A program made the position numbers and the translations under genes. Below the pieces are notes generated by a model. It worked only from the letters and a program-made list of their open reading frames with translations. It ran no database searches and was not told the origin of the DNA. This document shows positions 1-64,000 of a stretch of DNA of 64,000 bases, piece by piece; the stretch's first letter is position 1; each line of letters starts with the position of its first letter. Source of the stretch: Deltaproteobacteria bacterium RIFCSPHIGHO2_02_FULL_40_28 (lineage in GTDB: Bacteria; UBA10199; 2-12-FULL-40-28); contig MGRJ01000024.1 of the NCBI GenBank assembly GCA_001798135.1, positions 1 to 64,000 on the forward strand, written 5' to 3'.

Positions 1-65
1 GACAAAAGGAAGTGGATGGCAAATGCCATCACCGCGAGGCCACGCTGAGAGTTACATTTTACATT

Positions 66-155
66 GGAAGGGTGGCCGAGCGGTTGATGGCACCGGTCTT
101 GAAAACCGGAATACCTTAACGGGTATCGTGGGTTCAAATCCCACCCCTTCCGCCA
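66..155 (+). tRNA. tRNA-Ser(UGA)
   Basis: The acceptor stem pairs GGAAGGG (66-72) with CCCTTCC (145-151). The discriminator base is G152 and CCA is encoded at 153-155. The anticodon stem is CCGGT/ACCGG (93-97 with 105-109), and its seven-base loop places TGA at 100-102, the anticodon for UCA serine codons. The T stem is GTGGG/CCCAC (128-132 with 140-144) around TTCAAAT. A long variable arm between the anticodon and T stems is the class II hallmark of tRNA-Ser. truA starts 20 nt downstream, so the two may be co-transcribed. Confidence 0.97.
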
Positions 156-175
156 GATGGGTATGTTCTGGGCAT

Positions 176-988
176 ATGGTCAGAATTAAATTTATTGTGC
201 AGTACAAGGGTACCCATTATGTGGGTTGGCAAGTGCAGCCTAGTGGCATAACCATTCAAGCAGTTCTCCAGAAAAAACTTTATCAACTTTTGCAAGTGCC
301 CATCAATGTTATTGGCTCGGGTCGTACAGATTCGGGTGTGCATGCTCTGGCGCAGGTTTGCCATTTTGATTTGCCGTGCAAAGCTAATCCTCGTTTTTTA
401 AAAAATCTTAAATTTTTAAATCATAGTTTGAACCGTATTTTACCTCCTGATATTGCTGTGTATGAAATGAAAAAAGTTGTTTCTACCTTTCATTCACAAA
501 ATTTAGCTCAAAAAAAATGGTATGATTATTTTATTTTAAATTCATCAACTCCATCGCCTTTTCTTTCTGATTATACATGGCAAATTCCTGTGGCCTTGGA
601 TATTTTAGCCATGAAAAAAGCAGCAAAGATTTTAGAAGGTAAACATGATTTTAAAGCCTTTGCCGCTTCCGATGGTGATGCAAAAACTAGCGTGCGAAAA
701 ATTTTTCAGGTAAAAATTTCTGTTATCAAAAAACATCCCTTACTTGGTTTGGATGTTTTTGTTCAAGGTATTTTGCATCCTGGGTCAAAGTTGATAAAAA
801 TTAGTTTTTGTGGAAATGGTTTTTTAAAACACATGGTGCGTAATCTAACAGGAACTTTAGTTGATGTGGGAAAGGGTAAAATGAAGCCACTGGCTGTAAA
901 ACAAATTTTAAAATCAAGGGATAGAAAAAAAGCAGGGATAACAGCTCCTGCGCGGGGATTGGTTTTAAGAAAAGTTTTGTATCGCTAA
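176..988 (+). CDS. truA: tRNA pseudouridine(38-40) synthase TruA
   Basis: TruA converts uridines 38-40 of the tRNA anticodon arm to pseudouridine in the cytoplasm. The 270-residue product has the usual family length. It carries the signature SGRTDSGVHA, in which Asp52 is the expected catalytic nucleophile. Further matches are the N-terminal YxGTxYxGWQ-like stretch and a C-terminal FLKHMVRNLTGTL motif. The frame stays open upstream to position 23, but that extension runs through the tRNA-Ser gene, so ATG176 is chosen. The gene ends four bases before a convergent minus-strand gene, with no clear terminator hairpin between them. Confidence 0.95.
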   Translation: MVRIKFIVQYKGTHYVGWQVQPSGITIQAVLQKKLYQLLQVPINVIGSGRTDSGVHALAQVCHFDLPCKANPRFLKNLKFLNHSLNRILPPDIAVYEMKKVVSTFHSQNLAQKKWYDYFILNSSTPSPFLSDYTWQIPVALDILAMKKAAKILEGKHDFKAFAASDGDAKTSVRKIFQVKISVIKKHPLLGLDVFVQGILHPGSKLIKISFCGNGFLKHMVRNLTGTLVDVGKGKMKPLAVKQILKSRDRKKAGITAPARGLVLRKVLYR

Positions 989-992
989 TTTT

Positions 993-3098
993 TTATTTGC
1001 CATACATGTCTTTAAGGTCACCCCATTCATCTGGTTCATCATTGTTATTATCAATAATCCCCCACATGCTGCTTTTAAAGGTACTGTAACCAATCAGCTG
1101 TTTCCAAATATCAGGGGCAAGTTCTTTTAACATCATGCTAAAGGCTGCAGCACAATCATCCTGGTGGGCTGCCTTCATACCCGTGATGGTATTAACAATG
1201 AGGTTTGTCATGTCTTTTTCAGTTTGAAGGTCTGCACTTTGCATTGCCGAAATTAAACTTTTTAAATCTGCAGTTAAACTGTCTTGGGTAACACCATCGG
1301 TTGCAAAAATAAAACTGTCTCCAAAACGGCTACCATAGGCACTGGCATTAGCAAGGAGGGTGGTATAAGTTTCGTCGCTAATTTCAAGACTGCCTGCTGC
1401 TGCATCTGCACTTTCTTCTGTTTTTTCACTTTCGCTTGTGCCTCCTATGCTGGCAGTGCCTCCCAACTCTTCACAAAATCCAATCACATCTGTTAATTCT
1501 TTGGGAACACTAACGCCATTGTCTTTATAAAAATTTTGAGTTTGTAGGGCCGCCCAAAGATTTTCATCCATATCCTTCCATTTTTCTCCAGCATGTTTTC
1601 CATCAGGCGGATAAGTAAGGCCCAAGGTAAACATACCTGTGGATGTTCCATCCCCATAATCTCCTGGTCCAGCCATGGTTTCTAAAAGGGTAGAAATAAA
1701 TTTATCCATTTGAGTTCCATTTTCATGCGGAGCTTCTCCCTCATACATCATCAAGCCTTCCATTTGAGAAACGACGGGCCCTAAAAGGGTGGGCATGTTT
1801 TCCTTGGATTGAGTGGCAATTCCAAGAGTAATGTAATGAATGAGATTGGCAATATCTGCCTCAGTTAATCCCTGACTTTGCCAAGAGGCTAACAGCCCAT
1901 CAAAGAGATCAGTAGGTGATTGAGTAGGATCATCCAGATGAGTAAAAAATGTTTCAATGGCATTTTGATACGCTAATGCAAATTCGTCTTTGCTTAAACT
2001 CATCAGTTCTTCTGCATCAAAACCATATTCAGTATGCAGTCCATCAAAGGCAGCATAAGTTTCGTTAAAACCTGGTAAAATAGTGAGCTCAGTTCTGCTT
2101 GATGTGGCTGTTGTTGTAGTGTCTGTAGTTGTAGAGGTAGTTTCGGTTGCAGTTGAATCTGTTCCAGTTGTAAAGGGGTTATCAACGCTTGTACCAGAGC
2201 CATCCAACGCACTTTCCTCCAAATAACCCATATTTACCAGGTATTGAGCAAAAGAAGTATCCTCATCTCCCCAGTAACACATTTGCAGCAGTTCGGGAGG
2301 CCAGGTGTCGGCCATGGTTTTAAGATCAGCTTCTGTAATGCCACCCGTGAAAAACCAGGCTACATTTTGAGCTCCTACAAATTCTTGATAAGCATAATTT
2401 CCATCAGCATCTTCTACCTTAAAAGTGTAATTACCCGTTGTTGGATCAGATTTGACTAAGCTATAATGCCAATCGGGATCGGGACTCATAAAAAAATTAG
2501 TCAAAGAAAGGGTATCGGTTGTACGTTGTTTAAGGGCTTCATCAAGATCTGCCTGGTTTTTAACTCCGTCTAAATTAACATCTTGGGCTACAACACCATC
2601 CACAGTAAATCCTTCTTGCTCTAAGTATTCCTCATCAGAAATTTCAGAAGAAAAAGGATTAGCTGCACCTCCTTGTACATTGTAGGTGTAGGTTCCCCCA
2701 TCAAGAGTAACTGTGGCAGACGAAAGCTGGGTATCACCATCGATATCTTTGTTGTACTTGGCAAGATCGGAGTTAACTGTGGCTACAAGTTCATCATCTG
2801 TTTCAAGAGAGGTAAGCATTTCTTGAATGGTGTCTAGATATTCGGCATTTGTGAGGGCCATCTCTTGACTTAAGTCAGCCCTTTGCTGGTCTTCTAGGCC
2901 ATCTTCTAAATCTTTTAAATAGGTGGTAGCTGAATCAAAAGATTCTTCAATCTCTTTAATTTTATCGGCACGTTCTGTTTCAGAAAGCCCTTCTAAGTTA
3001 GTCTGGATTTCAGTTTCTTTTTGAGTCTCAGTGAAACTGGTCCATTCCTCAATACTATGCCCTAAAATTGTTGGTTCTGATCCCATAGCCTTACCCAT
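993..3098 (-). CDS. Acidic modular protein with a WPPELL domain, function unknown
   Basis: No family is recognised. The product is large (701 residues from ATG3098; the frame stays open to ATG3158), acidic and lacks an obvious signal peptide or membrane segment. A helical, Glu-rich N-terminal region precedes an EF-hand or dockerin-like loop (DVNLDGVKNQADLDE, starting near residue 173 from ATG3098). A domain of about 80 residues ending in TWPPELL follows, then a Ser/Thr-only linker, then a mostly helical C-terminal half. The divergent neighbour at 3333 has the same helical N-terminus and a recognisable copy of the WPPELL domain. ATG3098 is preferred because aligning the two N-termini (HxIE, later LSxxER) leaves the extra residues unmatched. 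A surface or secreted role is possible but not shown. Confidence 0.6.
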   Translation of the reverse strand: MGKAMGSEPTILGHSIEEWTSFTETQKETEIQTNLEGLSETERADKIKEIEESFDSATTYLKDLEDGLEDQQRADLSQEMALTNAEYLDTIQEMLTSLETDDELVATVNSDLAKYNKDIDGDTQLSSATVTLDGGTYTYNVQGGAANPFSSEISDEEYLEQEGFTVDGVVAQDVNLDGVKNQADLDEALKQRTTDTLSLTNFFMSPDPDWHYSLVKSDPTTGNYTFKVEDADGNYAYQEFVGAQNVAWFFTGGITEADLKTMADTWPPELLQMCYWGDEDTSFAQYLVNMGYLEESALDGSGTSVDNPFTTGTDSTATETTSTTTDTTTTATSSRTELTILPGFNETYAAFDGLHTEYGFDAEELMSLSKDEFALAYQNAIETFFTHLDDPTQSPTDLFDGLLASWQSQGLTEADIANLIHYITLGIATQSKENMPTLLGPVVSQMEGLMMYEGEAPHENGTQMDKFISTLLETMAGPGDYGDGTSTGMFTLGLTYPPDGKHAGEKWKDMDENLWAALQTQNFYKDNGVSVPKELTDVIGFCEELGGTASIGGTSESEKTEESADAAAGSLEISDETYTTLLANASAYGSRFGDSFIFATDGVTQDSLTADLKSLISAMQSADLQTEKDMTNLIVNTITGMKAAHQDDCAAAFSMMLKELAPDIWKQLIGYSTFKSSMWGIIDNNNDEPDEWGDLKDMYGK

Positions 3099-3332
3099 CT
3101 CTATGCTGTGCAATCTTAATGCCAAAAAAATGAAGTGTAACCCATTGAAATTAAACATGTTATAATCTAGGGGGTGTCAAAATATTAGATAAATCAGGGC
3201 TTTTTATCTTCAAAATGAAAGCAAGATCGCCAAAAATATGAACTAAAAAATCACACTCATTTTATAAGCTATTGTTAAGTAATGATTTTTTTAAATCTAC
3301 CTTTGGCACTTAAATTGCTCCTTTAGAAAAGA

Positions 3333-4097
3333 ATGACAGATCTTCAAGTTACATATGATGTTCCTCACTTGATTGAAATGGATGAGGAGCAATTGCAAAT
3401 TGTTTTAGATCAGGCTTGGAAGGATTTAAGTGTTGAAGAGCGGGAGGTAGCCAAAGAAGACCTGATCAATGAAATGGCAAGCTATAGGCAAGGCTATACG
3501 GATGATTCTATAGCTGTTTCTCAAGATGTTTCTGCTGCTCAGACGGATGATGATTTACTCATGCAATTAGAAATAGCCATCAGTGTTGTTGAAAATTATG
3601 GATTGGAAGAAGCAGAATCCACAGGAACAGTAGGGGCACGGCGCGCCGTGCCCCTACTTAATCCTCAGGCCATTGGAGATTTAGAACTTTTAGGTCAAAC
3701 CGAGGAAATGGTGTTGACGGGGGCGGCAGATGAAGTGGTTAGTATTAACCCAGAGAGCCAACAATTTTGGAGTTTATTGGCTTATAATCCACAAGAAGAT
3801 TTTATAAGTTTCAAGGTTGTAGATGAAATGGGTGGAGAAAGTGTGATGACTTTTAAACATGCGGGGTTGGCTCAATTTCAATTTGGGAAAAATGCTATTA
3901 ACGAAGAGCAAATTGCAGAATTTCAAGCCAGTTGGCCACCCGAACTTTTAGGGCGGTCTACTTGGGACGGAATGCCTTTAGCTAATAATCCTGATTTATC
4001 AGTTCCTCCTCCTCAGACAGATGAAGATGTTCAAGAAGCCGTAGACGAAACAGAAGAATCAGCAAACACAGAAGAAACCACAGAAACAAATAGTTAA
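3333..4097 (+). CDS. Shorter paralogue of the divergent WPPELL-domain protein, function unknown
   Basis: This is a 254-residue acidic protein of unknown function. Its N-terminal helical part (LSVEEREVAKEDL, then TDDDLLMQLE near residue 71) resembles the same region of the divergent gene. Residues 141-212 repeat the shared domain: an aromatic strand, a D/E-rich strand, then an EEQIAEFQASWPPELL helix and a W-D/E-D/G turn. It lacks the EF-hand loop and the long C-terminal half. Residues 100-109 (VGARRAVPLL) are encoded by a perfect 28-nt palindrome that looks inserted in frame. The C-terminus is a Glu/Thr-rich tail. No signal peptide is seen, and a function cannot be assigned. Confidence 0.6.
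   Translation: MTDLQVTYDVPHLIEMDEEQLQIVLDQAWKDLSVEEREVAKEDLINEMASYRQGYTDDSIAVSQDVSAAQTDDDLLMQLEIAISVVENYGLEEAESTGTVGARRAVPLLNPQAIGDLELLGQTEEMVLTGAADEVVSINPESQQFWSLLAYNPQEDFISFKVVDEMGGESVMTFKHAGLAQFQFGKNAINEEQIAEFQASWPPELLGRSTWDGMPLANNPDLSVPPPQTDEDVQEAVDETEESANTEETTETNS
3630..3657. repeat. 28-nt perfect palindrome inside a coding region
   Basis: The sequence GTAGGGGCACGGCG is followed immediately by its exact reverse complement. It lies in frame in the gene at 3333 and encodes VGARRAVPLL. The outer GTAGGGGC / GCCCCTAC ends are shared with the repeats at 4124-4270 and 4570-4640, which marks it as a short member of the same REP-like family. Confidence 0.85.
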
Positions 4098-4123
4098 CAC
4101 AAATTAAAACTAACATAGCAATT

Positions 4124-4270
4124 GTAGGGGCTTACTTCCAAACCCATTCCTACATTGTCATCCCTGCACTCATTGTCATCCCTGCGAAGGCAGGGATCCA
4201 TCTTAAATTCAAAGATGGATTCCCACTTTCGTGGGAATGACAGAAGGGCAGGTTTAGAACCTGCCCCTAC
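4124..4270. repeat. Composite REP-like intergenic repeat cluster
   Basis: The cluster starts with GTAGGGGC and ends with CCTGCCCCTAC, the inverted form. Its right end holds the hairpin GGCAGGTT-tag-AACCTGCC (4247-4265). Nested inside is a second, unrelated inverted repeat bounded by TGTCAT and ATGACA. Within that repeat are hairpins TCCCTGC-gaag-GCAGGGA (4179-4196), ATCCATCTT/AAGATGGAT (4196-4204 with 4212-4220) and TCCCAC-tttc-GTGGGA. Such TCATTCCC-type palindromes are widespread non-autonomous bacterial repeats. This fills most of the 235-nt gap between the flanking genes, and no promoter was recognised in it. Confidence 0.8.
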
Positions 4271-4341
4271 TCAAGAAAAGGGGGATTATTTTTCCTTAAG
4301 ATAGAACCCCAGTTGAATTTTTAGTTTATCTCTTGTATATC

Positions 4342-5727
4342 ATGCTTATGAGGCGATGGTTTTTGGTGGTGTTTTTTAGTTTTGTTTTATCTTGCCAGGG
4401 TTATGAAGAAGCCCAGATGGGAAATAAGGGTTTTGCTAAGTATGAAAAAAAAGAGGAAGTTGCAAAAGAAGAAAAAGAAGAAGTTAAAATTGATGAAGGG
4501 TTAGAAGTTCCTGCCACAGAAGAAGCAATCGCAAAAGAAGAACCCATTCCAGAAACAAAACCAGCAATCGTAGGGGCGGGTTCCAAACCCGCCAACAAAT
4601 CAACCATCAATGCCGGGGCAGGTTTAGAACCTGCCTCTACAATAGAAATGTCGTGGCAGGAGGTTCTAACTCCTCTTCTTGGCCCTTCAGGACGAATGAA
4701 CTTAGATGGAAATATTTTAAAGGTAGAATTAAAAAACCAAAATCCACTTTCCGAAAATCAATTTGCTGTTCATCTTCTTGGTTTAGCTAACAAAGCCTAT
4801 GAGCTTAATCCTCCTTTTAAAATTATTATGGTAGAAGGGTGGAGTGTGGATGCAACGAAGATCAGTGCCCGAATTTATTTGGCTGATGTTAAAGAATTTT
4901 TAGATCAAAGAATTTCGCAGCCCGAATTAATTCGGCGTTTTGGTATTGAAGTTCGTGAAACTGTAACCTCACTTAAAGCAAAAATTAAAGTTTTTCGTGC
5001 GCAAGGTAATTTTGAAGAAAGTAGGATCAATTTAAAAAAATGGCTCGCTCTAGAACCACATTCTGTTATGGCTCTTTCTCTTTTAGGTAATGTGAACCGT
5101 GATGATAAAAAATATTGGGATGCCATTGATGCCTATAAAAAAATTATAGAAATTAATTCTAACAGTCTTTTTGCCTTTCATAACCTTGGTTTTTGTTATG
5201 CAAAGGTGGGGGCCTATGATGAAGCAGCTAAGGCCTATGGCCAGGCTCTTAGTCTTTATCCCAAGGGGATTTTTTTAATAAAACAATTGGCAGAAACTTA
5301 TGCTCGTTTGGGAGATTTTAACGGGGCCATGGTATGGATTAACAAGGGCCGCGAGGTGGAAGCTCATTCTGATTTTTGGTTGATTGAAGGAAATCTGTAT
5401 CGTGATCAAAAAAAATATCAGGAAGCCAAACTGGCTTACCAGAAGGCCATGGAAATGGCTCCCACAGATCCTAAAATTCTTTTTAATTTGATCTTAGTGG
5501 AATTAGAAAACAAGGCTTACGAAGATGCAAAAAAACACTATGCTGATTTAAAACAAAAAGAAGCAACCTATGCTTCTGAACTTGCAGTGGTTTCTCTTTT
5601 TAAGGAAGCACCCGTAGATCAACCCCCATCAGTAAAAAAAGATATTCCAGTTGTTCCCGCACCAGCCCCGGAAGCAACACCAGAATCCAGTAGCGACGGG
5701 GTTTTAGAGGAGACTCATGCGTATTAG
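4342..5727 (+). CDS. TPR-repeat lipoprotein
   Basis: A basic start, a hydrophobic segment and the lipobox VLSC (Cys18 counted from ATG4342) indicate a lipoprotein anchored in the envelope. A Lys/Glu/Pro-rich linker follows. The C-terminal half holds about five tetratricopeptide repeats (from roughly residue 235), typical of scaffolds for protein-protein contacts. TTG4333, ATG4342 and ATG4348 are all possible starts and none has a convincing ribosome site. Residues 77 to about 100 are encoded by a GTAGGGGC-family repeat inserted in frame in the linker. The 3' end overlaps the next gene by 11 nt, suggesting co-expression. Its partner or substrate is unknown. Confidence 0.75.
   Translation: MLMRRWFLVVFFSFVLSCQGYEEAQMGNKGFAKYEKKEEVAKEEKEEVKIDEGLEVPATEEAIAKEEPIPETKPAIVGAGSKPANKSTINAGAGLEPASTIEMSWQEVLTPLLGPSGRMNLDGNILKVELKNQNPLSENQFAVHLLGLANKAYELNPPFKIIMVEGWSVDATKISARIYLADVKEFLDQRISQPELIRRFGIEVRETVTSLKAKIKVFRAQGNFEESRINLKKWLALEPHSVMALSLLGNVNRDDKKYWDAIDAYKKIIEINSNSLFAFHNLGFCYAKVGAYDEAAKAYGQALSLYPKGIFLIKQLAETYARLGDFNGAMVWINKGREVEAHSDFWLIEGNLYRDQKKYQEAKLAYQKAMEMAPTDPKILFNLILVELENKAYEDAKKHYADLKQKEATYASELAVVSLFKEAPVDQPPSVKKDIPVVPAPAPEATPESSSDGVLEETHAY
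4570..4640. repeat. REP-like double hairpin inside the TPR lipoprotein gene
   Basis: The 71-nt element begins GTAGGGGC and ends GCCTCTAC, an inverted repeat with one mismatch. It contains two hairpins: GGCGGGTT-cca-AACCCGCC (4575-4593) and GGCAGGTT-tag-AACCTGCC (4617-4635). The second is identical to the hairpin at 4247-4265. Read in the gene frame it encodes a VGAGSKPA...GAGLEPAS-like peptide in a low-complexity linker, so the reading frame survives. Confidence 0.85.
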
Positions 5728-6019
5728 TAGCATCATGATGGGATTTATTTTAACCCTTTTATCTATACGGGTTTTGGCTACAGTAGGTCCGGTAGATCCA
5801 GGGTCCTCTACTTCCCCGTCTGCGGAAAGTAATTCTTCTGAAAAAAAAATTGATCTTCCTTACCAGCCCGCTGAAGAAAAAAAGAAGAAAGAAGCTCCTG
5901 TGATTAAGAAAGAAGAAGCTTCCAAGATTGCCCCAGCCCCACCACCTCCTGTGGTTTTACCCTTTATTCTTTCTAAATGGCCTGAAAATATTGGTGCGCC
6001 TGATCCAGAGGGATTCTAG
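5717..6019 (+). CDS. Small exported Lys/Pro-rich protein, function unknown
   Basis: The 100-residue product begins with a plausible signal peptide (MRISSIMMGFILTLLSIRVLA, cleavage likely after VLA). The remainder is low-complexity: Ser-rich, then Lys/Glu-rich, then APAPPPPVV. No domain is recognised. It overlaps the end of the TPR lipoprotein gene by 11 nt, so the two are probably translated together and may act in the same envelope structure. Composition resembles spacer regions of periplasmic proteins. The 3' end is followed closely by trpS. Confidence 0.5.
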   Translation: MRISSIMMGFILTLLSIRVLATVGPVDPGSSTSPSAESNSSEKKIDLPYQPAEEKKKKEAPVIKKEEASKIAPAPPPPVVLPFILSKWPENIGAPDPEGF

Positions 6020-6065
6020 ACTTCTATTGACGCTGATACTTCCCTTTGGTAGCGTTTTAAAAAAC

Positions 6066-7079
6066 ATGACGAAACCCCACAAGGAAGTTGTTGTTTCTGG
6101 CATGCGCCCCACAGGCAAACTGCATTTGGGGCATTTTTTTGGGGTTCTTAAAAATTGGCGGGAATTACAAAAAAATTATATCTGTTATTTTTTTGTAGCC
6201 GATTGGCATAGCCTCACTACCGAATATGCTCAAACAGAGGTCATTCAAAAAAGCATTACCGATATCGTTATTGACTGGTTAGCAGCGGGGATTAATCCAG
6301 ATCAAGCTGTTCTTTTTGTTCAATCTCAAGTTCCAGAGCATGCTGAACTTCATCTTTTGCTTTCTATGATTACCCCTCTTAGTTGGTTGGAGAGAGTTCC
6401 TAGTTACAAGGAATTAAAACAAGAGAACAAAATAAAAGATCTCTCTACCTATGGCTTTTTGGGGTATCCACTTTTGCAAACTTCCGATGTTGCTATCTAC
6501 AAGGCCAAGCATATTCCTGTAGGGCAAGATCAGGTGGCTCATATTGAATTAGCACGTGAAATTATCCGCCGTTTTGCACATCTTTATTCAACAAATATTC
6601 TTCTGGAACCTAGGGCCCTTTTAACTCAGGGTGCTAAAATTTTAGGAACTGATGGACGAAAAATGTCCAAGAGTTATGATAATTGTGTTTATCTTTCTGA
6701 CTCAGTTGAAACAGCTCATAAAAAGTTTATGGCCTACATCACCGATCCACAAAGAATGCGCAGACAGGATCCAGGAAATCCAGATGTTTGTCCCATTTAT
6801 GGTTTTCATCAATTAGTAACCCCATTGGGGCAAGTGGAAGAAATAAACAAGGGATGTCGATCGGCGGCCATTGGTTGTGTTGATTGCAAAAAAAATCTTC
6901 TCACTCATCTTAATGCATCTTTAGAAGAGTTTAGAGATAAAAGAAAAGCATTAGAAAAAAATCCCAAGGTGGTTTACGATATTCTCAAGGAAGGTTCATT
7001 AAAGGCTTCCAAGGTAGCAGCAGCAACCTTGAGAGAGGTAAGAAGTGCCATGGGCATGGAGGGATATGCTTCAAAATAA
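6066..7079 (+). CDS. trpS: Tryptophanyl-tRNA synthetase
   Basis: This cytoplasmic class I synthetase charges tRNA-Trp. The 337-residue product matches the bacterial family length. It shows the HIGH-type motif GKLHLGHF (residues 17-24) and an intact KMSKS at 199-203. The GMRPTGKLHLGH context and the GQDQVAHIEL segment are typical of TrpRS. The frame is open far upstream, but ATG6066 gives the standard N-terminus just before VVSGMRPTG. The last 14 nt overlap the scpA start, linking it to the scpAB genes. Confidence 0.95.
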   Translation: MTKPHKEVVVSGMRPTGKLHLGHFFGVLKNWRELQKNYICYFFVADWHSLTTEYAQTEVIQKSITDIVIDWLAAGINPDQAVLFVQSQVPEHAELHLLLSMITPLSWLERVPSYKELKQENKIKDLSTYGFLGYPLLQTSDVAIYKAKHIPVGQDQVAHIELAREIIRRFAHLYSTNILLEPRALLTQGAKILGTDGRKMSKSYDNCVYLSDSVETAHKKFMAYITDPQRMRRQDPGNPDVCPIYGFHQLVTPLGQVEEINKGCRSAAIGCVDCKKNLLTHLNASLEEFRDKRKALEKNPKVVYDILKEGSLKASKVAAATLREVRSAMGMEGYASK

Positions 7080-7827
7080 CGAAAATTGTACAATCTCTCT
7101 TGAAATTTTTGAGGGCCCCTTGGATTTGCTTATTTATTTAATTCGCAAGGACGACTTAGACATTTACGATATTCCCATTTCAGGCATTTTGGAACAATAT
7201 CAAAATTATCTTGGTGTATTAGAAGAACTAGACATTGACGTAGCTGGGGAATTTATTCTCATGGCCTCGGAGTTGGCTCATATCAAATCCAAGATGCTTC
7301 TTTTTGGAAAAAATGAGGAAGAAGAGGAAGATGATCCCCGCGCTGATTTAATAGCCAGACTTGTAGAATATCAAAGATATAAATTTGCTTCTGGGTGGTT
7401 GCTTCAAAGAAATATTTTAGGACGTGATGTTTTTAAGCGTCCGCCTGTCCAAGAGCCCGCAGTGATAGAAGAGGAAGAGCTTTCCATAGAACCTTTTGCC
7501 CTCATTAGCAAATTTAGTGAAATTTTAAAAAAAGCACCACGTCATCAGGTTCATGAAATTGAAATGGAAAGAATTTCGGTAACCGAAAGAATTTATCAAA
7601 TTGTTGAAACTCTTAAAAATAATGCAGACATCGATTTTGAATTTCTTTTTCAAGAAAAAACACGTTCTGAAATGGTGGTTACTTTTTTGGCCATTCTTGA
7701 AATGGCCAAACTTAAAATGATCCGTATTTTTCAGGTGGAGCATTTTGGCACCATTCGCTTAAGCCGATCTATGCAAGTGGGTGATATGGAAGAGATGCAA
7801 ATTCCAAAAGATACCATCATCCAATAG
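7066..7827 (+). CDS. scpA: Segregation and condensation protein A (kleisin)
   Basis: ScpA is the kleisin that bridges the two SMC heads and binds ScpB in the chromosome-condensing SMC complex. The 253-residue product has the family N-terminus, EIFEGPLDLLIYLIRKDDLDIYDIPI in outline, and the AGEFILMASELAHIKSKMLL helix that contacts the SMC neck. The C-terminal winged-helix portion (VTFLAILEMAKL) is also present. ATG7066 is favoured over GTG7045 because a GGAGGG lies at 7058-7063. It is followed by scpB after 10 nt. Confidence 0.92.
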   Translation: MLQNNENCTISLEIFEGPLDLLIYLIRKDDLDIYDIPISGILEQYQNYLGVLEELDIDVAGEFILMASELAHIKSKMLLFGKNEEEEEDDPRADLIARLVEYQRYKFASGWLLQRNILGRDVFKRPPVQEPAVIEEEELSIEPFALISKFSEILKKAPRHQVHEIEMERISVTERIYQIVETLKNNADIDFEFLFQEKTRSEMVVTFLAILEMAKLKMIRIFQVEHFGTIRLSRSMQVGDMEEMQIPKDTIIQ

Positions 7828-7837
7828 AGGAGGAATT

Positions 7838-8680
7838 ATGGAAAAAAATCAACTGAGAGCCATTATCGAAGCCATGTTATTTATTTCTACCGAACCTATT
7901 TCGGTTGGAGAAATTAAAACCATTTTGAATAAAAAAGAAACTGATGAAAATTTTTCTGAAGTCCCAGACGAAAGTTCTCCTGAAGTTTTAGTAGAAGAAG
8001 CAGCAGGGGATCAATTAAAAGCTCGTCAGCAAGCACTTGAATCTGAAATTTCACAAGCTGAAATTAAGGAGATTCTCATAGATATGAGAACAGATTATCA
8101 AGCTGAATCAAAAGGATTTGAGCTGGTAGAAGTAGCCAAGGGATATCAGTTTAGAACTAAATTATCTCTTACCTCTTATTTGCGTGCTATGAGTAAAGCC
8201 AGTAAGCCAAAGCTTTCGGCTCCTGCCATGGAAACTTTAGCCATTGTTGCCTATCAACAACCTTTAAGCCGCACGCGTATCGAAGAAATTCGTGGTGTAG
8301 ATACGGGAGGGGTTGTTAAAACCTTGTTGGATCGTGATTTAGTTAAAATTGTAGGACGCAGTGAAGAACCCGGAAGGCCCATTTTGTATGGCACGACTAA
8401 ATTTTTTCTAGAAGCCTTTGGCTTGGTAACACTTAAAGACCTGCCAACCTTAAAAGATTTGGAAGCTCTGGCCCAGGTTTCTCAATCTGGAGCACAAAAT
8501 ACTGAGAGTGAACCCAGAGAAGAAATAGAAGAACCCTTTGAAACTGTTTTTGAAACCAATGAAGGTTCTGATGAACTGATTACCGAGCTTGAAAGCTCAA
8601 TGAAACATCTCAAAGATATTGAAACCACTATTTTTGATGAAAACCAACCTGCTGATATTGCTTCTCCACCCAAGCCGTGA
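7838..8680 (+). CDS. scpB: Segregation and condensation protein B
   Basis: ScpB is the winged-helix partner of ScpA in the SMC condensin. The start ATG7838 has a strong AGGAGGA ribosome site just upstream. The N-terminal IIEAMLFISTEPIS and the central PAMETLAIVAYQQPLSRTRIEEIRGVD motifs are diagnostic. At 280 residues it is longer than usual. The excess comes from a Glu-rich insertion (about residues 30-75) between the first helices and from an acidic C-terminal tail after the conserved KFFLEAFGL. The last four bases overlap the start of the pseudouridine synthase gene. Confidence 0.93.
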   Translation: MEKNQLRAIIEAMLFISTEPISVGEIKTILNKKETDENFSEVPDESSPEVLVEEAAGDQLKARQQALESEISQAEIKEILIDMRTDYQAESKGFELVEVAKGYQFRTKLSLTSYLRAMSKASKPKLSAPAMETLAIVAYQQPLSRTRIEEIRGVDTGGVVKTLLDRDLVKIVGRSEEPGRPILYGTTKFFLEAFGLVTLKDLPTLKDLEALAQVSQSGAQNTESEPREEIEEPFETVFETNEGSDELITELESSMKHLKDIETTIFDENQPADIASPPKP

Positions 8681-9426
8681 TCACACAAGAACGTTTACAA
8701 AAAGTAATTGCTGCTTCTGGGCGTTACTCGCGTCGCCAAGCTGAAGAACTCATTAAACAAGGCAAAGTGATTGTGGATGGGAAAAAGATTACCCAGTTAG
8801 GAAGTAAAGTTAATCCACAGCAATCTCGTATTGTAGTGTGTGGACGGCTTATTTTTAATCGTGCACAAAAAAAATATTTTTTATTCCATAAACCACGTCA
8901 GTGTATGGTAACACGAGATGATCCAGAAGGCAGAAAAACCATTTATGATTATCTTCCGCAGAAGATGAAAAATTTTAAACCTGTAGGGAGACTCGATTAT
9001 GATTCTGAAGGCCTGCTTCTTTTAACCAATGATGGAGAATTAGCCCAAAAACTAACCCATCCTCAATTTCATATCGAAAAAATTTATGAGGTAAAAGTGG
9101 TATCTAAACCCCATTTACGGCAATTAGAAAGATTAAGAACTGGCTTTGAATTGGATGGTCGCAAAACACTTCCCATGAAAGTAGATATTATTGATGAAAA
9201 TCCAAAATCAACTTGGCTTTCTATGGTTTTGCATGAGGGAAGAAATCGTCAAATTCGAAGAATGTGTGATAAAGTAGGACTTACAGTGAAAACTTTAGTA
9301 AGAACCCAGTTTGGACCCTTTGCCTTAAAGGGTATTCCTTATGCAAAATATAAGGAAGTTTCTCTGAACTTGACACCATTTGTTAGCCGCTTTATACCAA
9401 GAATCCGATATGAAAAAGCAGTATAA
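8677..9426 (+). CDS. rluB: RluB/RsuA-family rRNA pseudouridine synthase
   Basis: The enzyme isomerises a specific rRNA uridine to pseudouridine. An N-terminal S4 RNA-binding domain (RLQKVIAASGRYSRRQAEELI) precedes the catalytic domain with VGRLDYDSEGLLLLTNDG, where the Asp of RLDYDSEG is the nucleophile. The C-terminal EGRNRQIRRM motif is also intact. GTG8677 overlaps the scpB stop as GTGA, a typical coupled start. The scpA-scpB-rluB order is common in bacteria and supports the RluB (23S) rather than RsuA (16S) assignment, though the motifs alone do not separate them. Confidence 0.88.
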   Translation: MITQERLQKVIAASGRYSRRQAEELIKQGKVIVDGKKITQLGSKVNPQQSRIVVCGRLIFNRAQKKYFLFHKPRQCMVTRDDPEGRKTIYDYLPQKMKNFKPVGRLDYDSEGLLLLTNDGELAQKLTHPQFHIEKIYEVKVVSKPHLRQLERLRTGFELDGRKTLPMKVDIIDENPKSTWLSMVLHEGRNRQIRRMCDKVGLTVKTLVRTQFGPFALKGIPYAKYKEVSLNLTPFVSRFIPRIRYEKAV

Positions 9427-9691
9427 TCTTACAATCTTAAAACAGGATTTTACGATTAAAAGTGATGCAGACGAAAAACATGTGAAAAAAGTTTCGGATT
9501 ATGTTAATAAGAAAATGCATGAATTGGTCTCTGGCAATAAGGCGACTTCAAGTTTAAATGTAGCTATCTTGGCCGCATTAAATATTGCTGATGATTTTTA
9601 TAAACTCAAAATCCAACACAATGACATGATTGAAAAATGGTCTGGTCAGTTGGATGATCTTATCGGCAAGATGGAAAAACTTGGATCATAA
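9410..9691 (+). CDS. zapA: Cell division protein ZapA
   Basis: ZapA crosslinks FtsZ protofilaments at the division ring. The 93-residue product has the family layout: an N-terminal beta strand segment (YNLTILKQDFTIKSDADEKHVKKVSDYVN in outline) and a C-terminal helix expected to form a coiled coil. ATG9410 fits the family start, and the frame can extend only to a TTG at 9380. The gene is followed by 6S RNA and fau, the order seen across many Proteobacteria, which supports the call independently of the modest sequence signal. Confidence 0.88.
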   Translation: MKKQYNLTILKQDFTIKSDADEKHVKKVSDYVNKKMHELVSGNKATSSLNVAILAALNIADDFYKLKIQHNDMIEKWSGQLDDLIGKMEKLGS

Positions 9692-9697
9692 ATCGGG

Positions 9698-9882
9698 AAA
9701 CCCTGCCTGGTACGTGGGGATTTAAGTATTTTTTAACCGATAAATTATTTTTGGAGGTTGTTCCTTATTCTGGTGTGCATGCTTGGGAAACCAAGAAGCC
9801 TAAAAGAATAACACGACTTCCACCTGGTTATTGACTAGGGTTTAAAAATGAAAATCCTTTCACGGCTTATGGTGGGGTTTTT
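9698..9882 (+). ncRNA. ssrS: 6S RNA
   Basis: 6S RNA binds the housekeeping RNA polymerase holoenzyme by mimicking an open promoter. The diagnostic block is the hairpin CTTGG-GAAA-CCAAG (9782-9795) followed directly by AAGCCTAAAA. It matches the conserved arm of E. coli 6S RNA (stem then AAGCCTTAAAA), including GCATGC just before it. The outer stem can close with AAACCC (9698-9703) against GGGGTTT (9874-9880) and GGGATTT against AAATCC. The position between zapA and fau is the classical one. Ends are approximate; a T-run at the 3' edge may serve as terminator. Confidence 0.9.
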
Positions 9883-9894
9883 TCTGATCCCTTC

Positions 9895-10476
9895 ATGAAT
9901 AATAATCAATCCAAACAAATTTTAAGAAACGAAATTCTGGAAAAGCGCTTAGCTTTGACAAAAGAACAAGTTCATACGCGGAGCCGTGATATAGAGCTTC
10001 GTCTTATGAATCATCCACTTTGGAAGGAAATTGAAACCATTGGTTTGTATGCCCCTGTTAAAAATGAGGTGGATACAACCATGCTCCTCATGAATGCCTT
10101 GGAAATGGGAATGTCGGTTTATTTTCCACGAGTAGAGCAGGGTTTAGAATTTTATGAAGTGAGTGGTTTGGATGATTTACAAAGAGGGGCTTGGAGTATT
10201 CCAGAGCCAAAATATGAGTGTATTAAGCTTGGGGCTGACAAAAAATTGGATCTTCTCATTGTCCCAGGGGTTGTGTTTGATCATTATGGTTATCGTTTGG
10301 GTTATGGAAAAGGTTTTTACGATAGTGTTCTTACTAAGGTGGCCATGAAAACGATGGCCCTAGCATATGACTTTCAAATTGTGCCAAGTATTCCCGTTGA
10401 AGAATGGGACCTGGCAGTGTCAAACCTCATCACAGAGTCGGGTGAATTTCCACTCAAAAAGAAAGCATTAAAATGA
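9895..10476 (+). CDS. fau: 5-formyltetrahydrofolate cyclo-ligase
   Basis: The enzyme uses ATP to convert 5-formyl-THF to 5,10-methenyl-THF, returning a storage folate to one-carbon metabolism. The 193-residue protein has the expected length. Family motifs are the N-terminal [10 protein letters not shown], the central [13 protein letters not shown] and the nucleotide-binding [21 protein letters not shown]. It starts 12 nt after the inferred end of 6S RNA, the gene order known for ssrS-ygfA/fau. It overlaps tyrS by four bases (ATGA). Confidence 0.93.
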
Positions 10477-11675
10477 CAACTGCAGAGATCCAATTAAAAG
10501 AACTTGCTCGTGGTGTACTAGAAATTATTGATGAAGGTGAACTTTTAAAAAAAATAAAAAAAGGAAAACCGCTTATAATCAAGGCAGGTTTTGATCCTAC
10601 GGCACCCGATTTACATTTAGGGCATACAATTCTTCTTAATAAGTTAAAACAATTTCAGGATTTTGGACATCAAGTGATTTTTTTGATTGGTGATTTCACC
10701 GCAAAAATTGGGGATCCTTCCGGACGCAATTCCACACGGCCGCCCTTGTCTGATGAAGAGATCAAAAAAAATACCGCGACGTACTGCGATCAGATTTTTA
10801 AAATTCTGAATCCCAAAAAAACAAAAATCAGGTACAATTCGGAATGGCTTGAGAAACTTGGGGCTGGGGGGATAATTGATTTGGCCTCACGTTTTACGGT
10901 CGCACGCATGTTGGAGCGCGATGATTTCAAGAGTCGTTTCAAAGCAGGCACGGACATTAGTATTCAAGAATTTTATTACCCTTTGCTCCAAGGTTATGAT
11001 TCTGTGGTTTTGCATGCTGATGTTGAATTGGGCGGCACAGATCAAAAATTTAATTTGCTCATGGGCAGAACTTTGCAACGGCGCTATCACCAGGAATCCC
11101 AGGTGGTGTTGATGATGCCGCTGCTTGAGGGTACGGATGGTGTCAGGAAAATGAGCAAGTCCTATGGTAATTATATTGGCATTCAAGAATCTCCTAAGGA
11201 AATTTATGGAAAAGTGATGTCGATTACAGACGAGCTCATGTGGCGTTATTATGAACTTTTAAGTTTTATATCCTTAGAGGAAATTCAGTCTTTAAAGCAA
11301 AAAGTGGTGGAAGGAAGTCAACATCCCAAACAAGTTAAAAGTAACTTGGCTATGGAATTGGTTGAACGGTTTTATTCTAAAAAAGAAGCTTTGCATGCTA
11401 TGCAAGAGTTTGAATCTGTTTTTAAATCCAAATCTCTTCCCAATTCTATTGAAGAAAAAGTTTATTCTCGCGGGAGCGATGAGGTAGGAATCCTACATCT
11501 CATAACCGAACTAGGGATGGCTGCAAGCAATGGAGAGGGGCGACGTTTGATTGCACAAGGAGGGGTTAAATTAGATCAAAAAAAAGTGTCTGATCCTTTT
11601 CTTAAAATCAAAAAATCTGGTACTTACCTCATCCAAGTAGGAAAACGTCATTTTAAAAAGGTCCGGTTTGAATAG
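10473..11675 (+). CDS. tyrS: Tyrosyl-tRNA synthetase
   Basis: This class I synthetase charges tRNA-Tyr. The 400-residue product has a Rossmann domain with DLHLGHT (residues 46-52) as HIGH motif and an intact KMSKS (226-230). The anticodon-binding region is helical. A C-terminal S4 domain (about residues 335-395) includes [18 protein letters not shown]. The [13 protein letters not shown] and IGDPSGRN motifs place it in the TyrZ-like branch of bacterial TyrRS. The start overlaps the fau stop, and the 3' end overlaps the next gene. Confidence 0.94.
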
Positions 11676-14094
11676 TCAAGAGAGTAAAAAGATCTCTTTT
11701 CTTGAAGTATTAGCCAATCGATGGGTTCGATTCGAATCCAAAAATCCTTTTTTAATTTTTATTATTTTAATTTTCTTAGTTTTAGCTTCTCTATGGGGTG
11801 CTCTTCATTTAAAAATTGATAGTGATTATCTTGCTTTTTTGCCTGAGACGTTTCCAGGAGTTCAAAATCTTAAAAAAGTTCAGGAAAAAACAGGCGGTTT
11901 TGGAAATTTTATGCTTGTTTTAGAGGGCGGAAAGCCAGAAGCCAGGCGTCTTGTGGCCCGTAAGTTTGTTGATCAGGTAGTAAAACTACCTTGGGTGGAT
12001 TATGCAGAGTATAAAAAAGGTTGGGAGAAAATTGAGAAAAGCCGTCTTCTTTTTTTAAGTGTAGAAGATCTAACTGAAATACGAGATCGTCTTAAAAGAT
12101 TTGTTGATTACAAAAAAAATCCTCTTACTTTATCTTTTTTTAATTCAGATGAAAATGATCCCACTTATTTTCGTTTAGAGGATATCGAAAGAAAATATCA
12201 AAGTACTACCTTTGGCTCAGCTTATTATGAAGATCCTCTTTTACGTTATACAATTGCTGTTGTTTGGCCAAAAGGTTCCATGACAAATCTTAATTTTGCC
12301 GAGCATGCTTTTTTTGATTTAAAAAAGATTATCGAAAGGCTTGATATTAAAAAAGACTTTCCAGATTTACAGGCCGATATTGGCGGAGAATTTGTTAATA
12401 AACTTGATGAATATCAAGCTCTCCTTTCTGATTTTAAATTAAGTCTGCTTTTTGTGCTTGTTTGTATTTTTCTTGTCCTGTTTTTTACTTTTCGAAGTTT
12501 GATTACAGTTTTCTATGTTATTTTTCCTCTCATTTTAGGTGTTTTATTTTGTGTTGGTATTTCCTGGTTTTTAGTTGACAGCTTAAATCTGCTCACTGTT
12601 TTTCTTTTTGGAATTTTATTTGGATTGGGTGTGGATTATGGAATTTATTTTCATTCCCGTTTTTTAGAAGAAAGAAAAAATTCAGATAATCTTTTAACGG
12701 CTATCAGCCATGTTATTCATACAACGGGCCGCGCAACACTTAATGCAGCAATTACAAATTCTTTAGCCTTTTTAACACTTGTGTTTACTCATTTCCGTGG
12801 TTTTCAAGAATTTGGTCTTTTAGTTTCAGTTGGAATTTTTGTTTTGTACTGCACTTATATTGTAACCCTTCCCTTGTTATGGCTTGTAGGAGAGAAATTT
12901 TCCCTATTCGAGAGTTCTAAAATTGTTTATCCCCAATTTTTTAAAAGAGCCTTTATTTCAAAAAACATTTTTGTTTTTACCATTGTTTTGGCACTGGGAG
13001 GTCTTTTTCTTATTAACAAAATTCAGTTTGAGTATGATTATGGTAAATTAAGAATGAAGGGGGGTACTTATGAAAAACTGAGTTCTAAAATTCATGCAGT
13101 TTTCCCCCTGTCTAAAACTCCTGCAGTGATTGTTGCTGATAGTTTAGAAGAAGTTCATGCAATTGTGGATGCTGTTAAAAACAAAATTCCAACTTCTCAA
13201 ACTATCGATACAGTTAAATCCCTCATTGATTTTATGCCCAAGGATGCTGATAAAAAAAGAACTTTAATCCATGAAATTAAAAAAATAGTGGTAGATAACC
13301 GAAATCTTTTTGAAAGTGGTACTTCTTTAACCAGTGAACAGAAAAAAGAATTAGCTGAAAAATATATTCCCTACTTGGATCCTCAACATATTCAGATTGA
13401 AGATATCCCTAAAGGGTTGCTTCGTTACTTTAAAGGGGTGGAAGGTAAACCAGGTTTTTTGGTTTATATTTATGATAAGGTAAGACTCTCTGATGCTAGA
13501 AATGCACTGGCTTATGCCAATGACATCCGTGCAATTAAAACTCCAAATAAAACTTTTTATCCCGCAGAAGGATCTTTTCTTTTTGCAGATGCTGTTGTTT
13601 TGATGAAGAAAGAGGCTGCCAGAGCTTTTTTAATTATTTTAATAGCCATTTTTTTAGTATTGCTGATTGATTTTAAAAACTTGAAGGCAGCTCTTTTAGT
13701 GTGTTTTCCTCTCATCACAGCACTTTTAATTACCTTTCTGATTATGGTTATTTCAGGGCAAAAATTAACAATCTTTAATGTTGTGATGTTTCCTATTTTA
13801 ATTGGAATGTGTGTCGATAGTTTTGTGCATTTTTATCACCGGTATCGCGAGCACCCCACACAAAAAAATGCAGTGGATGTGGTGGTAAGAACAACAGGAA
13901 GTGCAACTCTTGTTGCTTCCCTCATTAACATGATTGGTTTTGGCAGTATGTTTTTATCTCAGCATCAAGGATTAAAGTCTATTGCCGTGGTGGCACTTAT
14001 TGGTATGCTTTCAATTTTATACTGTGTACTTTTCTTTTTTCCAACCTGCCTTAATTATTTATATGGACCAGGAGGCATTTCCACGAAGGAGTGA
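11668..14094 (+). CDS. RND/MMPL-superfamily membrane exporter
   Basis: An 808-residue membrane protein with the two-fold RND layout: one N-terminal transmembrane segment (about residues 27-47), a large extracytoplasmic loop, a five-helix bundle (about 255-420), then a second copy of the same arrangement (helices near 425-445 and 640-795). [19 protein letters not shown] and [18 protein letters not shown] are the paired transmembrane motifs, with the acidic residues used for proton coupling. Family members move lipids, hopanoids or other hydrophobic compounds. The substrate here cannot be told. TTG11668 overlaps tyrS. Its last 36 bases overlap the convergent korB gene. Confidence 0.82.
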
Positions 14095-15075
14095 GTTAAG
14101 ATCAGCTTTCTTTTTTTGGGCTTCCTTGCTTTGGTTACTTAACAGTTGATCATAGGTTGGTTTGTGTATGGAACGGAAAACACCCAGGGGTACAGGCAGC
14201 CCTAAACTTTCAAAGCGACTTAAGAGAAAAGGATAGGCAGGATTGGGATCTTTTGCGTTATGAATTAAGGCCTGTTTTTTATCTTCTTCACTTTTTAAGG
14301 TAAAGATTTCTGGATTTAAACCATTTAAGCGAATTGCTTTATCTTTATTTTTTCCAAAGATGAGAGGTTTCCCATGTTCTAAAAAGAGGGAAGTATCTTC
14401 TCTTGTTTCTTTATCAGTAACTGCAGTAAAAGCATTATCATTAAAAACCATGCAGTTTTGAAAAATTTCTACAAAAGCTGATCCCTTGTGTTTTGCAGCA
14501 TGAAGAAGTATCTCACTTAAATGTTTGGGATTAGAATCGACACTTCTTGCCACAAAGCTAGCCTCAGCTCCCAGGGCTAGTGAGAGAGGATTTAAAGGGT
14601 AATCAATTGATCCATCAGGGCTTGATTTTGTTTTTTTACCAGCTTCTGAAGTAGGAGAGTATTGCCCCTTGGTTAATCCATAAATTTTGTTATTAAAAAG
14701 AAGAATTTTTAAATCAACATTTCTACGAAGAGTATGAATGAGATGATTGCCTCCTATAGAAAGCCCATCTCCATCACCGGTTACCACCCACACTTGTAAA
14801 TCTGGGTTAGTAGACTTAATGCCTGTTGCAATAGCAGGAGCGCGACCATGAATGGTATGAAGTCCATAGGTGTTTACATAGTAAGGAAAGCGACTAGAAC
14901 ATCCAATCCCAGAAACAAAAACCATTTTTTCACGTGCGATGCCAAGCTCGGGTAGTACCCGTTGCATGAAAGCCAAAATAGCATAATCGCCACAACCAGG
15001 ACACCAGCGCACTTCCTGGGAGGTAACAAAATCTTTGCGGGTTAGCTTGCCACTCGTTTGGGTTTCTTCTCCCAT
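14059..15075 (-). CDS. korB: 2-oxoacid:ferredoxin oxidoreductase, beta subunit
   Basis: This is the thiamine-diphosphate-binding subunit of an enzyme that oxidatively decarboxylates a 2-oxoacid to its acyl-CoA, passing electrons to ferredoxin. The 338-residue protein shows WCPGCGDYAILAF near the N-terminus, GRAPAIATGIK, and GDGDGLSIGGNH, the ThDP/Mg motif. Length and the partnering alpha subunit fit KorB of the two-subunit KorAB type. 2-Oxoglutarate is the likeliest substrate, but pyruvate cannot be excluded. The start has an AAAGGAGAT ribosome site and overlaps korA by 34 nt. Confidence 0.9.
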   Translation of the reverse strand: MGEETQTSGKLTRKDFVTSQEVRWCPGCGDYAILAFMQRVLPELGIAREKMVFVSGIGCSSRFPYYVNTYGLHTIHGRAPAIATGIKSTNPDLQVWVVTGDGDGLSIGGNHLIHTLRRNVDLKILLFNNKIYGLTKGQYSPTSEAGKKTKSSPDGSIDYPLNPLSLALGAEASFVARSVDSNPKHLSEILLHAAKHKGSAFVEIFQNCMVFNDNAFTAVTDKETREDTSLFLEHGKPLIFGKNKDKAIRLNGLNPEIFTLKSEEDKKQALIHNAKDPNPAYPFLLSRFESLGLPVPLGVFRSIHKPTYDQLLSNQSKEAQKKKADLNSLLRGNASWSI

Positions 15076-16928
15076 TGCTGATCTCCTTTTAAAATTTCTT
15101 TAATTCCCCTTACAATTTCTTTTACTTTGAAAGGCTGGCCTTGCACTTTGTTGATTTTGTGTACGGCAATAGCCCACTTTCCTTGAATGATTTGCGCCAG
15201 TTGTCCCAAATTCATCTCGGCTATGATAATTGTTTCGAATTGATCAAGAATTTCTTTAAAATTTGATGGAAAGGGATTTAAGTAACGCAGATGAATTTGG
15301 GCTATTTTTGTGTTTTGTTTATTCAATTGTTGAACAGCTGTTGTAATGGCTCCATAAGTGCTGCCCCATCCTACAATTAAAACTTTTGATTGAGGATCTC
15401 CCTCAATTTTTAGTTGGGGGATATCTCTACTGATCCCTTCAACCTTAGCAGCTCTTATTTTTACCATGGCTTCGTGGTTTAAAGGATCGTAACTTACATT
15501 TCCTATCCCATCTTGTTTTTCTAAACCTCCAAGGCGATGTTCCATGCCCTTGGTTCCAGGAAGAATCCAGGGTCTAGCTAATGTGATGGGATCTCGAGAA
15601 TAAGGTTCCAAACCAGAAGGACCTACTGGATGGTGGGTTTTGATTTGAGGCAAAGTAGATATATCTGGAATTTTCCAGGGATCGGCTCCATTGGCTAGAT
15701 AAGCATCTGACAGATAAAGAATTGGAGTCATGTAGGTAGTAGCCAAGCGAACGGCTTCAATGGCCATATCAAAACAATCTGCAGGGGTGGCAGGAGCTAT
15801 AACAGGCATGGGGCATTCGCCATGTCTTCCATAAATAGCTAAAAATAAATCTGCTTGTTCGGTTTTGGTAGGAAGACCTGTAGAAGGGCCACCTCTCTGG
15901 ACATCAACGATCACAAATGGAAGCTCCATCATCACACCCAATCCCAGAGTTTCTCCTTTTAAAGATAAGCCTGGTCCGCTTGTTCCAGTCAAAGCAATAG
16001 CTCCTGTAAAAGAAGCACCTAAAGCCATTCCTGCTGCTGCAATTTCATCTTCAGCTTGAAGGGTTTTAACCTTAAATTCCTTGTGTTTAGAAAGTTCATG
16101 TAAAATCTCAGAGGCAGGGGTGATGGGGTAACTTGCATAAACTAATTCTTTTTGAGCAAGAGTGGCTGCTGTAATAAAGCCTAAGGCTGTGGCTTCATTA
16201 CCTGTAATATGGCGATATTCTCCTTGAGGGAGGCGTGCCTTAGGCACACGATAGGTTTTACGAAAAATGTCAGTGGTTTCACCAAAATTATAGCCACTTT
16301 TTAAAGCGAGGATGTTGGCAGTACCTAAATTGGGTTTAGTTTTAAACTGGTTGGTAATCCAAGAAATGGTTTGATCCATAGGACGGTGGTAAAGCCAAAA
16401 CATAACGCCTAGGGCAAAGAAATTTTTGCAACGTTCAACTTCCTTACGAGTAAGCGGAGAGCCCTCTAGGGCTTTTCCTGTGAGCTTAGTCATGGGCAGT
16501 GGGTAGAGAAGAAATTTTGAAAGGCTTTCATCATGCAAGGGATTCATGGTGTAACCAGCGAGTTTTAAATTTTCTTCAACGAAGGTATCTTCGTTAACAA
16601 TAAGAATACCTCCTTCTTTCAGATCTTTAATATTAGCTTTTAAAGCAGCGGGATTCATGGCTACTAAAACATCAGGTGTATCTCCTGGAGTTTTAATATC
16701 ACGTGATGAGAATTGGATTTGATAGCCTGAAACCCCAGGTAGACTTCCTGCGGGGGCTCTAATTTCTGCCGGGTAATCAGGAAATGAAGAAATATCGTTT
16801 CCAAAAACAGCAGATGCCTGGGTAAAACGAGTTCCAGCGATTTGCATTCCATCGCCAGAATCACCACAAAAGCGAATAACAACTTCTTCTTTTTCTTCAA
16901 CTTCTTTAGTGGGAATTACTTCTGACAT
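15042..16928 (-). CDS. korA: 2-oxoacid:ferredoxin oxidoreductase, fused gamma-alpha subunit
   Basis: The 628-residue protein fuses the gamma domain (RFCGDSGDGMQIAGTRF near the start, then PDYPAEIRAPAG) to the alpha domain (GNEATALGFITA, YPITPASEIL, TGTSGPGLSLKGETLGLG). This is the arrangement of KorA in two-subunit KorAB enzymes. No ferredoxin-type cysteine cluster is visible in it. ATG16928 is preferred over TTG16949 because a GGAGG at 16938-16942 is well spaced for it. A TATAAT sequence on this strand at 16949-16954 could be the -10 box, although it would leave a very short leader. Confidence 0.9.
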   Translation of the reverse strand: MSEVIPTKEVEEKEEVVIRFCGDSGDGMQIAGTRFTQASAVFGNDISSFPDYPAEIRAPAGSLPGVSGYQIQFSSRDIKTPGDTPDVLVAMNPAALKANIKDLKEGGILIVNEDTFVEENLKLAGYTMNPLHDESLSKFLLYPLPMTKLTGKALEGSPLTRKEVERCKNFFALGVMFWLYHRPMDQTISWITNQFKTKPNLGTANILALKSGYNFGETTDIFRKTYRVPKARLPQGEYRHITGNEATALGFITAATLAQKELVYASYPITPASEILHELSKHKEFKVKTLQAEDEIAAAGMALGASFTGAIALTGTSGPGLSLKGETLGLGVMMELPFVIVDVQRGGPSTGLPTKTEQADLFLAIYGRHGECPMPVIAPATPADCFDMAIEAVRLATTYMTPILYLSDAYLANGADPWKIPDISTLPQIKTHHPVGPSGLEPYSRDPITLARPWILPGTKGMEHRLGGLEKQDGIGNVSYDPLNHEAMVKIRAAKVEGISRDIPQLKIEGDPQSKVLIVGWGSTYGAITTAVQQLNKQNTKIAQIHLRYLNPFPSNFKEILDQFETIIIAEMNLGQLAQIIQGKWAIAVHKINKVQGQPFKVKEIVRGIKEILKGDQQWEKKPKRVAS

Positions 16929-16973
16929 TGCCTCTGGCCTCCAATCCAATTATAATGCGGTTAATAAATTATT

Positions 16974-16993
16974 ACTATCCTAAACTATCCTAA
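16974..16993. repeat. Tandem 10-bp direct repeat between divergent genes
   Basis: Two perfect copies of ACTATCCTAA sit end to end between korA (minus) and the peptidase gene (plus). The 10-bp period places both copies on one face of the helix, as in operators. No regulator is identified. Confidence 0.6.
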
Positions 16994-17004
16994 AAGGTTG
17001 AATA

Positions 17005-17871
17005 ATGTCAATATTTTTAATAGGTTACCGTGTTTTCCGAATTCTGACGCAATTAGTCAATTTTGTTGGGATTTTTGTCGTTTTCACTCCTTCTGTTGTT
17101 TATGCAAGCACTTTTTCCCATGATGGTTATCTTAGATTATACCACAGTCATCGGCATGAATTTCTAGAAATCGAATACGAAAAAAACAAGCAATTTATTC
17201 CCAGTGCGTTGGATAAAATCAATTATTTTATGCGTTCACGAGATAGTGGGAAGGTAGCAGAAATTAAACCCGAACTTATTATACTTTTAGATCATTTAGG
17301 GGATCACTTTAAAATTGATACCATTGAAGTGATTTGTGGTTATCGAAGTAGCGAGTTTAACCGGAAATTAAAAAATGCAGGGCGTAATGTGGCAGATTTT
17401 TCAACCCATATTTTAGGAATGGCTGCAGATATTCATTTTGATGAAGTACCCGAATCAAGTCTGGCTTCTTATGCTTGGAAATTAAAACAGGGTGGGGTTG
17501 GGTACTACCCTGATTTGATGATGGTTCATGTTGATTTAGGAGAAAAACGAAAGTGGCAAGAAGGTTCTTTTTCTAATCGCACTGATATTGGAATTTTTAA
17601 TCCCGAAAGCTCGCTTCAGTTAAAAACTGATCGGGCTTTTTATTTTTCAAAAGATGCCATAGGGCTTACAGTTAATTTTCCAAAAAAATCTTTTCAACTT
17701 AGTGTGGAGAAATTTCATTTAGGTCAATGGAGAAAAGTAGGTCAGTTGACTTTTGTTTCCAATCAAACTATCAAAATTCAAGATCTGGGTATTTCCCCTG
17801 GAAAGTATCGGTTTCGCTACGAAGAAGCTTCTCATTGGCAAAATTCAAATGAGTTTTATTTTAAAAGGTAG
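17005..17871 (+). CDS. M15-type (DUF882/YcbK-like) murein peptidase-like exported protein
   Basis: An N-terminal hydrophobic signal segment ends near VYAS (about residues 30-35). The catalytic domain follows: GYRSSEFNRKL, then STHILGMAADIHF and GGVGYYPDLMMVHVDLGEKRKW. The SxHxxGxAxD plus HVD pattern supplies the zinc ligands of the D-Ala-D-Ala carboxypeptidase (M15) fold. Family members act on peptidoglycan peptides in the periplasm. The C-terminal 95 residues form a separate, unrecognised beta-rich extension. It is transcribed divergently from korAB. Confidence 0.82.
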   Translation: MSIFLIGYRVFRILTQLVNFVGIFVVFTPSVVYASTFSHDGYLRLYHSHRHEFLEIEYEKNKQFIPSALDKINYFMRSRDSGKVAEIKPELIILLDHLGDHFKIDTIEVICGYRSSEFNRKLKNAGRNVADFSTHILGMAADIHFDEVPESSLASYAWKLKQGGVGYYPDLMMVHVDLGEKRKWQEGSFSNRTDIGIFNPESSLQLKTDRAFYFSKDAIGLTVNFPKKSFQLSVEKFHLGQWRKVGQLTFVSNQTIKIQDLGISPGKYRFRYEEASHWQNSNEFYFKR

Positions 17872-17926
17872 GGGATTCTCCTTGTCTTAAAATCCATTTT
17901 CAAGTAGCAAGTTTGGACTCAACATT

Positions 17927-19345
17927 ATGATTTTCCCGACTTATTCAGAATTTAAAGCTTTGGCCAAAAAAGGGAATTTAATTCCAGTAGTCAGAGAAAT
18001 CCCCGCTGATTTAGATACTCCAGTTTCAGCCTTTTTAAAACTAGGGAAGGCAGAGTATGGTTTTATGTTTGAAAGTGTGGAAGGGGGTGAAAAATGGGGG
18101 CGTTATAGCTTTGTGGGTGTTAATCCTGCTCATGTGATCCGCATGATGGAACAAAAAGATTATTTAAGTGAACTCGAAAATTTAATGAAGAGTTACAAGC
18201 CTGTTGTACTTCCGGATCTTCCTCGTTTTTATGGGGGCTTGGTTGGCTACTTATCTTATGATGTGGTGAATTCATTTGAAAAAATTCCACAAAAGGAAAA
18301 AGAAGCTACTCCTTTTCCTTATGCCATTTTTCTTTTAACAAGTACCCTCTTAATTTTTGATAACTTAAGACAGGTTATTCAAGTTGTTTCTAATGTTTAT
18401 CTTGACCCTAAAAAATCACTGCAAGCTCAATATGAAAAGGCAGTGAGGAAAAATAATGGGATAGTAACAAAGCTTAAAAGTGGTTTGAAATCATCTTCAA
18501 AAAAAATAAGTATCAAAAATGAGCTGAAAGCTAGCCTCAATGAGAATCAATTTTGTAATTTAGTTGAAAAAGTTAAAAAATACATTGAGGCTGGGGATGT
18601 TTTTCAAACAGTTATTTCTCTGAGGTATACAGGTAAAACCAATATAGCCCCCTTTGATCTTTATCGTGTGCTTCGAAGGCTTAATCCATCACCTTACATG
18701 TATTACTTAAAGCTTGGAGATATGGATATTGTAGGAGCTTCTCCTGAAGTGATGGTTCGTTTAGATGAGGGCAAAGTTGAATTAAGACCCATTGCAGGGA
18801 CAAGAAGAAGAGGTAAAACTGAAGAAGAAGATAATGAATTAGAAAAAGAATTGCAAAGCGATCCTAAAGAAATGGCAGAGCATGTGATGTTAGTTGATTT
18901 AGGTCGAAATGATTTGGGCCGAGTTTGTCAAATGGGAAGTGTTAAAGTAGATGAACAAGCCATTGTGGAGAGATATTCCCATGTGATGCACCTGGTTTCT
19001 CATGTTTCTGGTAAAATTCACAAAGGAAAAAATGCCTTTGATGTGATACGCGCCACTTTTCCAGCAGGGACCCTAACAGGGGCCCCTAAAATTAGAGCCA
19101 TGGAGATTATTGAAGAATTAGAACCTTTAAGACGTGGGCCTTATGGAGGCTGTGTTGGTTATATAGGTTTTTCTGGAAATACAGATATGGCTATTACCAT
19201 TCGCACAGCCATTATTAAAAACAAAACCATCTTTATTCAAGCAGGGGCAGGGATAGTTTATAATTCGGAACCTCGTTTGGAATACAAAGAGTGTCAAAAT
19301 AAAGCGATGGCTTTGGTGAAGGCCTTAGAGTCTTTTGAGTTATGA
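17927..19345 (+). CDS. trpE: Anthranilate synthase component I
   Basis: TrpE makes anthranilate from chorismate and ammonia, the first step of tryptophan synthesis. The 472-residue product has the feedback-site-like [15 protein letters not shown] near residue 46. The chorismate-binding core includes [55 protein letters not shown] and [11 protein letters not shown]. All core motifs look intact. It overlaps trpG by four bases, so the two subunits are translationally coupled. The rest of the trp pathway is not in this window. Confidence 0.93.
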
Positions 19346-19947
19346 TTCTTATTATCGATAATTACGATTCGTTTACTTACAACCTGGTGCAATACTTGGG
19401 TGAAATTCTTTTAACGAGAGGTTTAAATCCAGATGCAGAAATTAAGGTTGTGCGTAATGATGAGTTAAGTGTGGAGGCGCTTGTCAATCTTTACCCCCAT
19501 TATCTGGTTGTTTCACCAGGGCCTTGTACCCCTAGGCAAGCAGGCATTTCAGTTGAAGCTATTAAACAATTAGCAGGCAAGATACCTATCCTGGGAGTTT
19601 GTTTAGGGCATCAATCTATTGGAGCAGCCTTTGGTGGTGAAATTATTCGGGCTAAAACCATCATGCATGGAAAAACATCAGCTATTTATCATAATGGAAT
19701 CAATCTTTTTAAAAATCTTCCCAATCCTTTTATTGCAACACGGTATCATTCTTTGGTGATTAAAAAAGAAAATATTCCTTTTTGTTTGGAAGTAACTGCA
19801 ACCACAGAAGATGGAGAAATTATGGCAGTACAACATCGCAATCTGCCTGTGTATGGGGTGCAATTTCATCCCGAATCTATTTTAACAACTGTAGGAAAAG
19901 ACATTTTAAGAAATTTTTTAAACCTGCCCGTGAAGGAGATTGCATGA
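19342..19947 (+). CDS. trpG: Anthranilate synthase component II (glutamine amidotransferase)
   Basis: This class I glutamine amidotransferase supplies ammonia to TrpE. The 201-residue product shows [13 protein letters not shown] at the start, the oxyanion segment SPGPCTP, the nucleophile in [10 protein letters not shown] and the His-Glu pair in VQFHPESI. The same family includes PabA of folate synthesis, and one protein may serve both. The adjoining trpE makes the tryptophan role primary. Its stop overlaps the ispDF start as ATGA. Confidence 0.9.
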
Positions 19948-21095
19948 GTTTTTATGCTGTTATTCCTGCTGGTGGCAAGGGTTTGCGCCTGGGAGGAATT
20001 AAAAAACAATTTGTAAAGGTAGGAGGCAAAACCATTCTCGAAAGGGTTGTAGAAACATTTTTAGAAACAAGTTTTTTTGAAAAAATTATTGTATGTTTAC
20101 CTGCAGAAAATTTAAATCATTCCATTTCCTCCCTTCACCCAAGTATCAACGTGGTAGCAGGAGGAGCGTTAAGAAGTTATTCTGTTTTTAATGGAGTACA
20201 GGCACTTAATTTAAAAGATGATGATTTAGTTTTAATTCACGATGCGGCCAGGCCCTTGGTAAGCCGTGAACTGATTGAAAGAGTTTTACATGCCTTAAAA
20301 AAAAATGAAGTTGTGGTGCCAGTTGTAGCCCTGGCAGATACCATCAAGGAAGTAGAAGAAAATAAGGTGATAAAAACTCTGGATCGGTCTCGGCTTGTTG
20401 GAACTCAAACCCCCCAAGGTTTTCAAGGACATGTTTTAAAGAAAATTTATCAAAAAAAGGAAGATTTATCTGATCAAATTACTGATGAGGCCTTTCTTGC
20501 CGAAAAGAAAGGTTTTGCGATATATACTGTTGCCGGAGATAATATAAACTTAAAAATAACTACGGAAGCAGATTTAAATCAGGTTGTTAATCAGATGGAA
20601 GAAAAAAAAGTGATAACAAAAACAGGAATTGGTTATGATGTACATCGCTTGGTGGATGATCGCCCTTTGATTATTGGAGGAGTGACCATCCCACATAAAC
20701 AAGGGCTTTTAGGTCATTCGGATGCCGATATTTTATGCCATGCTATTTCCGATGCACTTTTAGGTGCTGCCGCTCTGGGAGATTTAGGACAACATTTTCC
20801 GGATACCGATCCCAAGTACAAGGGAGTAAGTTCCATTCAATTACTCAAAGCAGTTTTGGCTTTAGTAAGAAATAAGGGTTTTGATATTTCTCACATTGAT
20901 TCAGTGTTGATTGCAGAAGAACCCAAAATGGCGCCTTATCGAGAACAAATGCGAACTCATATAGCAAAAACCCTTGAAGTAAATGAGAACTGTATCAGTA
21001 TAAAAGCCACAACCGAAGAGGGCCTTGGTTTTACAGGAACCAAACAAGGAATGGCCTGCTGGGCCATTGCCACACTGGTAGAAAAACTTTTATGA
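19944..21095 (+). CDS. ispDF: Bifunctional IspD/IspF (MEP isoprenoid pathway)
   Basis: The 383-residue fusion carries two steps of the MEP isoprenoid pathway. The N-terminal IspD cytidylyltransferase half (about 1-225) has [11 protein letters not shown], then KQF and HDAARPLVS, and makes CDP-methylerythritol. The C-terminal IspF half (about 228-383) has [29 protein letters not shown], and [11 protein letters not shown], and forms the cyclic diphosphate; the Asp-x-His of GYDVH binds zinc. Fused IspDF occurs in several proteobacterial groups. ATG19944 has a GAAGGAGA site and overlaps trpG. The frame is open further upstream but that part is shadow sequence. Confidence 0.95.
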
Positions 21096-22540
21096 CGCTT
21101 AAAATTTATAATACCCTTGCTCGTAAAAAGCAGGAATTTGTTCCTCTAAACCCACCCAAGGTGGGGATGTATGTTTGTGGTGTGACTGTTTATGATGAAT
21201 GCCATTTAGGTCATGCAAGAGCTGTGTTTACTTTCGATGTCATTTATCGTTATTTAAAACATCGGGGATATGAAGTAACCTATGTACGAAATTTTACCGA
21301 TGTTGATGATAAAATTATCAATCGTGCCAATCAAGAAGGTGTAAGTTGGAAAGTAATTGCCGAGAAATATATCGCGGCGTTTGGTCGTGATATGGGTGAT
21401 TTAGGTACCCTTGTTCCTACCCATGAGCCAAAGGCCACAGAGCATATTGCCCACATGCAAAAAATCATTAAGGGTTTGGTAGAAAAACAAATGGCCTATC
21501 CTATAGAAGGTGATGTTTTTTATTCGGTTCGTAAAAAGAAAGATTATGGAAAATTATCTGGCAAAAAAATTGACGAATTAGAAGCGGGAGCCCGAATAGA
21601 AATTCATGAAGCTAAAAAAGAGGCGATTGATTTTGCGCTTTGGAAAAAATCGAAACCCGACGAGCCACAATGGGATTCGCCCTGGGGGCCTGGACGTCCT
21701 GGTTGGCATATTGAATGTTCTGCAATGAGCATGCATTTTTTAGGAAGTACTTTTGATATTCATGGTGGGGGACGGGATTTGATGTTTCCTCATCACGAAA
21801 ATGAAATTGCTCAATCTGAAGGTTTTTCTGAAAAACCTTTTGTTCGTTATTGGATTCATAACGGCTTTATCAACATCAATGCAGAAAAAATGAGCAAATC
21901 TCTTGGTAATTTTTTTACAATCCATGAACTTTTAAAACGTTATCATCCCGAAGCGCTACGACTTCTCATTTTAGCGGCCCACTATCGTTCTCCGTTAGAT
22001 TATACTGAAAAAATAATGGAAGCCACGCAAGCCTCTCTTGATCGTTGGTATGCTACCTTGGCAAGAGTTAGCACTCAGTGTCAGGCAAGTAGTAAATCGA
22101 AAGATCATCCACCTAAAGATTTGGTAAACAAAGTAGAATCACTTGTTTCTGCTTTTGAAGAAGCCATGGATGATGATTTTAACACGGCCAAGGTTGTGGG
22201 TTTGTTGTTTGATTTAGTAAGAGAATGGAACAAATACTTAGATGGCACTACCGAAATATCGGGTAAAACTTGCCAAACTTTTTTAAAAGCTGCTCAAACA
22301 ATCCATGGTGTTTTAGGTCTTTTTGGTTCCGATCCACAGGTTTATTTAAATCAAGTTAAAGCTTTAAAAATGGTAAAAGTCACTCTCAGCGATGAGGAAA
22401 TTCAAGAAAAAATTAATCAAAGAAATAGTGCCAGACAAACTAAAAATTGGGCTTTGGCCGATGCTATTCGAAATGAATTAGCTAGTTTAGGTATTACGCT
22501 TAAGGATAATCCAGATGGAACAACAGGATGGAATATATGA
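21092..22540 (+). CDS. cysS: Cysteinyl-tRNA synthetase
   Basis: This class I synthetase charges tRNA-Cys. The 482-residue protein shows the zinc-site Cys and HIGH motif together in MYVCGVTVYDECHLGHARA. Further zinc ligands lie in GWHIECSAMS and FPHHENEIAQSEG, and an intact KMSKS is in AEKMSKSLGN. The C-terminal helical anticodon-binding region is full length. The gene overlaps ispDF by four bases upstream and the Wzi-like gene by four bases downstream, so the housekeeping operon runs directly into envelope genes. Confidence 0.95.
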   Translation: MTLKIYNTLARKKQEFVPLNPPKVGMYVCGVTVYDECHLGHARAVFTFDVIYRYLKHRGYEVTYVRNFTDVDDKIINRANQEGVSWKVIAEKYIAAFGRDMGDLGTLVPTHEPKATEHIAHMQKIIKGLVEKQMAYPIEGDVFYSVRKKKDYGKLSGKKIDELEAGARIEIHEAKKEAIDFALWKKSKPDEPQWDSPWGPGRPGWHIECSAMSMHFLGSTFDIHGGGRDLMFPHHENEIAQSEGFSEKPFVRYWIHNGFININAEKMSKSLGNFFTIHELLKRYHPEALRLLILAAHYRSPLDYTEKIMEATQASLDRWYATLARVSTQCQASSKSKDHPPKDLVNKVESLVSAFEEAMDDDFNTAKVVGLLFDLVREWNKYLDGTTEISGKTCQTFLKAAQTIHGVLGLFGSDPQVYLNQVKALKMVKVTLSDEEIQEKINQRNSARQTKNWALADAIRNELASLGITLKDNPDGTTGWNI

Positions 22541-24144
22541 AAAAACTAGGCATCGGGTTTGTAGTGTGGATTTTTTTCATTGGGCAATCTTTTGCTGCAA
22601 GTTCTTTGATGGTGCAATCTGGTAGTCAATTAGAAAAAGATTTAAATTTGCTGAGTGGTTTCGATTTGATCAAAACAAATATTTCGGGCCAAGGGCCTAT
22701 TTCTAGAGATGAGGCTGTTAGATTATATTTAGAGGCTAAAAATAATTTTGAGACAGCATGGGAAGAAAATGAAGAAATCTCTATAATTCTTGAGCGGGTA
22801 AGCATTGAGCTTGCCCTTGATTTAGAAAGACAAAAAAATCATCAAGCGAGTTCGCAGCTTCATTTATTAAAAGCGGCCCATCTTAAAATAGTTTATTTAG
22901 ACAGTGTGGCACGTACCATTCCAACTAATAATGGAATTGGAGCTGTTACAGCCTCATCACACCCTTTTACTCAAAATGATTCTGGTCGTAACTATACACG
23001 TGGTGGTCAGTATGCAATTGAGACCGAGCATTTTTTTCATCTTACCCCTTATTTTACTGGTTTTATTCAGCCCAGGTTTCAAATGCAATTTCCAACGGGA
23101 GTTTCTGAGGAACGTGTTGATGCTTATGTGCACGAAATGTTTGGGGACATTCAGTTTTTAGGAATGGATGTTGTTTTTGGAAGATCTTCTTTGCTTTTTG
23201 GGCAAAGCGATCATGGGGGCATGCTTTTATCTGATAATGCCCGTCCCTTAGATCATATTCGTTTAACAAATTCTCATCCAGGTTTACTCCCTTGGATTTT
23301 TAAATATTTAGGTTATCAAAAAATCACTGCTTTTTTTGGCACCTTGGGGCCCGATTCTTTTTTTCCTTACACGATGTTGGCTGGTTATAAATGGAGCCTC
23401 AAACCTTTTTCTGTTTGGGAATTAGGTTTGTCTAATATGATGATGATAGGCGGAGAAGGCGCACCTGATTTTGGGGTTATGAATTTTATTGGAGATTATT
23501 TTGGTTTTTCAGGAACAAGTGAGGGAAAATCAAATCGCATTATTGGGTTTGATACCCGTATTACCCTCCCTTTTTTAAGAAATAGCCAATTGTATGGTGA
23601 AGCCGTTTTTGATGATAAGACAATAGAAAGTTTCAAAAGAACTTTTGGGGATTCTTCTGGGTATTTACTTGGATTGTTTATGCCACGTCTTGATTGGGAC
23701 GGTGATTTTTCGTTAAGAATGGAATATCGTTTTCTTTCCGAGTTGCTTTATCGTCATAGCCAATTTTTAGGAGGATATACCCTCAATGGATTTATCCTTG
23801 GCGATGCCTTGGGCCCCAATGGATTAGGGGGCAGGCTTGCTTTTACCTGGAACTATAATCAAAACACTTCCTTCGATTTAAATTTAAACTATGAAAAAAG
23901 TGATAGCAATACTTATGCAAGTTCGGGCTCTAATTTTGTTTTAACTACAAATGGTCCTTCTGAATACCGTTATCGAAGTGTGGTAGGTGTAGAACACAAT
24001 TTTACCAAGCGGTTGAATATAGATTTAGATTTTGGTTATGAACGAGTGATCAATGCAACTTATTTGAATGGAGACGATCGGAATCATTTTTTGGTGAATG
24101 TGGCGTTAAACTTGGATACGGATCAACTATTTAAAATACCCTGA
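22537..24144 (+). CDS. Wzi-family capsule-assembly outer-membrane barrel
   Basis: A signal peptide (KKLGIGFVVWIFFIGQSFAA) is followed by a short helical region with SRDEAVRLYLEAK. A long region rich in alternating aromatic strands, typical of an outer-membrane beta barrel, comes next. The sequence around LAGYKWSLKPF..WELGLSNMMMIGGEG matches the core of the Wzi capsule-assembly family (Pfam Caps_assemb_Wzi). Wzi anchors capsular polysaccharide at the cell surface. ATG22537 overlaps the cysS stop as ATGA, and an AGGA lies upstream. ATG22528 is an alternative start. The nearby glycan locus makes the capsule-related role plausible. Confidence 0.75.
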   Translation: MKKLGIGFVVWIFFIGQSFAASSLMVQSGSQLEKDLNLLSGFDLIKTNISGQGPISRDEAVRLYLEAKNNFETAWEENEEISIILERVSIELALDLERQKNHQASSQLHLLKAAHLKIVYLDSVARTIPTNNGIGAVTASSHPFTQNDSGRNYTRGGQYAIETEHFFHLTPYFTGFIQPRFQMQFPTGVSEERVDAYVHEMFGDIQFLGMDVVFGRSSLLFGQSDHGGMLLSDNARPLDHIRLTNSHPGLLPWIFKYLGYQKITAFFGTLGPDSFFPYTMLAGYKWSLKPFSVWELGLSNMMMIGGEGAPDFGVMNFIGDYFGFSGTSEGKSNRIIGFDTRITLPFLRNSQLYGEAVFDDKTIESFKRTFGDSSGYLLGLFMPRLDWDGDFSLRMEYRFLSELLYRHSQFLGGYTLNGFILGDALGPNGLGGRLAFTWNYNQNTSFDLNLNYEKSDSNTYASSGSNFVLTTNGPSEYRYRSVVGVEHNFTKRLNIDLDFGYERVINATYLNGDDRNHFLVNVALNLDTDQLFKIP

Positions 24145-25685
24145 TGGAAAAACGGTTTCCTTTATATTTTTCTGTTTTGTTTTTTCTTTTTGGGTCTGGT
24201 TTATTTATTTCTGCTTATTTTGGAAATTTTGATGGGAGTGAGGCCTGGTATTCTAATGACATCTATCTTTTAACGCGTGGAGAAAAACCTTACATCGATT
24301 TTTTTTATCATCGTCTTCCTCTTTTTTTGTACTCTTATTTTCCCCTTAATTTTGGTTTTGAAATGACATGGTTTAATTTGCGGCTGGTATCTGCCTTCTA
24401 TGCTTTTTGTGCCTTTATCGTCTTGTTTTTGGTGATGAAGGTAAAGGTTGATAAACGGTTTGTGTTGCTGGGAGCCCTTCTTTTTTTGCTCAATTTTCAC
24501 GGGTTGCATATTTATTCTACTGTTCAGTCTTATTCCATTGTTTCACTTATTTATCTTCTTGTTATTTTTTCTTGCCATTCTTCTGTTCCATCTTTGTTGT
24601 CAGGAATATTTATTGCTGTATGTTGTGCAACAGCACAATGGATGCGATATCCCATTGATTATCTTCCAATTGTCTATTTATCCTTTGTTTTTGTTTTTTA
24701 CAGAAAATCCTGGCCCACACTTATTTGTCTTTTGTTAATTTATTGTTTTATCCACCTTGTTTATTTTTACTTCTTTAAATCTGATTTCTTTATTTATGAC
24801 GTTCTCTTAGGCATGGCCCCCATCAAGGAACAATCAGGTGTAGCCTTGGCTCAAGTGCTTACAGGCCGTGCCCTAGACGATTGGTTAAGATTTAAATGGG
24901 ACCAATGGATTGTTTTGGGGGTTAGATGGTTTTTTCCATTTTTTATCTTTGGTATACCGGCCTTTGGTTATTGGTTAAAAAAGAATGGGCTGGGATTATT
25001 TTTTAGAAAAATCATCCAGGATAAGCGTTTATTTTTGTCTCTTTTTTTTGTTTTTGGAAATACAGCCATGTATTTTATTGCTTCTGAAGGTCATGTTGTT
25101 CAAATGTATTTTGTGTTCCCCATTATGATTTATCTTTTTATACGTTTGCTCAATGCAATCATGAAGTCTATACCAGCTGATGTAAAACAATTTGTAACGC
25201 TTATTTTATTATTTCTTATTTTATTTTCATCGTTTCTTTTTGATCGCTTTTTCAAGCTGGATAAAAACAGTCGTGATATCGCTGTAGCGGAACAAGTGGG
25301 GAAGATTTTTTCATCACATTGTGATTCTTCTCAAATCCTTTTTACTTTTAATCCTATCATTGCTTTTACCTCAAAAATGAGAGTATTTTCCGGGGCAGAG
25401 TTTGATGTCTTTGGTTATTATCCAAACTTGTCTCCCTTATTAGCACGAAAATATCACTTGCTTACACAGGATGATGTTTTGAGAGGTCTCAAAGAGTTTG
25501 ATATTTGTGGTGTTTATCTTGATGCACGAGTGTTTGGTGAGAAGCATTCAGGAGTGAGGCTTCGTGCAATTTCTAAAGAAATCATTGATATCACAAAAAG
25601 TAATTTTGATTATACTGATTACTCTACTTCTTATTTAAGCGCCTTGAGAGGTCCCGTTGCAATTGGATTGAAAAAAAACCGCTAA
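24144..25685 (+). CDS. GT-C-type membrane glycosyltransferase
   Basis: The 513-residue protein has about 10-12 hydrophobic helices. Its first external loop contains FDGSEAWYSNDIYLLTRGEKPYIDFF in outline, with the DxxE acidic pair. This arrangement is typical of GT-C enzymes of the ArnT/PMT group, which use polyprenyl-phosphate sugars as donors. The C-terminal part after the last helix (from about residue 380) is a soluble region. The start overlaps the Wzi-like gene by one base. Acceptor and sugar are unknown. It could use the lipid-linked sugar predicted from the genes at 48.5-50.1 kb. It ends 18 nt from the convergent dehydratase gene. Confidence 0.7.
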   Translation: MEKRFPLYFSVLFFLFGSGLFISAYFGNFDGSEAWYSNDIYLLTRGEKPYIDFFYHRLPLFLYSYFPLNFGFEMTWFNLRLVSAFYAFCAFIVLFLVMKVKVDKRFVLLGALLFLLNFHGLHIYSTVQSYSIVSLIYLLVIFSCHSSVPSLLSGIFIAVCCATAQWMRYPIDYLPIVYLSFVFVFYRKSWPTLICLLLIYCFIHLVYFYFFKSDFFIYDVLLGMAPIKEQSGVALAQVLTGRALDDWLRFKWDQWIVLGVRWFFPFFIFGIPAFGYWLKKNGLGLFFRKIIQDKRLFLSLFFVFGNTAMYFIASEGHVVQMYFVFPIMIYLFIRLLNAIMKSIPADVKQFVTLILLFLILFSSFLFDRFFKLDKNSRDIAVAEQVGKIFSSHCDSSQILFTFNPIIAFTSKMRVFSGAEFDVFGYYPNLSPLLARKYHLLTQDDVLRGLKEFDICGVYLDARVFGEKHSGVRLRAISKEIIDITKSNFDYTDYSTSYLSALRGPVAIGLKKNR

Positions 25686-25703
25686 TCAAAAAATGATATG
25701 ATA

Positions 25704-27590
25704 TTATTTTCTTGCAGCAGGAATAACAGCTAAGGGAAGATGGAGAATATTTTTAGATCCCATTTCATTGGGAAGTTCCATATGATTAAATTCTGGAACC
25801 AATTCTTTTACATTAATGAGCACACTCATTTTATCCTGCAGGTTAGTTGAGTCGATTAATTTTTTGATATTGGCATTTAAAGTATCCCAGTCAATGAAGG
25901 TCATTTTACCGATAGTAATATTTTCGTACTGAGTTTTCTTTTCGGTATCGCCTATCAGTAATTCTTCATAGAGTTTTTCTCCAGGCCTTAGACCAGTAAA
26001 TTGAATATCGATATCCCCATAAGGTTCCTTGCCTGCCAAATAAATTAAATCTTCAGCTACTTCTCTAATGTTGACAGGTTTGCCCATATTGAGAATAAAA
26101 ATCTCACCTCCATGTCCAATTGAGGCTGCTTGCATCACCAGTTGAACAGCCTCTTGAACAAGCATAAAGTACCTGGTGACCTCAGGATGAGTAACGGTAA
26201 CAGGACCATTATTTCGAATTTGTTCTAAAAATTTGGGAACAACACTACCTGAGGAACCAAGAACATTTCCAAATCTCACAGCTACAAATTCTGTTTTGGA
26301 TCTTAAATTTAAATTTTGAATGTAGAGTTCACAAATTCTTTTTGTGGCACCCATAATATTAGTGGGGCGCACAGCTTTATCTGTGGAGATGAGGACAAAT
26401 TTTTCTACATTATTTTGATCGGCAGCATTAGCAATATTTACCGTACTTTGAATATTATTTAAAATTCCACTAAAGGGATTAGACTCAATTAAGGGGACAT
26501 GTTTATAAGCTGCTGCATGGAAAATAATATCGGGTTTTTCTGTGGCTATTAATTGATTGATGGCTTGTCCATCACGTAAATCTTGGAGAATAAATTTAAA
26601 CTTGATGAAAGATTTAACATTTTGGATGTTTTCGTTTAAATTTTCTTGCAGAGTGTACAAGCTAAATTCCGAATAATCTACCAGGATCAATTTTTTGGGT
26701 TTAAAACGAAGTGCTTGGTGCACTAATTCAGTGCCAATAGAACCTGCAGCTCCCGTGATGAGAATTTTTTTACGTTTGAGGAAAAGATCAATTTGTTTTT
26801 CGTCCAAATCTTTTGGATTTCTTTTTAAGAGATCAGCAATATCAATATTTTTGATATTAATATCTTGGCTTGTCATGTCTGACATCTTGGGAGCAATTCG
26901 ACAGAAAACATGATAGTTACGACACTCTTTAACAAGACCTGAGAGCCAATCTGGGGCAATGGTATTAATAGCAATGATGATTTCTTTTATTTTGTTACGT
27001 TTGATGATTTTTGGTAAGTCAGTACGAGAACCAAAAATAGAGAGGTTATGTACTTTTTTACCAATTTTTCTAGGATCATCATCAATAAAACCAATGGGCA
27101 GGTACTCACTCCCTGGATGCAGTAAATTTCTCACAACGGCATTTCCTAAATCGCCTGCTCCATAGATAAGTACCTTTTTTTCCTCACCTGTTTCGGCACG
27201 TCTGGAGGTTTCTAGATAATAACGAGGGAAAAAGCGTAGGGACCCAACTAAAAAGAGAGTGATCAGCCAATCCATGGTGAAAACACCAAAAGGCCAACCT
27301 CTTATTGGATAATTGATGACCAAAAAACTAATCAAGGAACCGAGAGTTACAGCCTTAAAAATGGTTCTGGCGTATGGAAAGCTGGCATAACGCAAAATAG
27401 CCCGATATAATCCTAACTTAATGAAAATACTAATTTTAATGACAGCAATAATGGGGACTAAATAAAGTGATTTTTGAAAGTAATCGGGCATTTCATTGGG
27501 AGCAAGCACAAAATGACATGATGCCAGCCATGAGAGATAAATGACTAACCAGTCCAGAAAGAAAAGAAAGAACTTAACGTATCGGAACAT
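25704..27590 (-). CDS. Membrane-anchored UDP-HexNAc 4,6-dehydratase (PglF/WbpM/CapD type)
   Basis: The protein starts with about four transmembrane helices. A first Rossmann domain follows (KKVLIYGAGDLGNAVVRNLL, about residues 135-155), then the catalytic SDR domain with ILITGAAGSIGTEL. Its active site reads STDKAVRPTNIMGATKR: the SDR tyrosine is replaced by Met, the hallmark of the PglF/WbpM/FlaA1 dehydratases. These convert UDP-GlcNAc to 4-keto-6-deoxy sugars for bacillosamine, QuiNAc or FucNAc. ATG27590 gives the standard N-terminus; TTG27680 would add 30 unmatched residues. It is transcribed away from the large glycan operon. Confidence 0.87.
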   Translation of the reverse strand: MFRYVKFFLFFLDWLVIYLSWLASCHFVLAPNEMPDYFQKSLYLVPIIAVIKISIFIKLGLYRAILRYASFPYARTIFKAVTLGSLISFLVINYPIRGWPFGVFTMDWLITLFLVGSLRFFPRYYLETSRRAETGEEKKVLIYGAGDLGNAVVRNLLHPGSEYLPIGFIDDDPRKIGKKVHNLSIFGSRTDLPKIIKRNKIKEIIIAINTIAPDWLSGLVKECRNYHVFCRIAPKMSDMTSQDINIKNIDIADLLKRNPKDLDEKQIDLFLKRKKILITGAAGSIGTELVHQALRFKPKKLILVDYSEFSLYTLQENLNENIQNVKSFIKFKFILQDLRDGQAINQLIATEKPDIIFHAAAYKHVPLIESNPFSGILNNIQSTVNIANAADQNNVEKFVLISTDKAVRPTNIMGATKRICELYIQNLNLRSKTEFVAVRFGNVLGSSGSVVPKFLEQIRNNGPVTVTHPEVTRYFMLVQEAVQLVMQAASIGHGGEIFILNMGKPVNIREVAEDLIYLAGKEPYGDIDIQFTGLRPGEKLYEELLIGDTEKKTQYENITIGKMTFIDWDTLNANIKKLIDSTNLQDKMSVLINVKELVPEFNHMELPNEMGSKNILHLPLAVIPAARK

Positions 27591-27755
27591 AGAAAAAATA
27601 ATAGGAAAATTATATGACGTTAAAGTGGTATTTATAGTACAAAAATCTTCTTTTGAAAAGGGGATTTTGTTTAAAAACAAGTTGAATTCTCACTAGTTTT
27701 TATCTTGCTTACCCCCCTTAAATAATTATATATACCGCCATTCTAACACCAGGAG

Positions 27756-27774
27756 AAAAAACTGACAGTTTTTT
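27756..27774. promoter_or_regulatory. Palindrome upstream of the glycan operon, possible operator
   Basis: AAAAAACTG and CAGTTTTTT form a perfect inverted repeat around a single A. It lies between the divergent dehydratase gene and the glycan operon. A TTGTAT (27773-27778) overlapping its right arm, followed 16 nt later by TAGATA, could be a weak promoter. It may be an operator or a small hairpin; neither is proven. Confidence 0.4.
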
Positions 27775-27815
27775 GTATATCCATTTGTTTTTATTAGATA
27801 AATTTGGGTCAGAAG

Positions 27816-27827
27816 GGCGGTAGCATG
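27816..27827 (+). promoter_or_regulatory. ops element (RfaH recruitment site) at the head of the glycan operon
   Basis: GGCGGTAGCATG matches the ops consensus GGCGGTAGCNTG at every defined base. The downstream T-rich stretch (CTTGATTTTTCG) also resembles the native E. coli context. In enterobacteria ops pauses RNA polymerase so that the NusG paralogue RfaH can bind and suppress Rho termination in long glycan operons. The placement before a run of about 31 closely packed genes fits this. Unusually, the element overlaps the first start codon (ATG27825) rather than sitting in a leader. No JUMPstart extension is present. Confidence 0.72.
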
Positions 27828-28601
27828 CTTGATTTTTCGACATTGAAAGGCAAGGTAGTTCTTATCACAGGAGGCTTTGGCCAAATTGGTGAAGCTTTGG
27901 TGTCTGCTTTTCTTAAATCTGGTTCTTTTGTTTATATTTCGGATATCGAAAATAAAGAAGATGTAGAAAAAAAGTGGAGGAAAATTTCAGATCAGTTTGT
28001 CTTTGTGAAATCAAGTATCCACAATAAAAAAGATGTAGATCATCTTTTAAAAACCGTTATTCAAAAAATGGGACGCTTAGATGTGCTGATTAATAACGCC
28101 TATCCTCGTAATAAAAATTATGGAAGACCATTAGAAGAAATTGAATGGGATGATTTTAACGAAAATGTACAAATGCATTTAGGCGGTTATTTTTTACTTT
28201 CACAAAAGGCTTCTGAAATTATGAGAAAACATACGGGAGGAAGTATTATTAATTTGGGTTCTATCTATGGAATGGTGGCTCCTCGTTTTAGTATTTATGA
28301 AGGAACCTCAATGACCATGCCCGCTGAATATGCTGCTATTAAGGGAGGTGTGCTCCAGCTTACTCGTTATCTGGCTACTTACTTGGCACCTTATGGAATA
28401 AGAGTAAATGCTGTTTCTCCAGGCGGCCTTTTCAATGGGCAAAATTCTCGCTTTGTTAAAAGTTACGAAGCGGAGGTACCTTTGGGAAGAATGGCTACAC
28501 CCGATGACGTGGTAGGGCCTATTCTTTTTTTAGCAAGTGATTTGGCAAGCTATATTACTGGTCAAAATATTGCTGTAGACGGAGGTTGGACTACGTGGTG
28601 A
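27825..28601 (+). CDS. SDR oxidoreductase, PtmA-like
   Basis: The 258-residue short-chain dehydrogenase has the cofactor motif TGGFGQIGEAL, the NNAYPRN segment, the catalytic Ser in NLGSIYG and YAAIKGG as YxxxK. The C-terminal DVVGPILFLASDLASYITGQN and VDGGW are classical SDR features. It heads an operon encoding legionaminic acid synthesis, where Campylobacter carries the SDR PtmA. That gives the tentative assignment; the substrate is unknown. ATG27825 is chosen because the protein then starts just before the first strand. Its ribosome site is the AAGGGCGG that forms part of the ops element. Confidence 0.8.
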   Translation: MLDFSTLKGKVVLITGGFGQIGEALVSAFLKSGSFVYISDIENKEDVEKKWRKISDQFVFVKSSIHNKKDVDHLLKTVIQKMGRLDVLINNAYPRNKNYGRPLEEIEWDDFNENVQMHLGGYFLLSQKASEIMRKHTGGSIINLGSIYGMVAPRFSIYEGTSMTMPAEYAAIKGGVLQLTRYLATYLAPYGIRVNAVSPGGLFNGQNSRFVKSYEAEVPLGRMATPDDVVGPILFLASDLASYITGQNIAVDGGWTTW

Positions 28602-29599
28602 ACCAAGGAAGTTTAAAAGGCAAAAAAGTTTTAGTAACGGGAGCTGATGGCTTTATTGGAAGTCATCTTGTAGAAAAGCTTCTAGAAGAGGGGGCTACAC
28701 TTAAGGCTTTTGTATACTACAATAGTTTGAACTCTTGGGGATGGTTGGATCACCTTGCTAAAAATCAGTTAAAAGAAATCGAGATCTTTGCAGGAGATAT
28801 TAGGGATCCTAATGGAGTGCGCAATGCTGTAAAAGGGTGTGAGCTGGTTTTTCACTTGGCTGCTTTAATTGCCATTCCTTTTTCTTACCATTCACCCGAT
28901 TCCTATGTTGATACTAACATCAAGGGAACCTTGAATGTACTCCAGGCGTCACGTGATTATTCTGTAGAAAGAATTTTCTCTACTTCCACTTCCGAAGTGT
29001 ATGGCACGGCTCAGTATGTACCCATTGATGAAAAACATCCCTATCAGGGGCAATCACCTTATAGCGCTACCAAAATTGGTGCAGATCGTATTGCTGAATC
29101 ATTTTATCGATCTTTTTCACTTCCTGTAACTATTGTGCGTCCTTTTAATACCTATGGACCCAGACAATCAGCTAGGGCTTTTATTCCAACAGTGATTACT
29201 CAAATTTTAAACAAGCAAAAAGAACTCAATCTTGGATTTTTAGAACCAACCCGAGATATGAATTTTGTTCTTGATACGGTTTCTGGTTTTATTGAGATTG
29301 CCAAAAGTTCTCAAACCATTGGTGAAGAAATTAATATTGCTACTCAAAAAGAATATTCGATGAAAGACATTGCAACCCAAATTATGAAAATCATGGGTGC
29401 CGATGTAAAAATTAAAACAGATGATAACAGGGTAAGACCAGAAAAGAGTGAAGTGATGAGACTTTTGGGATCTCATGAAAAAATAAAAAAACTCACAGCA
29501 TGGTCTTCCAAATATTCTCTTGAAGATGGTCTGATTCAAACAATTGAGTGGTTTCAATCCAACCTTAAAAGGTACAAACCCGAAATTTATAACCTCTAA
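28595..29599 (+). CDS. legB: LegB, NDP-GlcNAc 4,6-dehydratase
   Basis: LegB dehydrates GDP-GlcNAc to the 4-keto-6-deoxy intermediate, the first committed step toward legionaminic acid. The extended-SDR motifs are complete: TGADGFIGSHL, the catalytic TSTSEVYG and YSATK. The segments YYNSLNSWGWLD and GPRQSARAFIPTVI are distinctive of LegB rather than of RmlB or Gmd. A GGAGG at 28581-28585 is best spaced for GTG28595; GTG28598 is possible. It overlaps the previous stop and is followed by legC with a one-base overlap. Confidence 0.9.
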   Translation: MVNQGSLKGKKVLVTGADGFIGSHLVEKLLEEGATLKAFVYYNSLNSWGWLDHLAKNQLKEIEIFAGDIRDPNGVRNAVKGCELVFHLAALIAIPFSYHSPDSYVDTNIKGTLNVLQASRDYSVERIFSTSTSEVYGTAQYVPIDEKHPYQGQSPYSATKIGADRIAESFYRSFSLPVTIVRPFNTYGPRQSARAFIPTVITQILNKQKELNLGFLEPTRDMNFVLDTVSGFIEIAKSSQTIGEEINIATQKEYSMKDIATQIMKIMGADVKIKTDDNRVRPEKSEVMRLLGSHEKIKKLTAWSSKYSLEDGLIQTIEWFQSNLKRYKPEIYNL

Positions 29600-30762
29600 T
29601 GATTCCCTTATCTGTCCCTTATCTTAAAGGCAACGAGCTTAAATATGTAAGCCAGTGTATTGAAACCGAATGGGTTTCAACAGCGGGACGTTTTGTTACT
29701 GATTTTGAAAAATGTATTGCTGAATTTGCAGGGAGTAAACATGCTATTGCCTGTGTTAATGGAACCGCAGCACTTCATCTTTCCCTTCAAATGGAAGGGG
29801 TGCAAACAGATGATGAAGTTTTAGTTCCTACACTCACCTTTATTGCCCCCGTTAATGCTGTTTGTTATTTAGGTGCGCATCCTGTGTTTATGGATTGTGA
29901 TGATCACTTAAATCTTGATCCAGAAAAACTTCAAGATTTTCTTGTGAAGGAATGCTTTTCTAAAGATGGAAGTGTTATCAATAAAAAAACTGAAAGAATC
30001 ATCAAGGCCGTGATCGTGGTGCATGTTTTTGGTCATCCTGCGCGTCTTGATTTATTAAAGGAAATTTGCAGTCAATTTCAACTTTCTCTGATTGAAGATG
30101 CTACCGAATCTCTTGGCTCTTATTTGATCACACAAGATGGAACTAAAATACACACAGGGACAATAGGAGATTTTGGATGTCTTTCTTTTAATGGAAATAA
30201 ATTAGTAACCACCGGTGGTGGAGGAATGATTTTAACTTCCAATCAAGCCAAGGCCTTGCATGCCAAACATTTAACTACTCAAGCTAAAACTGATGAGCTT
30301 TATTCCATTCATGATGAGGTAGGATATAATTATCGTCTTACTAATCTGCAAGCTGCGGTGGGGTTAGCTCAGATGGAATCAATTGTTTCTTTTCTTAAAA
30401 TCAAAAGAGCTAATTTTGAAAAATATAAAAAGGCATTATCTTCTTTAAGTCAAATCTCATGGATCACAGAGCCTGTAAATACCCAAAGCAACCATTGGTT
30501 CTATGCCCTGCAAACCCAAAAAACAGAAGGGGTTGGTAGCCGTGATGATCTGATGCATTTTTTACTCAAAAAAGATATTCAGTGCCGCGCTCTTTGGCGC
30601 CCAAATCACTTGCAAAAACCATATAAACATTGTCAAAGTTATAAAATTGAAAAGGCCCTGCATTTTTCAAAAACTATTTTAAATATTCCTTGTAGCTTGG
30701 GTATCACAGAAGATGAAATTTCAACCGTTTCAAAGGGGATAAAGGATTATTATGGAGCTTAA
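29599..30762 (+). CDS. legC: LegC, PLP-dependent sugar aminotransferase
   Basis: LegC installs the 4-amino group on the keto sugar made by LegB, using pyridoxal phosphate. The 387-residue protein belongs to the DegT/DnrJ/EryC1 family. The Schiff-base lysine is in FNGNKLVTTGGGG, and the cofactor-binding Asp lies in LIEDATESLGS. The N-terminal IPLSVPYLKGNE and TEWVSTAGRFV pattern is that of the LegC branch. Direct one-base overlap with legB and 11-nt overlap with the next gene indicate tight coupling. Confidence 0.9.
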   Translation: MIPLSVPYLKGNELKYVSQCIETEWVSTAGRFVTDFEKCIAEFAGSKHAIACVNGTAALHLSLQMEGVQTDDEVLVPTLTFIAPVNAVCYLGAHPVFMDCDDHLNLDPEKLQDFLVKECFSKDGSVINKKTERIIKAVIVVHVFGHPARLDLLKEICSQFQLSLIEDATESLGSYLITQDGTKIHTGTIGDFGCLSFNGNKLVTTGGGGMILTSNQAKALHAKHLTTQAKTDELYSIHDEVGYNYRLTNLQAAVGLAQMESIVSFLKIKRANFEKYKKALSSLSQISWITEPVNTQSNHWFYALQTQKTEGVGSRDDLMHFLLKKDIQCRALWRPNHLQKPYKHCQSYKIEKALHFSKTILNIPCSLGITEDEISTVSKGIKDYYGA

Positions 30763-31813
30763 CCCACTTTTATTTATATTAGAAAATATTTCCATCAAGC
30801 AAGCCTGGCGTCAATTAGATGAAAATGGCTACAAAATTCTTTTGGTTACAGATAAAATACAAAAACTTTTAGGTTCTGTTACCGATGGGGACATTAGGCG
30901 TTGGATTCTCAAAGATAAATCAATAATGGAACCCATTTCGAATGTAATGCGTACCACTCCTATTGTGGCAAAAGATACTGATAGCCCCAAGGTTATTAGA
31001 AAATTACTTCTCGATAATCGCATTGATTGTGTTCCTGTGGTGGATGAAAATCTTAAAGTAGTTAAGCTTATTTTTTGGGATGATATTTTTAGAAATGGTG
31101 AAAATAATATTATCGAAAAAATAAATAGCCCTTTGGTTGTGATGGCAGGGGGCAGAGGGACAAGGCTTGATCCTTACACTAAAATTTTACCCAAACCTTT
31201 AATTCCTGTTGGCGACAAACCCATTATCGAAGAAATTATGGATCGTTTTTATCACTACGGAATAAGCCAATTTTTTATTTCCATCAATTATAAATCCGAA
31301 ATGATTAAGGCTTATTTTCAAGAAAGGCAACTTGCTTTTAAAATTGAGTTTGTCAAAGAAGAAATCCCCTCTGGTACAGCAGGCTCTCTTTCTCTTCTGA
31401 AGGGAAAAATTAAAGACACTTTTTTTGTTACTAATTGTGATGTTTTGGTTAATGCAAATTATGCCGATATTTTCAAATTTCATCGGGAACAAAAAAACAA
31501 AATTACTCTTGTTTGTTCCATGAAGCATTTTACCATTCCCTATGGTGTAGTTGATATTGGAGCTGGTGGAAGTTTACAGGGAATTGTAGAAAAACCAGAA
31601 CATGACCACTTGGTTTTAACTGGTGTTTACGTTTTAGAGCCGGAACTTCTCGAACTTATTCCACAGTCTTCTGTTTTTCATATTACCCACTTGATTGAAA
31701 AAATACACAGGGAAGGATTAAAAGTAGGAGTTTACCCCGTGGCTGATCGAGCCTGGGTTGATATTGGCGAACTTGATCATTATCAAGAAGCATTAAAGAA
31801 CATACGTTTTTGA
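30752..31813 (+). CDS. ptmE: PtmE-like nucleotidyltransferase with CBS domains
   Basis: Residues 1 to about 120 form a CBS pair (VTDGDIRRWIL, RIDCVPVVDE). The rest is a sugar-phosphate nucleotidyltransferase with MAGGRGTRLDPYTKILPKPLIPVGDKPIIE. The same architecture is found in Campylobacter PtmE, which makes GDP-GlcN for the legionaminic acid pathway. Its presence argues that this pathway uses GDP-linked rather than UDP-linked intermediates. The CBS pair may sense a nucleotide, but that is inference. It overlaps legC by 11 nt and the next gene by four bases. Confidence 0.85.
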   Translation: MELNPLLFILENISIKQAWRQLDENGYKILLVTDKIQKLLGSVTDGDIRRWILKDKSIMEPISNVMRTTPIVAKDTDSPKVIRKLLLDNRIDCVPVVDENLKVVKLIFWDDIFRNGENNIIEKINSPLVVMAGGRGTRLDPYTKILPKPLIPVGDKPIIEEIMDRFYHYGISQFFISINYKSEMIKAYFQERQLAFKIEFVKEEIPSGTAGSLSLLKGKIKDTFFVTNCDVLVNANYADIFKFHREQKNKITLVCSMKHFTIPYGVVDIGAGGSLQGIVEKPEHDHLVLTGVYVLEPELLELIPQSSVFHITHLIEKIHREGLKVGVYPVADRAWVDIGELDHYQEALKNIRF

Positions 31814-32754
31814 ATTCCAAAGGGACAATTTTAATTACGGGTGCAACTGGTTTTGTGGGATCTCACCTTGTCAATCGGTTGCTCTCATTGGGTTACCTGG
31901 TTCTTGCTACTGTGCGAGATCTAGATCAGTGTGGAAATCATCCCATTATTCGTCATTCGATTTCACAGAAAAATCTCATTCTTTTCCAGAGCGATTGGGA
32001 AGAAAACCCCCTCGTTTTAGAAAAAGCCATATCTAAATTTAAGATTGATGGGCTCATTAATTGTGTGGCCAAACAACCAAGACCCAATTTGGGTTTGAAG
32101 GATTATGAAAAGGTGAATGTTCATACCCTGAAAAATATTTTTGAATTTGCTTCTCGCATTGGTTCTAGGGTTTTTATTACTTTTTCCAGTGCTACTGTTT
32201 ATGCTCCTTCCCTTGGCACGTTGATTCATGAGGGAAGCCCCGTTAATCCTGTGAGTGATTATGCTAAAAGTAAACTTAAAGGCGAATTAATGCTCTCTGA
32301 AATTTCTGCTCATTTAAATTTAGCAACCTACAATTTTAGACTTCCATCTGTTTATGGTTATGGTCAAGAAGGTGGCATTGCCCATACCTATTATGTGTTT
32401 GCAAAGGCCCATGAATCTATCGAAGTTTATTCGAATGGAAAACTCATTCGCAATATTCTCTATATCGATGATCTTGCCAATTTGTGTGAGACAGTTTTAA
32501 GTAAACCAGCAAAAAATGGATATTGTTCCTATCTTTTTGGCAGTAAAAATTCACTGAGTATGGAGGCTATTGCTGGACTTTTTGTTAAATATCTTTCCTC
32601 CAGATCACGTATTCTTTTAGTTGAAAAAGAAGCCCCAGTTCCTTTGGATTGGAATCTTGATTTAACCAAAATTCAAAAAGATTTGAGAGCCAAATCACGA
32701 ACAATTGAAGAGGGAGTGAAAGACTATATTCAAGCCATGGAGATGAGGTCATGA
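31810..32754 (+). CDS. NAD-dependent sugar epimerase/dehydratase (extended SDR)
   Basis: The 314-residue protein has TGATGFVGSHL at the N-terminus, a Ser/Thr active-site strand FSSATVYAPS and YAKSK as YxxxK. This is a typical nucleotide-sugar epimerase, dehydratase or reductase. Sequence alone does not decide the reaction: the Glu expected of a 4,6-dehydratase is absent after the serine pair, which favours epimerase or 4-ketoreductase. TTG31810 overlaps the upstream stop. Together with the following aminotransferase it may serve a second amino sugar distinct from legionaminic acid. Confidence 0.75.
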   Translation: MNSKGTILITGATGFVGSHLVNRLLSLGYLVLATVRDLDQCGNHPIIRHSISQKNLILFQSDWEENPLVLEKAISKFKIDGLINCVAKQPRPNLGLKDYEKVNVHTLKNIFEFASRIGSRVFITFSSATVYAPSLGTLIHEGSPVNPVSDYAKSKLKGELMLSEISAHLNLATYNFRLPSVYGYGQEGGIAHTYYVFAKAHESIEVYSNGKLIRNILYIDDLANLCETVLSKPAKNGYCSYLFGSKNSLSMEAIAGLFVKYLSSRSRILLVEKEAPVPLDWNLDLTKIQKDLRAKSRTIEEGVKDYIQAMEMRS

Positions 32755-33890
32755 AATATACAATGGCTTATCCTTATTTCCCCAAGGAGGATATTCCTCA
32801 AATACTCCAAGAGGTTCGGGATATTTTAGAGGGAAACAATCCCCTAAGTATGGGACCCAAGGTAGCAGAGTTTGAGAAAGCCTTTGCTGCTTATTGTGGA
32901 GTTCGTTTTGCAGTGGCCACAAATTCCTGTTCTGCAGCCCTAGAAATTTCATTGCGGTCTCTTGGATTAAAACAAGATGATGAAGTGATTGTGCCCATTG
33001 AAACTTTTTTTTCAACGGGAGCATCTGTTTTAAGAGAGGGGGGAAAAATTAGTTTTGCAGGAATTGATCCCCAAACTTTTTGTCTCTCGTTAAATGAAAT
33101 CAAAAAAGTTTTTACTACAAAAACTAAAGCCATAATTTTGGTGCATATGGCAGGGCTTGTAACTCCAGAAGTAGAAGACATTGCAGATTTTTGCAGGCAG
33201 AAAGGCATTGCCTTGATTGAAGATGCAGCCCACGCTCCAGGTGCTAGCTTTAATGGAAAAAAATCAGGATCTTTTGGAAATATGGCTTGTTTTTCATTCT
33301 ATCCAACTAAAATCATGACAACGGGTGAAGGAGGGATGATTGTTACAAACGATGAAGGGCTTTATCAGCAGGCCAATAGTTATCGTCATCGAGGGAGAGA
33401 TATGGCAGCCCCGGAAGAATGCTATCGTTATTTGGGTACCAATAATCGCATGACTGAAATCCAGGCTATTTTAGGATTGGTCCAACTCAAAAATCTTGAA
33501 AATTTTATCACAACACGAAATAAAATCGCTCAAATTTATAATCAGGTTTTTCAAAAAAGTGGTGTGAGTCATTTTATTCCCGTACTGCCTGATTCCCGTT
33601 GTTTTCATGCCTATTGGCGGTACGTAGTCAAAATATCCGAACATATTGATCGTAAAAAATTAAGGGAACTTGTTTTACAGAAGGGCATAGCTCTTGATTG
33701 GGCTTACGATCCTCCGTTGCACCGCCAGCCTTTTTTCAAAAATTTATCCTCAGATGTTAAAGAAAGACTAGCTTCTTCTGAAAAAATCATGAAAAATTTT
33801 ATTTGTCTTCCCATTCATTCATGCATGAAAGAAGAAGAGGCGCATTTTGTAGTTTATGAATTGATTGAATCCTCCAAATCTCTTTTATGA
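32751..33890 (+). CDS. DegT/DnrJ/EryC1-family sugar aminotransferase
   Basis: This is a second PLP-dependent sugar aminotransferase in the operon, 379 residues long. The Schiff-base lysine is in FYPTKIMTTGEGGM, and LIEDAAHAPG and YLGTNNRMTEIQAILG are further family motifs. It differs clearly from LegC, so it probably aminates another keto sugar, perhaps the product of the SDR just upstream, with which it overlaps as ATGA. The exact position aminated cannot be told. Confidence 0.85.
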   Translation: MKYTMAYPYFPKEDIPQILQEVRDILEGNNPLSMGPKVAEFEKAFAAYCGVRFAVATNSCSAALEISLRSLGLKQDDEVIVPIETFFSTGASVLREGGKISFAGIDPQTFCLSLNEIKKVFTTKTKAIILVHMAGLVTPEVEDIADFCRQKGIALIEDAAHAPGASFNGKKSGSFGNMACFSFYPTKIMTTGEGGMIVTNDEGLYQQANSYRHRGRDMAAPEECYRYLGTNNRMTEIQAILGLVQLKNLENFITTRNKIAQIYNQVFQKSGVSHFIPVLPDSRCFHAYWRYVVKISEHIDRKKLRELVLQKGIALDWAYDPPLHRQPFFKNLSSDVKERLASSEKIMKNFICLPIHSCMKEEEAHFVVYELIESSKSLL

Positions 33891-34579
33891 AAATAATTAC
33901 TATCCATCAGCCCCAGTATATTCCCTGGCTTGCTTATTTTGATAAAATTTTAAGATCAGATGAAATGATTCTTTTGGATGATGTGGCTTTTCAAAAAAAC
34001 GGAGTGCAAAATAGAAATCAAATCAAAACAGCGGGAGGGGCTTTGTGGCTGACAGTGCCGGTTTCCCAGCATTTGGGGCAGTTAATTAATCAGGTAGAAG
34101 TTTCTGATACTCAGGTGTTTGGAAAACATCTTAAAACTTTGAGCCAAAATTATTCAAAGGCTCCTTTTTATGGTGAAGTCATGGATTTTGTAGGTCCTAT
34201 TTTGGAAAAAAGTTTAAAAAATTTATCCCAATTAAATAATGAACTCATGAGCCGTATTCTTTATTACTTGGATTACAAGGGGTCTGTGCTTCAATCTTCT
34301 GAGATGAAGGTAGAGGGTAGTGGGAGTGAGTTGATTTTAAATCTTTGTAAAAATCGATGCGCCAATATTTATATTTCAGGTTCTGGTGGTAAAAATTACA
34401 TGAATTTGGATGATTTTAAGGAAGCTCAGGTGCAAGTTGTTTTTCAAAAATATCAATCTCCTTCTTATAATCAGCTTCATCCCAAAGTAGGTTTTATTCC
34501 TGATTTATCCATTCTTGATTTATTGTTTAATGAAGGGCAAAAAAGCAAAAGTATTATTGAAAGCGGGAGGATCCACTGA
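33887..34579 (+). CDS. WbqC-family protein
   Basis: The 230-residue product begins with IHQPQYIPWLAYFDKI, the signature of the WbqC-like family, and later has YISGSGGKNYM. WbqC-like proteins recur in O-antigen and capsule clusters; their activity is poorly defined, with roles in amino-sugar decoration proposed. No membrane segment is visible. The start overlaps the aminotransferase stop as ATGA, and its own end overlaps the legG gene. Confidence 0.82.
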   Translation: MKIITIHQPQYIPWLAYFDKILRSDEMILLDDVAFQKNGVQNRNQIKTAGGALWLTVPVSQHLGQLINQVEVSDTQVFGKHLKTLSQNYSKAPFYGEVMDFVGPILEKSLKNLSQLNNELMSRILYYLDYKGSVLQSSEMKVEGSGSELILNLCKNRCANIYISGSGGKNYMNLDDFKEAQVQVVFQKYQSPSYNQLHPKVGFIPDLSILDLLFNEGQKSKSIIESGRIH

Positions 34580-35733
34580 AACATATTTTGGCTGTTACTG
34601 GTATTAGATCCGAATATGATATTCTTTCTTCGGTTTTTAAAGCCATTACTGCCAGGAAAGATTTAAAACTTTCCTTGATTGTTACAGGAGCCCATCTTTC
34701 AAAAAAGTTTGGATACACCATTGATGAAATTAAAAAAGATGGTTTTAATATTATTGCATGCATTGAAAGCCTTATAGACTCCGATGCCGATGTGGATCGC
34801 TTGAAGGGAGCTGCTATTCAATTGAAGGGTTTGGCAGAAACAGTTGATAGAGTGAGGCCTGATTTGATTTTGGCTTTTGGAGATAGAGAAGAGGCCATTA
34901 CAACAGCGTTAACAGGAAATTATCTTAATATACCTGTTGTTCATATTTCTGGAGGGGATAGGGTTATTGGCAATGTAGATGATCAGATTCGTCATGCGGT
35001 GACCAAACTTTCTCATTTTCATTTAACCACGAATGAAGAAAGCTTTGAGCGTATTTTAAAAATGGGTGAACAAGAATTTCGTGTTTTCAATGTGGGTCAT
35101 CCAGGTTTAGATCGTATTGCGAGTGAACCCCAGATGTCAAAACAAGAGCTTCTTTCATGGTATGGATTTGAATCAAACGATACTACCTCAAAGCTTTTGG
35201 TGGTGATTCAACATGTTATTTCTACAGAAATTAATGAATCTTATTCTCAAATGAAAAAAACCATGGAAGCTATTTTATCTCTTAAGTTGAATACAGTCAT
35301 TTCTTATCCCAACTCTGATGCAGGATCTTTAAGTTTAATAAAATGCATTGAAGAGTACAGACATTTGCCTTTTATAAAAATTCATAAAAATGTTCCCCGT
35401 TTTCAATTTGTAAATACCTTAAGGCATGCCTCTTGTCTTGTCGGCAACTCATCAGCAGGCCTTATGGAAGCTCCTTTTTTAAAATTAGCAGTGGTTAATG
35501 TGGGAAATAGGCAATTGGGAAGGCTTCATGCCATGAATGTGGAATTTGTTCCCCACGATCAAAATGGAATTAAAAAAGCCATCCAAAAAGCTTGCCATGA
35601 TAAAGATTATCAAAAAAAATTGCTTCAATGTCCTTCTCCTTATGGAGATGGCAGGGCCTCCGAAAAAATTGCCGATTTTTTTTCAAACCTTAAATTAGAT
35701 CAAAAAGTCCTCTTGAAGGATTCTACTTATTAG
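34576..35733 (+). CDS. legG: LegG, hydrolysing NDP-sugar 2-epimerase
   Basis: LegG removes the nucleotide from the di-N-acetylated sugar and inverts C2, giving the 6-deoxy-ManNAc derivative used by LegI. The family pattern TGIRSEYDIL, FGDREEAITTAL, HISGGDRVIGNVDDQIRHAVTKLSH and VGNSSAGLMEAP is complete. The first ATG/GTG/TTG codon in frame, TTG34588, lacks a spaced ribosome site. CTG34576 sits 5 nt after GGGAGG (34565-34570), restores the expected KHILAVTG N-terminus and overlaps the upstream stop as CTGA. A CTG start is therefore proposed (385 residues). Confidence 0.87.
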   Translation: MKHILAVTGIRSEYDILSSVFKAITARKDLKLSLIVTGAHLSKKFGYTIDEIKKDGFNIIACIESLIDSDADVDRLKGAAIQLKGLAETVDRVRPDLILAFGDREEAITTALTGNYLNIPVVHISGGDRVIGNVDDQIRHAVTKLSHFHLTTNEESFERILKMGEQEFRVFNVGHPGLDRIASEPQMSKQELLSWYGFESNDTTSKLLVVIQHVISTEINESYSQMKKTMEAILSLKLNTVISYPNSDAGSLSLIKCIEEYRHLPFIKIHKNVPRFQFVNTLRHASCLVGNSSAGLMEAPFLKLAVVNVGNRQLGRLHAMNVEFVPHDQNGIKKAIQKACHDKDYQKKLLQCPSPYGDGRASEKIADFFSNLKLDQKVLLKDSTY

Positions 35734-35749
35734 TTTATTAATATATTTT

Positions 35750-37897
35750 ATGACTCAAAAAAGCCATAGCCATCAGCCTCTTAAGGTTTATCTGTGCGAT
35801 TTAACTCACGACACGGTTATTCTTGTTTCGGATACCATTCCCATTAATATTGGTTTTATTGGCGCATATGCCAACAAAATACATGGCAAAAATATTGAGC
35901 TTTCTTTTTTTAAGTATCCCAACACCGTCATTCAAGCCATTAAAGATAACCCGCCCGACGTAATTGCCTTAAGTAATTATTCTTGGAATAGCAATTTGTC
36001 TGAAATGATGGTGGGCTTGGCCAAGAAGTACAATCCAAATGTGGTTACTATCCAGGGTGGCACTAATTTTCCTCACGACAATGAATCGCAGTTAAGTTTT
36101 TTAATGAAGCGTCCCAACACCGATGTTTATGTTGAGCTTGAAGCTGAAGTGGCTTTCTCAGAGCTGCTGACAAAAATACTCGATGCGCGGGATGGTGGGG
36201 CTTCTTTATTTGATGGAACAGAAATGCCTGGCTGTGTTTATCTTGTTCCCTCTGCGCGGCATTCGGCCAATCCTGTTTTTGTCAAGGGCCAGATGCCAGT
36301 TCGTGTTCGTGAGTTGGATGATATTCCTTCGCCTTATCTTAATGGCATGCTCGATTCTTTTTTTGATGGCAAACTAACCCCGTTTTTAGAAACCAATCGT
36401 GGTTGTCCCTTTTCTTGTACTTTTTGTCATACAGGCAACGAGTATTTTAACAAGATTAATATGTTTTCTATGGAGCGTGTGAAGGAAGAAATTCTTTATA
36501 TTGCTCCCAAAATGGCTGAACGTGGCATTGTTAATCTGCATCTGGCTGACACTAATTTTGCCATGTATCCGCGCGACAAAGAAATATGCGAGGTGCTTCT
36601 TGAAACACAAAAAAAATATGGGTGGCCACGCCAAGTGATGGCCACAACGGGTAAGAATAGTAAAGAGCGCGTCATTGAGATTACTTCTATCATGGGGAAT
36701 ACTTTTTCTGTGAACATGTCGGTTCAATCCATGGACCCAAGCGTACTTAAAAATATCAATCGTTCCAATATTAAACTTAATCACTACATGGAAATTAACA
36801 AGCAGCTCAACGCAACAGGTCGGGCTACTAAGGGTGAAGTTATTATTGGCTTGCCAGGAGAGACCCGCCAATCCTTTGTGCATGGGCTGCAACAAATTCT
36901 TGAGGCCGGCACAAGTACCATTTGTTGTTATTCGCTTATGTTGTTGCATGGCACCCGTTTTAAAGAGCCAGCATATCGTGAAGAGTTTCAAATTAAGGGC
37001 AAGTACCGCATTGTTCCCTTAAACTATGGGGAATATGACGGAGACAGGATTTTTGATATTGAAGAAACCGGCATTGCCAATAAAGACATGTCTTTTGACG
37101 ATTATCTGTGGATAAGGCGCTTGAGTTTGATGATCGAAGTTTTACATAACAGCCGGCCTTTTCATGAGTTGTTTAAGTACGTGAGCAGTTACGAGTATTC
37201 ACTTTTCGATTTTATCATGCGCGTTAATGATTCTTTTGACAGTGCTCCCGAAAAAGTAAAAGAAGTTGTTAATGGGTTTCTTAACGAAACCAAGGGTGAA
37301 CTGTGGAATTCTGAAGAAGAACTGGTTGCTCATTATCGCCGTGACGAAAATTACAATCGTCTTCTCAAGGGAGAAGTAGGGGGTAATATCATTTACAAGT
37401 ACAAGGCCATGAGCCTGGCGTTTTATAACGAAGCCTGGGTTGATTTTATTGCCCAAATTTGCCAGAAAATTTTAAGTGAAAAAATACAAAACCCAGAAGC
37501 ACAACAAAAAGCTTTCGAGGATATTAATCTTTTGGCTGTCTATGTAAAAAATAAACTTAAAGGTTTGCTCAATGTTCATGGTGAGGTGGCTCCTTCTTCA
37601 ATGACGAGTCCCTATGATATTCAAACTTGGTCCAAGAGCCAAGACGGACTTGCTTTAAATGCGTTTAAATTTTTGGAACCCATTCAGTATGAGTTTGAGT
37701 ATTCAGAAGGGCAGTTGGCTGAAAGAACCGATCTCTTTAAGCGTTACGGAACTCATGCCAATGCCTTAAGTAAAATTGTCACTAGGGTGAGTAATGTGGA
37801 GAGCCTTTTCCGAAAAATTAATATCCATGGTGCACATCAAAAAGAAGGCCCGGAAAATAAAGTGGATCAATTTATTCGGTATACTTTATCCAATTAA
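35750..37897 (+). CDS. Radical SAM protein with N-terminal B12-binding-like domain
   Basis: The 715-residue protein has an N-terminal Rossmann-like region (VYLCDLTHDT, then DVIALSNYSWN), laid out like cobalamin-binding domains but without a visible DxHxxG. The radical SAM core follows, with C219-xxx-C223-xx-C226 in RGCPFSCTFCHTGNEYF. About 300 residues follow the core. It probably generates a 5'-deoxyadenosyl radical for a C-H modification or methylation in this glycan pathway. It is followed after 5 nt by a PIG-L deacetylase and then HisH/HisF-type amidation genes. Substrate unknown. Confidence 0.8.
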   Translation: MTQKSHSHQPLKVYLCDLTHDTVILVSDTIPINIGFIGAYANKIHGKNIELSFFKYPNTVIQAIKDNPPDVIALSNYSWNSNLSEMMVGLAKKYNPNVVTIQGGTNFPHDNESQLSFLMKRPNTDVYVELEAEVAFSELLTKILDARDGGASLFDGTEMPGCVYLVPSARHSANPVFVKGQMPVRVRELDDIPSPYLNGMLDSFFDGKLTPFLETNRGCPFSCTFCHTGNEYFNKINMFSMERVKEEILYIAPKMAERGIVNLHLADTNFAMYPRDKEICEVLLETQKKYGWPRQVMATTGKNSKERVIEITSIMGNTFSVNMSVQSMDPSVLKNINRSNIKLNHYMEINKQLNATGRATKGEVIIGLPGETRQSFVHGLQQILEAGTSTICCYSLMLLHGTRFKEPAYREEFQIKGKYRIVPLNYGEYDGDRIFDIEETGIANKDMSFDDYLWIRRLSLMIEVLHNSRPFHELFKYVSSYEYSLFDFIMRVNDSFDSAPEKVKEVVNGFLNETKGELWNSEEELVAHYRRDENYNRLLKGEVGGNIIYKYKAMSLAFYNEAWVDFIAQICQKILSEKIQNPEAQQKAFEDINLLAVYVKNKLKGLLNVHGEVAPSSMTSPYDIQTWSKSQDGLALNAFKFLEPIQYEFEYSEGQLAERTDLFKRYGTHANALSKIVTRVSNVESLFRKINIHGAHQKEGPENKVDQFIRYTLSN

Positions 37898-37902
37898 ATT
37901 TT

Positions 37903-38586
37903 ATGTCAAAAAAAATTCTTGTTGTAGCTCCCCATCCAGACGATGAAACTTTAGGTGTTGGTGGCTCCCTGTTTGGTCATAAAAACCAGGGGCATTCTAT
38001 TCACTGGCTTATCATGAGCGAGGCTACAAAAGAAGTTGGTTTTTCGGACGATTTTATTCGTCAAAGAAAAACAGAAATAAAACAGGTTTCTTTGCTCTAT
38101 GGTTTTGCTTCGACAACGGAGCTCCCTTTTCTAGCAACCCGGCTTGATACTTACCCCATGGGAAAAATGATTGAAGAAGTTTCTAAGGTTTTTCGAAAAA
38201 TAGAGCCCGAAATTATTTATCTTCCCCACTATGGGGATGTGCATTCGGACCATCGTATTACTCACCAAGTTGTTGCTGCTTGTTGTAAGCCATTTCGGTT
38301 TCCTTTCATTAAAAAAGTTTTAGCTTATGAAACCCTTTCTGAAACTGATGCTGCCCTTCCTTCGGTTAATGGCTCTGTTTTTTTACCAAATGTTTTTGTT
38401 GATATTTCCAAAACACTAGAAAAGAAAATTGAAGCTCTTACGTTGTACAAATCTGAATTGGCTGCTCACCCTTTTCCCAGAAGCCACGAATCTGTGAAGG
38501 CCCTAGCTCGGTTGCGGGGAGCCGCTTCCAATTTAGCTTTTGCTGAAGCCTTTATGCTCCTCCGGGAAATTAGTTTATCTTCCTAA
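37903..38586 (+). CDS. PIG-L/LmbE-family sugar N-deacetylase
   Basis: The 227-residue protein has the metal-binding PHPDDETLG near the start and YGDVHSDHRITHQ in the middle, the two zinc-ligand motifs of the PIG-L family. Members remove acetyl groups from GlcNAc-type amino sugars, for example in GPI, mycothiol and glycan synthesis. No membrane segment is present, so it is likely cytoplasmic and acts on a soluble or nucleotide-linked sugar. Placement between the radical SAM gene and the HisH-like gene suggests it exposes an amine for further modification. Confidence 0.87.
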   Translation: MSKKILVVAPHPDDETLGVGGSLFGHKNQGHSIHWLIMSEATKEVGFSDDFIRQRKTEIKQVSLLYGFASTTELPFLATRLDTYPMGKMIEEVSKVFRKIEPEIIYLPHYGDVHSDHRITHQVVAACCKPFRFPFIKKVLAYETLSETDAALPSVNGSVFLPNVFVDISKTLEKKIEALTLYKSELAAHPFPRSHESVKALARLRGAASNLAFAEAFMLLREISLSS

Positions 38587-38595
38587 AAAAATTAA

Positions 38596-39225
38596 ATGGG
38601 ACTAACCATTACCATTGTTGATTATGGCATGGGCAATTTAAGTTCAGTTAAGAATGCCTTTGACCACATTGGCGTGCAATCAACCGTTACCAACAAAATT
38701 GACGATTTAAAAAATGCCAGAGCCATTTGTTTGCCTGGAGTGGGTGCTTTTGGCGAAGCGATGACTAATTTAAAAAATCTGAATCTTGTGGACGAACTAA
38801 CCTATCAAGTTGTTCATCAAAAAAAACCTTTTTTGGGTATTTGTTTGGGCATGCAGTTGATTGCAGAAAGTTCCGAAGAAAATGGTTTGCACAAAGGTTT
38901 GGGTTGGATAGATGGCAAGGTTCTTAGAATTCAAACGGATGCCAAACTGCGTCTCCCACATATCGGTTGGAACGATTTACATTTCCCGCGTCAGTCGTTT
39001 TTGTACGAGGGTATGGGCCCTGACAAAAATTTTTATTTTGTGCACAGCTACCAAATGGTTTGTGATCCTCAATGGGTTACGGCGTCTTGTGAGTACGGTG
39101 GGCTTGTAACAGCATCTGTGCAGAAAGAAAATATGGTAGCTACTCAGTTTCATCCTGAAAAAAGTCACGCTAACGGCATGCTTGTTCTTCGTAATTTTAT
39201 CAAATACGCAACTTCTCTATGTTGA
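38596..39225 (+). CDS. hisH: HisH-type glutaminase subunit in a glycan module
   Basis: This class I glutamine amidotransferase releases ammonia from glutamine. The 209-residue protein shows DYGMGNLSSVKNAF, LPGVGAFGEAM, the nucleophile in GICLGMQL and the catalytic His-Glu in QFHPEKS. It is of the HisH type, but no other his genes are present. It is immediately followed by a HisF paralogue and two N-acetyl-sugar amidotransferases. In Pseudomonas and Campylobacter, HisH and HisF paralogues feed ammonia to WbpG/PseA-type enzymes, so that role is inferred. It overlaps the next gene by seven bases. Confidence 0.87.
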   Translation: MGLTITIVDYGMGNLSSVKNAFDHIGVQSTVTNKIDDLKNARAICLPGVGAFGEAMTNLKNLNLVDELTYQVVHQKKPFLGICLGMQLIAESSEENGLHKGLGWIDGKVLRIQTDAKLRLPHIGWNDLHFPRQSFLYEGMGPDKNFYFVHSYQMVCDPQWVTASCEYGGLVTASVQKENMVATQFHPEKSHANGMLVLRNFIKYATSLC

Positions 39226-40031
39226 AGTATCGGCTTATTCCTGTTTTAATTCTTAAAAACGATCGCCTTGTTCAAAGTATTCAGTTCAAACGTTACCTGC
39301 CCATTGGTGGAGCAAAAATTGCAATTGAATTTTTTGTTAACTGGGATGTCGACGAAATTGTTCTCTTGGATATTGATGCAACGTTAAAAAAACGTCAACC
39401 CCAGTTTGACCTCATTTCATTTTTTGCACGGAAATGTTTTGTGCCTTTCACAGTTGGGGGTGGCATTAGTAGCCTTGATGATATTCGTAATGTGATTAAA
39501 GCAGGAGCTGACAAAGTGTGTTTAAATACTGCTGCCATCCGATTCCCAGAACTTATTACCCGTGGTGCCGAGCGCTTTGGCACCCAATGTATTACCATTT
39601 CCATCGATGCTAAAAAAAATTCGCAAGGTGAGTACGAGGTTTATCTTCTCTCTGGGAAAGAGCCTACGGGCATGCATCCGGTGGAGTGGGCTCAAAAAGT
39701 AGAAGCGCTTGGTGCGGGGGAGATCCTGTTGACTTCAATTGAGAGGGATGGTACCAAACAGGGCTATGATTTAGAGCTTACCCGGCAAGTTGCACAGGCT
39801 GTAAGTATTCCAGTTATTGCCTGTGGGGGTGTTGGTCGGATGGAACATTTTGTAGAAGGCATTCTTAAAGGAAGCGCTCATGCTGTGGCCGCTGCCAATA
39901 TTTTTCAGTACACAGAACACAGTACTATCATCGCTAAAGCCTATCTCAAAAAAGCCAATATTGATATTCGCCTTTCTTCCGATGTGACTTATGAAGGATT
40001 TACCATCGATGAAGCAGGGCGTATAACCTAG
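39219..40031 (+). CDS. hisF: HisF-like ammonia-channelling subunit in a glycan module
   Basis: A (beta/alpha)8-barrel protein of the HisF family, 270 residues. Family motifs are VGGGISSLDDIRNVIKAGADKV, ITISIDAKKN and ACGGVGRMEHF. The first-strand Asp of true HisF (IPCLDV) is replaced: here the strand reads IPVLILKN. The second catalytic Asp, in ISIDAK, is kept. Loss of one catalytic residue fits a protein that channels ammonia rather than making imidazole glycerol phosphate. Position beside the amidotransferases supports this. It overlaps the HisH-like gene. Confidence 0.85.
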   Translation: MLKYRLIPVLILKNDRLVQSIQFKRYLPIGGAKIAIEFFVNWDVDEIVLLDIDATLKKRQPQFDLISFFARKCFVPFTVGGGISSLDDIRNVIKAGADKVCLNTAAIRFPELITRGAERFGTQCITISIDAKKNSQGEYEVYLLSGKEPTGMHPVEWAQKVEALGAGEILLTSIERDGTKQGYDLELTRQVAQAVSIPVIACGGVGRMEHFVEGILKGSAHAVAAANIFQYTEHSTIIAKAYLKKANIDIRLSSDVTYEGFTIDEAGRIT

Positions 40032-40041
40032 AAAGAACTCT

Positions 40042-41334
40042 ATGCAATACTGTACACGTTGCCTTTATCCAGAAAATCACCCCATTGGCATTACTTTTGA
40101 TGACCAAGGGGTTTGCAGTGGTTGCCGTGTGCATGAAGAAAAAGACGGCGAAATAAACTGGGAAGAACGGTTGGTAGAATTAAAAACCCTTGTTGACCAG
40201 TACCGCAGTAAAAATAAAAAAGGTTATGATTGTGTGATTCCTGTTAGTGGTAACGGCGATAGTTATTTTGTGACTCATATCCTGAAAAAAGTTTTGGGTC
40301 TTAACCCTCTGTTGGTAACTTACAACATCCAGTACAACACTAAAATTGGCATTCGTAATTTGGCTAATCTTTTAACCAAGCTAGATTGCGACCATCTTCA
40401 GTACACGGTTAATCCCAATCTGGTTAAAAAAATCACTTGGTTGGCCATGCACAAAATGGGTGACATGTACTGGCATTGTTTGGCAGGCGAGCAAACTTTT
40501 CCTGTTCAAATTGCCACCAAAATGGAGATTCCACTTATTGTATGGGGGGTTAATGGCTGGTTGGATCAGGTGGGGATGTTTTCTCATTGGGACAAAGTTG
40601 AAATGACTAAAAAAGTACGCAAGGAACATGGGCTTCGGGGCTTTGATGCCGAATTAATGAGTGACCCAACAACGGGCATTACCCCCAAAGTGATGCAAGC
40701 CTTTATTTATCCGAAGGATGAGGAGCTTGAAAAAGCTCATGTGCGTGGCATTTACTTGGGAAATTTCATTCGGTGGGATGCACAAAAACAAACTGAATTG
40801 ATGATTAAACTTTATGGTTATGAAACTACTGATCAAGAACGAACTTTTAACAAATACGAAACTGTTCACTGTCATTTCAATGCGGGCACTCACGATTACA
40901 TTAAATTTTTGAAGTATGGTTATTCTAAGGTTTATGATCATGCTGCACGTGATATCCGGCTTAAACGCATAATACGCGAGCAGGGCATTAAACTTGTGAA
41001 GGAATACGAAACAAAGCGTCCTCAAGATTTAGATCGATTTCTCGAATGGGTTGGTATGACTGAGAAGGAATTTTTGGACTGTCTTGACTCCCACCGCGAC
41101 CCCCGCATGTGGGAAAAAAATGAGAAGGGTGAATGGAGCCGCAAGGATTCTGTTGTAAATCACATCAAGGACAAGGGGATTGATGTTGTTCGCCTCGATC
41201 TTACTGATCCTCATCCGTATGTTAAAACGCCAAGCCGCGAGCCAGGCCTTGATGACAAACTCATTTTAACGGGGCGCATCTACATGAATGAAAGAAATGA
41301 GTACGCCGTATCTAGTGAAGAGGAACAAAAATAA
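40042..41334 (+). CDS. N-acetyl-sugar amidotransferase homologue with degenerate PP-loop
   Basis: This 430-residue protein belongs to the WbpG/PseA amidotransferase family. It has paired Cys motifs YCTRC (residues 3-7) and CSGC (25-28), likely a zinc site. Its ATP-binding PP-loop reads PVSGNGDSYF (SGNGDS at 69-74) where active members have SGGKDS, so the lysine and a glycine are missing. It may be regulatory, catalytically altered or specific for a different donor. The adjacent gene has the intact motif. The C-terminus extends past the second protein's end. It starts 10 nt after hisF and ends on the first base of the next gene. Confidence 0.82.
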   Translation: MQYCTRCLYPENHPIGITFDDQGVCSGCRVHEEKDGEINWEERLVELKTLVDQYRSKNKKGYDCVIPVSGNGDSYFVTHILKKVLGLNPLLVTYNIQYNTKIGIRNLANLLTKLDCDHLQYTVNPNLVKKITWLAMHKMGDMYWHCLAGEQTFPVQIATKMEIPLIVWGVNGWLDQVGMFSHWDKVEMTKKVRKEHGLRGFDAELMSDPTTGITPKVMQAFIYPKDEELEKAHVRGIYLGNFIRWDAQKQTELMIKLYGYETTDQERTFNKYETVHCHFNAGTHDYIKFLKYGYSKVYDHAARDIRLKRIIREQGIKLVKEYETKRPQDLDRFLEWVGMTEKEFLDCLDSHRDPRMWEKNEKGEWSRKDSVVNHIKDKGIDVVRLDLTDPHPYVKTPSREPGLDDKLILTGRIYMNERNEYAVSSEEEQK

Positions 41335-42440
41335 TGAAGTACTGTAACCGTTGTGTGATGCCCGATACGAAGCCTGGTGTTCGCATTGATGAAAAGGGTG
41401 TGTGTAGTGCGTGCCGTGCTGTGGAGGCAAAAAAATTAATTAATTGGGAAGCCAGACACGAAGAACTCAAGCAAATTTGTGAGGACATTAAGCGAACCAA
41501 CACCTCATGTTACGATGCCATCGTGCCTGTTAGTGGAGGGAAGGACAGTCAGTATCAAGTTTGGATGATGAAGGAAGTATTTAAAATGAATGTGCTGTGC
41601 GTGTGTTTTTCTAATCATCTGCCAACTGAAGAAGGTATTTATAATCTCAATCAAATGGTTGAGGCCTATGGCGTTGACCTTGTAAAGGTAAATGTTAAAA
41701 ACAGCGCATATCGAAAACTGCGTCGTAAAGCTTTTTTTCAAATTGGCGAACCATCGTGGGCAGAACATTGCGGGGTTTTTTCTTCAGTGGCTAATGTGGC
41801 ACTCATTTACAATGTTCCCATCATTATGTGGGGTGAAGATATTGCCGTCGAATTTGGGGGCAAAACATCCAAAGTTCGTAAAGCAGATGCGCGCGATATT
41901 AACCGCAATGATCTTATTAAAGGAAAAAATGTTATCGAATGGTGCGATGAAGATATTTTAGAGTCCGATGTTTTTTTCTTCAAGTATCCAGCCATGGAAG
42001 AGTTTGAAAAAAGAGGAATTAAAAGCTTGTATCTAGGTTATTACCATAATTGGGATGGCAAACTTCACTATGAGCATGTTCAAAAATATGGTTTTCAGCC
42101 TCGGAAAAAAGGGCCGTTAAAAGGCAATTACCTTCATTACGACAATATCGATGAAAAACTCTGTGAGATTTGTATTTGGCTCAAATACATTAAATTTGGT
42201 TTTTGGCGGCCAACAGATCAGTGTTGTTATCAAATCTGGAATGGTCGCATGACGCGAGCTGAAGCGGTAAAAATTGTCAACGAATTAAGCTCCCAATTTC
42301 CAGATGAGTATTTTCAGGACTGGCTCGACTACCACATGATAACCGAAAATCAATTTTGGGAAGTTGTCGAAAAATACAGGAACAAAAATATTTGGGAAAA
42401 GATTGGTGGGGAGTGGCGTCTTAAGTATCCCCTGATATGA
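41334..42440 (+). CDS. N-acetyl-sugar amidotransferase (WbpG/PseA type)
   Basis: The enzyme is expected to activate a sugar acetamido group with ATP and replace its oxygen with nitrogen from HisH/HisF, giving an acetamidino group. The 368-residue product has the Cys pairs YCNRC (3-7) and CSAC (24-27) and an intact PP-loop PVSGGKDSQYQ (SGGKDS at 67-72). The downstream conserved part includes HCGVFSSVANVA and YLGYYHNWDGKLHYEHVQKYGF. It is in tandem with a homologue whose PP-loop is altered. The acceptor may be a legionaminic acid intermediate, by inference. Confidence 0.87.
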   Translation: MKYCNRCVMPDTKPGVRIDEKGVCSACRAVEAKKLINWEARHEELKQICEDIKRTNTSCYDAIVPVSGGKDSQYQVWMMKEVFKMNVLCVCFSNHLPTEEGIYNLNQMVEAYGVDLVKVNVKNSAYRKLRRKAFFQIGEPSWAEHCGVFSSVANVALIYNVPIIMWGEDIAVEFGGKTSKVRKADARDINRNDLIKGKNVIEWCDEDILESDVFFFKYPAMEEFEKRGIKSLYLGYYHNWDGKLHYEHVQKYGFQPRKKGPLKGNYLHYDNIDEKLCEICIWLKYIKFGFWRPTDQCCYQIWNGRMTRAEAVKIVNELSSQFPDEYFQDWLDYHMITENQFWEVVEKYRNKNIWEKIGGEWRLKYPLI

Positions 42441-43081
42441 AAAGACAACAAATTATTTTAATTGGCGGAGGTGGTCACGCTAAAGTGATTATTGATGCCA
42501 TCCAAGCTGGTGAAAAATGGGAAATTGTTGGAGTAATCGATGCAGAGCTTCCCCTGGGTTCAAAAATTGCCGATATAGAAATTATTGGTCGCGATGAGGA
42601 TGTTTTAAAAATTTATAAGAAGGGTATTACTCACGCTTTTATTTCCGTTGGTAGTGTTGAGTCTACGGCTATTCGACGCAAACTTTGTCTCAATTTAAAA
42701 GAAATAGGTTTTAAGTTACCGATTATTATTCATCCATCTGCTCAAGTGTCTTCTTTTGTTACTATCGCAGAAGGAACTTTTATTTCGGCAGGGGCTATTG
42801 TCCAATCAGGAAGTTTTATCAAAGAAAATGTCATCATTAATACAGGGGCCATTGTCGATCATGATTGCTGCATTGGTCAGTTTGCCCATCTTGCACCAGG
42901 AGTTCGTTTAAGTGGAGAAGTGATTATTGGGGATGATACCCTCATTGGTACAGGGACTTCGGTAAAACAAAACATGACCATTGGTCATCATTGTATCATT
43001 GGTGCTGGAAGTGCGGTTGTTTCTCATATCCCTGACAATTCTAAAGCCTACGGTAACCCGTGCCGTATTCATCCTTCATGA
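42437..43081 (+). CDS. legH: LegH/NeuD-type sugar N-acetyltransferase
   Basis: The 214-residue protein has a nucleotide-sugar-binding N-terminal domain (IILIGGGGHAKVIIDAI) and a C-terminal left-handed beta helix of hexapeptide repeats (about 100-210) ending in AYGNPCRIHP. This is the PglD/NeuD/LegH layout. The catalytic base is expected in IVDHDCCIGQFAHLAPG. In this context it probably acetylates the 4-amino group made by LegC. It overlaps the upstream and downstream genes by four bases each. Confidence 0.85.
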   Translation: MKRQQIILIGGGGHAKVIIDAIQAGEKWEIVGVIDAELPLGSKIADIEIIGRDEDVLKIYKKGITHAFISVGSVESTAIRRKLCLNLKEIGFKLPIIIHPSAQVSSFVTIAEGTFISAGAIVQSGSFIKENVIINTGAIVDHDCCIGQFAHLAPGVRLSGEVIIGDDTLIGTGTSVKQNMTIGHHCIIGAGSAVVSHIPDNSKAYGNPCRIHPS

Positions 43082-44109
43082 AACCTGTTTTTATTATTGC
43101 CGAAGCTGGAGTTAATCATAATGGTAATTTTGATTTAGCTTTAAAAATGGTAGAGGTAGCCAAGGAATGTGGTGCTGATGCCATTAAGTTTCAGACTTTT
43201 CAAGCCGAATCACTCGTAGATACTCATGCCCAATTAGCCGATTACCAAAAAAACAATCTTAAAAATAAAACTATTTCACAATATGAAATGTTAAAAGCTC
43301 TTGAGCTTTCTAAAGATAATTTTATTAAACTAAAAAAGAAATCCGACCAAGTTGGTATTTATTTTTTATCTACTCCTTTCGATGAAGAATCAGTTGGTTT
43401 CTTAGAGCCCTTAGTGAATGCTTTTAAGATTTCATCAGGAGATTTAACTCATTATCCCTTACTCAAAAGGGTTTCACAGGGTGATAAACCTGTTATTCTT
43501 TCTACGGGGATGTCTGATTTAGAAGAGGTAAGAAGGGCTTGCCAAGTTTTTTATGGACACAAGTGCAAGTCGGATATTTTAAATCCATTAACTCTCTTGC
43601 ATTGTACAACTAATTATCCTGCATCCTTTGCCGAGGTTAATCTTTTAGCCATGAAAACTCTTAACCAAGAATTAAAGTTATCTGTAGGGTATTCGGATCA
43701 TACTGTAGGTTGCGAGGTGGCCTTAGCAGCTGTAGCTATGGGCGCCTCAATGATTGAAAAACATTTTACTTTGGATTCTTCTATGGAAGGGCCAGATCAT
43801 AAAGCTTCACTTGATCCACTAGCCTTAAAACAATTTATAAAAATAATTCGCGAAATAGAGTTGGCTCTTGGAGATGGTATTAAAAAGCCTATGAATTCTG
43901 AATTGTCCAATCGAAAAATAGCAAGAAGAAGTCTTTATTATTCCAAAAAAATAGATGCTGGCTCTAAAATTTCTGAAAAAGATTTGATAGTCAAACGTCC
44001 TGCCATTGGTCTTAACCCTTTTGATTGGGATAGTATTGTTGGAAAAACTTTAAAAAAATCTGTTAACAAAGATGCGTTGGTGGAGAAAGAAGATTTTGCG
44101 GAGGATTAA
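43078..44109 (+). CDS. legI: LegI, N,N'-diacetyllegionaminate synthase
   Basis: LegI condenses phosphoenolpyruvate with the 2,4-diacetamido hexose to form the nonulosonic acid. The NeuB-family barrel starts EAGVNHNGNFDLAL and has DAIKFQTF, ISSGDLTHYPLL, HCTTNYPA and GYSDHTVGCEVALAA. A C-terminal antifreeze-like SAF domain (about 285-343) follows, as usual. With legB, legC, legH, legG, legF and ptmE in the same operon, the legionaminate assignment is stronger than sialate. ATG43078 overlaps the legH stop as ATGA. Confidence 0.92.
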   Translation: MKPVFIIAEAGVNHNGNFDLALKMVEVAKECGADAIKFQTFQAESLVDTHAQLADYQKNNLKNKTISQYEMLKALELSKDNFIKLKKKSDQVGIYFLSTPFDEESVGFLEPLVNAFKISSGDLTHYPLLKRVSQGDKPVILSTGMSDLEEVRRACQVFYGHKCKSDILNPLTLLHCTTNYPASFAEVNLLAMKTLNQELKLSVGYSDHTVGCEVALAAVAMGASMIEKHFTLDSSMEGPDHKASLDPLALKQFIKIIREIELALGDGIKKPMNSELSNRKIARRSLYYSKKIDAGSKISEKDLIVKRPAIGLNPFDWDSIVGKTLKKSVNKDALVEKEDFAED

Positions 44110-44985
44110 TTGAAAATTGTTATTTTTGGATTGGGCTCTATTGGATTAAGGCATGCTGGTCTTCTGAAGGAGTATGGTGGTCATGAAATAGTTGCCTTTC
44201 GTACGCTGGGTTCTAAAAATGCCATTAATCTAAAAGAAATTTTTAGCTGGGATGAGTTGGATCAATTTAAACCCGAGCTTGCTGTTATTTGTAATCCCAC
44301 CTCTTTACACATTAAAACAGCCATTGAGTGTGTAAAAAGGGGAGTCTTTTTATTCTTGGAGAAGCCCATTGGTTCTAGTGAAGAAGGTCTTGATGAGTTA
44401 GTAGAACTAGTCCAAGCTAAAAAATTAACCACCTATGTGGCTTATATTCTAAGATTTCATCCTGCTATTGCCGAATTAAAGGAAAAAATCAGAAAAGAAA
44501 AATTACTGCATTGTAGAATGGTGTGTTCTTCTTTTTTGCCAGATTGGAGAAAGGGGAGTGATTATAAAAAATCTTACTCAGCTTCAAAGAAAGAAGGTGG
44601 TGGTGTTTTGTTAGATTTATCTCACGAACTTGATATGGCAGACTATCTTTTTAATGGAGTAAAAACCATTGAAGGAAAATTAGGAAAGGCTAGCTCTCTG
44701 ACGGTAGATTCTGAGGATTATGCTGATTTAATTCTTTCTACCTCAGCATGCCCTGTTTCTATTCATCTAAATTATTTCAGCCATCAAACCAAACGTTCAA
44801 TTTTTATCGATACAGAAAGTAATGTTTTTGAAGTGGATTTAATTTCTGGTGATCGTGATGCTTTGTACAAGCGTCAGTGGGATTATTTTTTTGATAATAT
44901 TCGTAATCCAAAAATGATGAATAATTTAATTGAAGCAGCACCTCTTTTTAAACAAATGATTCATTTTAAAGAGAAGGCCTTATGA
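44110..44985 (+). CDS. Gfo/Idh/MocA-family oxidoreductase, PtmF-like
   Basis: The 291-residue protein begins with the Rossmann motif FGLGSIGLRHAGLL and has CNPTSLHIKTA and FLEKPIG, the family's conserved lysine motif. GGGVLLDLSHELDMADYLF lies in the C-terminal domain. Oxidoreductases of this type accompany legionaminic acid genes in Campylobacter (PtmF). The reaction is not certain and the name is by position only. It starts with TTG directly after the legI stop and overlaps the legF start. Confidence 0.78.
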   Translation: MKIVIFGLGSIGLRHAGLLKEYGGHEIVAFRTLGSKNAINLKEIFSWDELDQFKPELAVICNPTSLHIKTAIECVKRGVFLFLEKPIGSSEEGLDELVELVQAKKLTTYVAYILRFHPAIAELKEKIRKEKLLHCRMVCSSFLPDWRKGSDYKKSYSASKKEGGGVLLDLSHELDMADYLFNGVKTIEGKLGKASSLTVDSEDYADLILSTSACPVSIHLNYFSHQTKRSIFIDTESNVFEVDLISGDRDALYKRQWDYFFDNIRNPKMMNNLIEAAPLFKQMIHFKEKAL

Positions 44986-45680
44986 ATATTTTAGTAACCA
45001 TTGCAGGTCGTGGGGGATCCAAGGGGGTTCCAGATAAAAACATAAGACCTCTTGCAGGCAAGCCCCTTATTGCTCATAGCATTGAGCAAGCCAAAAAATG
45101 GGGAAGGGCTAAGCATATTGTTGTTAGTTCAGATTCTCAGAAAATTATAGAGGTAGCAAAAAAGTATGGAGCCCTTGCTCCCTTTGTAAGGCCAAATGAA
45201 TTGGCAGGGGATACAGCTGATAAATTATCTGTTATCCGTCATGCTTTAGAGGAATCTGAAAAGAAGTATGAAACGAAGTATGATTTAGTTGTTGATATGG
45301 ATATTACAGCCCCCTTACGGAAAAAGAATGACCTTGAAAATATGTATCAACTTTTCATTCAAAAAAAACCAAAACTTATTTTTAGTGTCGTGACCGCACA
45401 TAAAAATCCTTATTTCAATATGGTGGAACTAGAAAATGGTGTTGCCAGGCTATGTAAACATCTTAATTCTCCGATTACAAGAAGGCAGGATGCTCCAAAA
45501 GTATATGCCATGAATGCCTCGCTTTATTTTTATCACCCCGATTTTCTTAAAACTAACCCCAAAAGCCTTTTTACAGATCAAACTCTGATTTACGAGATGG
45601 ATGATGTTTCAGGTATTGATATCGATCGTGAAATTGATTTTCAGTTGGTGGAATTTTTAATGCAGAAAGGGCTATGTTAG
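44982..45680 (+). CDS. legF: LegF, CMP-legionaminate cytidylyltransferase
   Basis: The enzyme activates the nonulosonic acid with CTP, giving the CMP-sugar donor. The 232-residue product has the NeuA/LegF signature AGRGGSKGVPDKNIRPLAGKPL, the metal site around DLVVDMDITAPLR and QDAPKVYAMNASLYFY. It closes the legionaminic acid pathway begun at legB. The four-base overlap with the previous gene and a seven-base overlap with the next keep it in the operon. It could accept related nonulosonic acids. Confidence 0.9.
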   Translation: MNILVTIAGRGGSKGVPDKNIRPLAGKPLIAHSIEQAKKWGRAKHIVVSSDSQKIIEVAKKYGALAPFVRPNELAGDTADKLSVIRHALEESEKKYETKYDLVVDMDITAPLRKKNDLENMYQLFIQKKPKLIFSVVTAHKNPYFNMVELENGVARLCKHLNSPITRRQDAPKVYAMNASLYFYHPDFLKTNPKSLFTDQTLIYEMDDVSGIDIDREIDFQLVEFLMQKGLC

Positions 45681-47296
45681 GTCAATCTCACTCGTATGTT
45701 GTGATTGGATCGGGCCCATCAAGTGTTCATGCAGCACTTACCCTTCTTAAAAAAGGAAAACAAGTGTTGATGATTGATGTGGGACAAAAAGAAGAGGATT
45801 TTGGTTACCCGGGAATATCTTTTAACGAACTTAAAATCAAATTAGATGATCCATACCATTATTTTTTAGGAGATAGGTTAAAAGGGATCATAGGTCATGA
45901 TCATCATGATGTTTTTTCTTATCCTCCTTCACGAAATTTTATGGTCAGAGGTAATTCTAGCCCCTATCATTTTGCTTTAGAGAATTTTGATCCTATTTTA
46001 TCTTTAAATCAAGGAGGGCTGGGAGTGGGTTGGGGTGCAAATTGTGCTCGTTTTAATAATGAAGATTTGGTTTCTTTTCCATTTTTAGCAAGTGAGCTAG
46101 ATCCTTATTACGAGGAGATTAATCAAAGGATTAAAATTTCAGCTCCCAATCAGGATGATTTGTCTGACCATTTAGGGAGTCTTGGTGGTTATCCTCCTTT
46201 AAAACTCAATCAACATGAGCAAAGGCTTTTTCATGTTTATCAAACAAAAAAAACAAAAATTTCTTCCAATTTTAAACTAGGCTATTCCCGCATGGCTGTT
46301 GATAATAAAGAAGATTCACCTCATCAATGTAATTATTGTGTACGTTGTCTTTGGGGTTGTCCTGTGGGAGCTATTTATGATCCACAACAAACTTTAAATG
46401 ATTGTTTTAAATACACTCAATTTGAGTATCGTGAAGGATATTTTGTAGACTCACTCATTTCAGAGAATGGCCAAATCAGAGGAGTAAAAGTTCATAATTT
46501 AAAAAATAAACAGGACGAAGAAATTTTAGGGGAAAAATTCTTTTTAGGTTGTGGAGCCATTGGTTCGGGAACCGTTTTTTTAAAGACATTGTCACAAGAT
46601 TCTCGCTTTTCTGCAGAATACAAAGCCAAGGGTCTTGGTACCTTGGGGTTAATGGATAGCAAAGTAGTTAAAGTTCCCTATGTTTTTTGGGAACAGATTG
46701 GTAAAAAGGGAAACGAAAGAGATTTTCAATTTAATAAATTAGCTGTTGGCTATCTTGCAAAAAAATCGTCTTATCCCTCTTATGTTCATGGTGAACTTTT
46801 AACCTTAAGCAGTCTTTTATACCATCCACTCATTGAAAGATTGCCTTTTGGCAGTCTTATTTCTAGCAAAGTTTTTAAATTTCTTCAATCGGCTCTTGGC
46901 GTTGTTACTTATTTTTTTCCAGATAAGTTAAATCCAAAAAACAGGATTTCTTTTTTAAATAACCAAGTCAAATTAACTTATGAAGATGAGGATGTAGAAA
47001 AAAAAGAGATGATAAGTGAAGTTATAAATCAAACGATAAAAACCTTGTTTAAATTAAAGTGCCTAGTGTGGCCAAAACAAATTTTAACTCCTGCCAATGG
47101 ATCTGGAATTCACTATGCAGGAACCATCCCCATGAAAAAAGAAAATCATGTTTTATCTGTTAATTCATATGGGCGTACCTATGCTTACGAAAATTTATAT
47201 GTAGTAGATGGATCTTCTTTTCCATCTCTACCCTCAAAAAGTATTACCTTTAGTCTGATGGCTCATGCTGTGCGGGTTGCAAATCATGCCTGTTAA
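45674..47296 (+). CDS. GMC-family FAD oxidoreductase with a ferredoxin-like cysteine motif
   Basis: The 540-residue protein starts with the FAD-binding GSGPSSVHAALTLL and has the GMC-type GGLGVGWG segment. At the C-terminus are the catalytic-site-like SGIHYAGTIPM and VVDGSSFPSLP. Residues 219-229 carry C-x2-C-x2-C-x3-C followed by Pro (CNYCVRCLWGCP), a pattern like that of 4Fe-4S ferredoxins and known in some GMC members. It could oxidise a sugar alcohol, possibly lipid-linked. No signal peptide is seen. It is followed by a small membrane protein, an SDR, a DPM1-like transferase and a deacetylase. Confidence 0.8.
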   Translation: MLGQSHSYVVIGSGPSSVHAALTLLKKGKQVLMIDVGQKEEDFGYPGISFNELKIKLDDPYHYFLGDRLKGIIGHDHHDVFSYPPSRNFMVRGNSSPYHFALENFDPILSLNQGGLGVGWGANCARFNNEDLVSFPFLASELDPYYEEINQRIKISAPNQDDLSDHLGSLGGYPPLKLNQHEQRLFHVYQTKKTKISSNFKLGYSRMAVDNKEDSPHQCNYCVRCLWGCPVGAIYDPQQTLNDCFKYTQFEYREGYFVDSLISENGQIRGVKVHNLKNKQDEEILGEKFFLGCGAIGSGTVFLKTLSQDSRFSAEYKAKGLGTLGLMDSKVVKVPYVFWEQIGKKGNERDFQFNKLAVGYLAKKSSYPSYVHGELLTLSSLLYHPLIERLPFGSLISSKVFKFLQSALGVVTYFFPDKLNPKNRISFLNNQVKLTYEDEDVEKKEMISEVINQTIKTLFKLKCLVWPKQILTPANGSGIHYAGTIPMKKENHVLSVNSYGRTYAYENLYVVDGSSFPSLPSKSITFSLMAHAVRVANHAC

Positions 47297-47717
47297 AGCA
47301 ATGTCTCAGAGTAGAATCCTCCTGCTCCAAAATTATTTTGGAGTTGGTATCATGGATGAAAAATTTATCTTTTGTCTAGAAGAAATTCTAGAAAAATTAG
47401 AGAGAGCACACTCTACCTCTTGGGAAAAATATCTTGTGAAAGTAGCGTTTCAGTCGAGACTTTTTCTTTTTTTTGTGGATATTTGGAGTCGTCTTTTTAA
47501 AAAGAACCACCCCTTGAGATTTGTTTTAAATAGTTTTCTTGCTCTTTATGAATGTAGTCCTGCCTATGCCAAGAATCAATTGTGTTCTACTCAAAAAAAT
47601 AGTTTTTTATTTGTTCTGATGATGATGTTTGTTTTATATTTTATTAGTTTGCCTGCATCGTTGATTATGGTGGGCTTTATTTATCTATTTTTTTTAATAA
47701 GCCAAATAGTGAAATGA
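47286..47717 (+). CDS. Small membrane protein of unknown function
   Basis: No family is recognised. ATG47286 overlaps the GMC stop, and GTG or later ATGs such as ATG47352 are also possible. The first two thirds are charged and helical (EEILEKLERAHSTSWEKYL). The C-terminal third has a strong double hydrophobic hairpin (about residues 105-140), so it should sit in the inner membrane. It is held between the GMC oxidoreductase and an SDR by overlaps on both sides. A role as membrane anchor or electron-transfer partner of the oxidoreductase is only a guess. Confidence 0.6.
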   Translation: MPVKAMSQSRILLLQNYFGVGIMDEKFIFCLEEILEKLERAHSTSWEKYLVKVAFQSRLFLFFVDIWSRLFKKNHPLRFVLNSFLALYECSPAYAKNQLCSTQKNSFLFVLMMMFVLYFISLPASLIMVGFIYLFFLISQIVK

Positions 47718-48493
47718 TTTCTAATCTTAATTTCTTTTCTGGGAAAAAGGTTCTTATTACAGGAGTAACTCGTGGATTGGGTGAGGCTTTGGTTTTAACC
47801 TTGTGCGAATCGGGTGCCGAAATCATCGGCGTTAGTAAAAATATTCAAGGTCTTCAGGATTTGGAAAAAAAAATTAGGGCAAATTATTCTCAAAGTAAGA
47901 TTAACTTTTATGCCTGTGATCTAGAAAATTCTGATTCTATTCATCAGGTTTTTGATCAAATTATTGCTAGGTCAGGGGTGCCTGACTTAGTTTTTCTTAA
48001 TGCGGGGATTAAATATTCTGAGCCGGGATTTGATTATGTCTTGATGAGAAAGACTTTTGAGATTAATTTTTTTGCCCCAATTTTAATTGCATCGAAACTA
48101 ATCTCTCATTGTAATACTTCAACTTCTCTAAGGATTATTTTTGTCTCTAGTATGGGGGCCTATCATCCTATGGTTGCAACGCATGGATACAATGCTTCTA
48201 AGGCAGCTTTAACCCATATGGTTGAATCTCTTTCTTTTGATGTAAAAAAAATGGGTATTCCCATTTCTCTTCAATTAATTTTTCCGGGATTGATTGCTAC
48301 TGATATGATTAAAAAAAATGTAGGAGGTTTTTCGTGGGATCGTTTTCGTGCCGCATCTTTTATTTTAAGAAAGGTTCAAAAAACAAAACAGCCTATTATT
48401 TTTCCTTATTTTTTAAAAATTATCCTTAGGGTCATTAATTGTTTACCTTACCGTTTGAGATATAGGATTTTTTGTAAATTAAAGGCTTCATGA
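47714..48493 (+). CDS. SDR oxidoreductase
   Basis: This 259-residue classical SDR has TGVTRGLGEAL as cofactor site, LNAGIKY in place of NNAG, the catalytic Ser in FVSSMGAY and YNASKAAL as YxxxK. The C-terminal part is more hydrophobic and basic than usual, which could bring it to the membrane. The FAD-oxidoreductase plus SDR pairing recalls DprE1/DprE2, where a lipid-linked sugar is oxidised and then reduced. That parallel is inferred from position only. Confidence 0.8.
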   Translation: MISNLNFFSGKKVLITGVTRGLGEALVLTLCESGAEIIGVSKNIQGLQDLEKKIRANYSQSKINFYACDLENSDSIHQVFDQIIARSGVPDLVFLNAGIKYSEPGFDYVLMRKTFEINFFAPILIASKLISHCNTSTSLRIIFVSSMGAYHPMVATHGYNASKAALTHMVESLSFDVKKMGIPISLQLIFPGLIATDMIKKNVGGFSWDRFRAASFILRKVQKTKQPIIFPYFLKIILRVINCLPYRLRYRIFCKLKAS

Positions 48494-48503
48494 ACATCAT
48501 TTT

Positions 48504-49259
48504 ATGATAATGAACGAACAAATTTATCTTTCTGTTATTGTTCCTGTTTATAATTCTCAAGCTTTTATCCGTGACTCTATTCATAAAATTGATGATTGTT
48601 TGACTGAAAAGGGCATTTGCTACGAGATTATTGCTGTTAATGATGGGAGTAAAGATAACTCATATGCTTTATTAAAAGAGATGGAAGGCCAATTAATTAA
48701 TCTTGTTGCTTTAGATAAAGGAAAAAATGGAGGAAAAGGCTCGGCCATACGATTTGGAATGGAACATGTGAGGGGTCAATATGTTATTTTTATTGATGCT
48801 GATTTGGCTTATCCAGCCAATCAAATTCTTGTCATTCTAAAGGCTTTGGAGTCGGGTGCTGATGTGGCTATTGCTTGCCGGGTGTTAAAAGAATCACGAT
48901 ATGAAATTAGTCCTTCTTTTTTTCGTTATCTCTATACTCGTCATATTATGGGACGCTTTTTTAATTTAATTGTGAGGTGGCTAGTATTACCTGGTATTTT
49001 GGATACACAAGCGGGTTTAAAAGGGTTTAAAAAAGCAATCTCGGGGGAGATTTGTAAGAAACAAACTTTAAATAGATTTAGTTTTGATGTCGAATTACTT
49101 TTTATTGCTCGGCTCAAAGGATTTGTTATTCAACAAGTACCTATATTTTTTAAATATGATCATGAAGCAACAACAGTACGCTTTTTTGGAGACACCCTGC
49201 GCATGCTTCGTGATATTTGTTTAGTCAAATTGAATGGAATGATAGGCAAGTACAGATGA
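48504..49259 (+). CDS. DPM1-like family 2 glycosyltransferase (polyprenyl-phosphate sugar synthase type)
   Basis: The 251-residue GT-A enzyme has IVPVYNSQAFI, VNDGSKDNS, GGKGSAIRFGM and the DxD motif in FIDADLAYP, then LDTQAGLKGFK. This is the DPM1/ALG5/FlmF-type layout. Such enzymes transfer a sugar from a nucleotide donor to a polyprenyl phosphate. No C-terminal membrane helices are present. ATG48504 and ATG48510 both are possible. It overlaps the following ChbG/NaxD-like deacetylase as ATGA, the pairing known for FlmF2 and NaxD in Francisella. Confidence 0.82.
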   Translation: MIMNEQIYLSVIVPVYNSQAFIRDSIHKIDDCLTEKGICYEIIAVNDGSKDNSYALLKEMEGQLINLVALDKGKNGGKGSAIRFGMEHVRGQYVIFIDADLAYPANQILVILKALESGADVAIACRVLKESRYEISPSFFRYLYTRHIMGRFFNLIVRWLVLPGILDTQAGLKGFKKAISGEICKKQTLNRFSFDVELLFIARLKGFVIQQVPIFFKYDHEATTVRFFGDTLRMLRDICLVKLNGMIGKYR

Positions 49260-50104
49260 AAAAATTGATTATCAACGCTGATGATTTTGGTATTTCAGAG
49301 GGAATTAGTAAGGGTATTATTGATGCGGCCAATTTTGGCACTGTTTTAAGCACGTCGTTGATGAGCAACATGCCCTATGCGGAGCAAGCCATTGCTCTAG
49401 CAGAAGATTGTTCCCAATTAGGTATTGGCATTCATTTAAATATTACCTGTGGTTTCCCCTTAAGTAAGAGAGATTTAGTTAAGTCTCTTGTTGGCCAAAA
49501 TGGGCAGTTTAAAGAGATGAAAAGTTTTTTAAGAGATTATGCCCTTGGGCTTATTTCTCTAGTGGAAATTAAAAGGGAATATTCTTTACAGATTAAAAAA
49601 ACATTGGATTGGGGGATAGAAGTTACTCATCTTGATTCTCATCATCATATTCATTTTTTGCCTGGTATTAACCGTATTGTTTGTGAATTAGCAAAAGAAT
49701 ATCATGTTTCCTGGATTCGTGGTTCTCAACATGGCGTGCAATCTTACTTTAAGCCCACTTTAATTTTTAATTTTCCAGAATTTTTAAAACTGTTTGTTCT
49801 TAAGCGTTTTGATCAGAAAAATAGAACGCAGTATGCTAATCAATTTTGTCATGTAGATCAGCTTTCTGGTCTTTTAGCCTCTAAAAAGGGAAAGTTTTTT
49901 GAGTATTTTGATAACTCTTTGAAACGTCTCAATGGAGAGATTGTAGAATTTGTTTCCCATCCTGGATATGTAGATCAAGAACTTATGAGTCAAGATCCAT
50001 GGACAGAAATGAGAGAAGAAGAGCTTAAAGTTTTAACCAGCAAACAAGCCACAGATACCGCCAAAAAATATGGTTTTGAATTCAGTAATTTCAGAAGCTT
50101 CTAA
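49256..50104 (+). CDS. ChbG/YdjC-family carbohydrate deacetylase, NaxD-like
   Basis: The 282-residue protein starts with the metal-binding NADDFGISEGISKGI and has GIHLNITCG and THLDSHHHIHFLPGI, both family motifs with the zinc ligands. Family members deacetylate chitooligosaccharides (ChbG), or, for NaxD, undecaprenyl-phosphate GalNAc before transfer by a GT-C enzyme. The overlap with a DPM1-like glycosyltransferase favours the NaxD-like role here. The 3' end overlaps the sulfotransferase gene by 35 nt. Confidence 0.85.
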   Translation: MKKLIINADDFGISEGISKGIIDAANFGTVLSTSLMSNMPYAEQAIALAEDCSQLGIGIHLNITCGFPLSKRDLVKSLVGQNGQFKEMKSFLRDYALGLISLVEIKREYSLQIKKTLDWGIEVTHLDSHHHIHFLPGINRIVCELAKEYHVSWIRGSQHGVQSYFKPTLIFNFPEFLKLFVLKRFDQKNRTQYANQFCHVDQLSGLLASKKGKFFEYFDNSLKRLNGEIVEFVSHPGYVDQELMSQDPWTEMREEELKVLTSKQATDTAKKYGFEFSNFRSF

Positions 50105-51011
50105 AATAATTTTTATTACCGGTTCTCATCGTTCTGGAACAAGCTGGGTTGGAAAAATGTTGGCTACGGGAGGAAATTTTTTGCTGAGAGATGAAGAGAT
50201 CTTTAATTGTGTTTCTGAGATTGGGAAAAGCCCCATTCAAAAAATGTACTTACATATCTCTCAGGAAAACGAAAAAAAATATTCAAACTATATTAATAAT
50301 GCTCTTAATTATGATTATCCTTTTTTAGGTTCTCTCACACAGATGAAAAAGCCAAAAGATTTTTTTAGAATAGCTAAAAGAAAAATGCGCAGCATTGGGA
50401 GAATGTTAAGAAAAAACGATGGTCAAATTTTGATTGAGCCTATTGGTTTTTTTTCTGCCGAATGGTTTTCAAAAAAATATCATACTCCTGTTGTGTTGGT
50501 TGTAAGACATCCTGCTTCTTTTGTAAGTAGCTTGAAAAAACTAAATTGGGGGTTTGATTTTAATTGTTTATTAACTCAAAAAGAATTGATGGAATATTAT
50601 CTTAAACCTTATGAATCTGACTTTTCAAACCCACCTCGTAAGCCAGATGTAATTGGTATCGGCATTTTATTATGGAAAGCAATTTATGGAACGGCTTTAA
50701 AGTTAAAAAATCAAAATCCTGATTGGATTTTTGTAAAATTAGAAGATTTATCAGTAGATCCTATTCCTCAGTTTCAAAGATTATTTTCAAAATTAAATCT
50801 GCCTTTTAATTCTCATTCTAAACAAACAATTCTAGAATATTCCTCTCCTACTAATCCTGTGGAATTTGAAAAGGGGAGGGACCATTCTAAAAGAAATAGT
50901 CGTGAGACCATTGGTATTTGGAAAAACAGATTAACACCGGATGAAATTAATAGAATTAAAAAAGAAACCAATGAAATTTCTTCCCATTATTATCATGAAC
51001 AAGACTGGTAA
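50070..51011 (+). CDS. PAPS-dependent sulfotransferase
   Basis: The 313-residue protein has the PAPS 5'-phosphosulfate loop GSHRSGTSWVGKML near residue 17 and a 3'-phosphate site resembling VVRHPASFVSSL. Later are KLEDLSVDP and a C-terminal region with RETIGIWKNRLT. This is the carbohydrate or lipid sulfotransferase pattern, implying that part of the glycan or lipid is sulfated. It overlaps the upstream deacetylase gene by 35 nt and the next gene by 17 nt. PAPS-forming genes are not in the window. ATG50070 is the likely start. Confidence 0.83.
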   Translation: MVLNSVISEASKIIFITGSHRSGTSWVGKMLATGGNFLLRDEEIFNCVSEIGKSPIQKMYLHISQENEKKYSNYINNALNYDYPFLGSLTQMKKPKDFFRIAKRKMRSIGRMLRKNDGQILIEPIGFFSAEWFSKKYHTPVVLVVRHPASFVSSLKKLNWGFDFNCLLTQKELMEYYLKPYESDFSNPPRKPDVIGIGILLWKAIYGTALKLKNQNPDWIFVKLEDLSVDPIPQFQRLFSKLNLPFNSHSKQTILEYSSPTNPVEFEKGRDHSKRNSRETIGIWKNRLTPDEINRIKKETNEISSHYYHEQDW

Positions 51012-52683
51012 TCCCATTATTTTGACTCAAGCTGATTTAGAATTACTGCCAAAACTTTCAGAAATGGTTTTTGCTGAGGATGCATGGGCTCTGTTTTCAA
51101 AAATAATTTCAAAAAATGATAATTTTTTAACTGATCTATTGAAAGCCAATGCCTCTAATATTACCCTTTATTATTTTCAGAAAGCCATGAAGTATCAAAA
51201 TGTGGCTCAAGATTTTTTAGATCAAACTTGTCCCACGCATTTAACTATTGATGATCTTAATAATCCTTACGCCAAAGCCATTTATTCAGAAGCACTAGAC
51301 AGAAAAATTAAAGTAAAAGCCTTAAAAAAACAAAAGAGATGGAAATCAAGATTGTTTAATTTGGCCTGGTTTATTAATGAAATGGTTTTATGGTTTTTAG
51401 ATAGTTTAAGGCAGGAAGCAAAAGTTTCAAATTTTGATGTTCTTTTTTGTTGCAATGTTGCTCGTCAATTTGACGTGGTGATTCCTTTTGCTTTTTATCT
51501 TGATAAAAAAATGGGTAAAAAAATATGTATCTTATCAAAAAAGTCTTTTGCTAAAAATCTTTCTAATACAATGACACAAAAAACATGGAAAGGATTGAGA
51601 AGGGGACGATATTATTTCCTTTTGCTCTATCATTATTTTTCTACTCTTTGGACATTTCGAGTAAGTTTATTAGAATGGGAAAACCAAATAGGTAATTATT
51701 TGACTAGTGCACTTGATGATTGGAGAAGAAAAAATCTTAAAAAAGCAATTCGAATTTATCTTATTTCTAAAAGAATTTTATCTCAAAATACCTACCGCTC
51801 TATTGTAGTAACCGACCCATCTGATTTTGAAGCTAGAAGCCTTTGTTATTTTGCTAAAAAAGAAGGAGTGCCTACTTTATGCATCCAGTATGGCCTTGCC
51901 TCTACTACTGATACGGAATGGAAATATTTTATCCAAGACTATGTAGGTGTTATTGATCAAGCTAATGCAGAAATTTTGGCTCAAATTGGTGTTGAAAAAC
52001 AACAAATTGTAGTCACAGGAAATCCACGGTTTGATTCATTTATTTCAATCCCAGATCAGGCCAGGGCTTTCAGAGAAAAAAATGGTTTGAGCTTTGGGGA
52101 TAAGCTGGTTGCTTTTATGTCTGTTCCCTATCTGAAGGAGGGCATAGGTCAAATAGAAGCAAACATGAACCAAGAAAATTATATGCAAATATTAAAGAGC
52201 ATTTATGAAATTCCAAATAAAATTTCTAGTGTTTCTCTAGTTGTCAAACCACATCCAGAAGAATTGCTCAATTTGCATAGGGAGTGTTTAAAAAGCTCTC
52301 ATTCTCAAAAAGTTAAATTAATTCAAAATACTACTTCATTTGATGTGATTAATGCGGCCGATTTTATTATTACTACTTATTCAACAACTGGATTAGAAGC
52401 CATTTACCTTAACAAACCACTTTTGATGATTAATTATACCAAAGATCCTGATTTGGCTCATTTTGCAAAAATTGGAGTTGCTATCCCTATACGTAATCCA
52501 AAAGAACTTATTTTAGTTCTAGAAAAACTGCTTTCGAAAAGTACAGAGAATGATGAACTAGAAAAGAAACGAAAAATTTATCTTGAGCAATATCAAGGCA
52601 CTGAAGGATTTAAAAGTTCTAGGGCCTGTGCAAATCTTTTAAATAAAATGATTTCAAATCATAAGGAGAATTATGCAAACTAA
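50995..52683 (+). CDS. GT-B-fold surface-polysaccharide glycosyltransferase-like protein
   Basis: The 562-residue protein has an N-terminal half with no clear family and a C-terminal GT-B-like half. The latter shows CIQYGLASTTDTEWKYF, VVTGNPRFDSF, VVKPHPEELL and ITTYSTTGLEAIYLNKPLLMINY, a pattern shared by polysialyl-type transferases and CDP-glycerol glycerophosphotransferase-like proteins. It probably transfers a sugar or nonulosonic acid onto the glycan. ATG50995 is chosen over the frame's earlier ATG50941; both overlap the sulfotransferase gene. The acceptor is unknown. Confidence 0.68.
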   Translation: MNKTGNPIILTQADLELLPKLSEMVFAEDAWALFSKIISKNDNFLTDLLKANASNITLYYFQKAMKYQNVAQDFLDQTCPTHLTIDDLNNPYAKAIYSEALDRKIKVKALKKQKRWKSRLFNLAWFINEMVLWFLDSLRQEAKVSNFDVLFCCNVARQFDVVIPFAFYLDKKMGKKICILSKKSFAKNLSNTMTQKTWKGLRRGRYYFLLLYHYFSTLWTFRVSLLEWENQIGNYLTSALDDWRRKNLKKAIRIYLISKRILSQNTYRSIVVTDPSDFEARSLCYFAKKEGVPTLCIQYGLASTTDTEWKYFIQDYVGVIDQANAEILAQIGVEKQQIVVTGNPRFDSFISIPDQARAFREKNGLSFGDKLVAFMSVPYLKEGIGQIEANMNQENYMQILKSIYEIPNKISSVSLVVKPHPEELLNLHRECLKSSHSQKVKLIQNTTSFDVINAADFIITTYSTTGLEAIYLNKPLLMINYTKDPDLAHFAKIGVAIPIRNPKELILVLEKLLSKSTENDELEKKRKIYLEQYQGTEGFKSSRACANLLNKMISNHKENYAN

Positions 52684-53932
52684 TGCGATTACCTCATGTA
52701 GAATATGCCATTCAACAAAATTGATACCTGTGATTGATTTGGGTGATCAAGTTTTAGCTTCTGTCACTGTTACACCCACTAATAAAGAGTACACAGAACA
52801 GTTAAAACCATTTCCACTACAAGTTGTGCGGTGTGTTGCAGATGGAAAAAATGATTCTTGTGGTTTAGTGCAATTGCTTCATACCTATCCATCAGAATCT
52901 ATTTATCGAGAATATTGGTATCGGTCGGGTATTAATCAAACCATGCGCGATGCTTTGGCTAACATTGTGCAATCTGCATCCAAAAATGTGAAATTAGATG
53001 CTCATGATGTTGTTGTTGATATTGGATGTAATGATGGAACTTTAATTTCTAACTATCCTCAAAATCTTTTGAGAATTGGTATTGATCCTGTGAAAAATAT
53101 CACAGGGGATCACGAAGATTTTATGAGAATTACTGATTTTTTTACAGCAGACAGAGTGCTCAATGCTACCAATGGGAAAAAAGTTAAGGTCATTACAAGT
53201 ATTGCCATGTTTTATGATTTAGAAGATCCCAATGCCTTTGTTTCTGATATTGCAAAAATTTTGGATAAAGAAGGTGTTTGGATTGTGCAAATGGCAGATT
53301 TGCCTGAAATGCTTAAAGGCAATATGTTTGATCAAATTATCCATGAACACTTAGAATATTATCATTATCGACCTTTTGAATACTTAGTTAAAAAACATGG
53401 ATTAAAAGTGGTTGATGTTGAAAAAAATAAGGTTAATGGAAGTTCTTATCGATTTTATATTCGTCAAGCCTACGGGCCAAATCCTAGTGGAGCCGCTTGT
53501 GATCGCATTACTTCACTGATGAATGAAGAAAAACAAATGAAACTTGAAGATGAGGAGGTGTATCGGAGGTTTAAAACAAATTGTGAACAAATCAAAAAAA
53601 AGTTACCAGAATTTATCCGCAAAGAAAATGCAAAGGGGAAAAAAACATTTGGATATGGGGCTTCTACCAAGGGAAATGTTATTCTTCAGTACTGTGGTTT
53701 AAGTGCCAAGGATATTCTTTTTGTAGCAGATAGAAATCCTCTTAAATTTGGCTGTTGGGCTGTTGCTAGCATGATACCTATTATTTCAGAAGAAGAGGCA
53801 AGAAAGTTAAAGCCAGATTATATGTTGGTGCTTCCCTATTATTTTTTAGATGAAATGTTGAAACGGGAAAAAGAATATTTAAATGCTGGTGGAAAATTTA
53901 TTATTCCTCTTCCTGAGCTTAAAATCATTTAG
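52673..53932 (+). CDS. NDP-sugar C-methyltransferase
   Basis: The 419-residue protein has the three-part layout of TylC3-type sugar C-methyltransferases. An N-terminal zinc-binding domain has Cys9, Cys12, Cys54 and Cys63. A SAM-binding core follows (VVDIGCNDGTLISNY), with MADLPEMLKGNMFDQIIHEHLEYY. The C-terminal domain carries GYGASTKGNVILQY. It methylates a carbon of a keto sugar, producing branched deoxysugars. It begins inside the previous gene's end, with an AAGGAGA site just upstream. The extra methyl would suit a 3-C-methyl hexose. Confidence 0.88.
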   Translation: MQTNAITSCRICHSTKLIPVIDLGDQVLASVTVTPTNKEYTEQLKPFPLQVVRCVADGKNDSCGLVQLLHTYPSESIYREYWYRSGINQTMRDALANIVQSASKNVKLDAHDVVVDIGCNDGTLISNYPQNLLRIGIDPVKNITGDHEDFMRITDFFTADRVLNATNGKKVKVITSIAMFYDLEDPNAFVSDIAKILDKEGVWIVQMADLPEMLKGNMFDQIIHEHLEYYHYRPFEYLVKKHGLKVVDVEKNKVNGSSYRFYIRQAYGPNPSGAACDRITSLMNEEKQMKLEDEEVYRRFKTNCEQIKKKLPEFIRKENAKGKKTFGYGASTKGNVILQYCGLSAKDILFVADRNPLKFGCWAVASMIPIISEEEARKLKPDYMLVLPYYFLDEMLKREKEYLNAGGKFIIPLPELKII

Positions 53933-53941
53933 TATTTTAAC

Positions 53942-54934
53942 ATGAAAAAAAAGGCGTTAATTACCGGGATTTTTGGACAAGATGGAAGTTACTGCGCAGA
54001 ACTACTTTGGGAAAAGGGTTATGAGGTGTGTGGAATCGCTCGTTTTCATTTATCTTCTCAATCTCAAAAAATACATGATGATTTAAAGAAAAAAGGGGTT
54101 AATTTTAAAATTTATGAATGCGATTTATACAATGAAGATTCAGTTTCTAAACTTCTAAACGATATTAAACCCCATGAACTTTATCATTTTGCTACAACTC
54201 ATTTTTCATCAGAATTACCACTTGCCGAAAGAACTAAAATTTCTTCCCAACTTTTTATTGAAAATGTTTTGTCTGGGATTTCGCTTATTGCTGCCATTGC
54301 AAGGGTTACACCCGAAACACGGTTAGTTTTGGCAGGTTCTTGTTTGATGTATGATCAGTCTAAGGATTACCCACAAACGGAAAAAACGCCATTATCTAGT
54401 TCTGGTTTTTATGGTTTGTCTAAAATCAATGTTTTAGAGTTTGCTAAACTTTATCGGAAGCAAAATGGGCTTCATATTAGCAATGCTATTCTTTATAATC
54501 ACGAATCAGTAAGACGGCCACCTCATTTTTTATCAAAAAAAATTGTACAGCATGTAGCCCAAATGAAAAAAGGCAGTAACAAGTCCATCAAAATTGGAAG
54601 TTTGCATGTTAAAAAAGATTGGGGATATGCTAAGGATTATGTGTATGGCATGTGGCTCATGGCCCAGAGAGAAAAACCAGATGATTATATTTTAGCTACC
54701 GGTATTTCTCATACTATTTCAGATCTGATAGAGGCAGCTTTTAAGGCCATCGATAGAGTTGACTGGAAGCAATTTATCGAGGTAGAGCCAGGGATTGCTA
54801 GCTCCCAGAATCAAGTTGAACTTTTAGGTGATGCCACCAAGGCTAGAGTTCAACTCGGTTGGCAGCCCAAGCTTAGTTTTGATGAAATGGTAGCTCATAT
54901 GGTCAATTGTGAATTAAAGGAGAATTTAGACTAA
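53942..54934 (+). CDS. GDP-mannose 4,6-dehydratase-like SDR
   Basis: The 330-residue extended SDR has the N-terminal ALITGIFGQDGSYCAELL, close to Gmd (TGITGQDGSYLAE). YGLSK supplies YxxxK, and the C-terminal RVQLGWQPKLSFDEMVAHMV is also Gmd-like. The catalytic TSExxG of true 4,6-dehydratases is replaced by GSCLMYD, lacking the acidic residue. It may therefore be an epimerase or reductase rather than a dehydratase. It starts 9 nt after the C-methyltransferase gene and overlaps the next by one base. Confidence 0.78.
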   Translation: MKKKALITGIFGQDGSYCAELLWEKGYEVCGIARFHLSSQSQKIHDDLKKKGVNFKIYECDLYNEDSVSKLLNDIKPHELYHFATTHFSSELPLAERTKISSQLFIENVLSGISLIAAIARVTPETRLVLAGSCLMYDQSKDYPQTEKTPLSSSGFYGLSKINVLEFAKLYRKQNGLHISNAILYNHESVRRPPHFLSKKIVQHVAQMKKGSNKSIKIGSLHVKKDWGYAKDYVYGMWLMAQREKPDDYILATGISHTISDLIEAAFKAIDRVDWKQFIEVEPGIASSQNQVELLGDATKARVQLGWQPKLSFDEMVAHMVNCELKENLD

Positions 54935-56160
54935 TGGAAAAAAAGAAAATAGCTATTATTGGCATTGGTAGAGTGGGGCTCCCCTTCGCCTTATACCTAG
55001 ATGCCTTAGGCTTTGATGTGGTGGGTATTGATCGAGATCAGGCCATGGTAGAAAAGGTGAATCAAAGAAAAATGCCTTTTATCGAACCAGGTTGTGATGA
55101 ACTTTTAACTCAATCAAAAATGACTTGTACAACTTCTTACGATGCTGTTTCAAAAGTAGATTATATTATTTTGACTGTAGGCACACCCTTAATGAGCCAT
55201 ATTGAAACAGATCTTTCTAATATCGAGCATGTTTTAGAAATTATTCATCCCTTACTTCGTCCCCATCAATGTTTTATTCTCCGTTCTACTGTGGCACCTA
55301 AAACAACTGATTATGTTAAGAAATTTATTGAAAAGTATACAAAACTTAAAGTGGGGATAAATTTTGGACTCACTTTTTGTCCCGAACGCTTGGCAGAGCA
55401 TAAAGCCCTAGCAGAGCTTAAAACTCTTCCTCAAATTATTGGTTGCGAAGACAACATGAGTTATGAAATGGCCGAAAAAATATTTTCTACATTTGGAGTT
55501 AAAATTTTTAGAACAACTTTTATTTCTGCTGAACTCACCAAATTATTTAACAATACTTCTCGCTATATTGATTTTGCAGTTGCTAATCAATTTGCCATTA
55601 TAGCAAATAATTTTGGACAAAATATTTATGAGATTTTAAGACTTTCAAATGAAGATTATCCCAGAGGGTATATCTACAGTCCTGGATTTACTGCAGGAAC
55701 TTGCTTAAGAAAAGATTTTGGTATGATTAATGAACTATCTCCTGGGCCCGATTTGTTACTAGCAGCTTGGAAGGTGAATGAATTTATGCCCTATCATTTG
55801 GTGGAGCTAGCTTCGCGGCATGTTAATTTGAATACCGCTAAAATTGCAGTATTGGGTTATACTTTTAAAAGCAATTCAGACGATTTAAGAGACAGTTTGG
55901 TGCCTAAACTTCTTCGTTATTTAGAGAGATTAGTTCCAAAAGAAGTTTCGATTGTAGAACCTAATATCCAAGCACAATCTATTGATGGGTATCCTAATCT
56001 TTCTTTAGAAGAAGCTTTAAAAGATGCAGATGCAGTTTTTATAGCTACGAATCATGATGAATTTAAAACTAAGAAAGTTTGGGATTTACTTAAAAAGGGA
56101 TGTGTTCTTATTGATCTTTGGAATTGTCTTGGTGAAAATAAGGTGACTCTCATTAAATAA
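54934..56160 (+). CDS. UDP-sugar 6-dehydrogenase (UDP-Glc/UDP-ManNAc dehydrogenase family)
   Basis: The enzyme oxidises C6 of a nucleotide sugar to a uronic acid in two NAD-dependent steps. The 408-residue protein has GIGRVGLPFALYLDALGFDVVGID at the N-terminus, ILTVGTP, and KLFNNTSRYIDFAVANQFA, the KLxNN motif. The catalytic Cys is Cys257 in GFTAGTCLRKD. The C-terminal YTFKSNSDDLRDS and ATNHDEF also fit. Substrate may be UDP-Glc, UDP-GlcNAc or UDP-ManNAc. It overlaps both neighbours by one base. Confidence 0.87.
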   Translation: MEKKKIAIIGIGRVGLPFALYLDALGFDVVGIDRDQAMVEKVNQRKMPFIEPGCDELLTQSKMTCTTSYDAVSKVDYIILTVGTPLMSHIETDLSNIEHVLEIIHPLLRPHQCFILRSTVAPKTTDYVKKFIEKYTKLKVGINFGLTFCPERLAEHKALAELKTLPQIIGCEDNMSYEMAEKIFSTFGVKIFRTTFISAELTKLFNNTSRYIDFAVANQFAIIANNFGQNIYEILRLSNEDYPRGYIYSPGFTAGTCLRKDFGMINELSPGPDLLLAAWKVNEFMPYHLVELASRHVNLNTAKIAVLGYTFKSNSDDLRDSLVPKLLRYLERLVPKEVSIVEPNIQAQSIDGYPNLSLEEALKDADAVFIATNHDEFKTKKVWDLLKKGCVLIDLWNCLGENKVTLIK

Positions 56161-57131
56161 TGCGCATACTCGTTACAGGAGCCGGTGGATTTATTGGGCG
56201 GGCTTTAGTTTCTAACCTGTCCAAGGCAGGCCATTTTGTTTTGGCTGCAGATAATAATATACGAGGTAATCTGAATACCTTAGATCATGTTAAAAATATA
56301 GAACCTTGTTTGTGTGATGTTACAGATGCCGCAAGTTTAGATCATTTGGTGAAAGGTGTTGATGCTGTTTATCACTTAGCTTACATTAACGGAACAAAAT
56401 ATTTTTATTCTATCCCAGACAAAATCCTAGAAATTGGAATTATTGGAACTCATAATGTTCTTAAATCTGTTCTAAAACATAAGGTAAAGAATTTCTTCTT
56501 GGCCTCTTCTTCAGAAGCTTATCAATTAGCACCTCTTATTCCAACCCCAGAAAATGTTCCCTTGGTGGTGCCGGATGTTTTAAACCCACGTTACTCATAC
56601 GGTGGAGGTAAAATAGCTAGCGAGTTATTAACAGTTAATTATTTAAGAAATGCCAAAATTCACTGGGTTATTTTTCGTCCTCATAATGTTTATGGCCCAC
56701 AAATGGGTTTTGAACACGTAATCCCAGAGCTTACTCGAAAAATTAACGCTGTTAAAGAGGATAAAAGCCCTGAGATTTCAATCCAAGGTCAAGGAGAAGA
56801 AACACGTTCTTTTATTTTTATTGATGATGCTATCGATGCAATTTTAAAATGTACGCTCTCATCAAAATCTTCTGATGGAATTTATCATATTGGAACCATG
56901 GAAGAAGTAAAAATTAACACCTTAGTTCAGTCTATCGCAGAAATTTTGGGAGTAAAAGTTAATATCAAATCATCAAATTTAGCTCTTGGTTCGACTCCAA
57001 GAAGATGTCCTGACAATCGTAAAATTGTCGACTTGGGATTTGTACAGAAAAATCTTTTAAGGGATGGTTTAAAAACAACAGTTTCCTGGTATCAGGAATA
57101 TTATCAAACTCATAAGAAGGAGATTTTATGA
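56160..57131 (+). CDS. NAD-dependent nucleotide-sugar epimerase
   Basis: The 323-residue extended SDR has VTGAGGFIGRALV, the AYINGTKYF segment, the catalytic Ser in LASSSEAYQ and YGGGK as YxxxK. NVYGPQMGFEHVIPEL is also typical of the family. After the uronic acid-forming dehydrogenase, a C4 or C5 epimerase (GalE/GlcA-epimerase-like) is a fair prediction, but the sequence does not fix it. Its stop overlaps the start of the DUF6165 gene as ATGA. Confidence 0.8.
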   Translation: MRILVTGAGGFIGRALVSNLSKAGHFVLAADNNIRGNLNTLDHVKNIEPCLCDVTDAASLDHLVKGVDAVYHLAYINGTKYFYSIPDKILEIGIIGTHNVLKSVLKHKVKNFFLASSSEAYQLAPLIPTPENVPLVVPDVLNPRYSYGGGKIASELLTVNYLRNAKIHWVIFRPHNVYGPQMGFEHVIPELTRKINAVKEDKSPEISIQGQGEETRSFIFIDDAIDAILKCTLSSKSSDGIYHIGTMEEVKINTLVQSIAEILGVKVNIKSSNLALGSTPRRCPDNRKIVDLGFVQKNLLRDGLKTTVSWYQEYYQTHKKEIL

Positions 57132-57505
57132 TCCATGTACCCGTGTCAATAGGTGAACTTATCGATAAAATAACCATTTTAGAAATTAAGGTGGAAAAAA
57201 TTAAGGATAAAGAAAAGAGAACCAATTGTAAAAAAGAATATGATCTTTTAGAAGAAATAGCCAAAAAGAGTAACCTGTCTTTTTTTAAAGAGAGAGCTAA
57301 TTTAAAAAAGGTCAACGAAAAACTGTGGGATATTGAAGATAAAATGCGAAAAGCCGAAGCCTCTCATAAGTTTGGACAGGAATTTATTGAGATTACTCGT
57401 CATGAGTACAAGTGTAATGATTTGAGAGCTAGAATCAAAAAAGAGATCAACTTAAAATCTGGTTCTGAAATTCTTGAAGAGAAAGATTACGTTTCTTATA
57501 CCTAA
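57128..57505 (+). CDS. DUF6165-like small protein
   Basis: The 125-residue product starts IHVPVSIGELIDKITILEIKVEKI and continues as a charged helical protein (KLWDIEDKMRKAE), a pattern I associate with DUF6165. The family is of unknown function and is often found in polysaccharide or LPS clusters. It has no signal peptide or membrane segment. A short gap of three bases separates it from a glycosyltransferase-family-9-like gene, suggesting a shared role. Confidence 0.65.
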   Translation: MIHVPVSIGELIDKITILEIKVEKIKDKEKRTNCKKEYDLLEEIAKKSNLSFFKERANLKKVNEKLWDIEDKMRKAEASHKFGQEFIEITRHEYKCNDLRARIKKEINLKSGSEILEEKDYVSYT

Positions 57506-57508
57506 ATA

Positions 57509-58426
57509 ATGAAAAATTTTATTACGCGTGGGAAAAAGGGTGATCTTCACATGTTGCTTTATGTTGTAAAGCAAATGGGGGGAGGAAATTTATTGATTGC
57601 CCCTGGTGAATTTGAAGAGCCGCTAGAGTCTATTTTGGAATCTTGTTCTAGGTTGGTTTGTGCTCAAAATTATATTCATCGTTTTGATATTTATAAAGGT
57701 GAGTTCATTGATGTTGATCTTGATCTCTATAGAAAAAGTTCTCTTCTCTATCGCACTACTTTACTGGAAGTTATTTCATCTCCACATGGATTGAAGATAA
57801 AATATCCAGTTGAGCCATGGATTGATGTTCCGCCCGATCCTCGATTTAAGGAAAAAATTATTTTACATCGTAGGAAGTCGGTGGTGTGGGGGAGAGAAAA
57901 CAAACTATTTAATTGGAAACAATTATTAGAAAATATTGGGTATCAAAATTGTATTTTTGTTTCAAGGCTTAAGGAAGAGTGGAATGAATTTGGCTTTCCA
58001 CAAGTGGAATATTATTGCCCCAAAGATAATTATGAACACGCTCAAATTATAAAAGCATCTCGTTTGTTTATTGGCAACCAGTCTTTTCCATCTGCTTTGG
58101 CAGACGCTTTAGGAGTAAATCGCATTTTTGAATTATCAACAGGTCTTGATCGGAAACATTTTCAAATTTCTTATGCCGATAATGTTTGGTATTTTGCCAA
58201 TCCATGGAATGGGAGTATTAAAAATTTTCGTTATCTTAAAATAGCAAATAGTAAATCTTACCATGATCTTTCTACAGGAGAAATAGCCTTAAAAGTTGAA
58301 TCTTATTTTTCTAGTTTTTGGAAAACTATATTCCTTGAAATAAGGTTCCAATGGTTTTTTTGTAGAGAGATGTGCAAAAGATTTGTCAAATATGTCTATT
58401 GGAAAAAAATCTTTAAGTCTATTTAG
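57509..58426 (+). CDS. GT9-like (heptosyltransferase-fold) protein
   Basis: The 305-residue protein begins with a short glycine-rich stretch (KKGDLHMLLYVVKQMGGGNLL) and has the C-terminal pattern FIGNQSFPSALADALGVNRIFEL. That resembles the acceptor and nucleotide-binding end of GT9 ADP-heptose transferases and relatives. Several GT9 core motifs are weak or missing, so the activity is uncertain. The C-terminus is basic and aromatic-rich and could associate with the membrane. It is linked to the DUF6165 gene upstream and overlaps the flippase gene downstream. Confidence 0.5.
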   Translation: MKNFITRGKKGDLHMLLYVVKQMGGGNLLIAPGEFEEPLESILESCSRLVCAQNYIHRFDIYKGEFIDVDLDLYRKSSLLYRTTLLEVISSPHGLKIKYPVEPWIDVPPDPRFKEKIILHRRKSVVWGRENKLFNWKQLLENIGYQNCIFVSRLKEEWNEFGFPQVEYYCPKDNYEHAQIIKASRLFIGNQSFPSALADALGVNRIFELSTGLDRKHFQISYADNVWYFANPWNGSIKNFRYLKIANSKSYHDLSTGEIALKVESYFSSFWKTIFLEIRFQWFFCREMCKRFVKYVYWKKIFKSI

Positions 58427-59771
58427 CCGCGATATTGTTTTTACTTTACTTAGTCTTGTGACGGGCGTCGTTATTACTAGGAAGCTTGGCCCTGTTGGTC
58501 TTGGCACATGGGCTGTTCTGGATCTTATCAATAACTATGGTCGTGTTTTTGGTGGTTTAAGATTTGAAATATCATCTGTTTATTTTTTAGGACAGAGTAA
58601 ATATAAAAAAGGTGAAGTTATATTTTTAATAAATTTTGTGTCTTTAATATGTAGTTTTTTCCTTCTTATTTTTCTAGCTAACCATATTGCATGGATTAAA
58701 AGTATTTTTCTTAAAACAACTGATATTGATCAGCGACTTATTTTCGTTTTGTTATTTCACTTTCCAATTCTTTTTCTTAAAAGAAATTATCATTATTTTC
58801 TTCTTGCCCAAGAAGACACTACTGCTTTTAACACCATGCTTGTAATTCAGGAGATTATTAATCCTATTATTTCTATCACTTTGCTTATCTTTTTTGATTT
58901 TGGTTTATGGGCATTATTAATTGGAATGTTAGTTGGAAGTTTTATTTCTATGATTTATGGCATAATTAAAGTTCATTCAAAAGTGAGAATGATTTTTTTT
59001 TTCAATACTAAATTATTTCGAGAAATGGTTTCTTTTAGTTCAAAAGTTTATTTTTCAGAAGGATTAGGTTTTCTAAATATTTATGTGTCCAATTTAACAA
59101 CAGCAGCTCTTCTTTCTCCATCTGCACTTGCTTTTTTTTCTATGGGGAAGGGTAAGGCTGAATGGCTTAATAGAATTACCAGTGCTGTAAGTACTATTCT
59201 TTATCCAAGAATCTCTAATTTGCATGGTGCTAACAAAGATCCGGTCACTGTAACAACAGATGCCTTTAGAATTTTGCTTTTGATTCTTTGCTTTGTAGGG
59301 ATTTTATTTAGTTTATTTATCTATCCTACAGTCCTTTTGCTTTATGGTGCAGAGTTTCTTCCTATGGTTCCCATTTTTTTTATTGTTTTACCGTCTTTAA
59401 TTTTATTTAGTGTTGCTAATCTTCAAAGACAATATTTTTTAGGAATAGGGCGAACTGATATTTTATTAAAAATTTCCATTATTCCACTTCTTTTACAAAT
59501 TGGTCTTTGTTTTTTGTTTATTCCACGTTATAGTTTCTTAGGAGCGGCTTATGCAGCGGCGCTTACTTTTTTATTAACGGCAATTTTAACTATTGTAGTT
59601 TATTGTCGCCTATCTGGTGCTTCTTACAAAAATCTTTTGATTCCATCAAAACAAGATTTTGTTTTAATTGTTAGATTAATGAAAGAGTATTTTGTTCGTT
59701 GGTTTATTCGTCTTCGTCGTTTATTTTCTAATACGGATAATATGGTAGCTGAAGTGGAGACAGAAATCTAA
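58392..59771 (+). CDS. Wzx-type polysaccharide flippase
   Basis: The 459-residue membrane protein has 12-14 hydrophobic helices. It starts SLFSRDIVFTLLSLVTGVVITRKLGPVGLGTWAVL, with the GPxxxGxW-like first-helix pattern of the MOP/Wzx family. It is expected to flip lipid-linked oligosaccharide to the periplasm. ATG58392 is used; TTG58383 is an in-frame alternative. The C-terminal tail is charged. It overlaps both neighbours. No polymerase-type (Wzy) gene has been recognised in the window. Confidence 0.85.
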   Translation: MSIGKKSLSLFSRDIVFTLLSLVTGVVITRKLGPVGLGTWAVLDLINNYGRVFGGLRFEISSVYFLGQSKYKKGEVIFLINFVSLICSFFLLIFLANHIAWIKSIFLKTTDIDQRLIFVLLFHFPILFLKRNYHYFLLAQEDTTAFNTMLVIQEIINPIISITLLIFFDFGLWALLIGMLVGSFISMIYGIIKVHSKVRMIFFFNTKLFREMVSFSSKVYFSEGLGFLNIYVSNLTTAALLSPSALAFFSMGKGKAEWLNRITSAVSTILYPRISNLHGANKDPVTVTTDAFRILLLILCFVGILFSLFIYPTVLLLYGAEFLPMVPIFFIVLPSLILFSVANLQRQYFLGIGRTDILLKISIIPLLLQIGLCFLFIPRYSFLGAAYAAALTFLLTAILTIVVYCRLSGASYKNLLIPSKQDFVLIVRLMKEYFVRWFIRLRRLFSNTDNMVAEVETEI

Positions 59772-61639
59772 TGTTAAGATTTTTTTCAAACATGAGGCAT
59801 TTTGCAAGTCATTTCAAGAGAGAAATTATTTGCTTATATCGAATATTTCGATATGGGGAAGATCTTCGTTTTGCTTCCTTTGAAGCCAGCTCTCCCGAAA
59901 TTTTATCTCATTATAAAACTTCATATTTCAAAAAGTATTTAAAAGGATGTTTTGATACAATCATTGGGCTTCGTATACGAAAGTTAATGGAATCTCGTGT
60001 TTTTATTCCCGATCAGTTTAAGTTTTTAGTAGAAAAAGGCTCTTCTTATTATGGAAAATATCAAATCAATGGGGTTTATAAAAATTCCTTTTGTTTGGTA
60101 CAAGATACATCAGGATCTATTGAGATTAAGTTTCAGAAAGGTCATCTTGGAATCTATTTTTTTATTGGGTGCCATTTGGGCCATTCTTTATCTGGATCAT
60201 TTCAGATTTTTCTTGATTCTCAGGGTGTTTCAATCCCCATTTTGAATAAAAAAATAGAATCACTCCATGATCAATGGAATCTTTGTTACTATCAATTTTC
60301 TGATGAAGATAAAAAAAGGATTGCAGGGTCTTCTGTTAAGGTTCGTTGGAAGCTTGAAAAAGTTAAAGAACCTCTTCTTTTTACAGGGCCTGTTTTCAGA
60401 CTATCGTCAAAAACTAGGCGTTTCATTGTTATTATTGCAGATGCTTTAAGGCCAACAGATTTAGGAATATATAATGGAGGAGGGTTGACTCCTGAAATTG
60501 ATCGGTTTTTTTCTAAGGGGATAGCATTTAAAAACAGCTATGCTCAAAGTAATTGGACTCTTCCTACTTTTGCTTCAATGGCTCTTTCTAGTTATGCATC
60601 ATCTCATAATATTGTTGACCCCGATCGGTATCTAACTCCATTGCCACGCTCTATTCCTACTTTACCCGAGCTTCTTCAAAATCAGGGATTTTATACTTAT
60701 GGTTCTGTTTCTCATCAGCGCTGCAACCATTCTCTTGGGCACCATCGTGGCTTTGATCATTTTCGTTCTATTCCAACTGTTGATGCTCGTGATGGGACTT
60801 TGGGACGAGCAGGTGAAAATAATATGCTTCTTCAGTTAAATGAGTTTTGTGATTATTTTAGAAGATTAAAAGAAACTAATTTTTTTGGGTTTATTCATTT
60901 ATTTGATACTCATTTTCCTTATTTTGATAATTCAAATCATTTGAATGATCAGGATTTACTTTTTAAAGAAACAGTTCATCATTATGTTAAACAATCTTTT
61001 AGGAAAAATGCAGGTTCGAATGAAATTAAATTTATTTTTAATCGATATCAGTCAAAACTTGCAGAGCTTGATTATCAACTTGGAAAAATGTTCAAGCTAT
61101 TTTCTGAAAGAGAAAATACTACAGTAATTCTTACATCTGATCATGGGTATACATTTGATCGTAATTTTATTAATACATTGCATGATGAAGAAATTCGCAC
61201 TCCTTTTCTAATTCATTCTAATGAATTTGCTCTCAAATCTGCTTCTGAGGATTATTTTATTGAATCGTCTATTGATTTATTGCCAACTGCAACTCATCTT
61301 TTAGGGGTTCAAGATTTACACCAAAGATCTGGGCAATCAATTTTTAATTCAGAACTCACACTTCATTCAAAAAAGTATGCGATATCTGAATTAGTTTATA
61401 TGAACCAATATCGTCTCAAAATTGTAGGATTGGGTGGTGTTTCAATTATACTTGGCACTTCCCGTGATCGTGCTACGTCTAAAATTAATTTGGATGGAAT
61501 GGCAATCATGGTATATAAGCCAGGCTCATTATCATTTGATGAAAGTAAGCGATTTATGCTTGAAAATATGAGAGCAAGTAAGCTTGATAGCTCTATTAAA
61601 GTAAAGGTTGAAAAATTACTGGATAACTTATCTCACTAA
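59771..61639 (+). CDS. Soluble sulfatase/alkaline-phosphatase-fold protein
   Basis: The 622-residue protein has an unrecognised N-terminal part (about 1-215). A sulfatase-superfamily domain follows: the first metal-site strand VIIADALRPTDLG, then the nucleophile region SNWTLPTFASM, FGFIHLFDTHFPYF, and the second metal site TVILTSDHGYTFD. The nucleophile position is Thr (WTLP) rather than the Cys or Ser of sulfatases, which fits phosphotransferase-like relatives. No signal peptide or membrane helix is seen, unlike typical phosphoethanolamine transferases. It probably hydrolyses or transfers a sulfate or phosphate group. Confidence 0.72.
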   Translation: MLRFFSNMRHFASHFKREIICLYRIFRYGEDLRFASFEASSPEILSHYKTSYFKKYLKGCFDTIIGLRIRKLMESRVFIPDQFKFLVEKGSSYYGKYQINGVYKNSFCLVQDTSGSIEIKFQKGHLGIYFFIGCHLGHSLSGSFQIFLDSQGVSIPILNKKIESLHDQWNLCYYQFSDEDKKRIAGSSVKVRWKLEKVKEPLLFTGPVFRLSSKTRRFIVIIADALRPTDLGIYNGGGLTPEIDRFFSKGIAFKNSYAQSNWTLPTFASMALSSYASSHNIVDPDRYLTPLPRSIPTLPELLQNQGFYTYGSVSHQRCNHSLGHHRGFDHFRSIPTVDARDGTLGRAGENNMLLQLNEFCDYFRRLKETNFFGFIHLFDTHFPYFDNSNHLNDQDLLFKETVHHYVKQSFRKNAGSNEIKFIFNRYQSKLAELDYQLGKMFKLFSERENTTVILTSDHGYTFDRNFINTLHDEEIRTPFLIHSNEFALKSASEDYFIESSIDLLPTATHLLGVQDLHQRSGQSIFNSELTLHSKKYAISELVYMNQYRLKIVGLGGVSIILGTSRDRATSKINLDGMAIMVYKPGSLSFDESKRFMLENMRASKLDSSIKVKVEKLLDNLSH

Positions 61640-61676
61640 TATATGTTTAGTTTACATAGAAAAAAGGAGAATACAG

Positions 61677-62513
61677 ATGAAAAAGGGAAATATAGTAACA
61701 AATTGGAACTCTGATTATGTTTCACTTCAAACTACTTACGAAGCTGACACCATAAAATCACGTGATAGTTTTTATCAAAACCTTGGATATGAATATGTGT
61801 TTGAAGACATCATTAAAAATATTAAGAAACCTATCCATGAAATTAAAACCTTAGAAGTAGGATGTGGCGGTGCTCGTGTTTCAGTTTTTCTAGCTAAAAA
61901 AGGGATGAAAGTAACCTGTACAGATTTTTCTCCTGAGGCTTTAAGACTTGCAGAGGCAAATTTCAAAAAAGAAAATTTATCAAATTATACAGTTGTGCAA
62001 GATGATCTTTTGTCAAGTAAGCTTCCTGCTGAGAGTTTTGATGTTGTTATGAGCTTTGGTCTTTTAGAGCATTTTAGTGATCTGGATCCTCCTTTTAAGG
62101 CTATGACACATCTTTTAAAGCCTGGCGGTATCCATATTCACGATATTATAACAAAAAGGTTCACTATTGCGAATGTTGCCAAGATTTGGAATACCCTTTT
62201 AAGATTTTTTAAACGATTGCTTTTATTAAGATGGAAAAATATTTTTTCTGAAAGTTATCATTATTTTCCTCATTATGAGAATAGTTATCCCTTAAGTGAC
62301 TATGTGAAAGTTTTAGAAAAAACAGGAGCAAAAATTGTTTATCAAGGGGGAATGGTTATTTGGCCTTTTTTTGCATTGCCTAAACCAATGCAAAGATGGC
62401 TTGTTCAATGGGCAAATAACCATAAATCTTTTTTTTATTGGTGTGATAGAAAAGGGCATAAGTGGATGGAAATTATTGCTCCTTCTTGGTGGTTGGTTGG
62501 GCAAAAATTATAA
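61677..62513 (+). CDS. Class I SAM-dependent methyltransferase
   Basis: The 278-residue protein has LEVGCGGARVSVFLAKKGMKVTCTDFSPEAL as its SAM-binding loop region, then SFDVVMSFGLLEHFSDL and LLKPGGIHIHD, all methyltransferase motifs. A hydrophobic C-terminal part is present, with PKPMQRWLVQWANNH. ATG61677 has an AAAAGGAGA ribosome site eight bases upstream. The 37-nt gap before it is the largest in the operon. The target is unknown; a sugar or lipid-carried acceptor is possible. Confidence 0.82.
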   Translation: MKKGNIVTNWNSDYVSLQTTYEADTIKSRDSFYQNLGYEYVFEDIIKNIKKPIHEIKTLEVGCGGARVSVFLAKKGMKVTCTDFSPEALRLAEANFKKENLSNYTVVQDDLLSSKLPAESFDVVMSFGLLEHFSDLDPPFKAMTHLLKPGGIHIHDIITKRFTIANVAKIWNTLLRFFKRLLLLRWKNIFSESYHYFPHYENSYPLSDYVKVLEKTGAKIVYQGGMVIWPFFALPKPMQRWLVQWANNHKSFFYWCDRKGHKWMEIIAPSWWLVGQKL

Positions 62514-62525
62514 AGCGGAAATAAA

Positions 62526-63524
62526 ATGGAATTCAAAAAACATCTTAAAATTTTTAATATCATTGGAACCATTAACCTAAGTACTATTGATAAAGAATTT
62601 GTAAGAACAATGGTTAAAAAAGGTGTGACCATGCTCAGGCTTAACGGAGCTTTCTTGAAACAAGAAACTCTCAAGGCAGAGATAGCAAGGGTTCGTGAGT
62701 GGGTAGGAGATGATGTGAGTTTTTTATTGGATCTTCCTGGGTATAAATTAAGACTCACTCATTTAAAAGATGAAGTGCAAGCGCAAGCTAACATTCCGTT
62801 TGATCTTCCTTCTGATTATTTCAATTATCCAGAATTTATGGATATTGTGAGTGAAGGAACAGGAGTACGGGTTAATGATGGGTTAGATAAATTTACAGTC
62901 ATTAAAAGGAATTCAGGCACACTATCTTGCCTTTCAGATAAGGATATGAAGCTTAAGCGTGGTAAGGGTGTACATTTAGATAGCATTAGTTTTAGGCCAG
63001 AAATGCATTCTTTGTCTAAGCAGGATCGCGATTTGATTGAAATTGCTAAAACTGGTGGGATTGATTTCTTAGGGCTTTCTTTTGTCTATCATGTGCAAGA
63101 TATCAAATATGTTGAAGGATTGATTGGAAATGCCACCATGAAATGTTTACCTAAAATTGAGGCTAAAGAATCTCTAAAAAATCTTCATGAAATTATGAGT
63201 TATTGTAAATTAGTTTTAGTGGATAGGGGAGATCTTTCAGCAGAAGTTGGTATTGAAAATATTTGGGAGGTTTCGCGTATGATTATTTCTTGTAGCAGAC
63301 TTTTAGGAGCCCATACTATTTTTGCAACTCAATTTTTGGCTCATATGGTTGATAAGCCAATACCCAGTATTTCAGAAATTGATTCTATGTATGATCTGAT
63401 GCGTGCTGGTATCGGAGGCATCCAGCTTTCTGAAGAAACAGGAATTGGGCAGTTTCCTTTTGAAGCTATTGATTATATTACACGCATTGCACAAAAAGCT
63501 TCTTCTTATAAAACAAATATCTAA
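62526..63524 (+). CDS. Truncated pyruvate-kinase-like protein
   Basis: The 332-residue protein matches the barrel (A) domain of pyruvate kinase: TMVKKGVTMLRLNG, FLLDLPGYKLR, GIDFLGLSFVYHVQDI, the catalytic-lysine strand LPKIEAKES, LVDRGDLSAEVGIE, ATQFLAHM and LSEETGIGQFPFEAI. It is far shorter than the usual 470-500 residues and lacks the C-terminal regulatory domain. Position in a glycan operon and lack of glycolytic neighbours make a glycolytic role unlikely. It may use phosphoenolpyruvate in sugar modification, or bind another phosphorylated compound. Its start follows the methyltransferase gene after 12 nt. Confidence 0.7.
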   Translation: MEFKKHLKIFNIIGTINLSTIDKEFVRTMVKKGVTMLRLNGAFLKQETLKAEIARVREWVGDDVSFLLDLPGYKLRLTHLKDEVQAQANIPFDLPSDYFNYPEFMDIVSEGTGVRVNDGLDKFTVIKRNSGTLSCLSDKDMKLKRGKGVHLDSISFRPEMHSLSKQDRDLIEIAKTGGIDFLGLSFVYHVQDIKYVEGLIGNATMKCLPKIEAKESLKNLHEIMSYCKLVLVDRGDLSAEVGIENIWEVSRMIISCSRLLGAHTIFATQFLAHMVDKPIPSISEIDSMYDLMRAGIGGIQLSEETGIGQFPFEAIDYITRIAQKASSYKTNI

Positions 63525-64000
63525 TGTCTTTTAAAATCCTTGTTTCAATTTTATTTTACAATGATGTCAAATCAGTTTGTCATCTTATATCCGATTTTAC
63601 TGGTGAAAAACAAAAATTTGATCTTCTTGTGATGGATAATGGGTCTCAATTAGAAAATCACGAAACGCTTAAAAAAAACTATCCTTCTGTTACTATTTTA
63701 AGACAGGAAATTAACTTGGGTTATACAGGAGGTAATAATCATGTGTTTCAATGGGCCGTAAAGCATGGGTATGATTATGTAGTTATTTGTAATCAGGACA
63801 TCCATATTGAAAATGGTTTTATGGATAAGCTCTATACAATCTTAAGTGAAACAAATATTTCTGTTTTGGGTGTTGTAGAAAAAGATATGGATACCAAGGA
63901 AATTGTTGTGGTTGGTGGATTGGGATATAATAAGTTAAGGATGAAGTCACATTGGTTACGAGTTTTGAAAAATATGAATACAAATGTGATGCGTGTGGAT
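63524..64000 (+). CDS. Family 2 glycosyltransferase (incomplete, runs off window)
   Basis: ATG63524 overlaps the previous stop by one base, and the frame remains open for 159 codons to the window end. It reads ILVSILFYNDV at the start, MDNGSQLE, then EINLGYTGGNNHVFQWA and ICNQDIHIENGF, the NQD playing the role of the DxD motif. This is the rhamnosyltransferase-like GT2 pattern. The acceptor is unknown. It shows that the operon continues beyond the window. Confidence 0.8.
   Translation, partial: MSFKILVSILFYNDVKSVCHLISDFTGEKQKFDLLVMDNGSQLENHETLKKNYPSVTILRQEINLGYTGGNNHVFQWAVKHGYDYVVICNQDIHIENGFMDKLYTILSETNISVLGVVEKDMDTKEIVVVGGLGYNKLRMKSHWLRVLKNMNTNVMRVD

Follow-up and report, generated by a model that had tools for sequence, protein, structure and literature searches.

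Many bacteria and archaea carry nonulosonic acids (NulOs) on their outer surface, and N-acyl, amidine, N-methyl, and O-acetyl groups are among the known modifications of these sugars. The locus studied here raises the question of what a radical SAM protein (rSAM) and a PIG-L deacetylase do directly before a set of amidine genes in a legionaminic acid (Leg) cluster. The window, a 64,000-nucleotide stretch of contig MGRJ01000024.1, comes from Deltaproteobacteria bacterium RIFCSPHIGHO2_02_FULL_40_28. An earlier note on this DNA had described a six-gene module at 35750-42440, and all six open reading frames were confirmed in position and order on the plus strand: rSAM, PIG-L, HisH, HisF, WbuX1, and WbuX2 (Pfam/NCBIfam calls: radical SAM plus B12-binding, PIG-L, HisH, HisF/WbuZ, WbuX, and WbuX). 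The spacings, +5, +9, -7, +10, and -1 nt from 5' to 3', agree with the gaps of 5 to 10 nt or overlaps that the note had reported.

The module is present as described but is not free-standing; it is inserted within a full Leg cluster, which, by its gene content, is a complete GDP-route cluster with the cassette between legG and legH/neuD. The flanking genes are also on the plus strand. Upstream lie a PtmA-like short-chain oxidoreductase (27804-28601; NCBIfam PRK09186, 271 bits, cut-off 255; PtmA, 186 bits, below its 350), LegB, an NAD-dependent 4,6-dehydratase (28586-29599; TIGR04180, 504 bits, cut-off 475), the LegC aminotransferase (29599-30762; TIGR04181, 480 bits, cut-off 420), and a nucleotidyltransferase that is a candidate for GDP-route precursor activation (30752-31813). 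Nucleotidyltransferase models cover residues 129-349 of the latter, with an N-terminal stretch ahead; we take the gene to be PtmE-like and this N-terminal part to be CBS-like. Then come a second DegT/PseC-like aminotransferase (32751-33890; PF01041), a WbqC family protein (33887-34579; PF08889), and the NeuC/LegG hydrolysing 2-epimerase (34588-35733; TIGR03568, 386 bits, cut-off 236), whose junction with rSAM is +16 nt. A WbqC family gene also recurs near PIG-L in other loci. Downstream, WbuX2 meets (-4 nt) a NeuD/LegH-type hexapeptide acyltransferase (42437-43081; TIGR03570, 210 bits, cut-off 161), followed by the NeuB/LegI synthase (43078-44109, from the ATG at 43078, the listed frame starting at GTG 43060; TIGR03569, 441 bits, cut-off 400), a Gfo/Idh/MocA oxidoreductase (44110-44985; PF01408), presumably PtmF-like, and a CMP-NulO cytidylyltransferase of the LegF/PtmB type (44982-45680). 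The GDP-route gene set (LegB, LegC, LegH/NeuD, LegG/NeuC, LegI/NeuB, and LegF) is thus present, with LegB, LegC, NeuC, NeuD, and NeuB above curated NCBIfam cut-offs and LegF below (best model PseF, 147 bits, cut-off 206). These genes, together with the PtmE- and PtmA-like ones, bear out the NulO setting that had been proposed.

Composition sets the cassette apart from its flanks. The earlier note had contrasted two 60-base rows with 30 and 14 G or C; the counts are correct, but a single row is by itself not evidence. At 0.409, the overall GC of the cassette is close to the genome average of 0.398, so GC3 and codon use were taken instead; as proof of transfer, overall GC was rejected, with 25% of 6.7-kb genome-sample blocks as high. 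The cassette genes have GC3 values of 0.31 to 0.41, compared with 0.23 to 0.30 for 15 long genes from the flanks (p = 4e-5, Mann-Whitney). Classified by codon usage in a leave-one-out scheme, 6/6 cassette genes grouped together, PIG-L only marginally (+3.3 bits), and 15/15 flanking genes went with the flanks. Codon use of the cassette also falls outside that of 500 random gene sets from the genome (0.213 versus a maximum of 0.181). The codon-use boundary thus falls exactly around the six genes and leaves out the 15 flanking ones, from which we conclude that the six were probably acquired as a unit.

Family models found the amidine genes HisH, HisF, and WbuX as the note had claimed, and a glutaminase, a channel subunit, and an N-acetyl-sugar amidotransferase are encoded together. 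The HisH-type glutaminase subunit (38596-39225; TIGR01855, 243 bits) is above its cut-off; the HisF-type ammonia-channel subunit (39219-40031), of the WbuZ/AglZ-HisF2 kind, matches WbuZ best though below the cut-off (287 versus 300 bits; AglZ/HisF2, 248 versus 310); and WbuX1 (40042-41334) and WbuX2 (41334-42440) score 369 and 379 bits with TIGR03573 (cut-off 203). By these assignments, the set is the known acetamidino system: all three components of the WbpG/WbuX/PseA-HisH2-HisF2 acetamidino-sugar synthases (AglZ/HisF2, WbuZ, TIGR03573; PDB 8wex) are present and adjacent. Unlike in those systems, there are two diverged WbuX proteins, one without the PP-loop Gly and the acidic motif residue. 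WbuX2 is canonical, with an intact SGGxDS loop (SGGKDS) and WGE, whereas the loop is broken in WbuX1 (SGNGDS), which has WGV and a C-terminal extension. Two conserved residues are gone from both WbuX1 and its nearest relative, in an alphaproteobacterial locus (L198): the third of the PP-loop (Gly in 33/33 other WbuX) and the acidic one of WGE (Glu/Asp in 33/33). WbuX1 is probably an altered or non-ATPase subunit. The amidotransferase had been called duplicated, but 28% identity and separate lineages rule out a simple tandem duplication; WbuX1 belongs to a separate lineage and is not a recent copy of WbuX2. Two plasmid relatives of WbuX1 were found, a phage search gave no match to it, and the plasmid and phage searches returned no cassette-like module. 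Its single-sequence structure prediction (pLDDT 35) was unusable.

PIG-L (37903-38586; PF02585) shares with the BshB/LmbE/PIG-L de-N-acetylases (PF02585; 2ixd, 1uan) the fold family and the HPDD/H-x-D-H metal motifs (HPDD, residues 11-14; HSDH, 114-117). It differs from them in scoring below the BshB1 (70 versus 182 bits) and BshB2 (41 versus 195 bits) cut-offs and in its genomic company. PIG-L lies beside NeuB in 10/10 Elusimicrobiota loci fetched and in 7/11 other genomes of the window's class, and in one same-class genome (G037) it is fused to NeuC; NeuB and NeuC, rather than rSAM, are the genes that regularly accompany it. These patterns place PIG-L in a group of NulO-associated deacetylases. 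A formyltransferase often adjoins PIG-L in related loci. Halorubrum sp. PV6, for which 5-N-formyl-Leg is known with a formyltransferase gene (PMC6137143), has this gene beside LegG and NeuD, as do the PIG-L-bearing relatives L120, L228, and L230, and it shares with the predicted product a NulO nitrogen with a non-acetyl group. Unlike in that cluster, for which PIG-L is not described, no formyltransferase relative was found near our cassette or in the 60 kb beyond the window. WbqC and formyltransferase showed only a tendency to be mutually exclusive partners of PIG-L (both, 1 locus; formyltransferase without WbqC, 9; WbqC without formyltransferase, 6; neither, 8; p = 0.17), and that idea was set aside.

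The rSAM protein (35750-37897) combines an N-terminal B12 domain (PF02310), a radical SAM domain (PF04055), and a CX3CX2C motif. Among solved structures, TokK (4.5e-48) and CysS (1.2e-37) are closest to it in sequence. W79, which aligns with TokK Trp76, and the cluster cysteines C219, C223, and C226 are invariant in 31 family members; TokK Trp75/76 serves as the lower-face Trp (PMC12846815). An AF2 model (pLDDT 90.1) has the three-domain fold, including the C-terminal domain, and matches TokK (TM 0.71-0.78) and CysS (TM 0.66-0.78) over the full length, with weaker matches to OxsB and AprD4. Taken together, the sequence, the lower-face Trp, the CX3CX2C motif, and the predicted fold argue for a cobalamin-dependent C-methylase of the TokK/CysS type. 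The three-domain fold, B12 domain, CX3CX2C motif, and lower-face Trp are shared with the TokK/CysS/KedN5 C-methylases (PMC12846815, PMC9692996). Unlike those enzymes, which belong to antibiotic clusters, the rSAM family occurs in glycan clusters; identity is ∼20 to 23% in structural alignments, and the score is below the KedN5 cut-off (NF033712; 207 versus 700 bits). The position of TokK W215, two residues after the last Cys, where it juxtaposes SAM and cobalamin, varies between class B enzymes; it is T228 here and Glu/Asp in 18/31 and Trp in 4/31 family members. With Thr at this site, non-methylating or TsrM-like chemistry may apply.

The closest rSAM orthologues (55 to 66% identity), from Elusimicrobiota and Alphaproteobacteria, are all in Leg-type clusters, and those of three phyla, including the window's own, adjoin or lie near legC, wbuX, or neuC. 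Another member starts ∼60 bp after a NeuB match. NeuB/NeuC is found within 10 kb at 17/37 rSAM clade loci versus 0/24 sister B12-rSAM loci (p = 6e-5), in a comparison first made with a bit-score split chosen after the data were seen and repeated on a tree clade assigned after the tree was seen. The two groups are equally near sugar-nucleotide genes (23/37 and 14/24), and among loci with such genes NeuB/NeuC is nearby in 12/23 and 0/14. Some clusters hold two family members. Same-order genomes yielded no rSAM relative, and a class-wide search (the class being the phylum set, 46 genomes) yielded one at 29% identity. Plasmid-borne relatives are ≤33% identical, and the sole plasmid neighborhood examined (L003) had no NulO annotation. 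The comparison genomes are mostly draft or metagenome assemblies. A full-text search of the open literature never found radical SAM named together with legionaminic or nonulosonic acid; within that literature, this type of B12-dependent radical enzyme has no prior link to NulO sugars.

Does the cassette recur as a whole? An Elusimicrobiota Leg-type cluster (L120) holds rSAM, PIG-L, HisF, HisH, and a single WbuX, arranged in a different order, and the alphaproteobacterial L198 has HisH-HisF-WbuX1-WbuX2 in the window's order, 12 kb from a same-clade rSAM. PIG-L, HisF, HisH, and two WbuX are present in G037, which gave no rSAM match; G046 and G047 have rSAM but no PIG-L match at 1e-15, and no WbuX was found in the G046 genome, so rSAM is independent of the amidine genes. 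The proposed search for conserved neighbors thus gave a mixed answer: rSAM and PIG-L co-occur in another phylum, but they are loosely tied, and strict adjacency is rejected as a conserved feature. The earlier note had staked the module on these two genes being neighbors elsewhere and on a composition unlike the flanks; after both checks, the module stands.

We favor, with reasonable rather than strong confidence, the view that the six genes form a decoration cassette on the GDP-route Leg pathway that adds acetamidine, de-N-acetylation, and C-methylation; the most likely product is a modified CMP-Leg that bears an acetamidine and an added C-methyl and has one nitrogen stripped of its acetyl group. 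In the scheme that we infer, including its substrate, order of steps, modified positions, methylation site, number of methyls, WbuX1 role, and chemical product, the flanking genes would make a diacetamido sugar, then Leg and CMP-Leg. HisH would free ammonia from glutamine and HisF would channel it to WbuX2, an ATP-dependent PP-loop synthase converting one N-acetyl into acetamidine; its divergent partner would be WbuX1, whose ATP chemistry is probably lost. PIG-L would remove another N-acetyl, probably close to the NeuC reaction, after which the amine would stay free or be acylated anew, and rSAM would put one or more methyls on an unactivated carbon, either in the sugar or in an N-acyl/amidine substituent.

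The Campylobacter/Legionella pathway to Leg5Am7Ac and Leg5AmNMe7Ac (PMC3766260, PMC13317340), with LegB/C/H/G/I/F, the PtmG amidotransferase, and the PtmH N-methyltransferase, resembles the locus in its Leg core, as judged by homology, in its amidine genes for a glutaminase, a channel, and a synthase, and in encoding a methylating enzyme alongside. It differs in that the gene next to our amidine genes encodes a cobalamin-dependent rSAM; none of the six is annotated as PtmH, a different enzyme that is the precedent for N-methylation (PMC3766260), and a C-methyl rather than an N-methyl product is therefore predicted. The window also adds PIG-L and a second, divergent WbuX. Of the N- or C-modified amidine that the note had envisaged, C modification is possible, though as just one of several candidate rSAM sites, and N-methylation is better precedented by PtmH.

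How far do the data allow other readings? The cassette might be an ordinary acetamidino-Leg cluster of the Campylobacter/Legionella kind, with PIG-L and rSAM as unrelated passengers: every gene for Leg5Am7Ac is present, and HisH/HisF/WbuX Leg clusters without rSAM are common in the same class (L154, L156). The NeuC::PIG-L fusion and repeated NeuB/NeuC-PIG-L adjacency, the five families together again in another phylum, and the one codon signature common to all six genes, weakly for PIG-L, make this improbable. Little weight likewise falls on a bis-acetamidino NulO made by two active WbuX proteins; L156 does pair two canonical WbuX side by side, both SGGKDS, but WbuX1 and its L198 relative lack the residues described above.

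Regarding rSAM itself, methylation of another sugar or of a lipid carrier in the surface-glycan locus, the Leg neighborhood reflecting merely a shared envelope role, is unlikely but deserves a hearing. NeuB/NeuC is absent within 10 kb at 20/37 clade loci, two family members may share a cluster, and a conventional sugar C-methyltransferase in the same window (52673-53932) makes other C-methylated sugars plausible. Against it stand the Leg-type clusters of the closest orthologues in three phyla, the member just after NeuB, and the sister rSAMs, which are equally near sugar genes but never near NulO genes. Some B12-rSAMs do not methylate (PMC9692996), and the replaced W215 and the OxsB and AprD4 matches would fit a cobalamin-dependent radical conversion of the sugar other than methylation (rearrangement, ring contraction, epimerisation, or dehydration). 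We consider such a reaction a long shot, as the iterative C-methylases TokK and CysS match best and alone reach a high TM over nearly the full length, and the lower-face Trp is invariant across the family.

Returning to the decoration cassette, we suggest tentatively, at somewhat under even confidence, that the rSAM family, spread by horizontal transfer over bacterial phyla and marine archaea, makes NulOs with C-methyl branches, possibly iteratively (e.g., from acetyl/acetamidine to propionyl or isobutyryl). WbuX1/WbuX2 would be a paired case of a putative pseudo-amidotransferase, and the NeuC fusion gives a group of PIG-L deacetylases a candidate pathway role. If true, C-methyl-branched NulOs would be a sialic-acid-like chemical class not yet reported: a B12-dependent radical methylase recurring in NulO clusters predicts carbon-bound methyl branches and would tie cobalamin to surface-glycan chemistry.

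ORF calling and family searches confirmed the six-gene module of the earlier note, encoded on the plus strand: a protein with B12-binding and radical SAM domains (rSAM; 35750-37897), PIG-L (37903-38586), HisH (38596-39225), HisF of the WbuZ/AglZ-HisF2 kind (39219-40031), and two N-acetyl-sugar amidotransferases, WbuX1 (40042-41334) and WbuX2 (41334-42440), with successive spacings of +5, +9, -7, +10, and -1. NeuC (+16) and NeuD (-4) border this cassette without interruption. By homology, a complete legionaminic acid (Leg) locus encloses it, comprising a PtmA-like SDR, a PtmE-like nucleotidyltransferase, NeuC, NeuD, NeuB, a Gfo/Idh/MocA protein, and a cytidylyltransferase; LegB and LegC each score above the curated cut-off. 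Judged from translations, glycosyltransferase-, flippase-, and sugar-nucleotide-like genes mark 25.7 to 64 kb of the window as a surface-glycan region. This region also holds a conventional sugar C-methyltransferase (PF08421/PF13489/PF08484; 52673-53932), and a GMC-type oxidoreductase (45674-47296) is encoded immediately 3' of the CMP-sugar synthetase gene.

The earlier note had called the GC content of two sequence rows compatible with acquisition as a unit; the row counts are correct but weak as evidence, and such acquisition is supported by GC3, codon use, and distant orthologues. The six module genes have GC3 values of 0.31-0.41, against 0.23-0.30 for 15 long genes on the flanks (p = 4e-5), and a leave-one-out codon classifier assigned 6/6 module genes to the module (PIG-L by only +3.3 bits) and 15/15 flanking genes to the flank. 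The codon distance of the module from the genome (31 contigs, 2.16 Mb) is 0.213, a value that none of 500 random gene sets reached (maximum, 0.181); that of the AT-rich right flank is 0.175. A relative of rSAM is found in only 1 of the 45 other genomes of the class (29%), the phylum being thinly sampled (46 genomes in the set), and its closest orthologues among the matches listed are from Elusimicrobiota (66% and 64%) and an alphaproteobacterium (55%). These observations support horizontal transfer of the module; a strict insertion event goes beyond this evidence.

Similar gene sets recur elsewhere. An Elusimicrobiota locus (L120, genome G234) reads NeuB, NeuC, formyltransferase, PIG-L, NeuD, HisF, HisH, WbuX, rSAM, PtmE-like, dehydratase, and LegC-like aminotransferase. 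Locus L198 (genome G660) has HisH-HisF-WbuX1-WbuX2 in the window's order, on a contig shared with NeuB/NeuC and an rSAM of the window's clade. Genome G037, from the window's class, encodes PIG-L, NeuB, PtmE-like and PtmF-like proteins, HisF, HisH, and two WbuX, and the genome search returned no rSAM match there. Proximity of rSAM to HisH/HisF/WbuX was seen at L006, L007, L014, L120, L128, L130, L131, L135, and L138; these genes lie farther along the rSAM contig in G047, G567, and G660, and WbuX was sought in G046 and none was found.

In a tree of 75 rSAM proteins, a 51-row clade (SH-aLRT 99) contains the window protein and members from glycan loci, and the window protein groups with those of L046, L120, and L019 (support 100). 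Among the matches listed, NeuB/NeuC lie within 10 kb at 17/37 clade loci versus 0/24 outside it (adequate flanks; p = 6e-5), figures that are only indicative because clade membership was set after tree inspection and the loci were sampled by pattern scan; an earlier version of the test used a post hoc score split. Sugar-nucleotide genes are equally common near clade (23/37) and outside (14/24) rSAM genes among these matches, and where they are present, NeuB/NeuC accompany 12/23 versus 0/14 (p = 9e-4), to be read with the same caution. In genome G735, an rSAM match begins ∼60 bp 3' of a NeuB match.

The nearest solved structures to rSAM by sequence search are TokK and CysS. Its W79 aligns with TokK Trp76, the position of the residue beneath cobalamin in both enzymes (PMC12846815), and across 31 family members neither W79 nor any of the three cluster cysteines varies. 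An AF2 model (pLDDT 90.1) matches TokK and CysS over its full length, including the C-terminal domain (TM 0.66-0.78), with OxsB, TsrM, and AprD4 next and far weaker; TokK W215, however, is Thr in the window protein. Given this likeness in sequence, W79, cysteines, and predicted fold, rSAM would most likely C-methylate an unactivated carbon. Family members also occur on archaeal contigs, and some loci carry two B12-rSAM copies; the loci concerned are L015 and L021 (marine archaea), L005, L016, L033, and L126.

WbuX1 and WbuX2 are only 28% identical, and the L198 protein is the tree partner of WbuX1 (SH-aLRT 99). Across the other WbuX collected, Gly fills the third PP-loop position in 33/33, and the acidic position of the WGE-like motif holds Glu/Asp in 33/33; the window WbuX1 has SGNGDS/WGV and its L198 counterpart (L198:7580-8920) has SGARDS/WGA. 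The two share a C-terminal extension, and each is followed immediately 3' by a canonical WbuX. These sequence features suggest that WbuX1 has diverged and acts as a partner to WbuX2 that is probably ATP-inactive itself. WbuX proteins of L196 (4808-5896), L143, and L191 carry the PP-loop SGGKDG, with a terminal Gly replacing Ser.

PIG-L keeps company with nonulosonic acid (NulO) genes: NeuB is nearby in 10/10 Elusimicrobiota genomes with a PIG-L match and in 7/11 other genomes of the window's class. A 622-aa ORF of G037 (L156:1686-3554) fuses NeuC (37-384; LegG-type epimerase) to a PIG-L domain (406-527) that is 50% identical to the window PIG-L. A formyltransferase frequently adjoins PIG-L (45% in L228, 42% in L230), suggesting a deacetylate-then-formylate pair; 5-N-formyl-Leg is a known sugar, and its formyltransferase gene adjoins LegG and NeuD (PMC6137143). 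The window and the 60 kb beyond it yielded no formyltransferase relative. Formyltransferases adjoining or near PIG-L occur at L120 (7410-8345), L228, L230, L235, L241, and L243, mostly in NulO clusters. WbqC (PF08889) is near PIG-L in the window (33887-34579) and at L155, L158, L159, L229, L234, and L240; most such loci have no formyltransferase nearby, a trend that is not significant (p = 0.17). The simplest reading is that PIG-L is a deacetylase that frees one NulO nitrogen for another substituent.

The methylation of acetamidino-Leg known so far is N-methylation by PtmH/ORF8 (PMC3766260, PMC13306086), and the open-access literature, few preprints included, yielded no paper that mentions radical SAM alongside legionaminic or nonulosonic acid. 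The suggestion that the module could build an N- or C-modified amidine on a NulO precursor is partly supported and also extended: the six genes represent a new version of the acetamidino-Leg cluster in which the TokK/CysS-like rSAM is the novel element.
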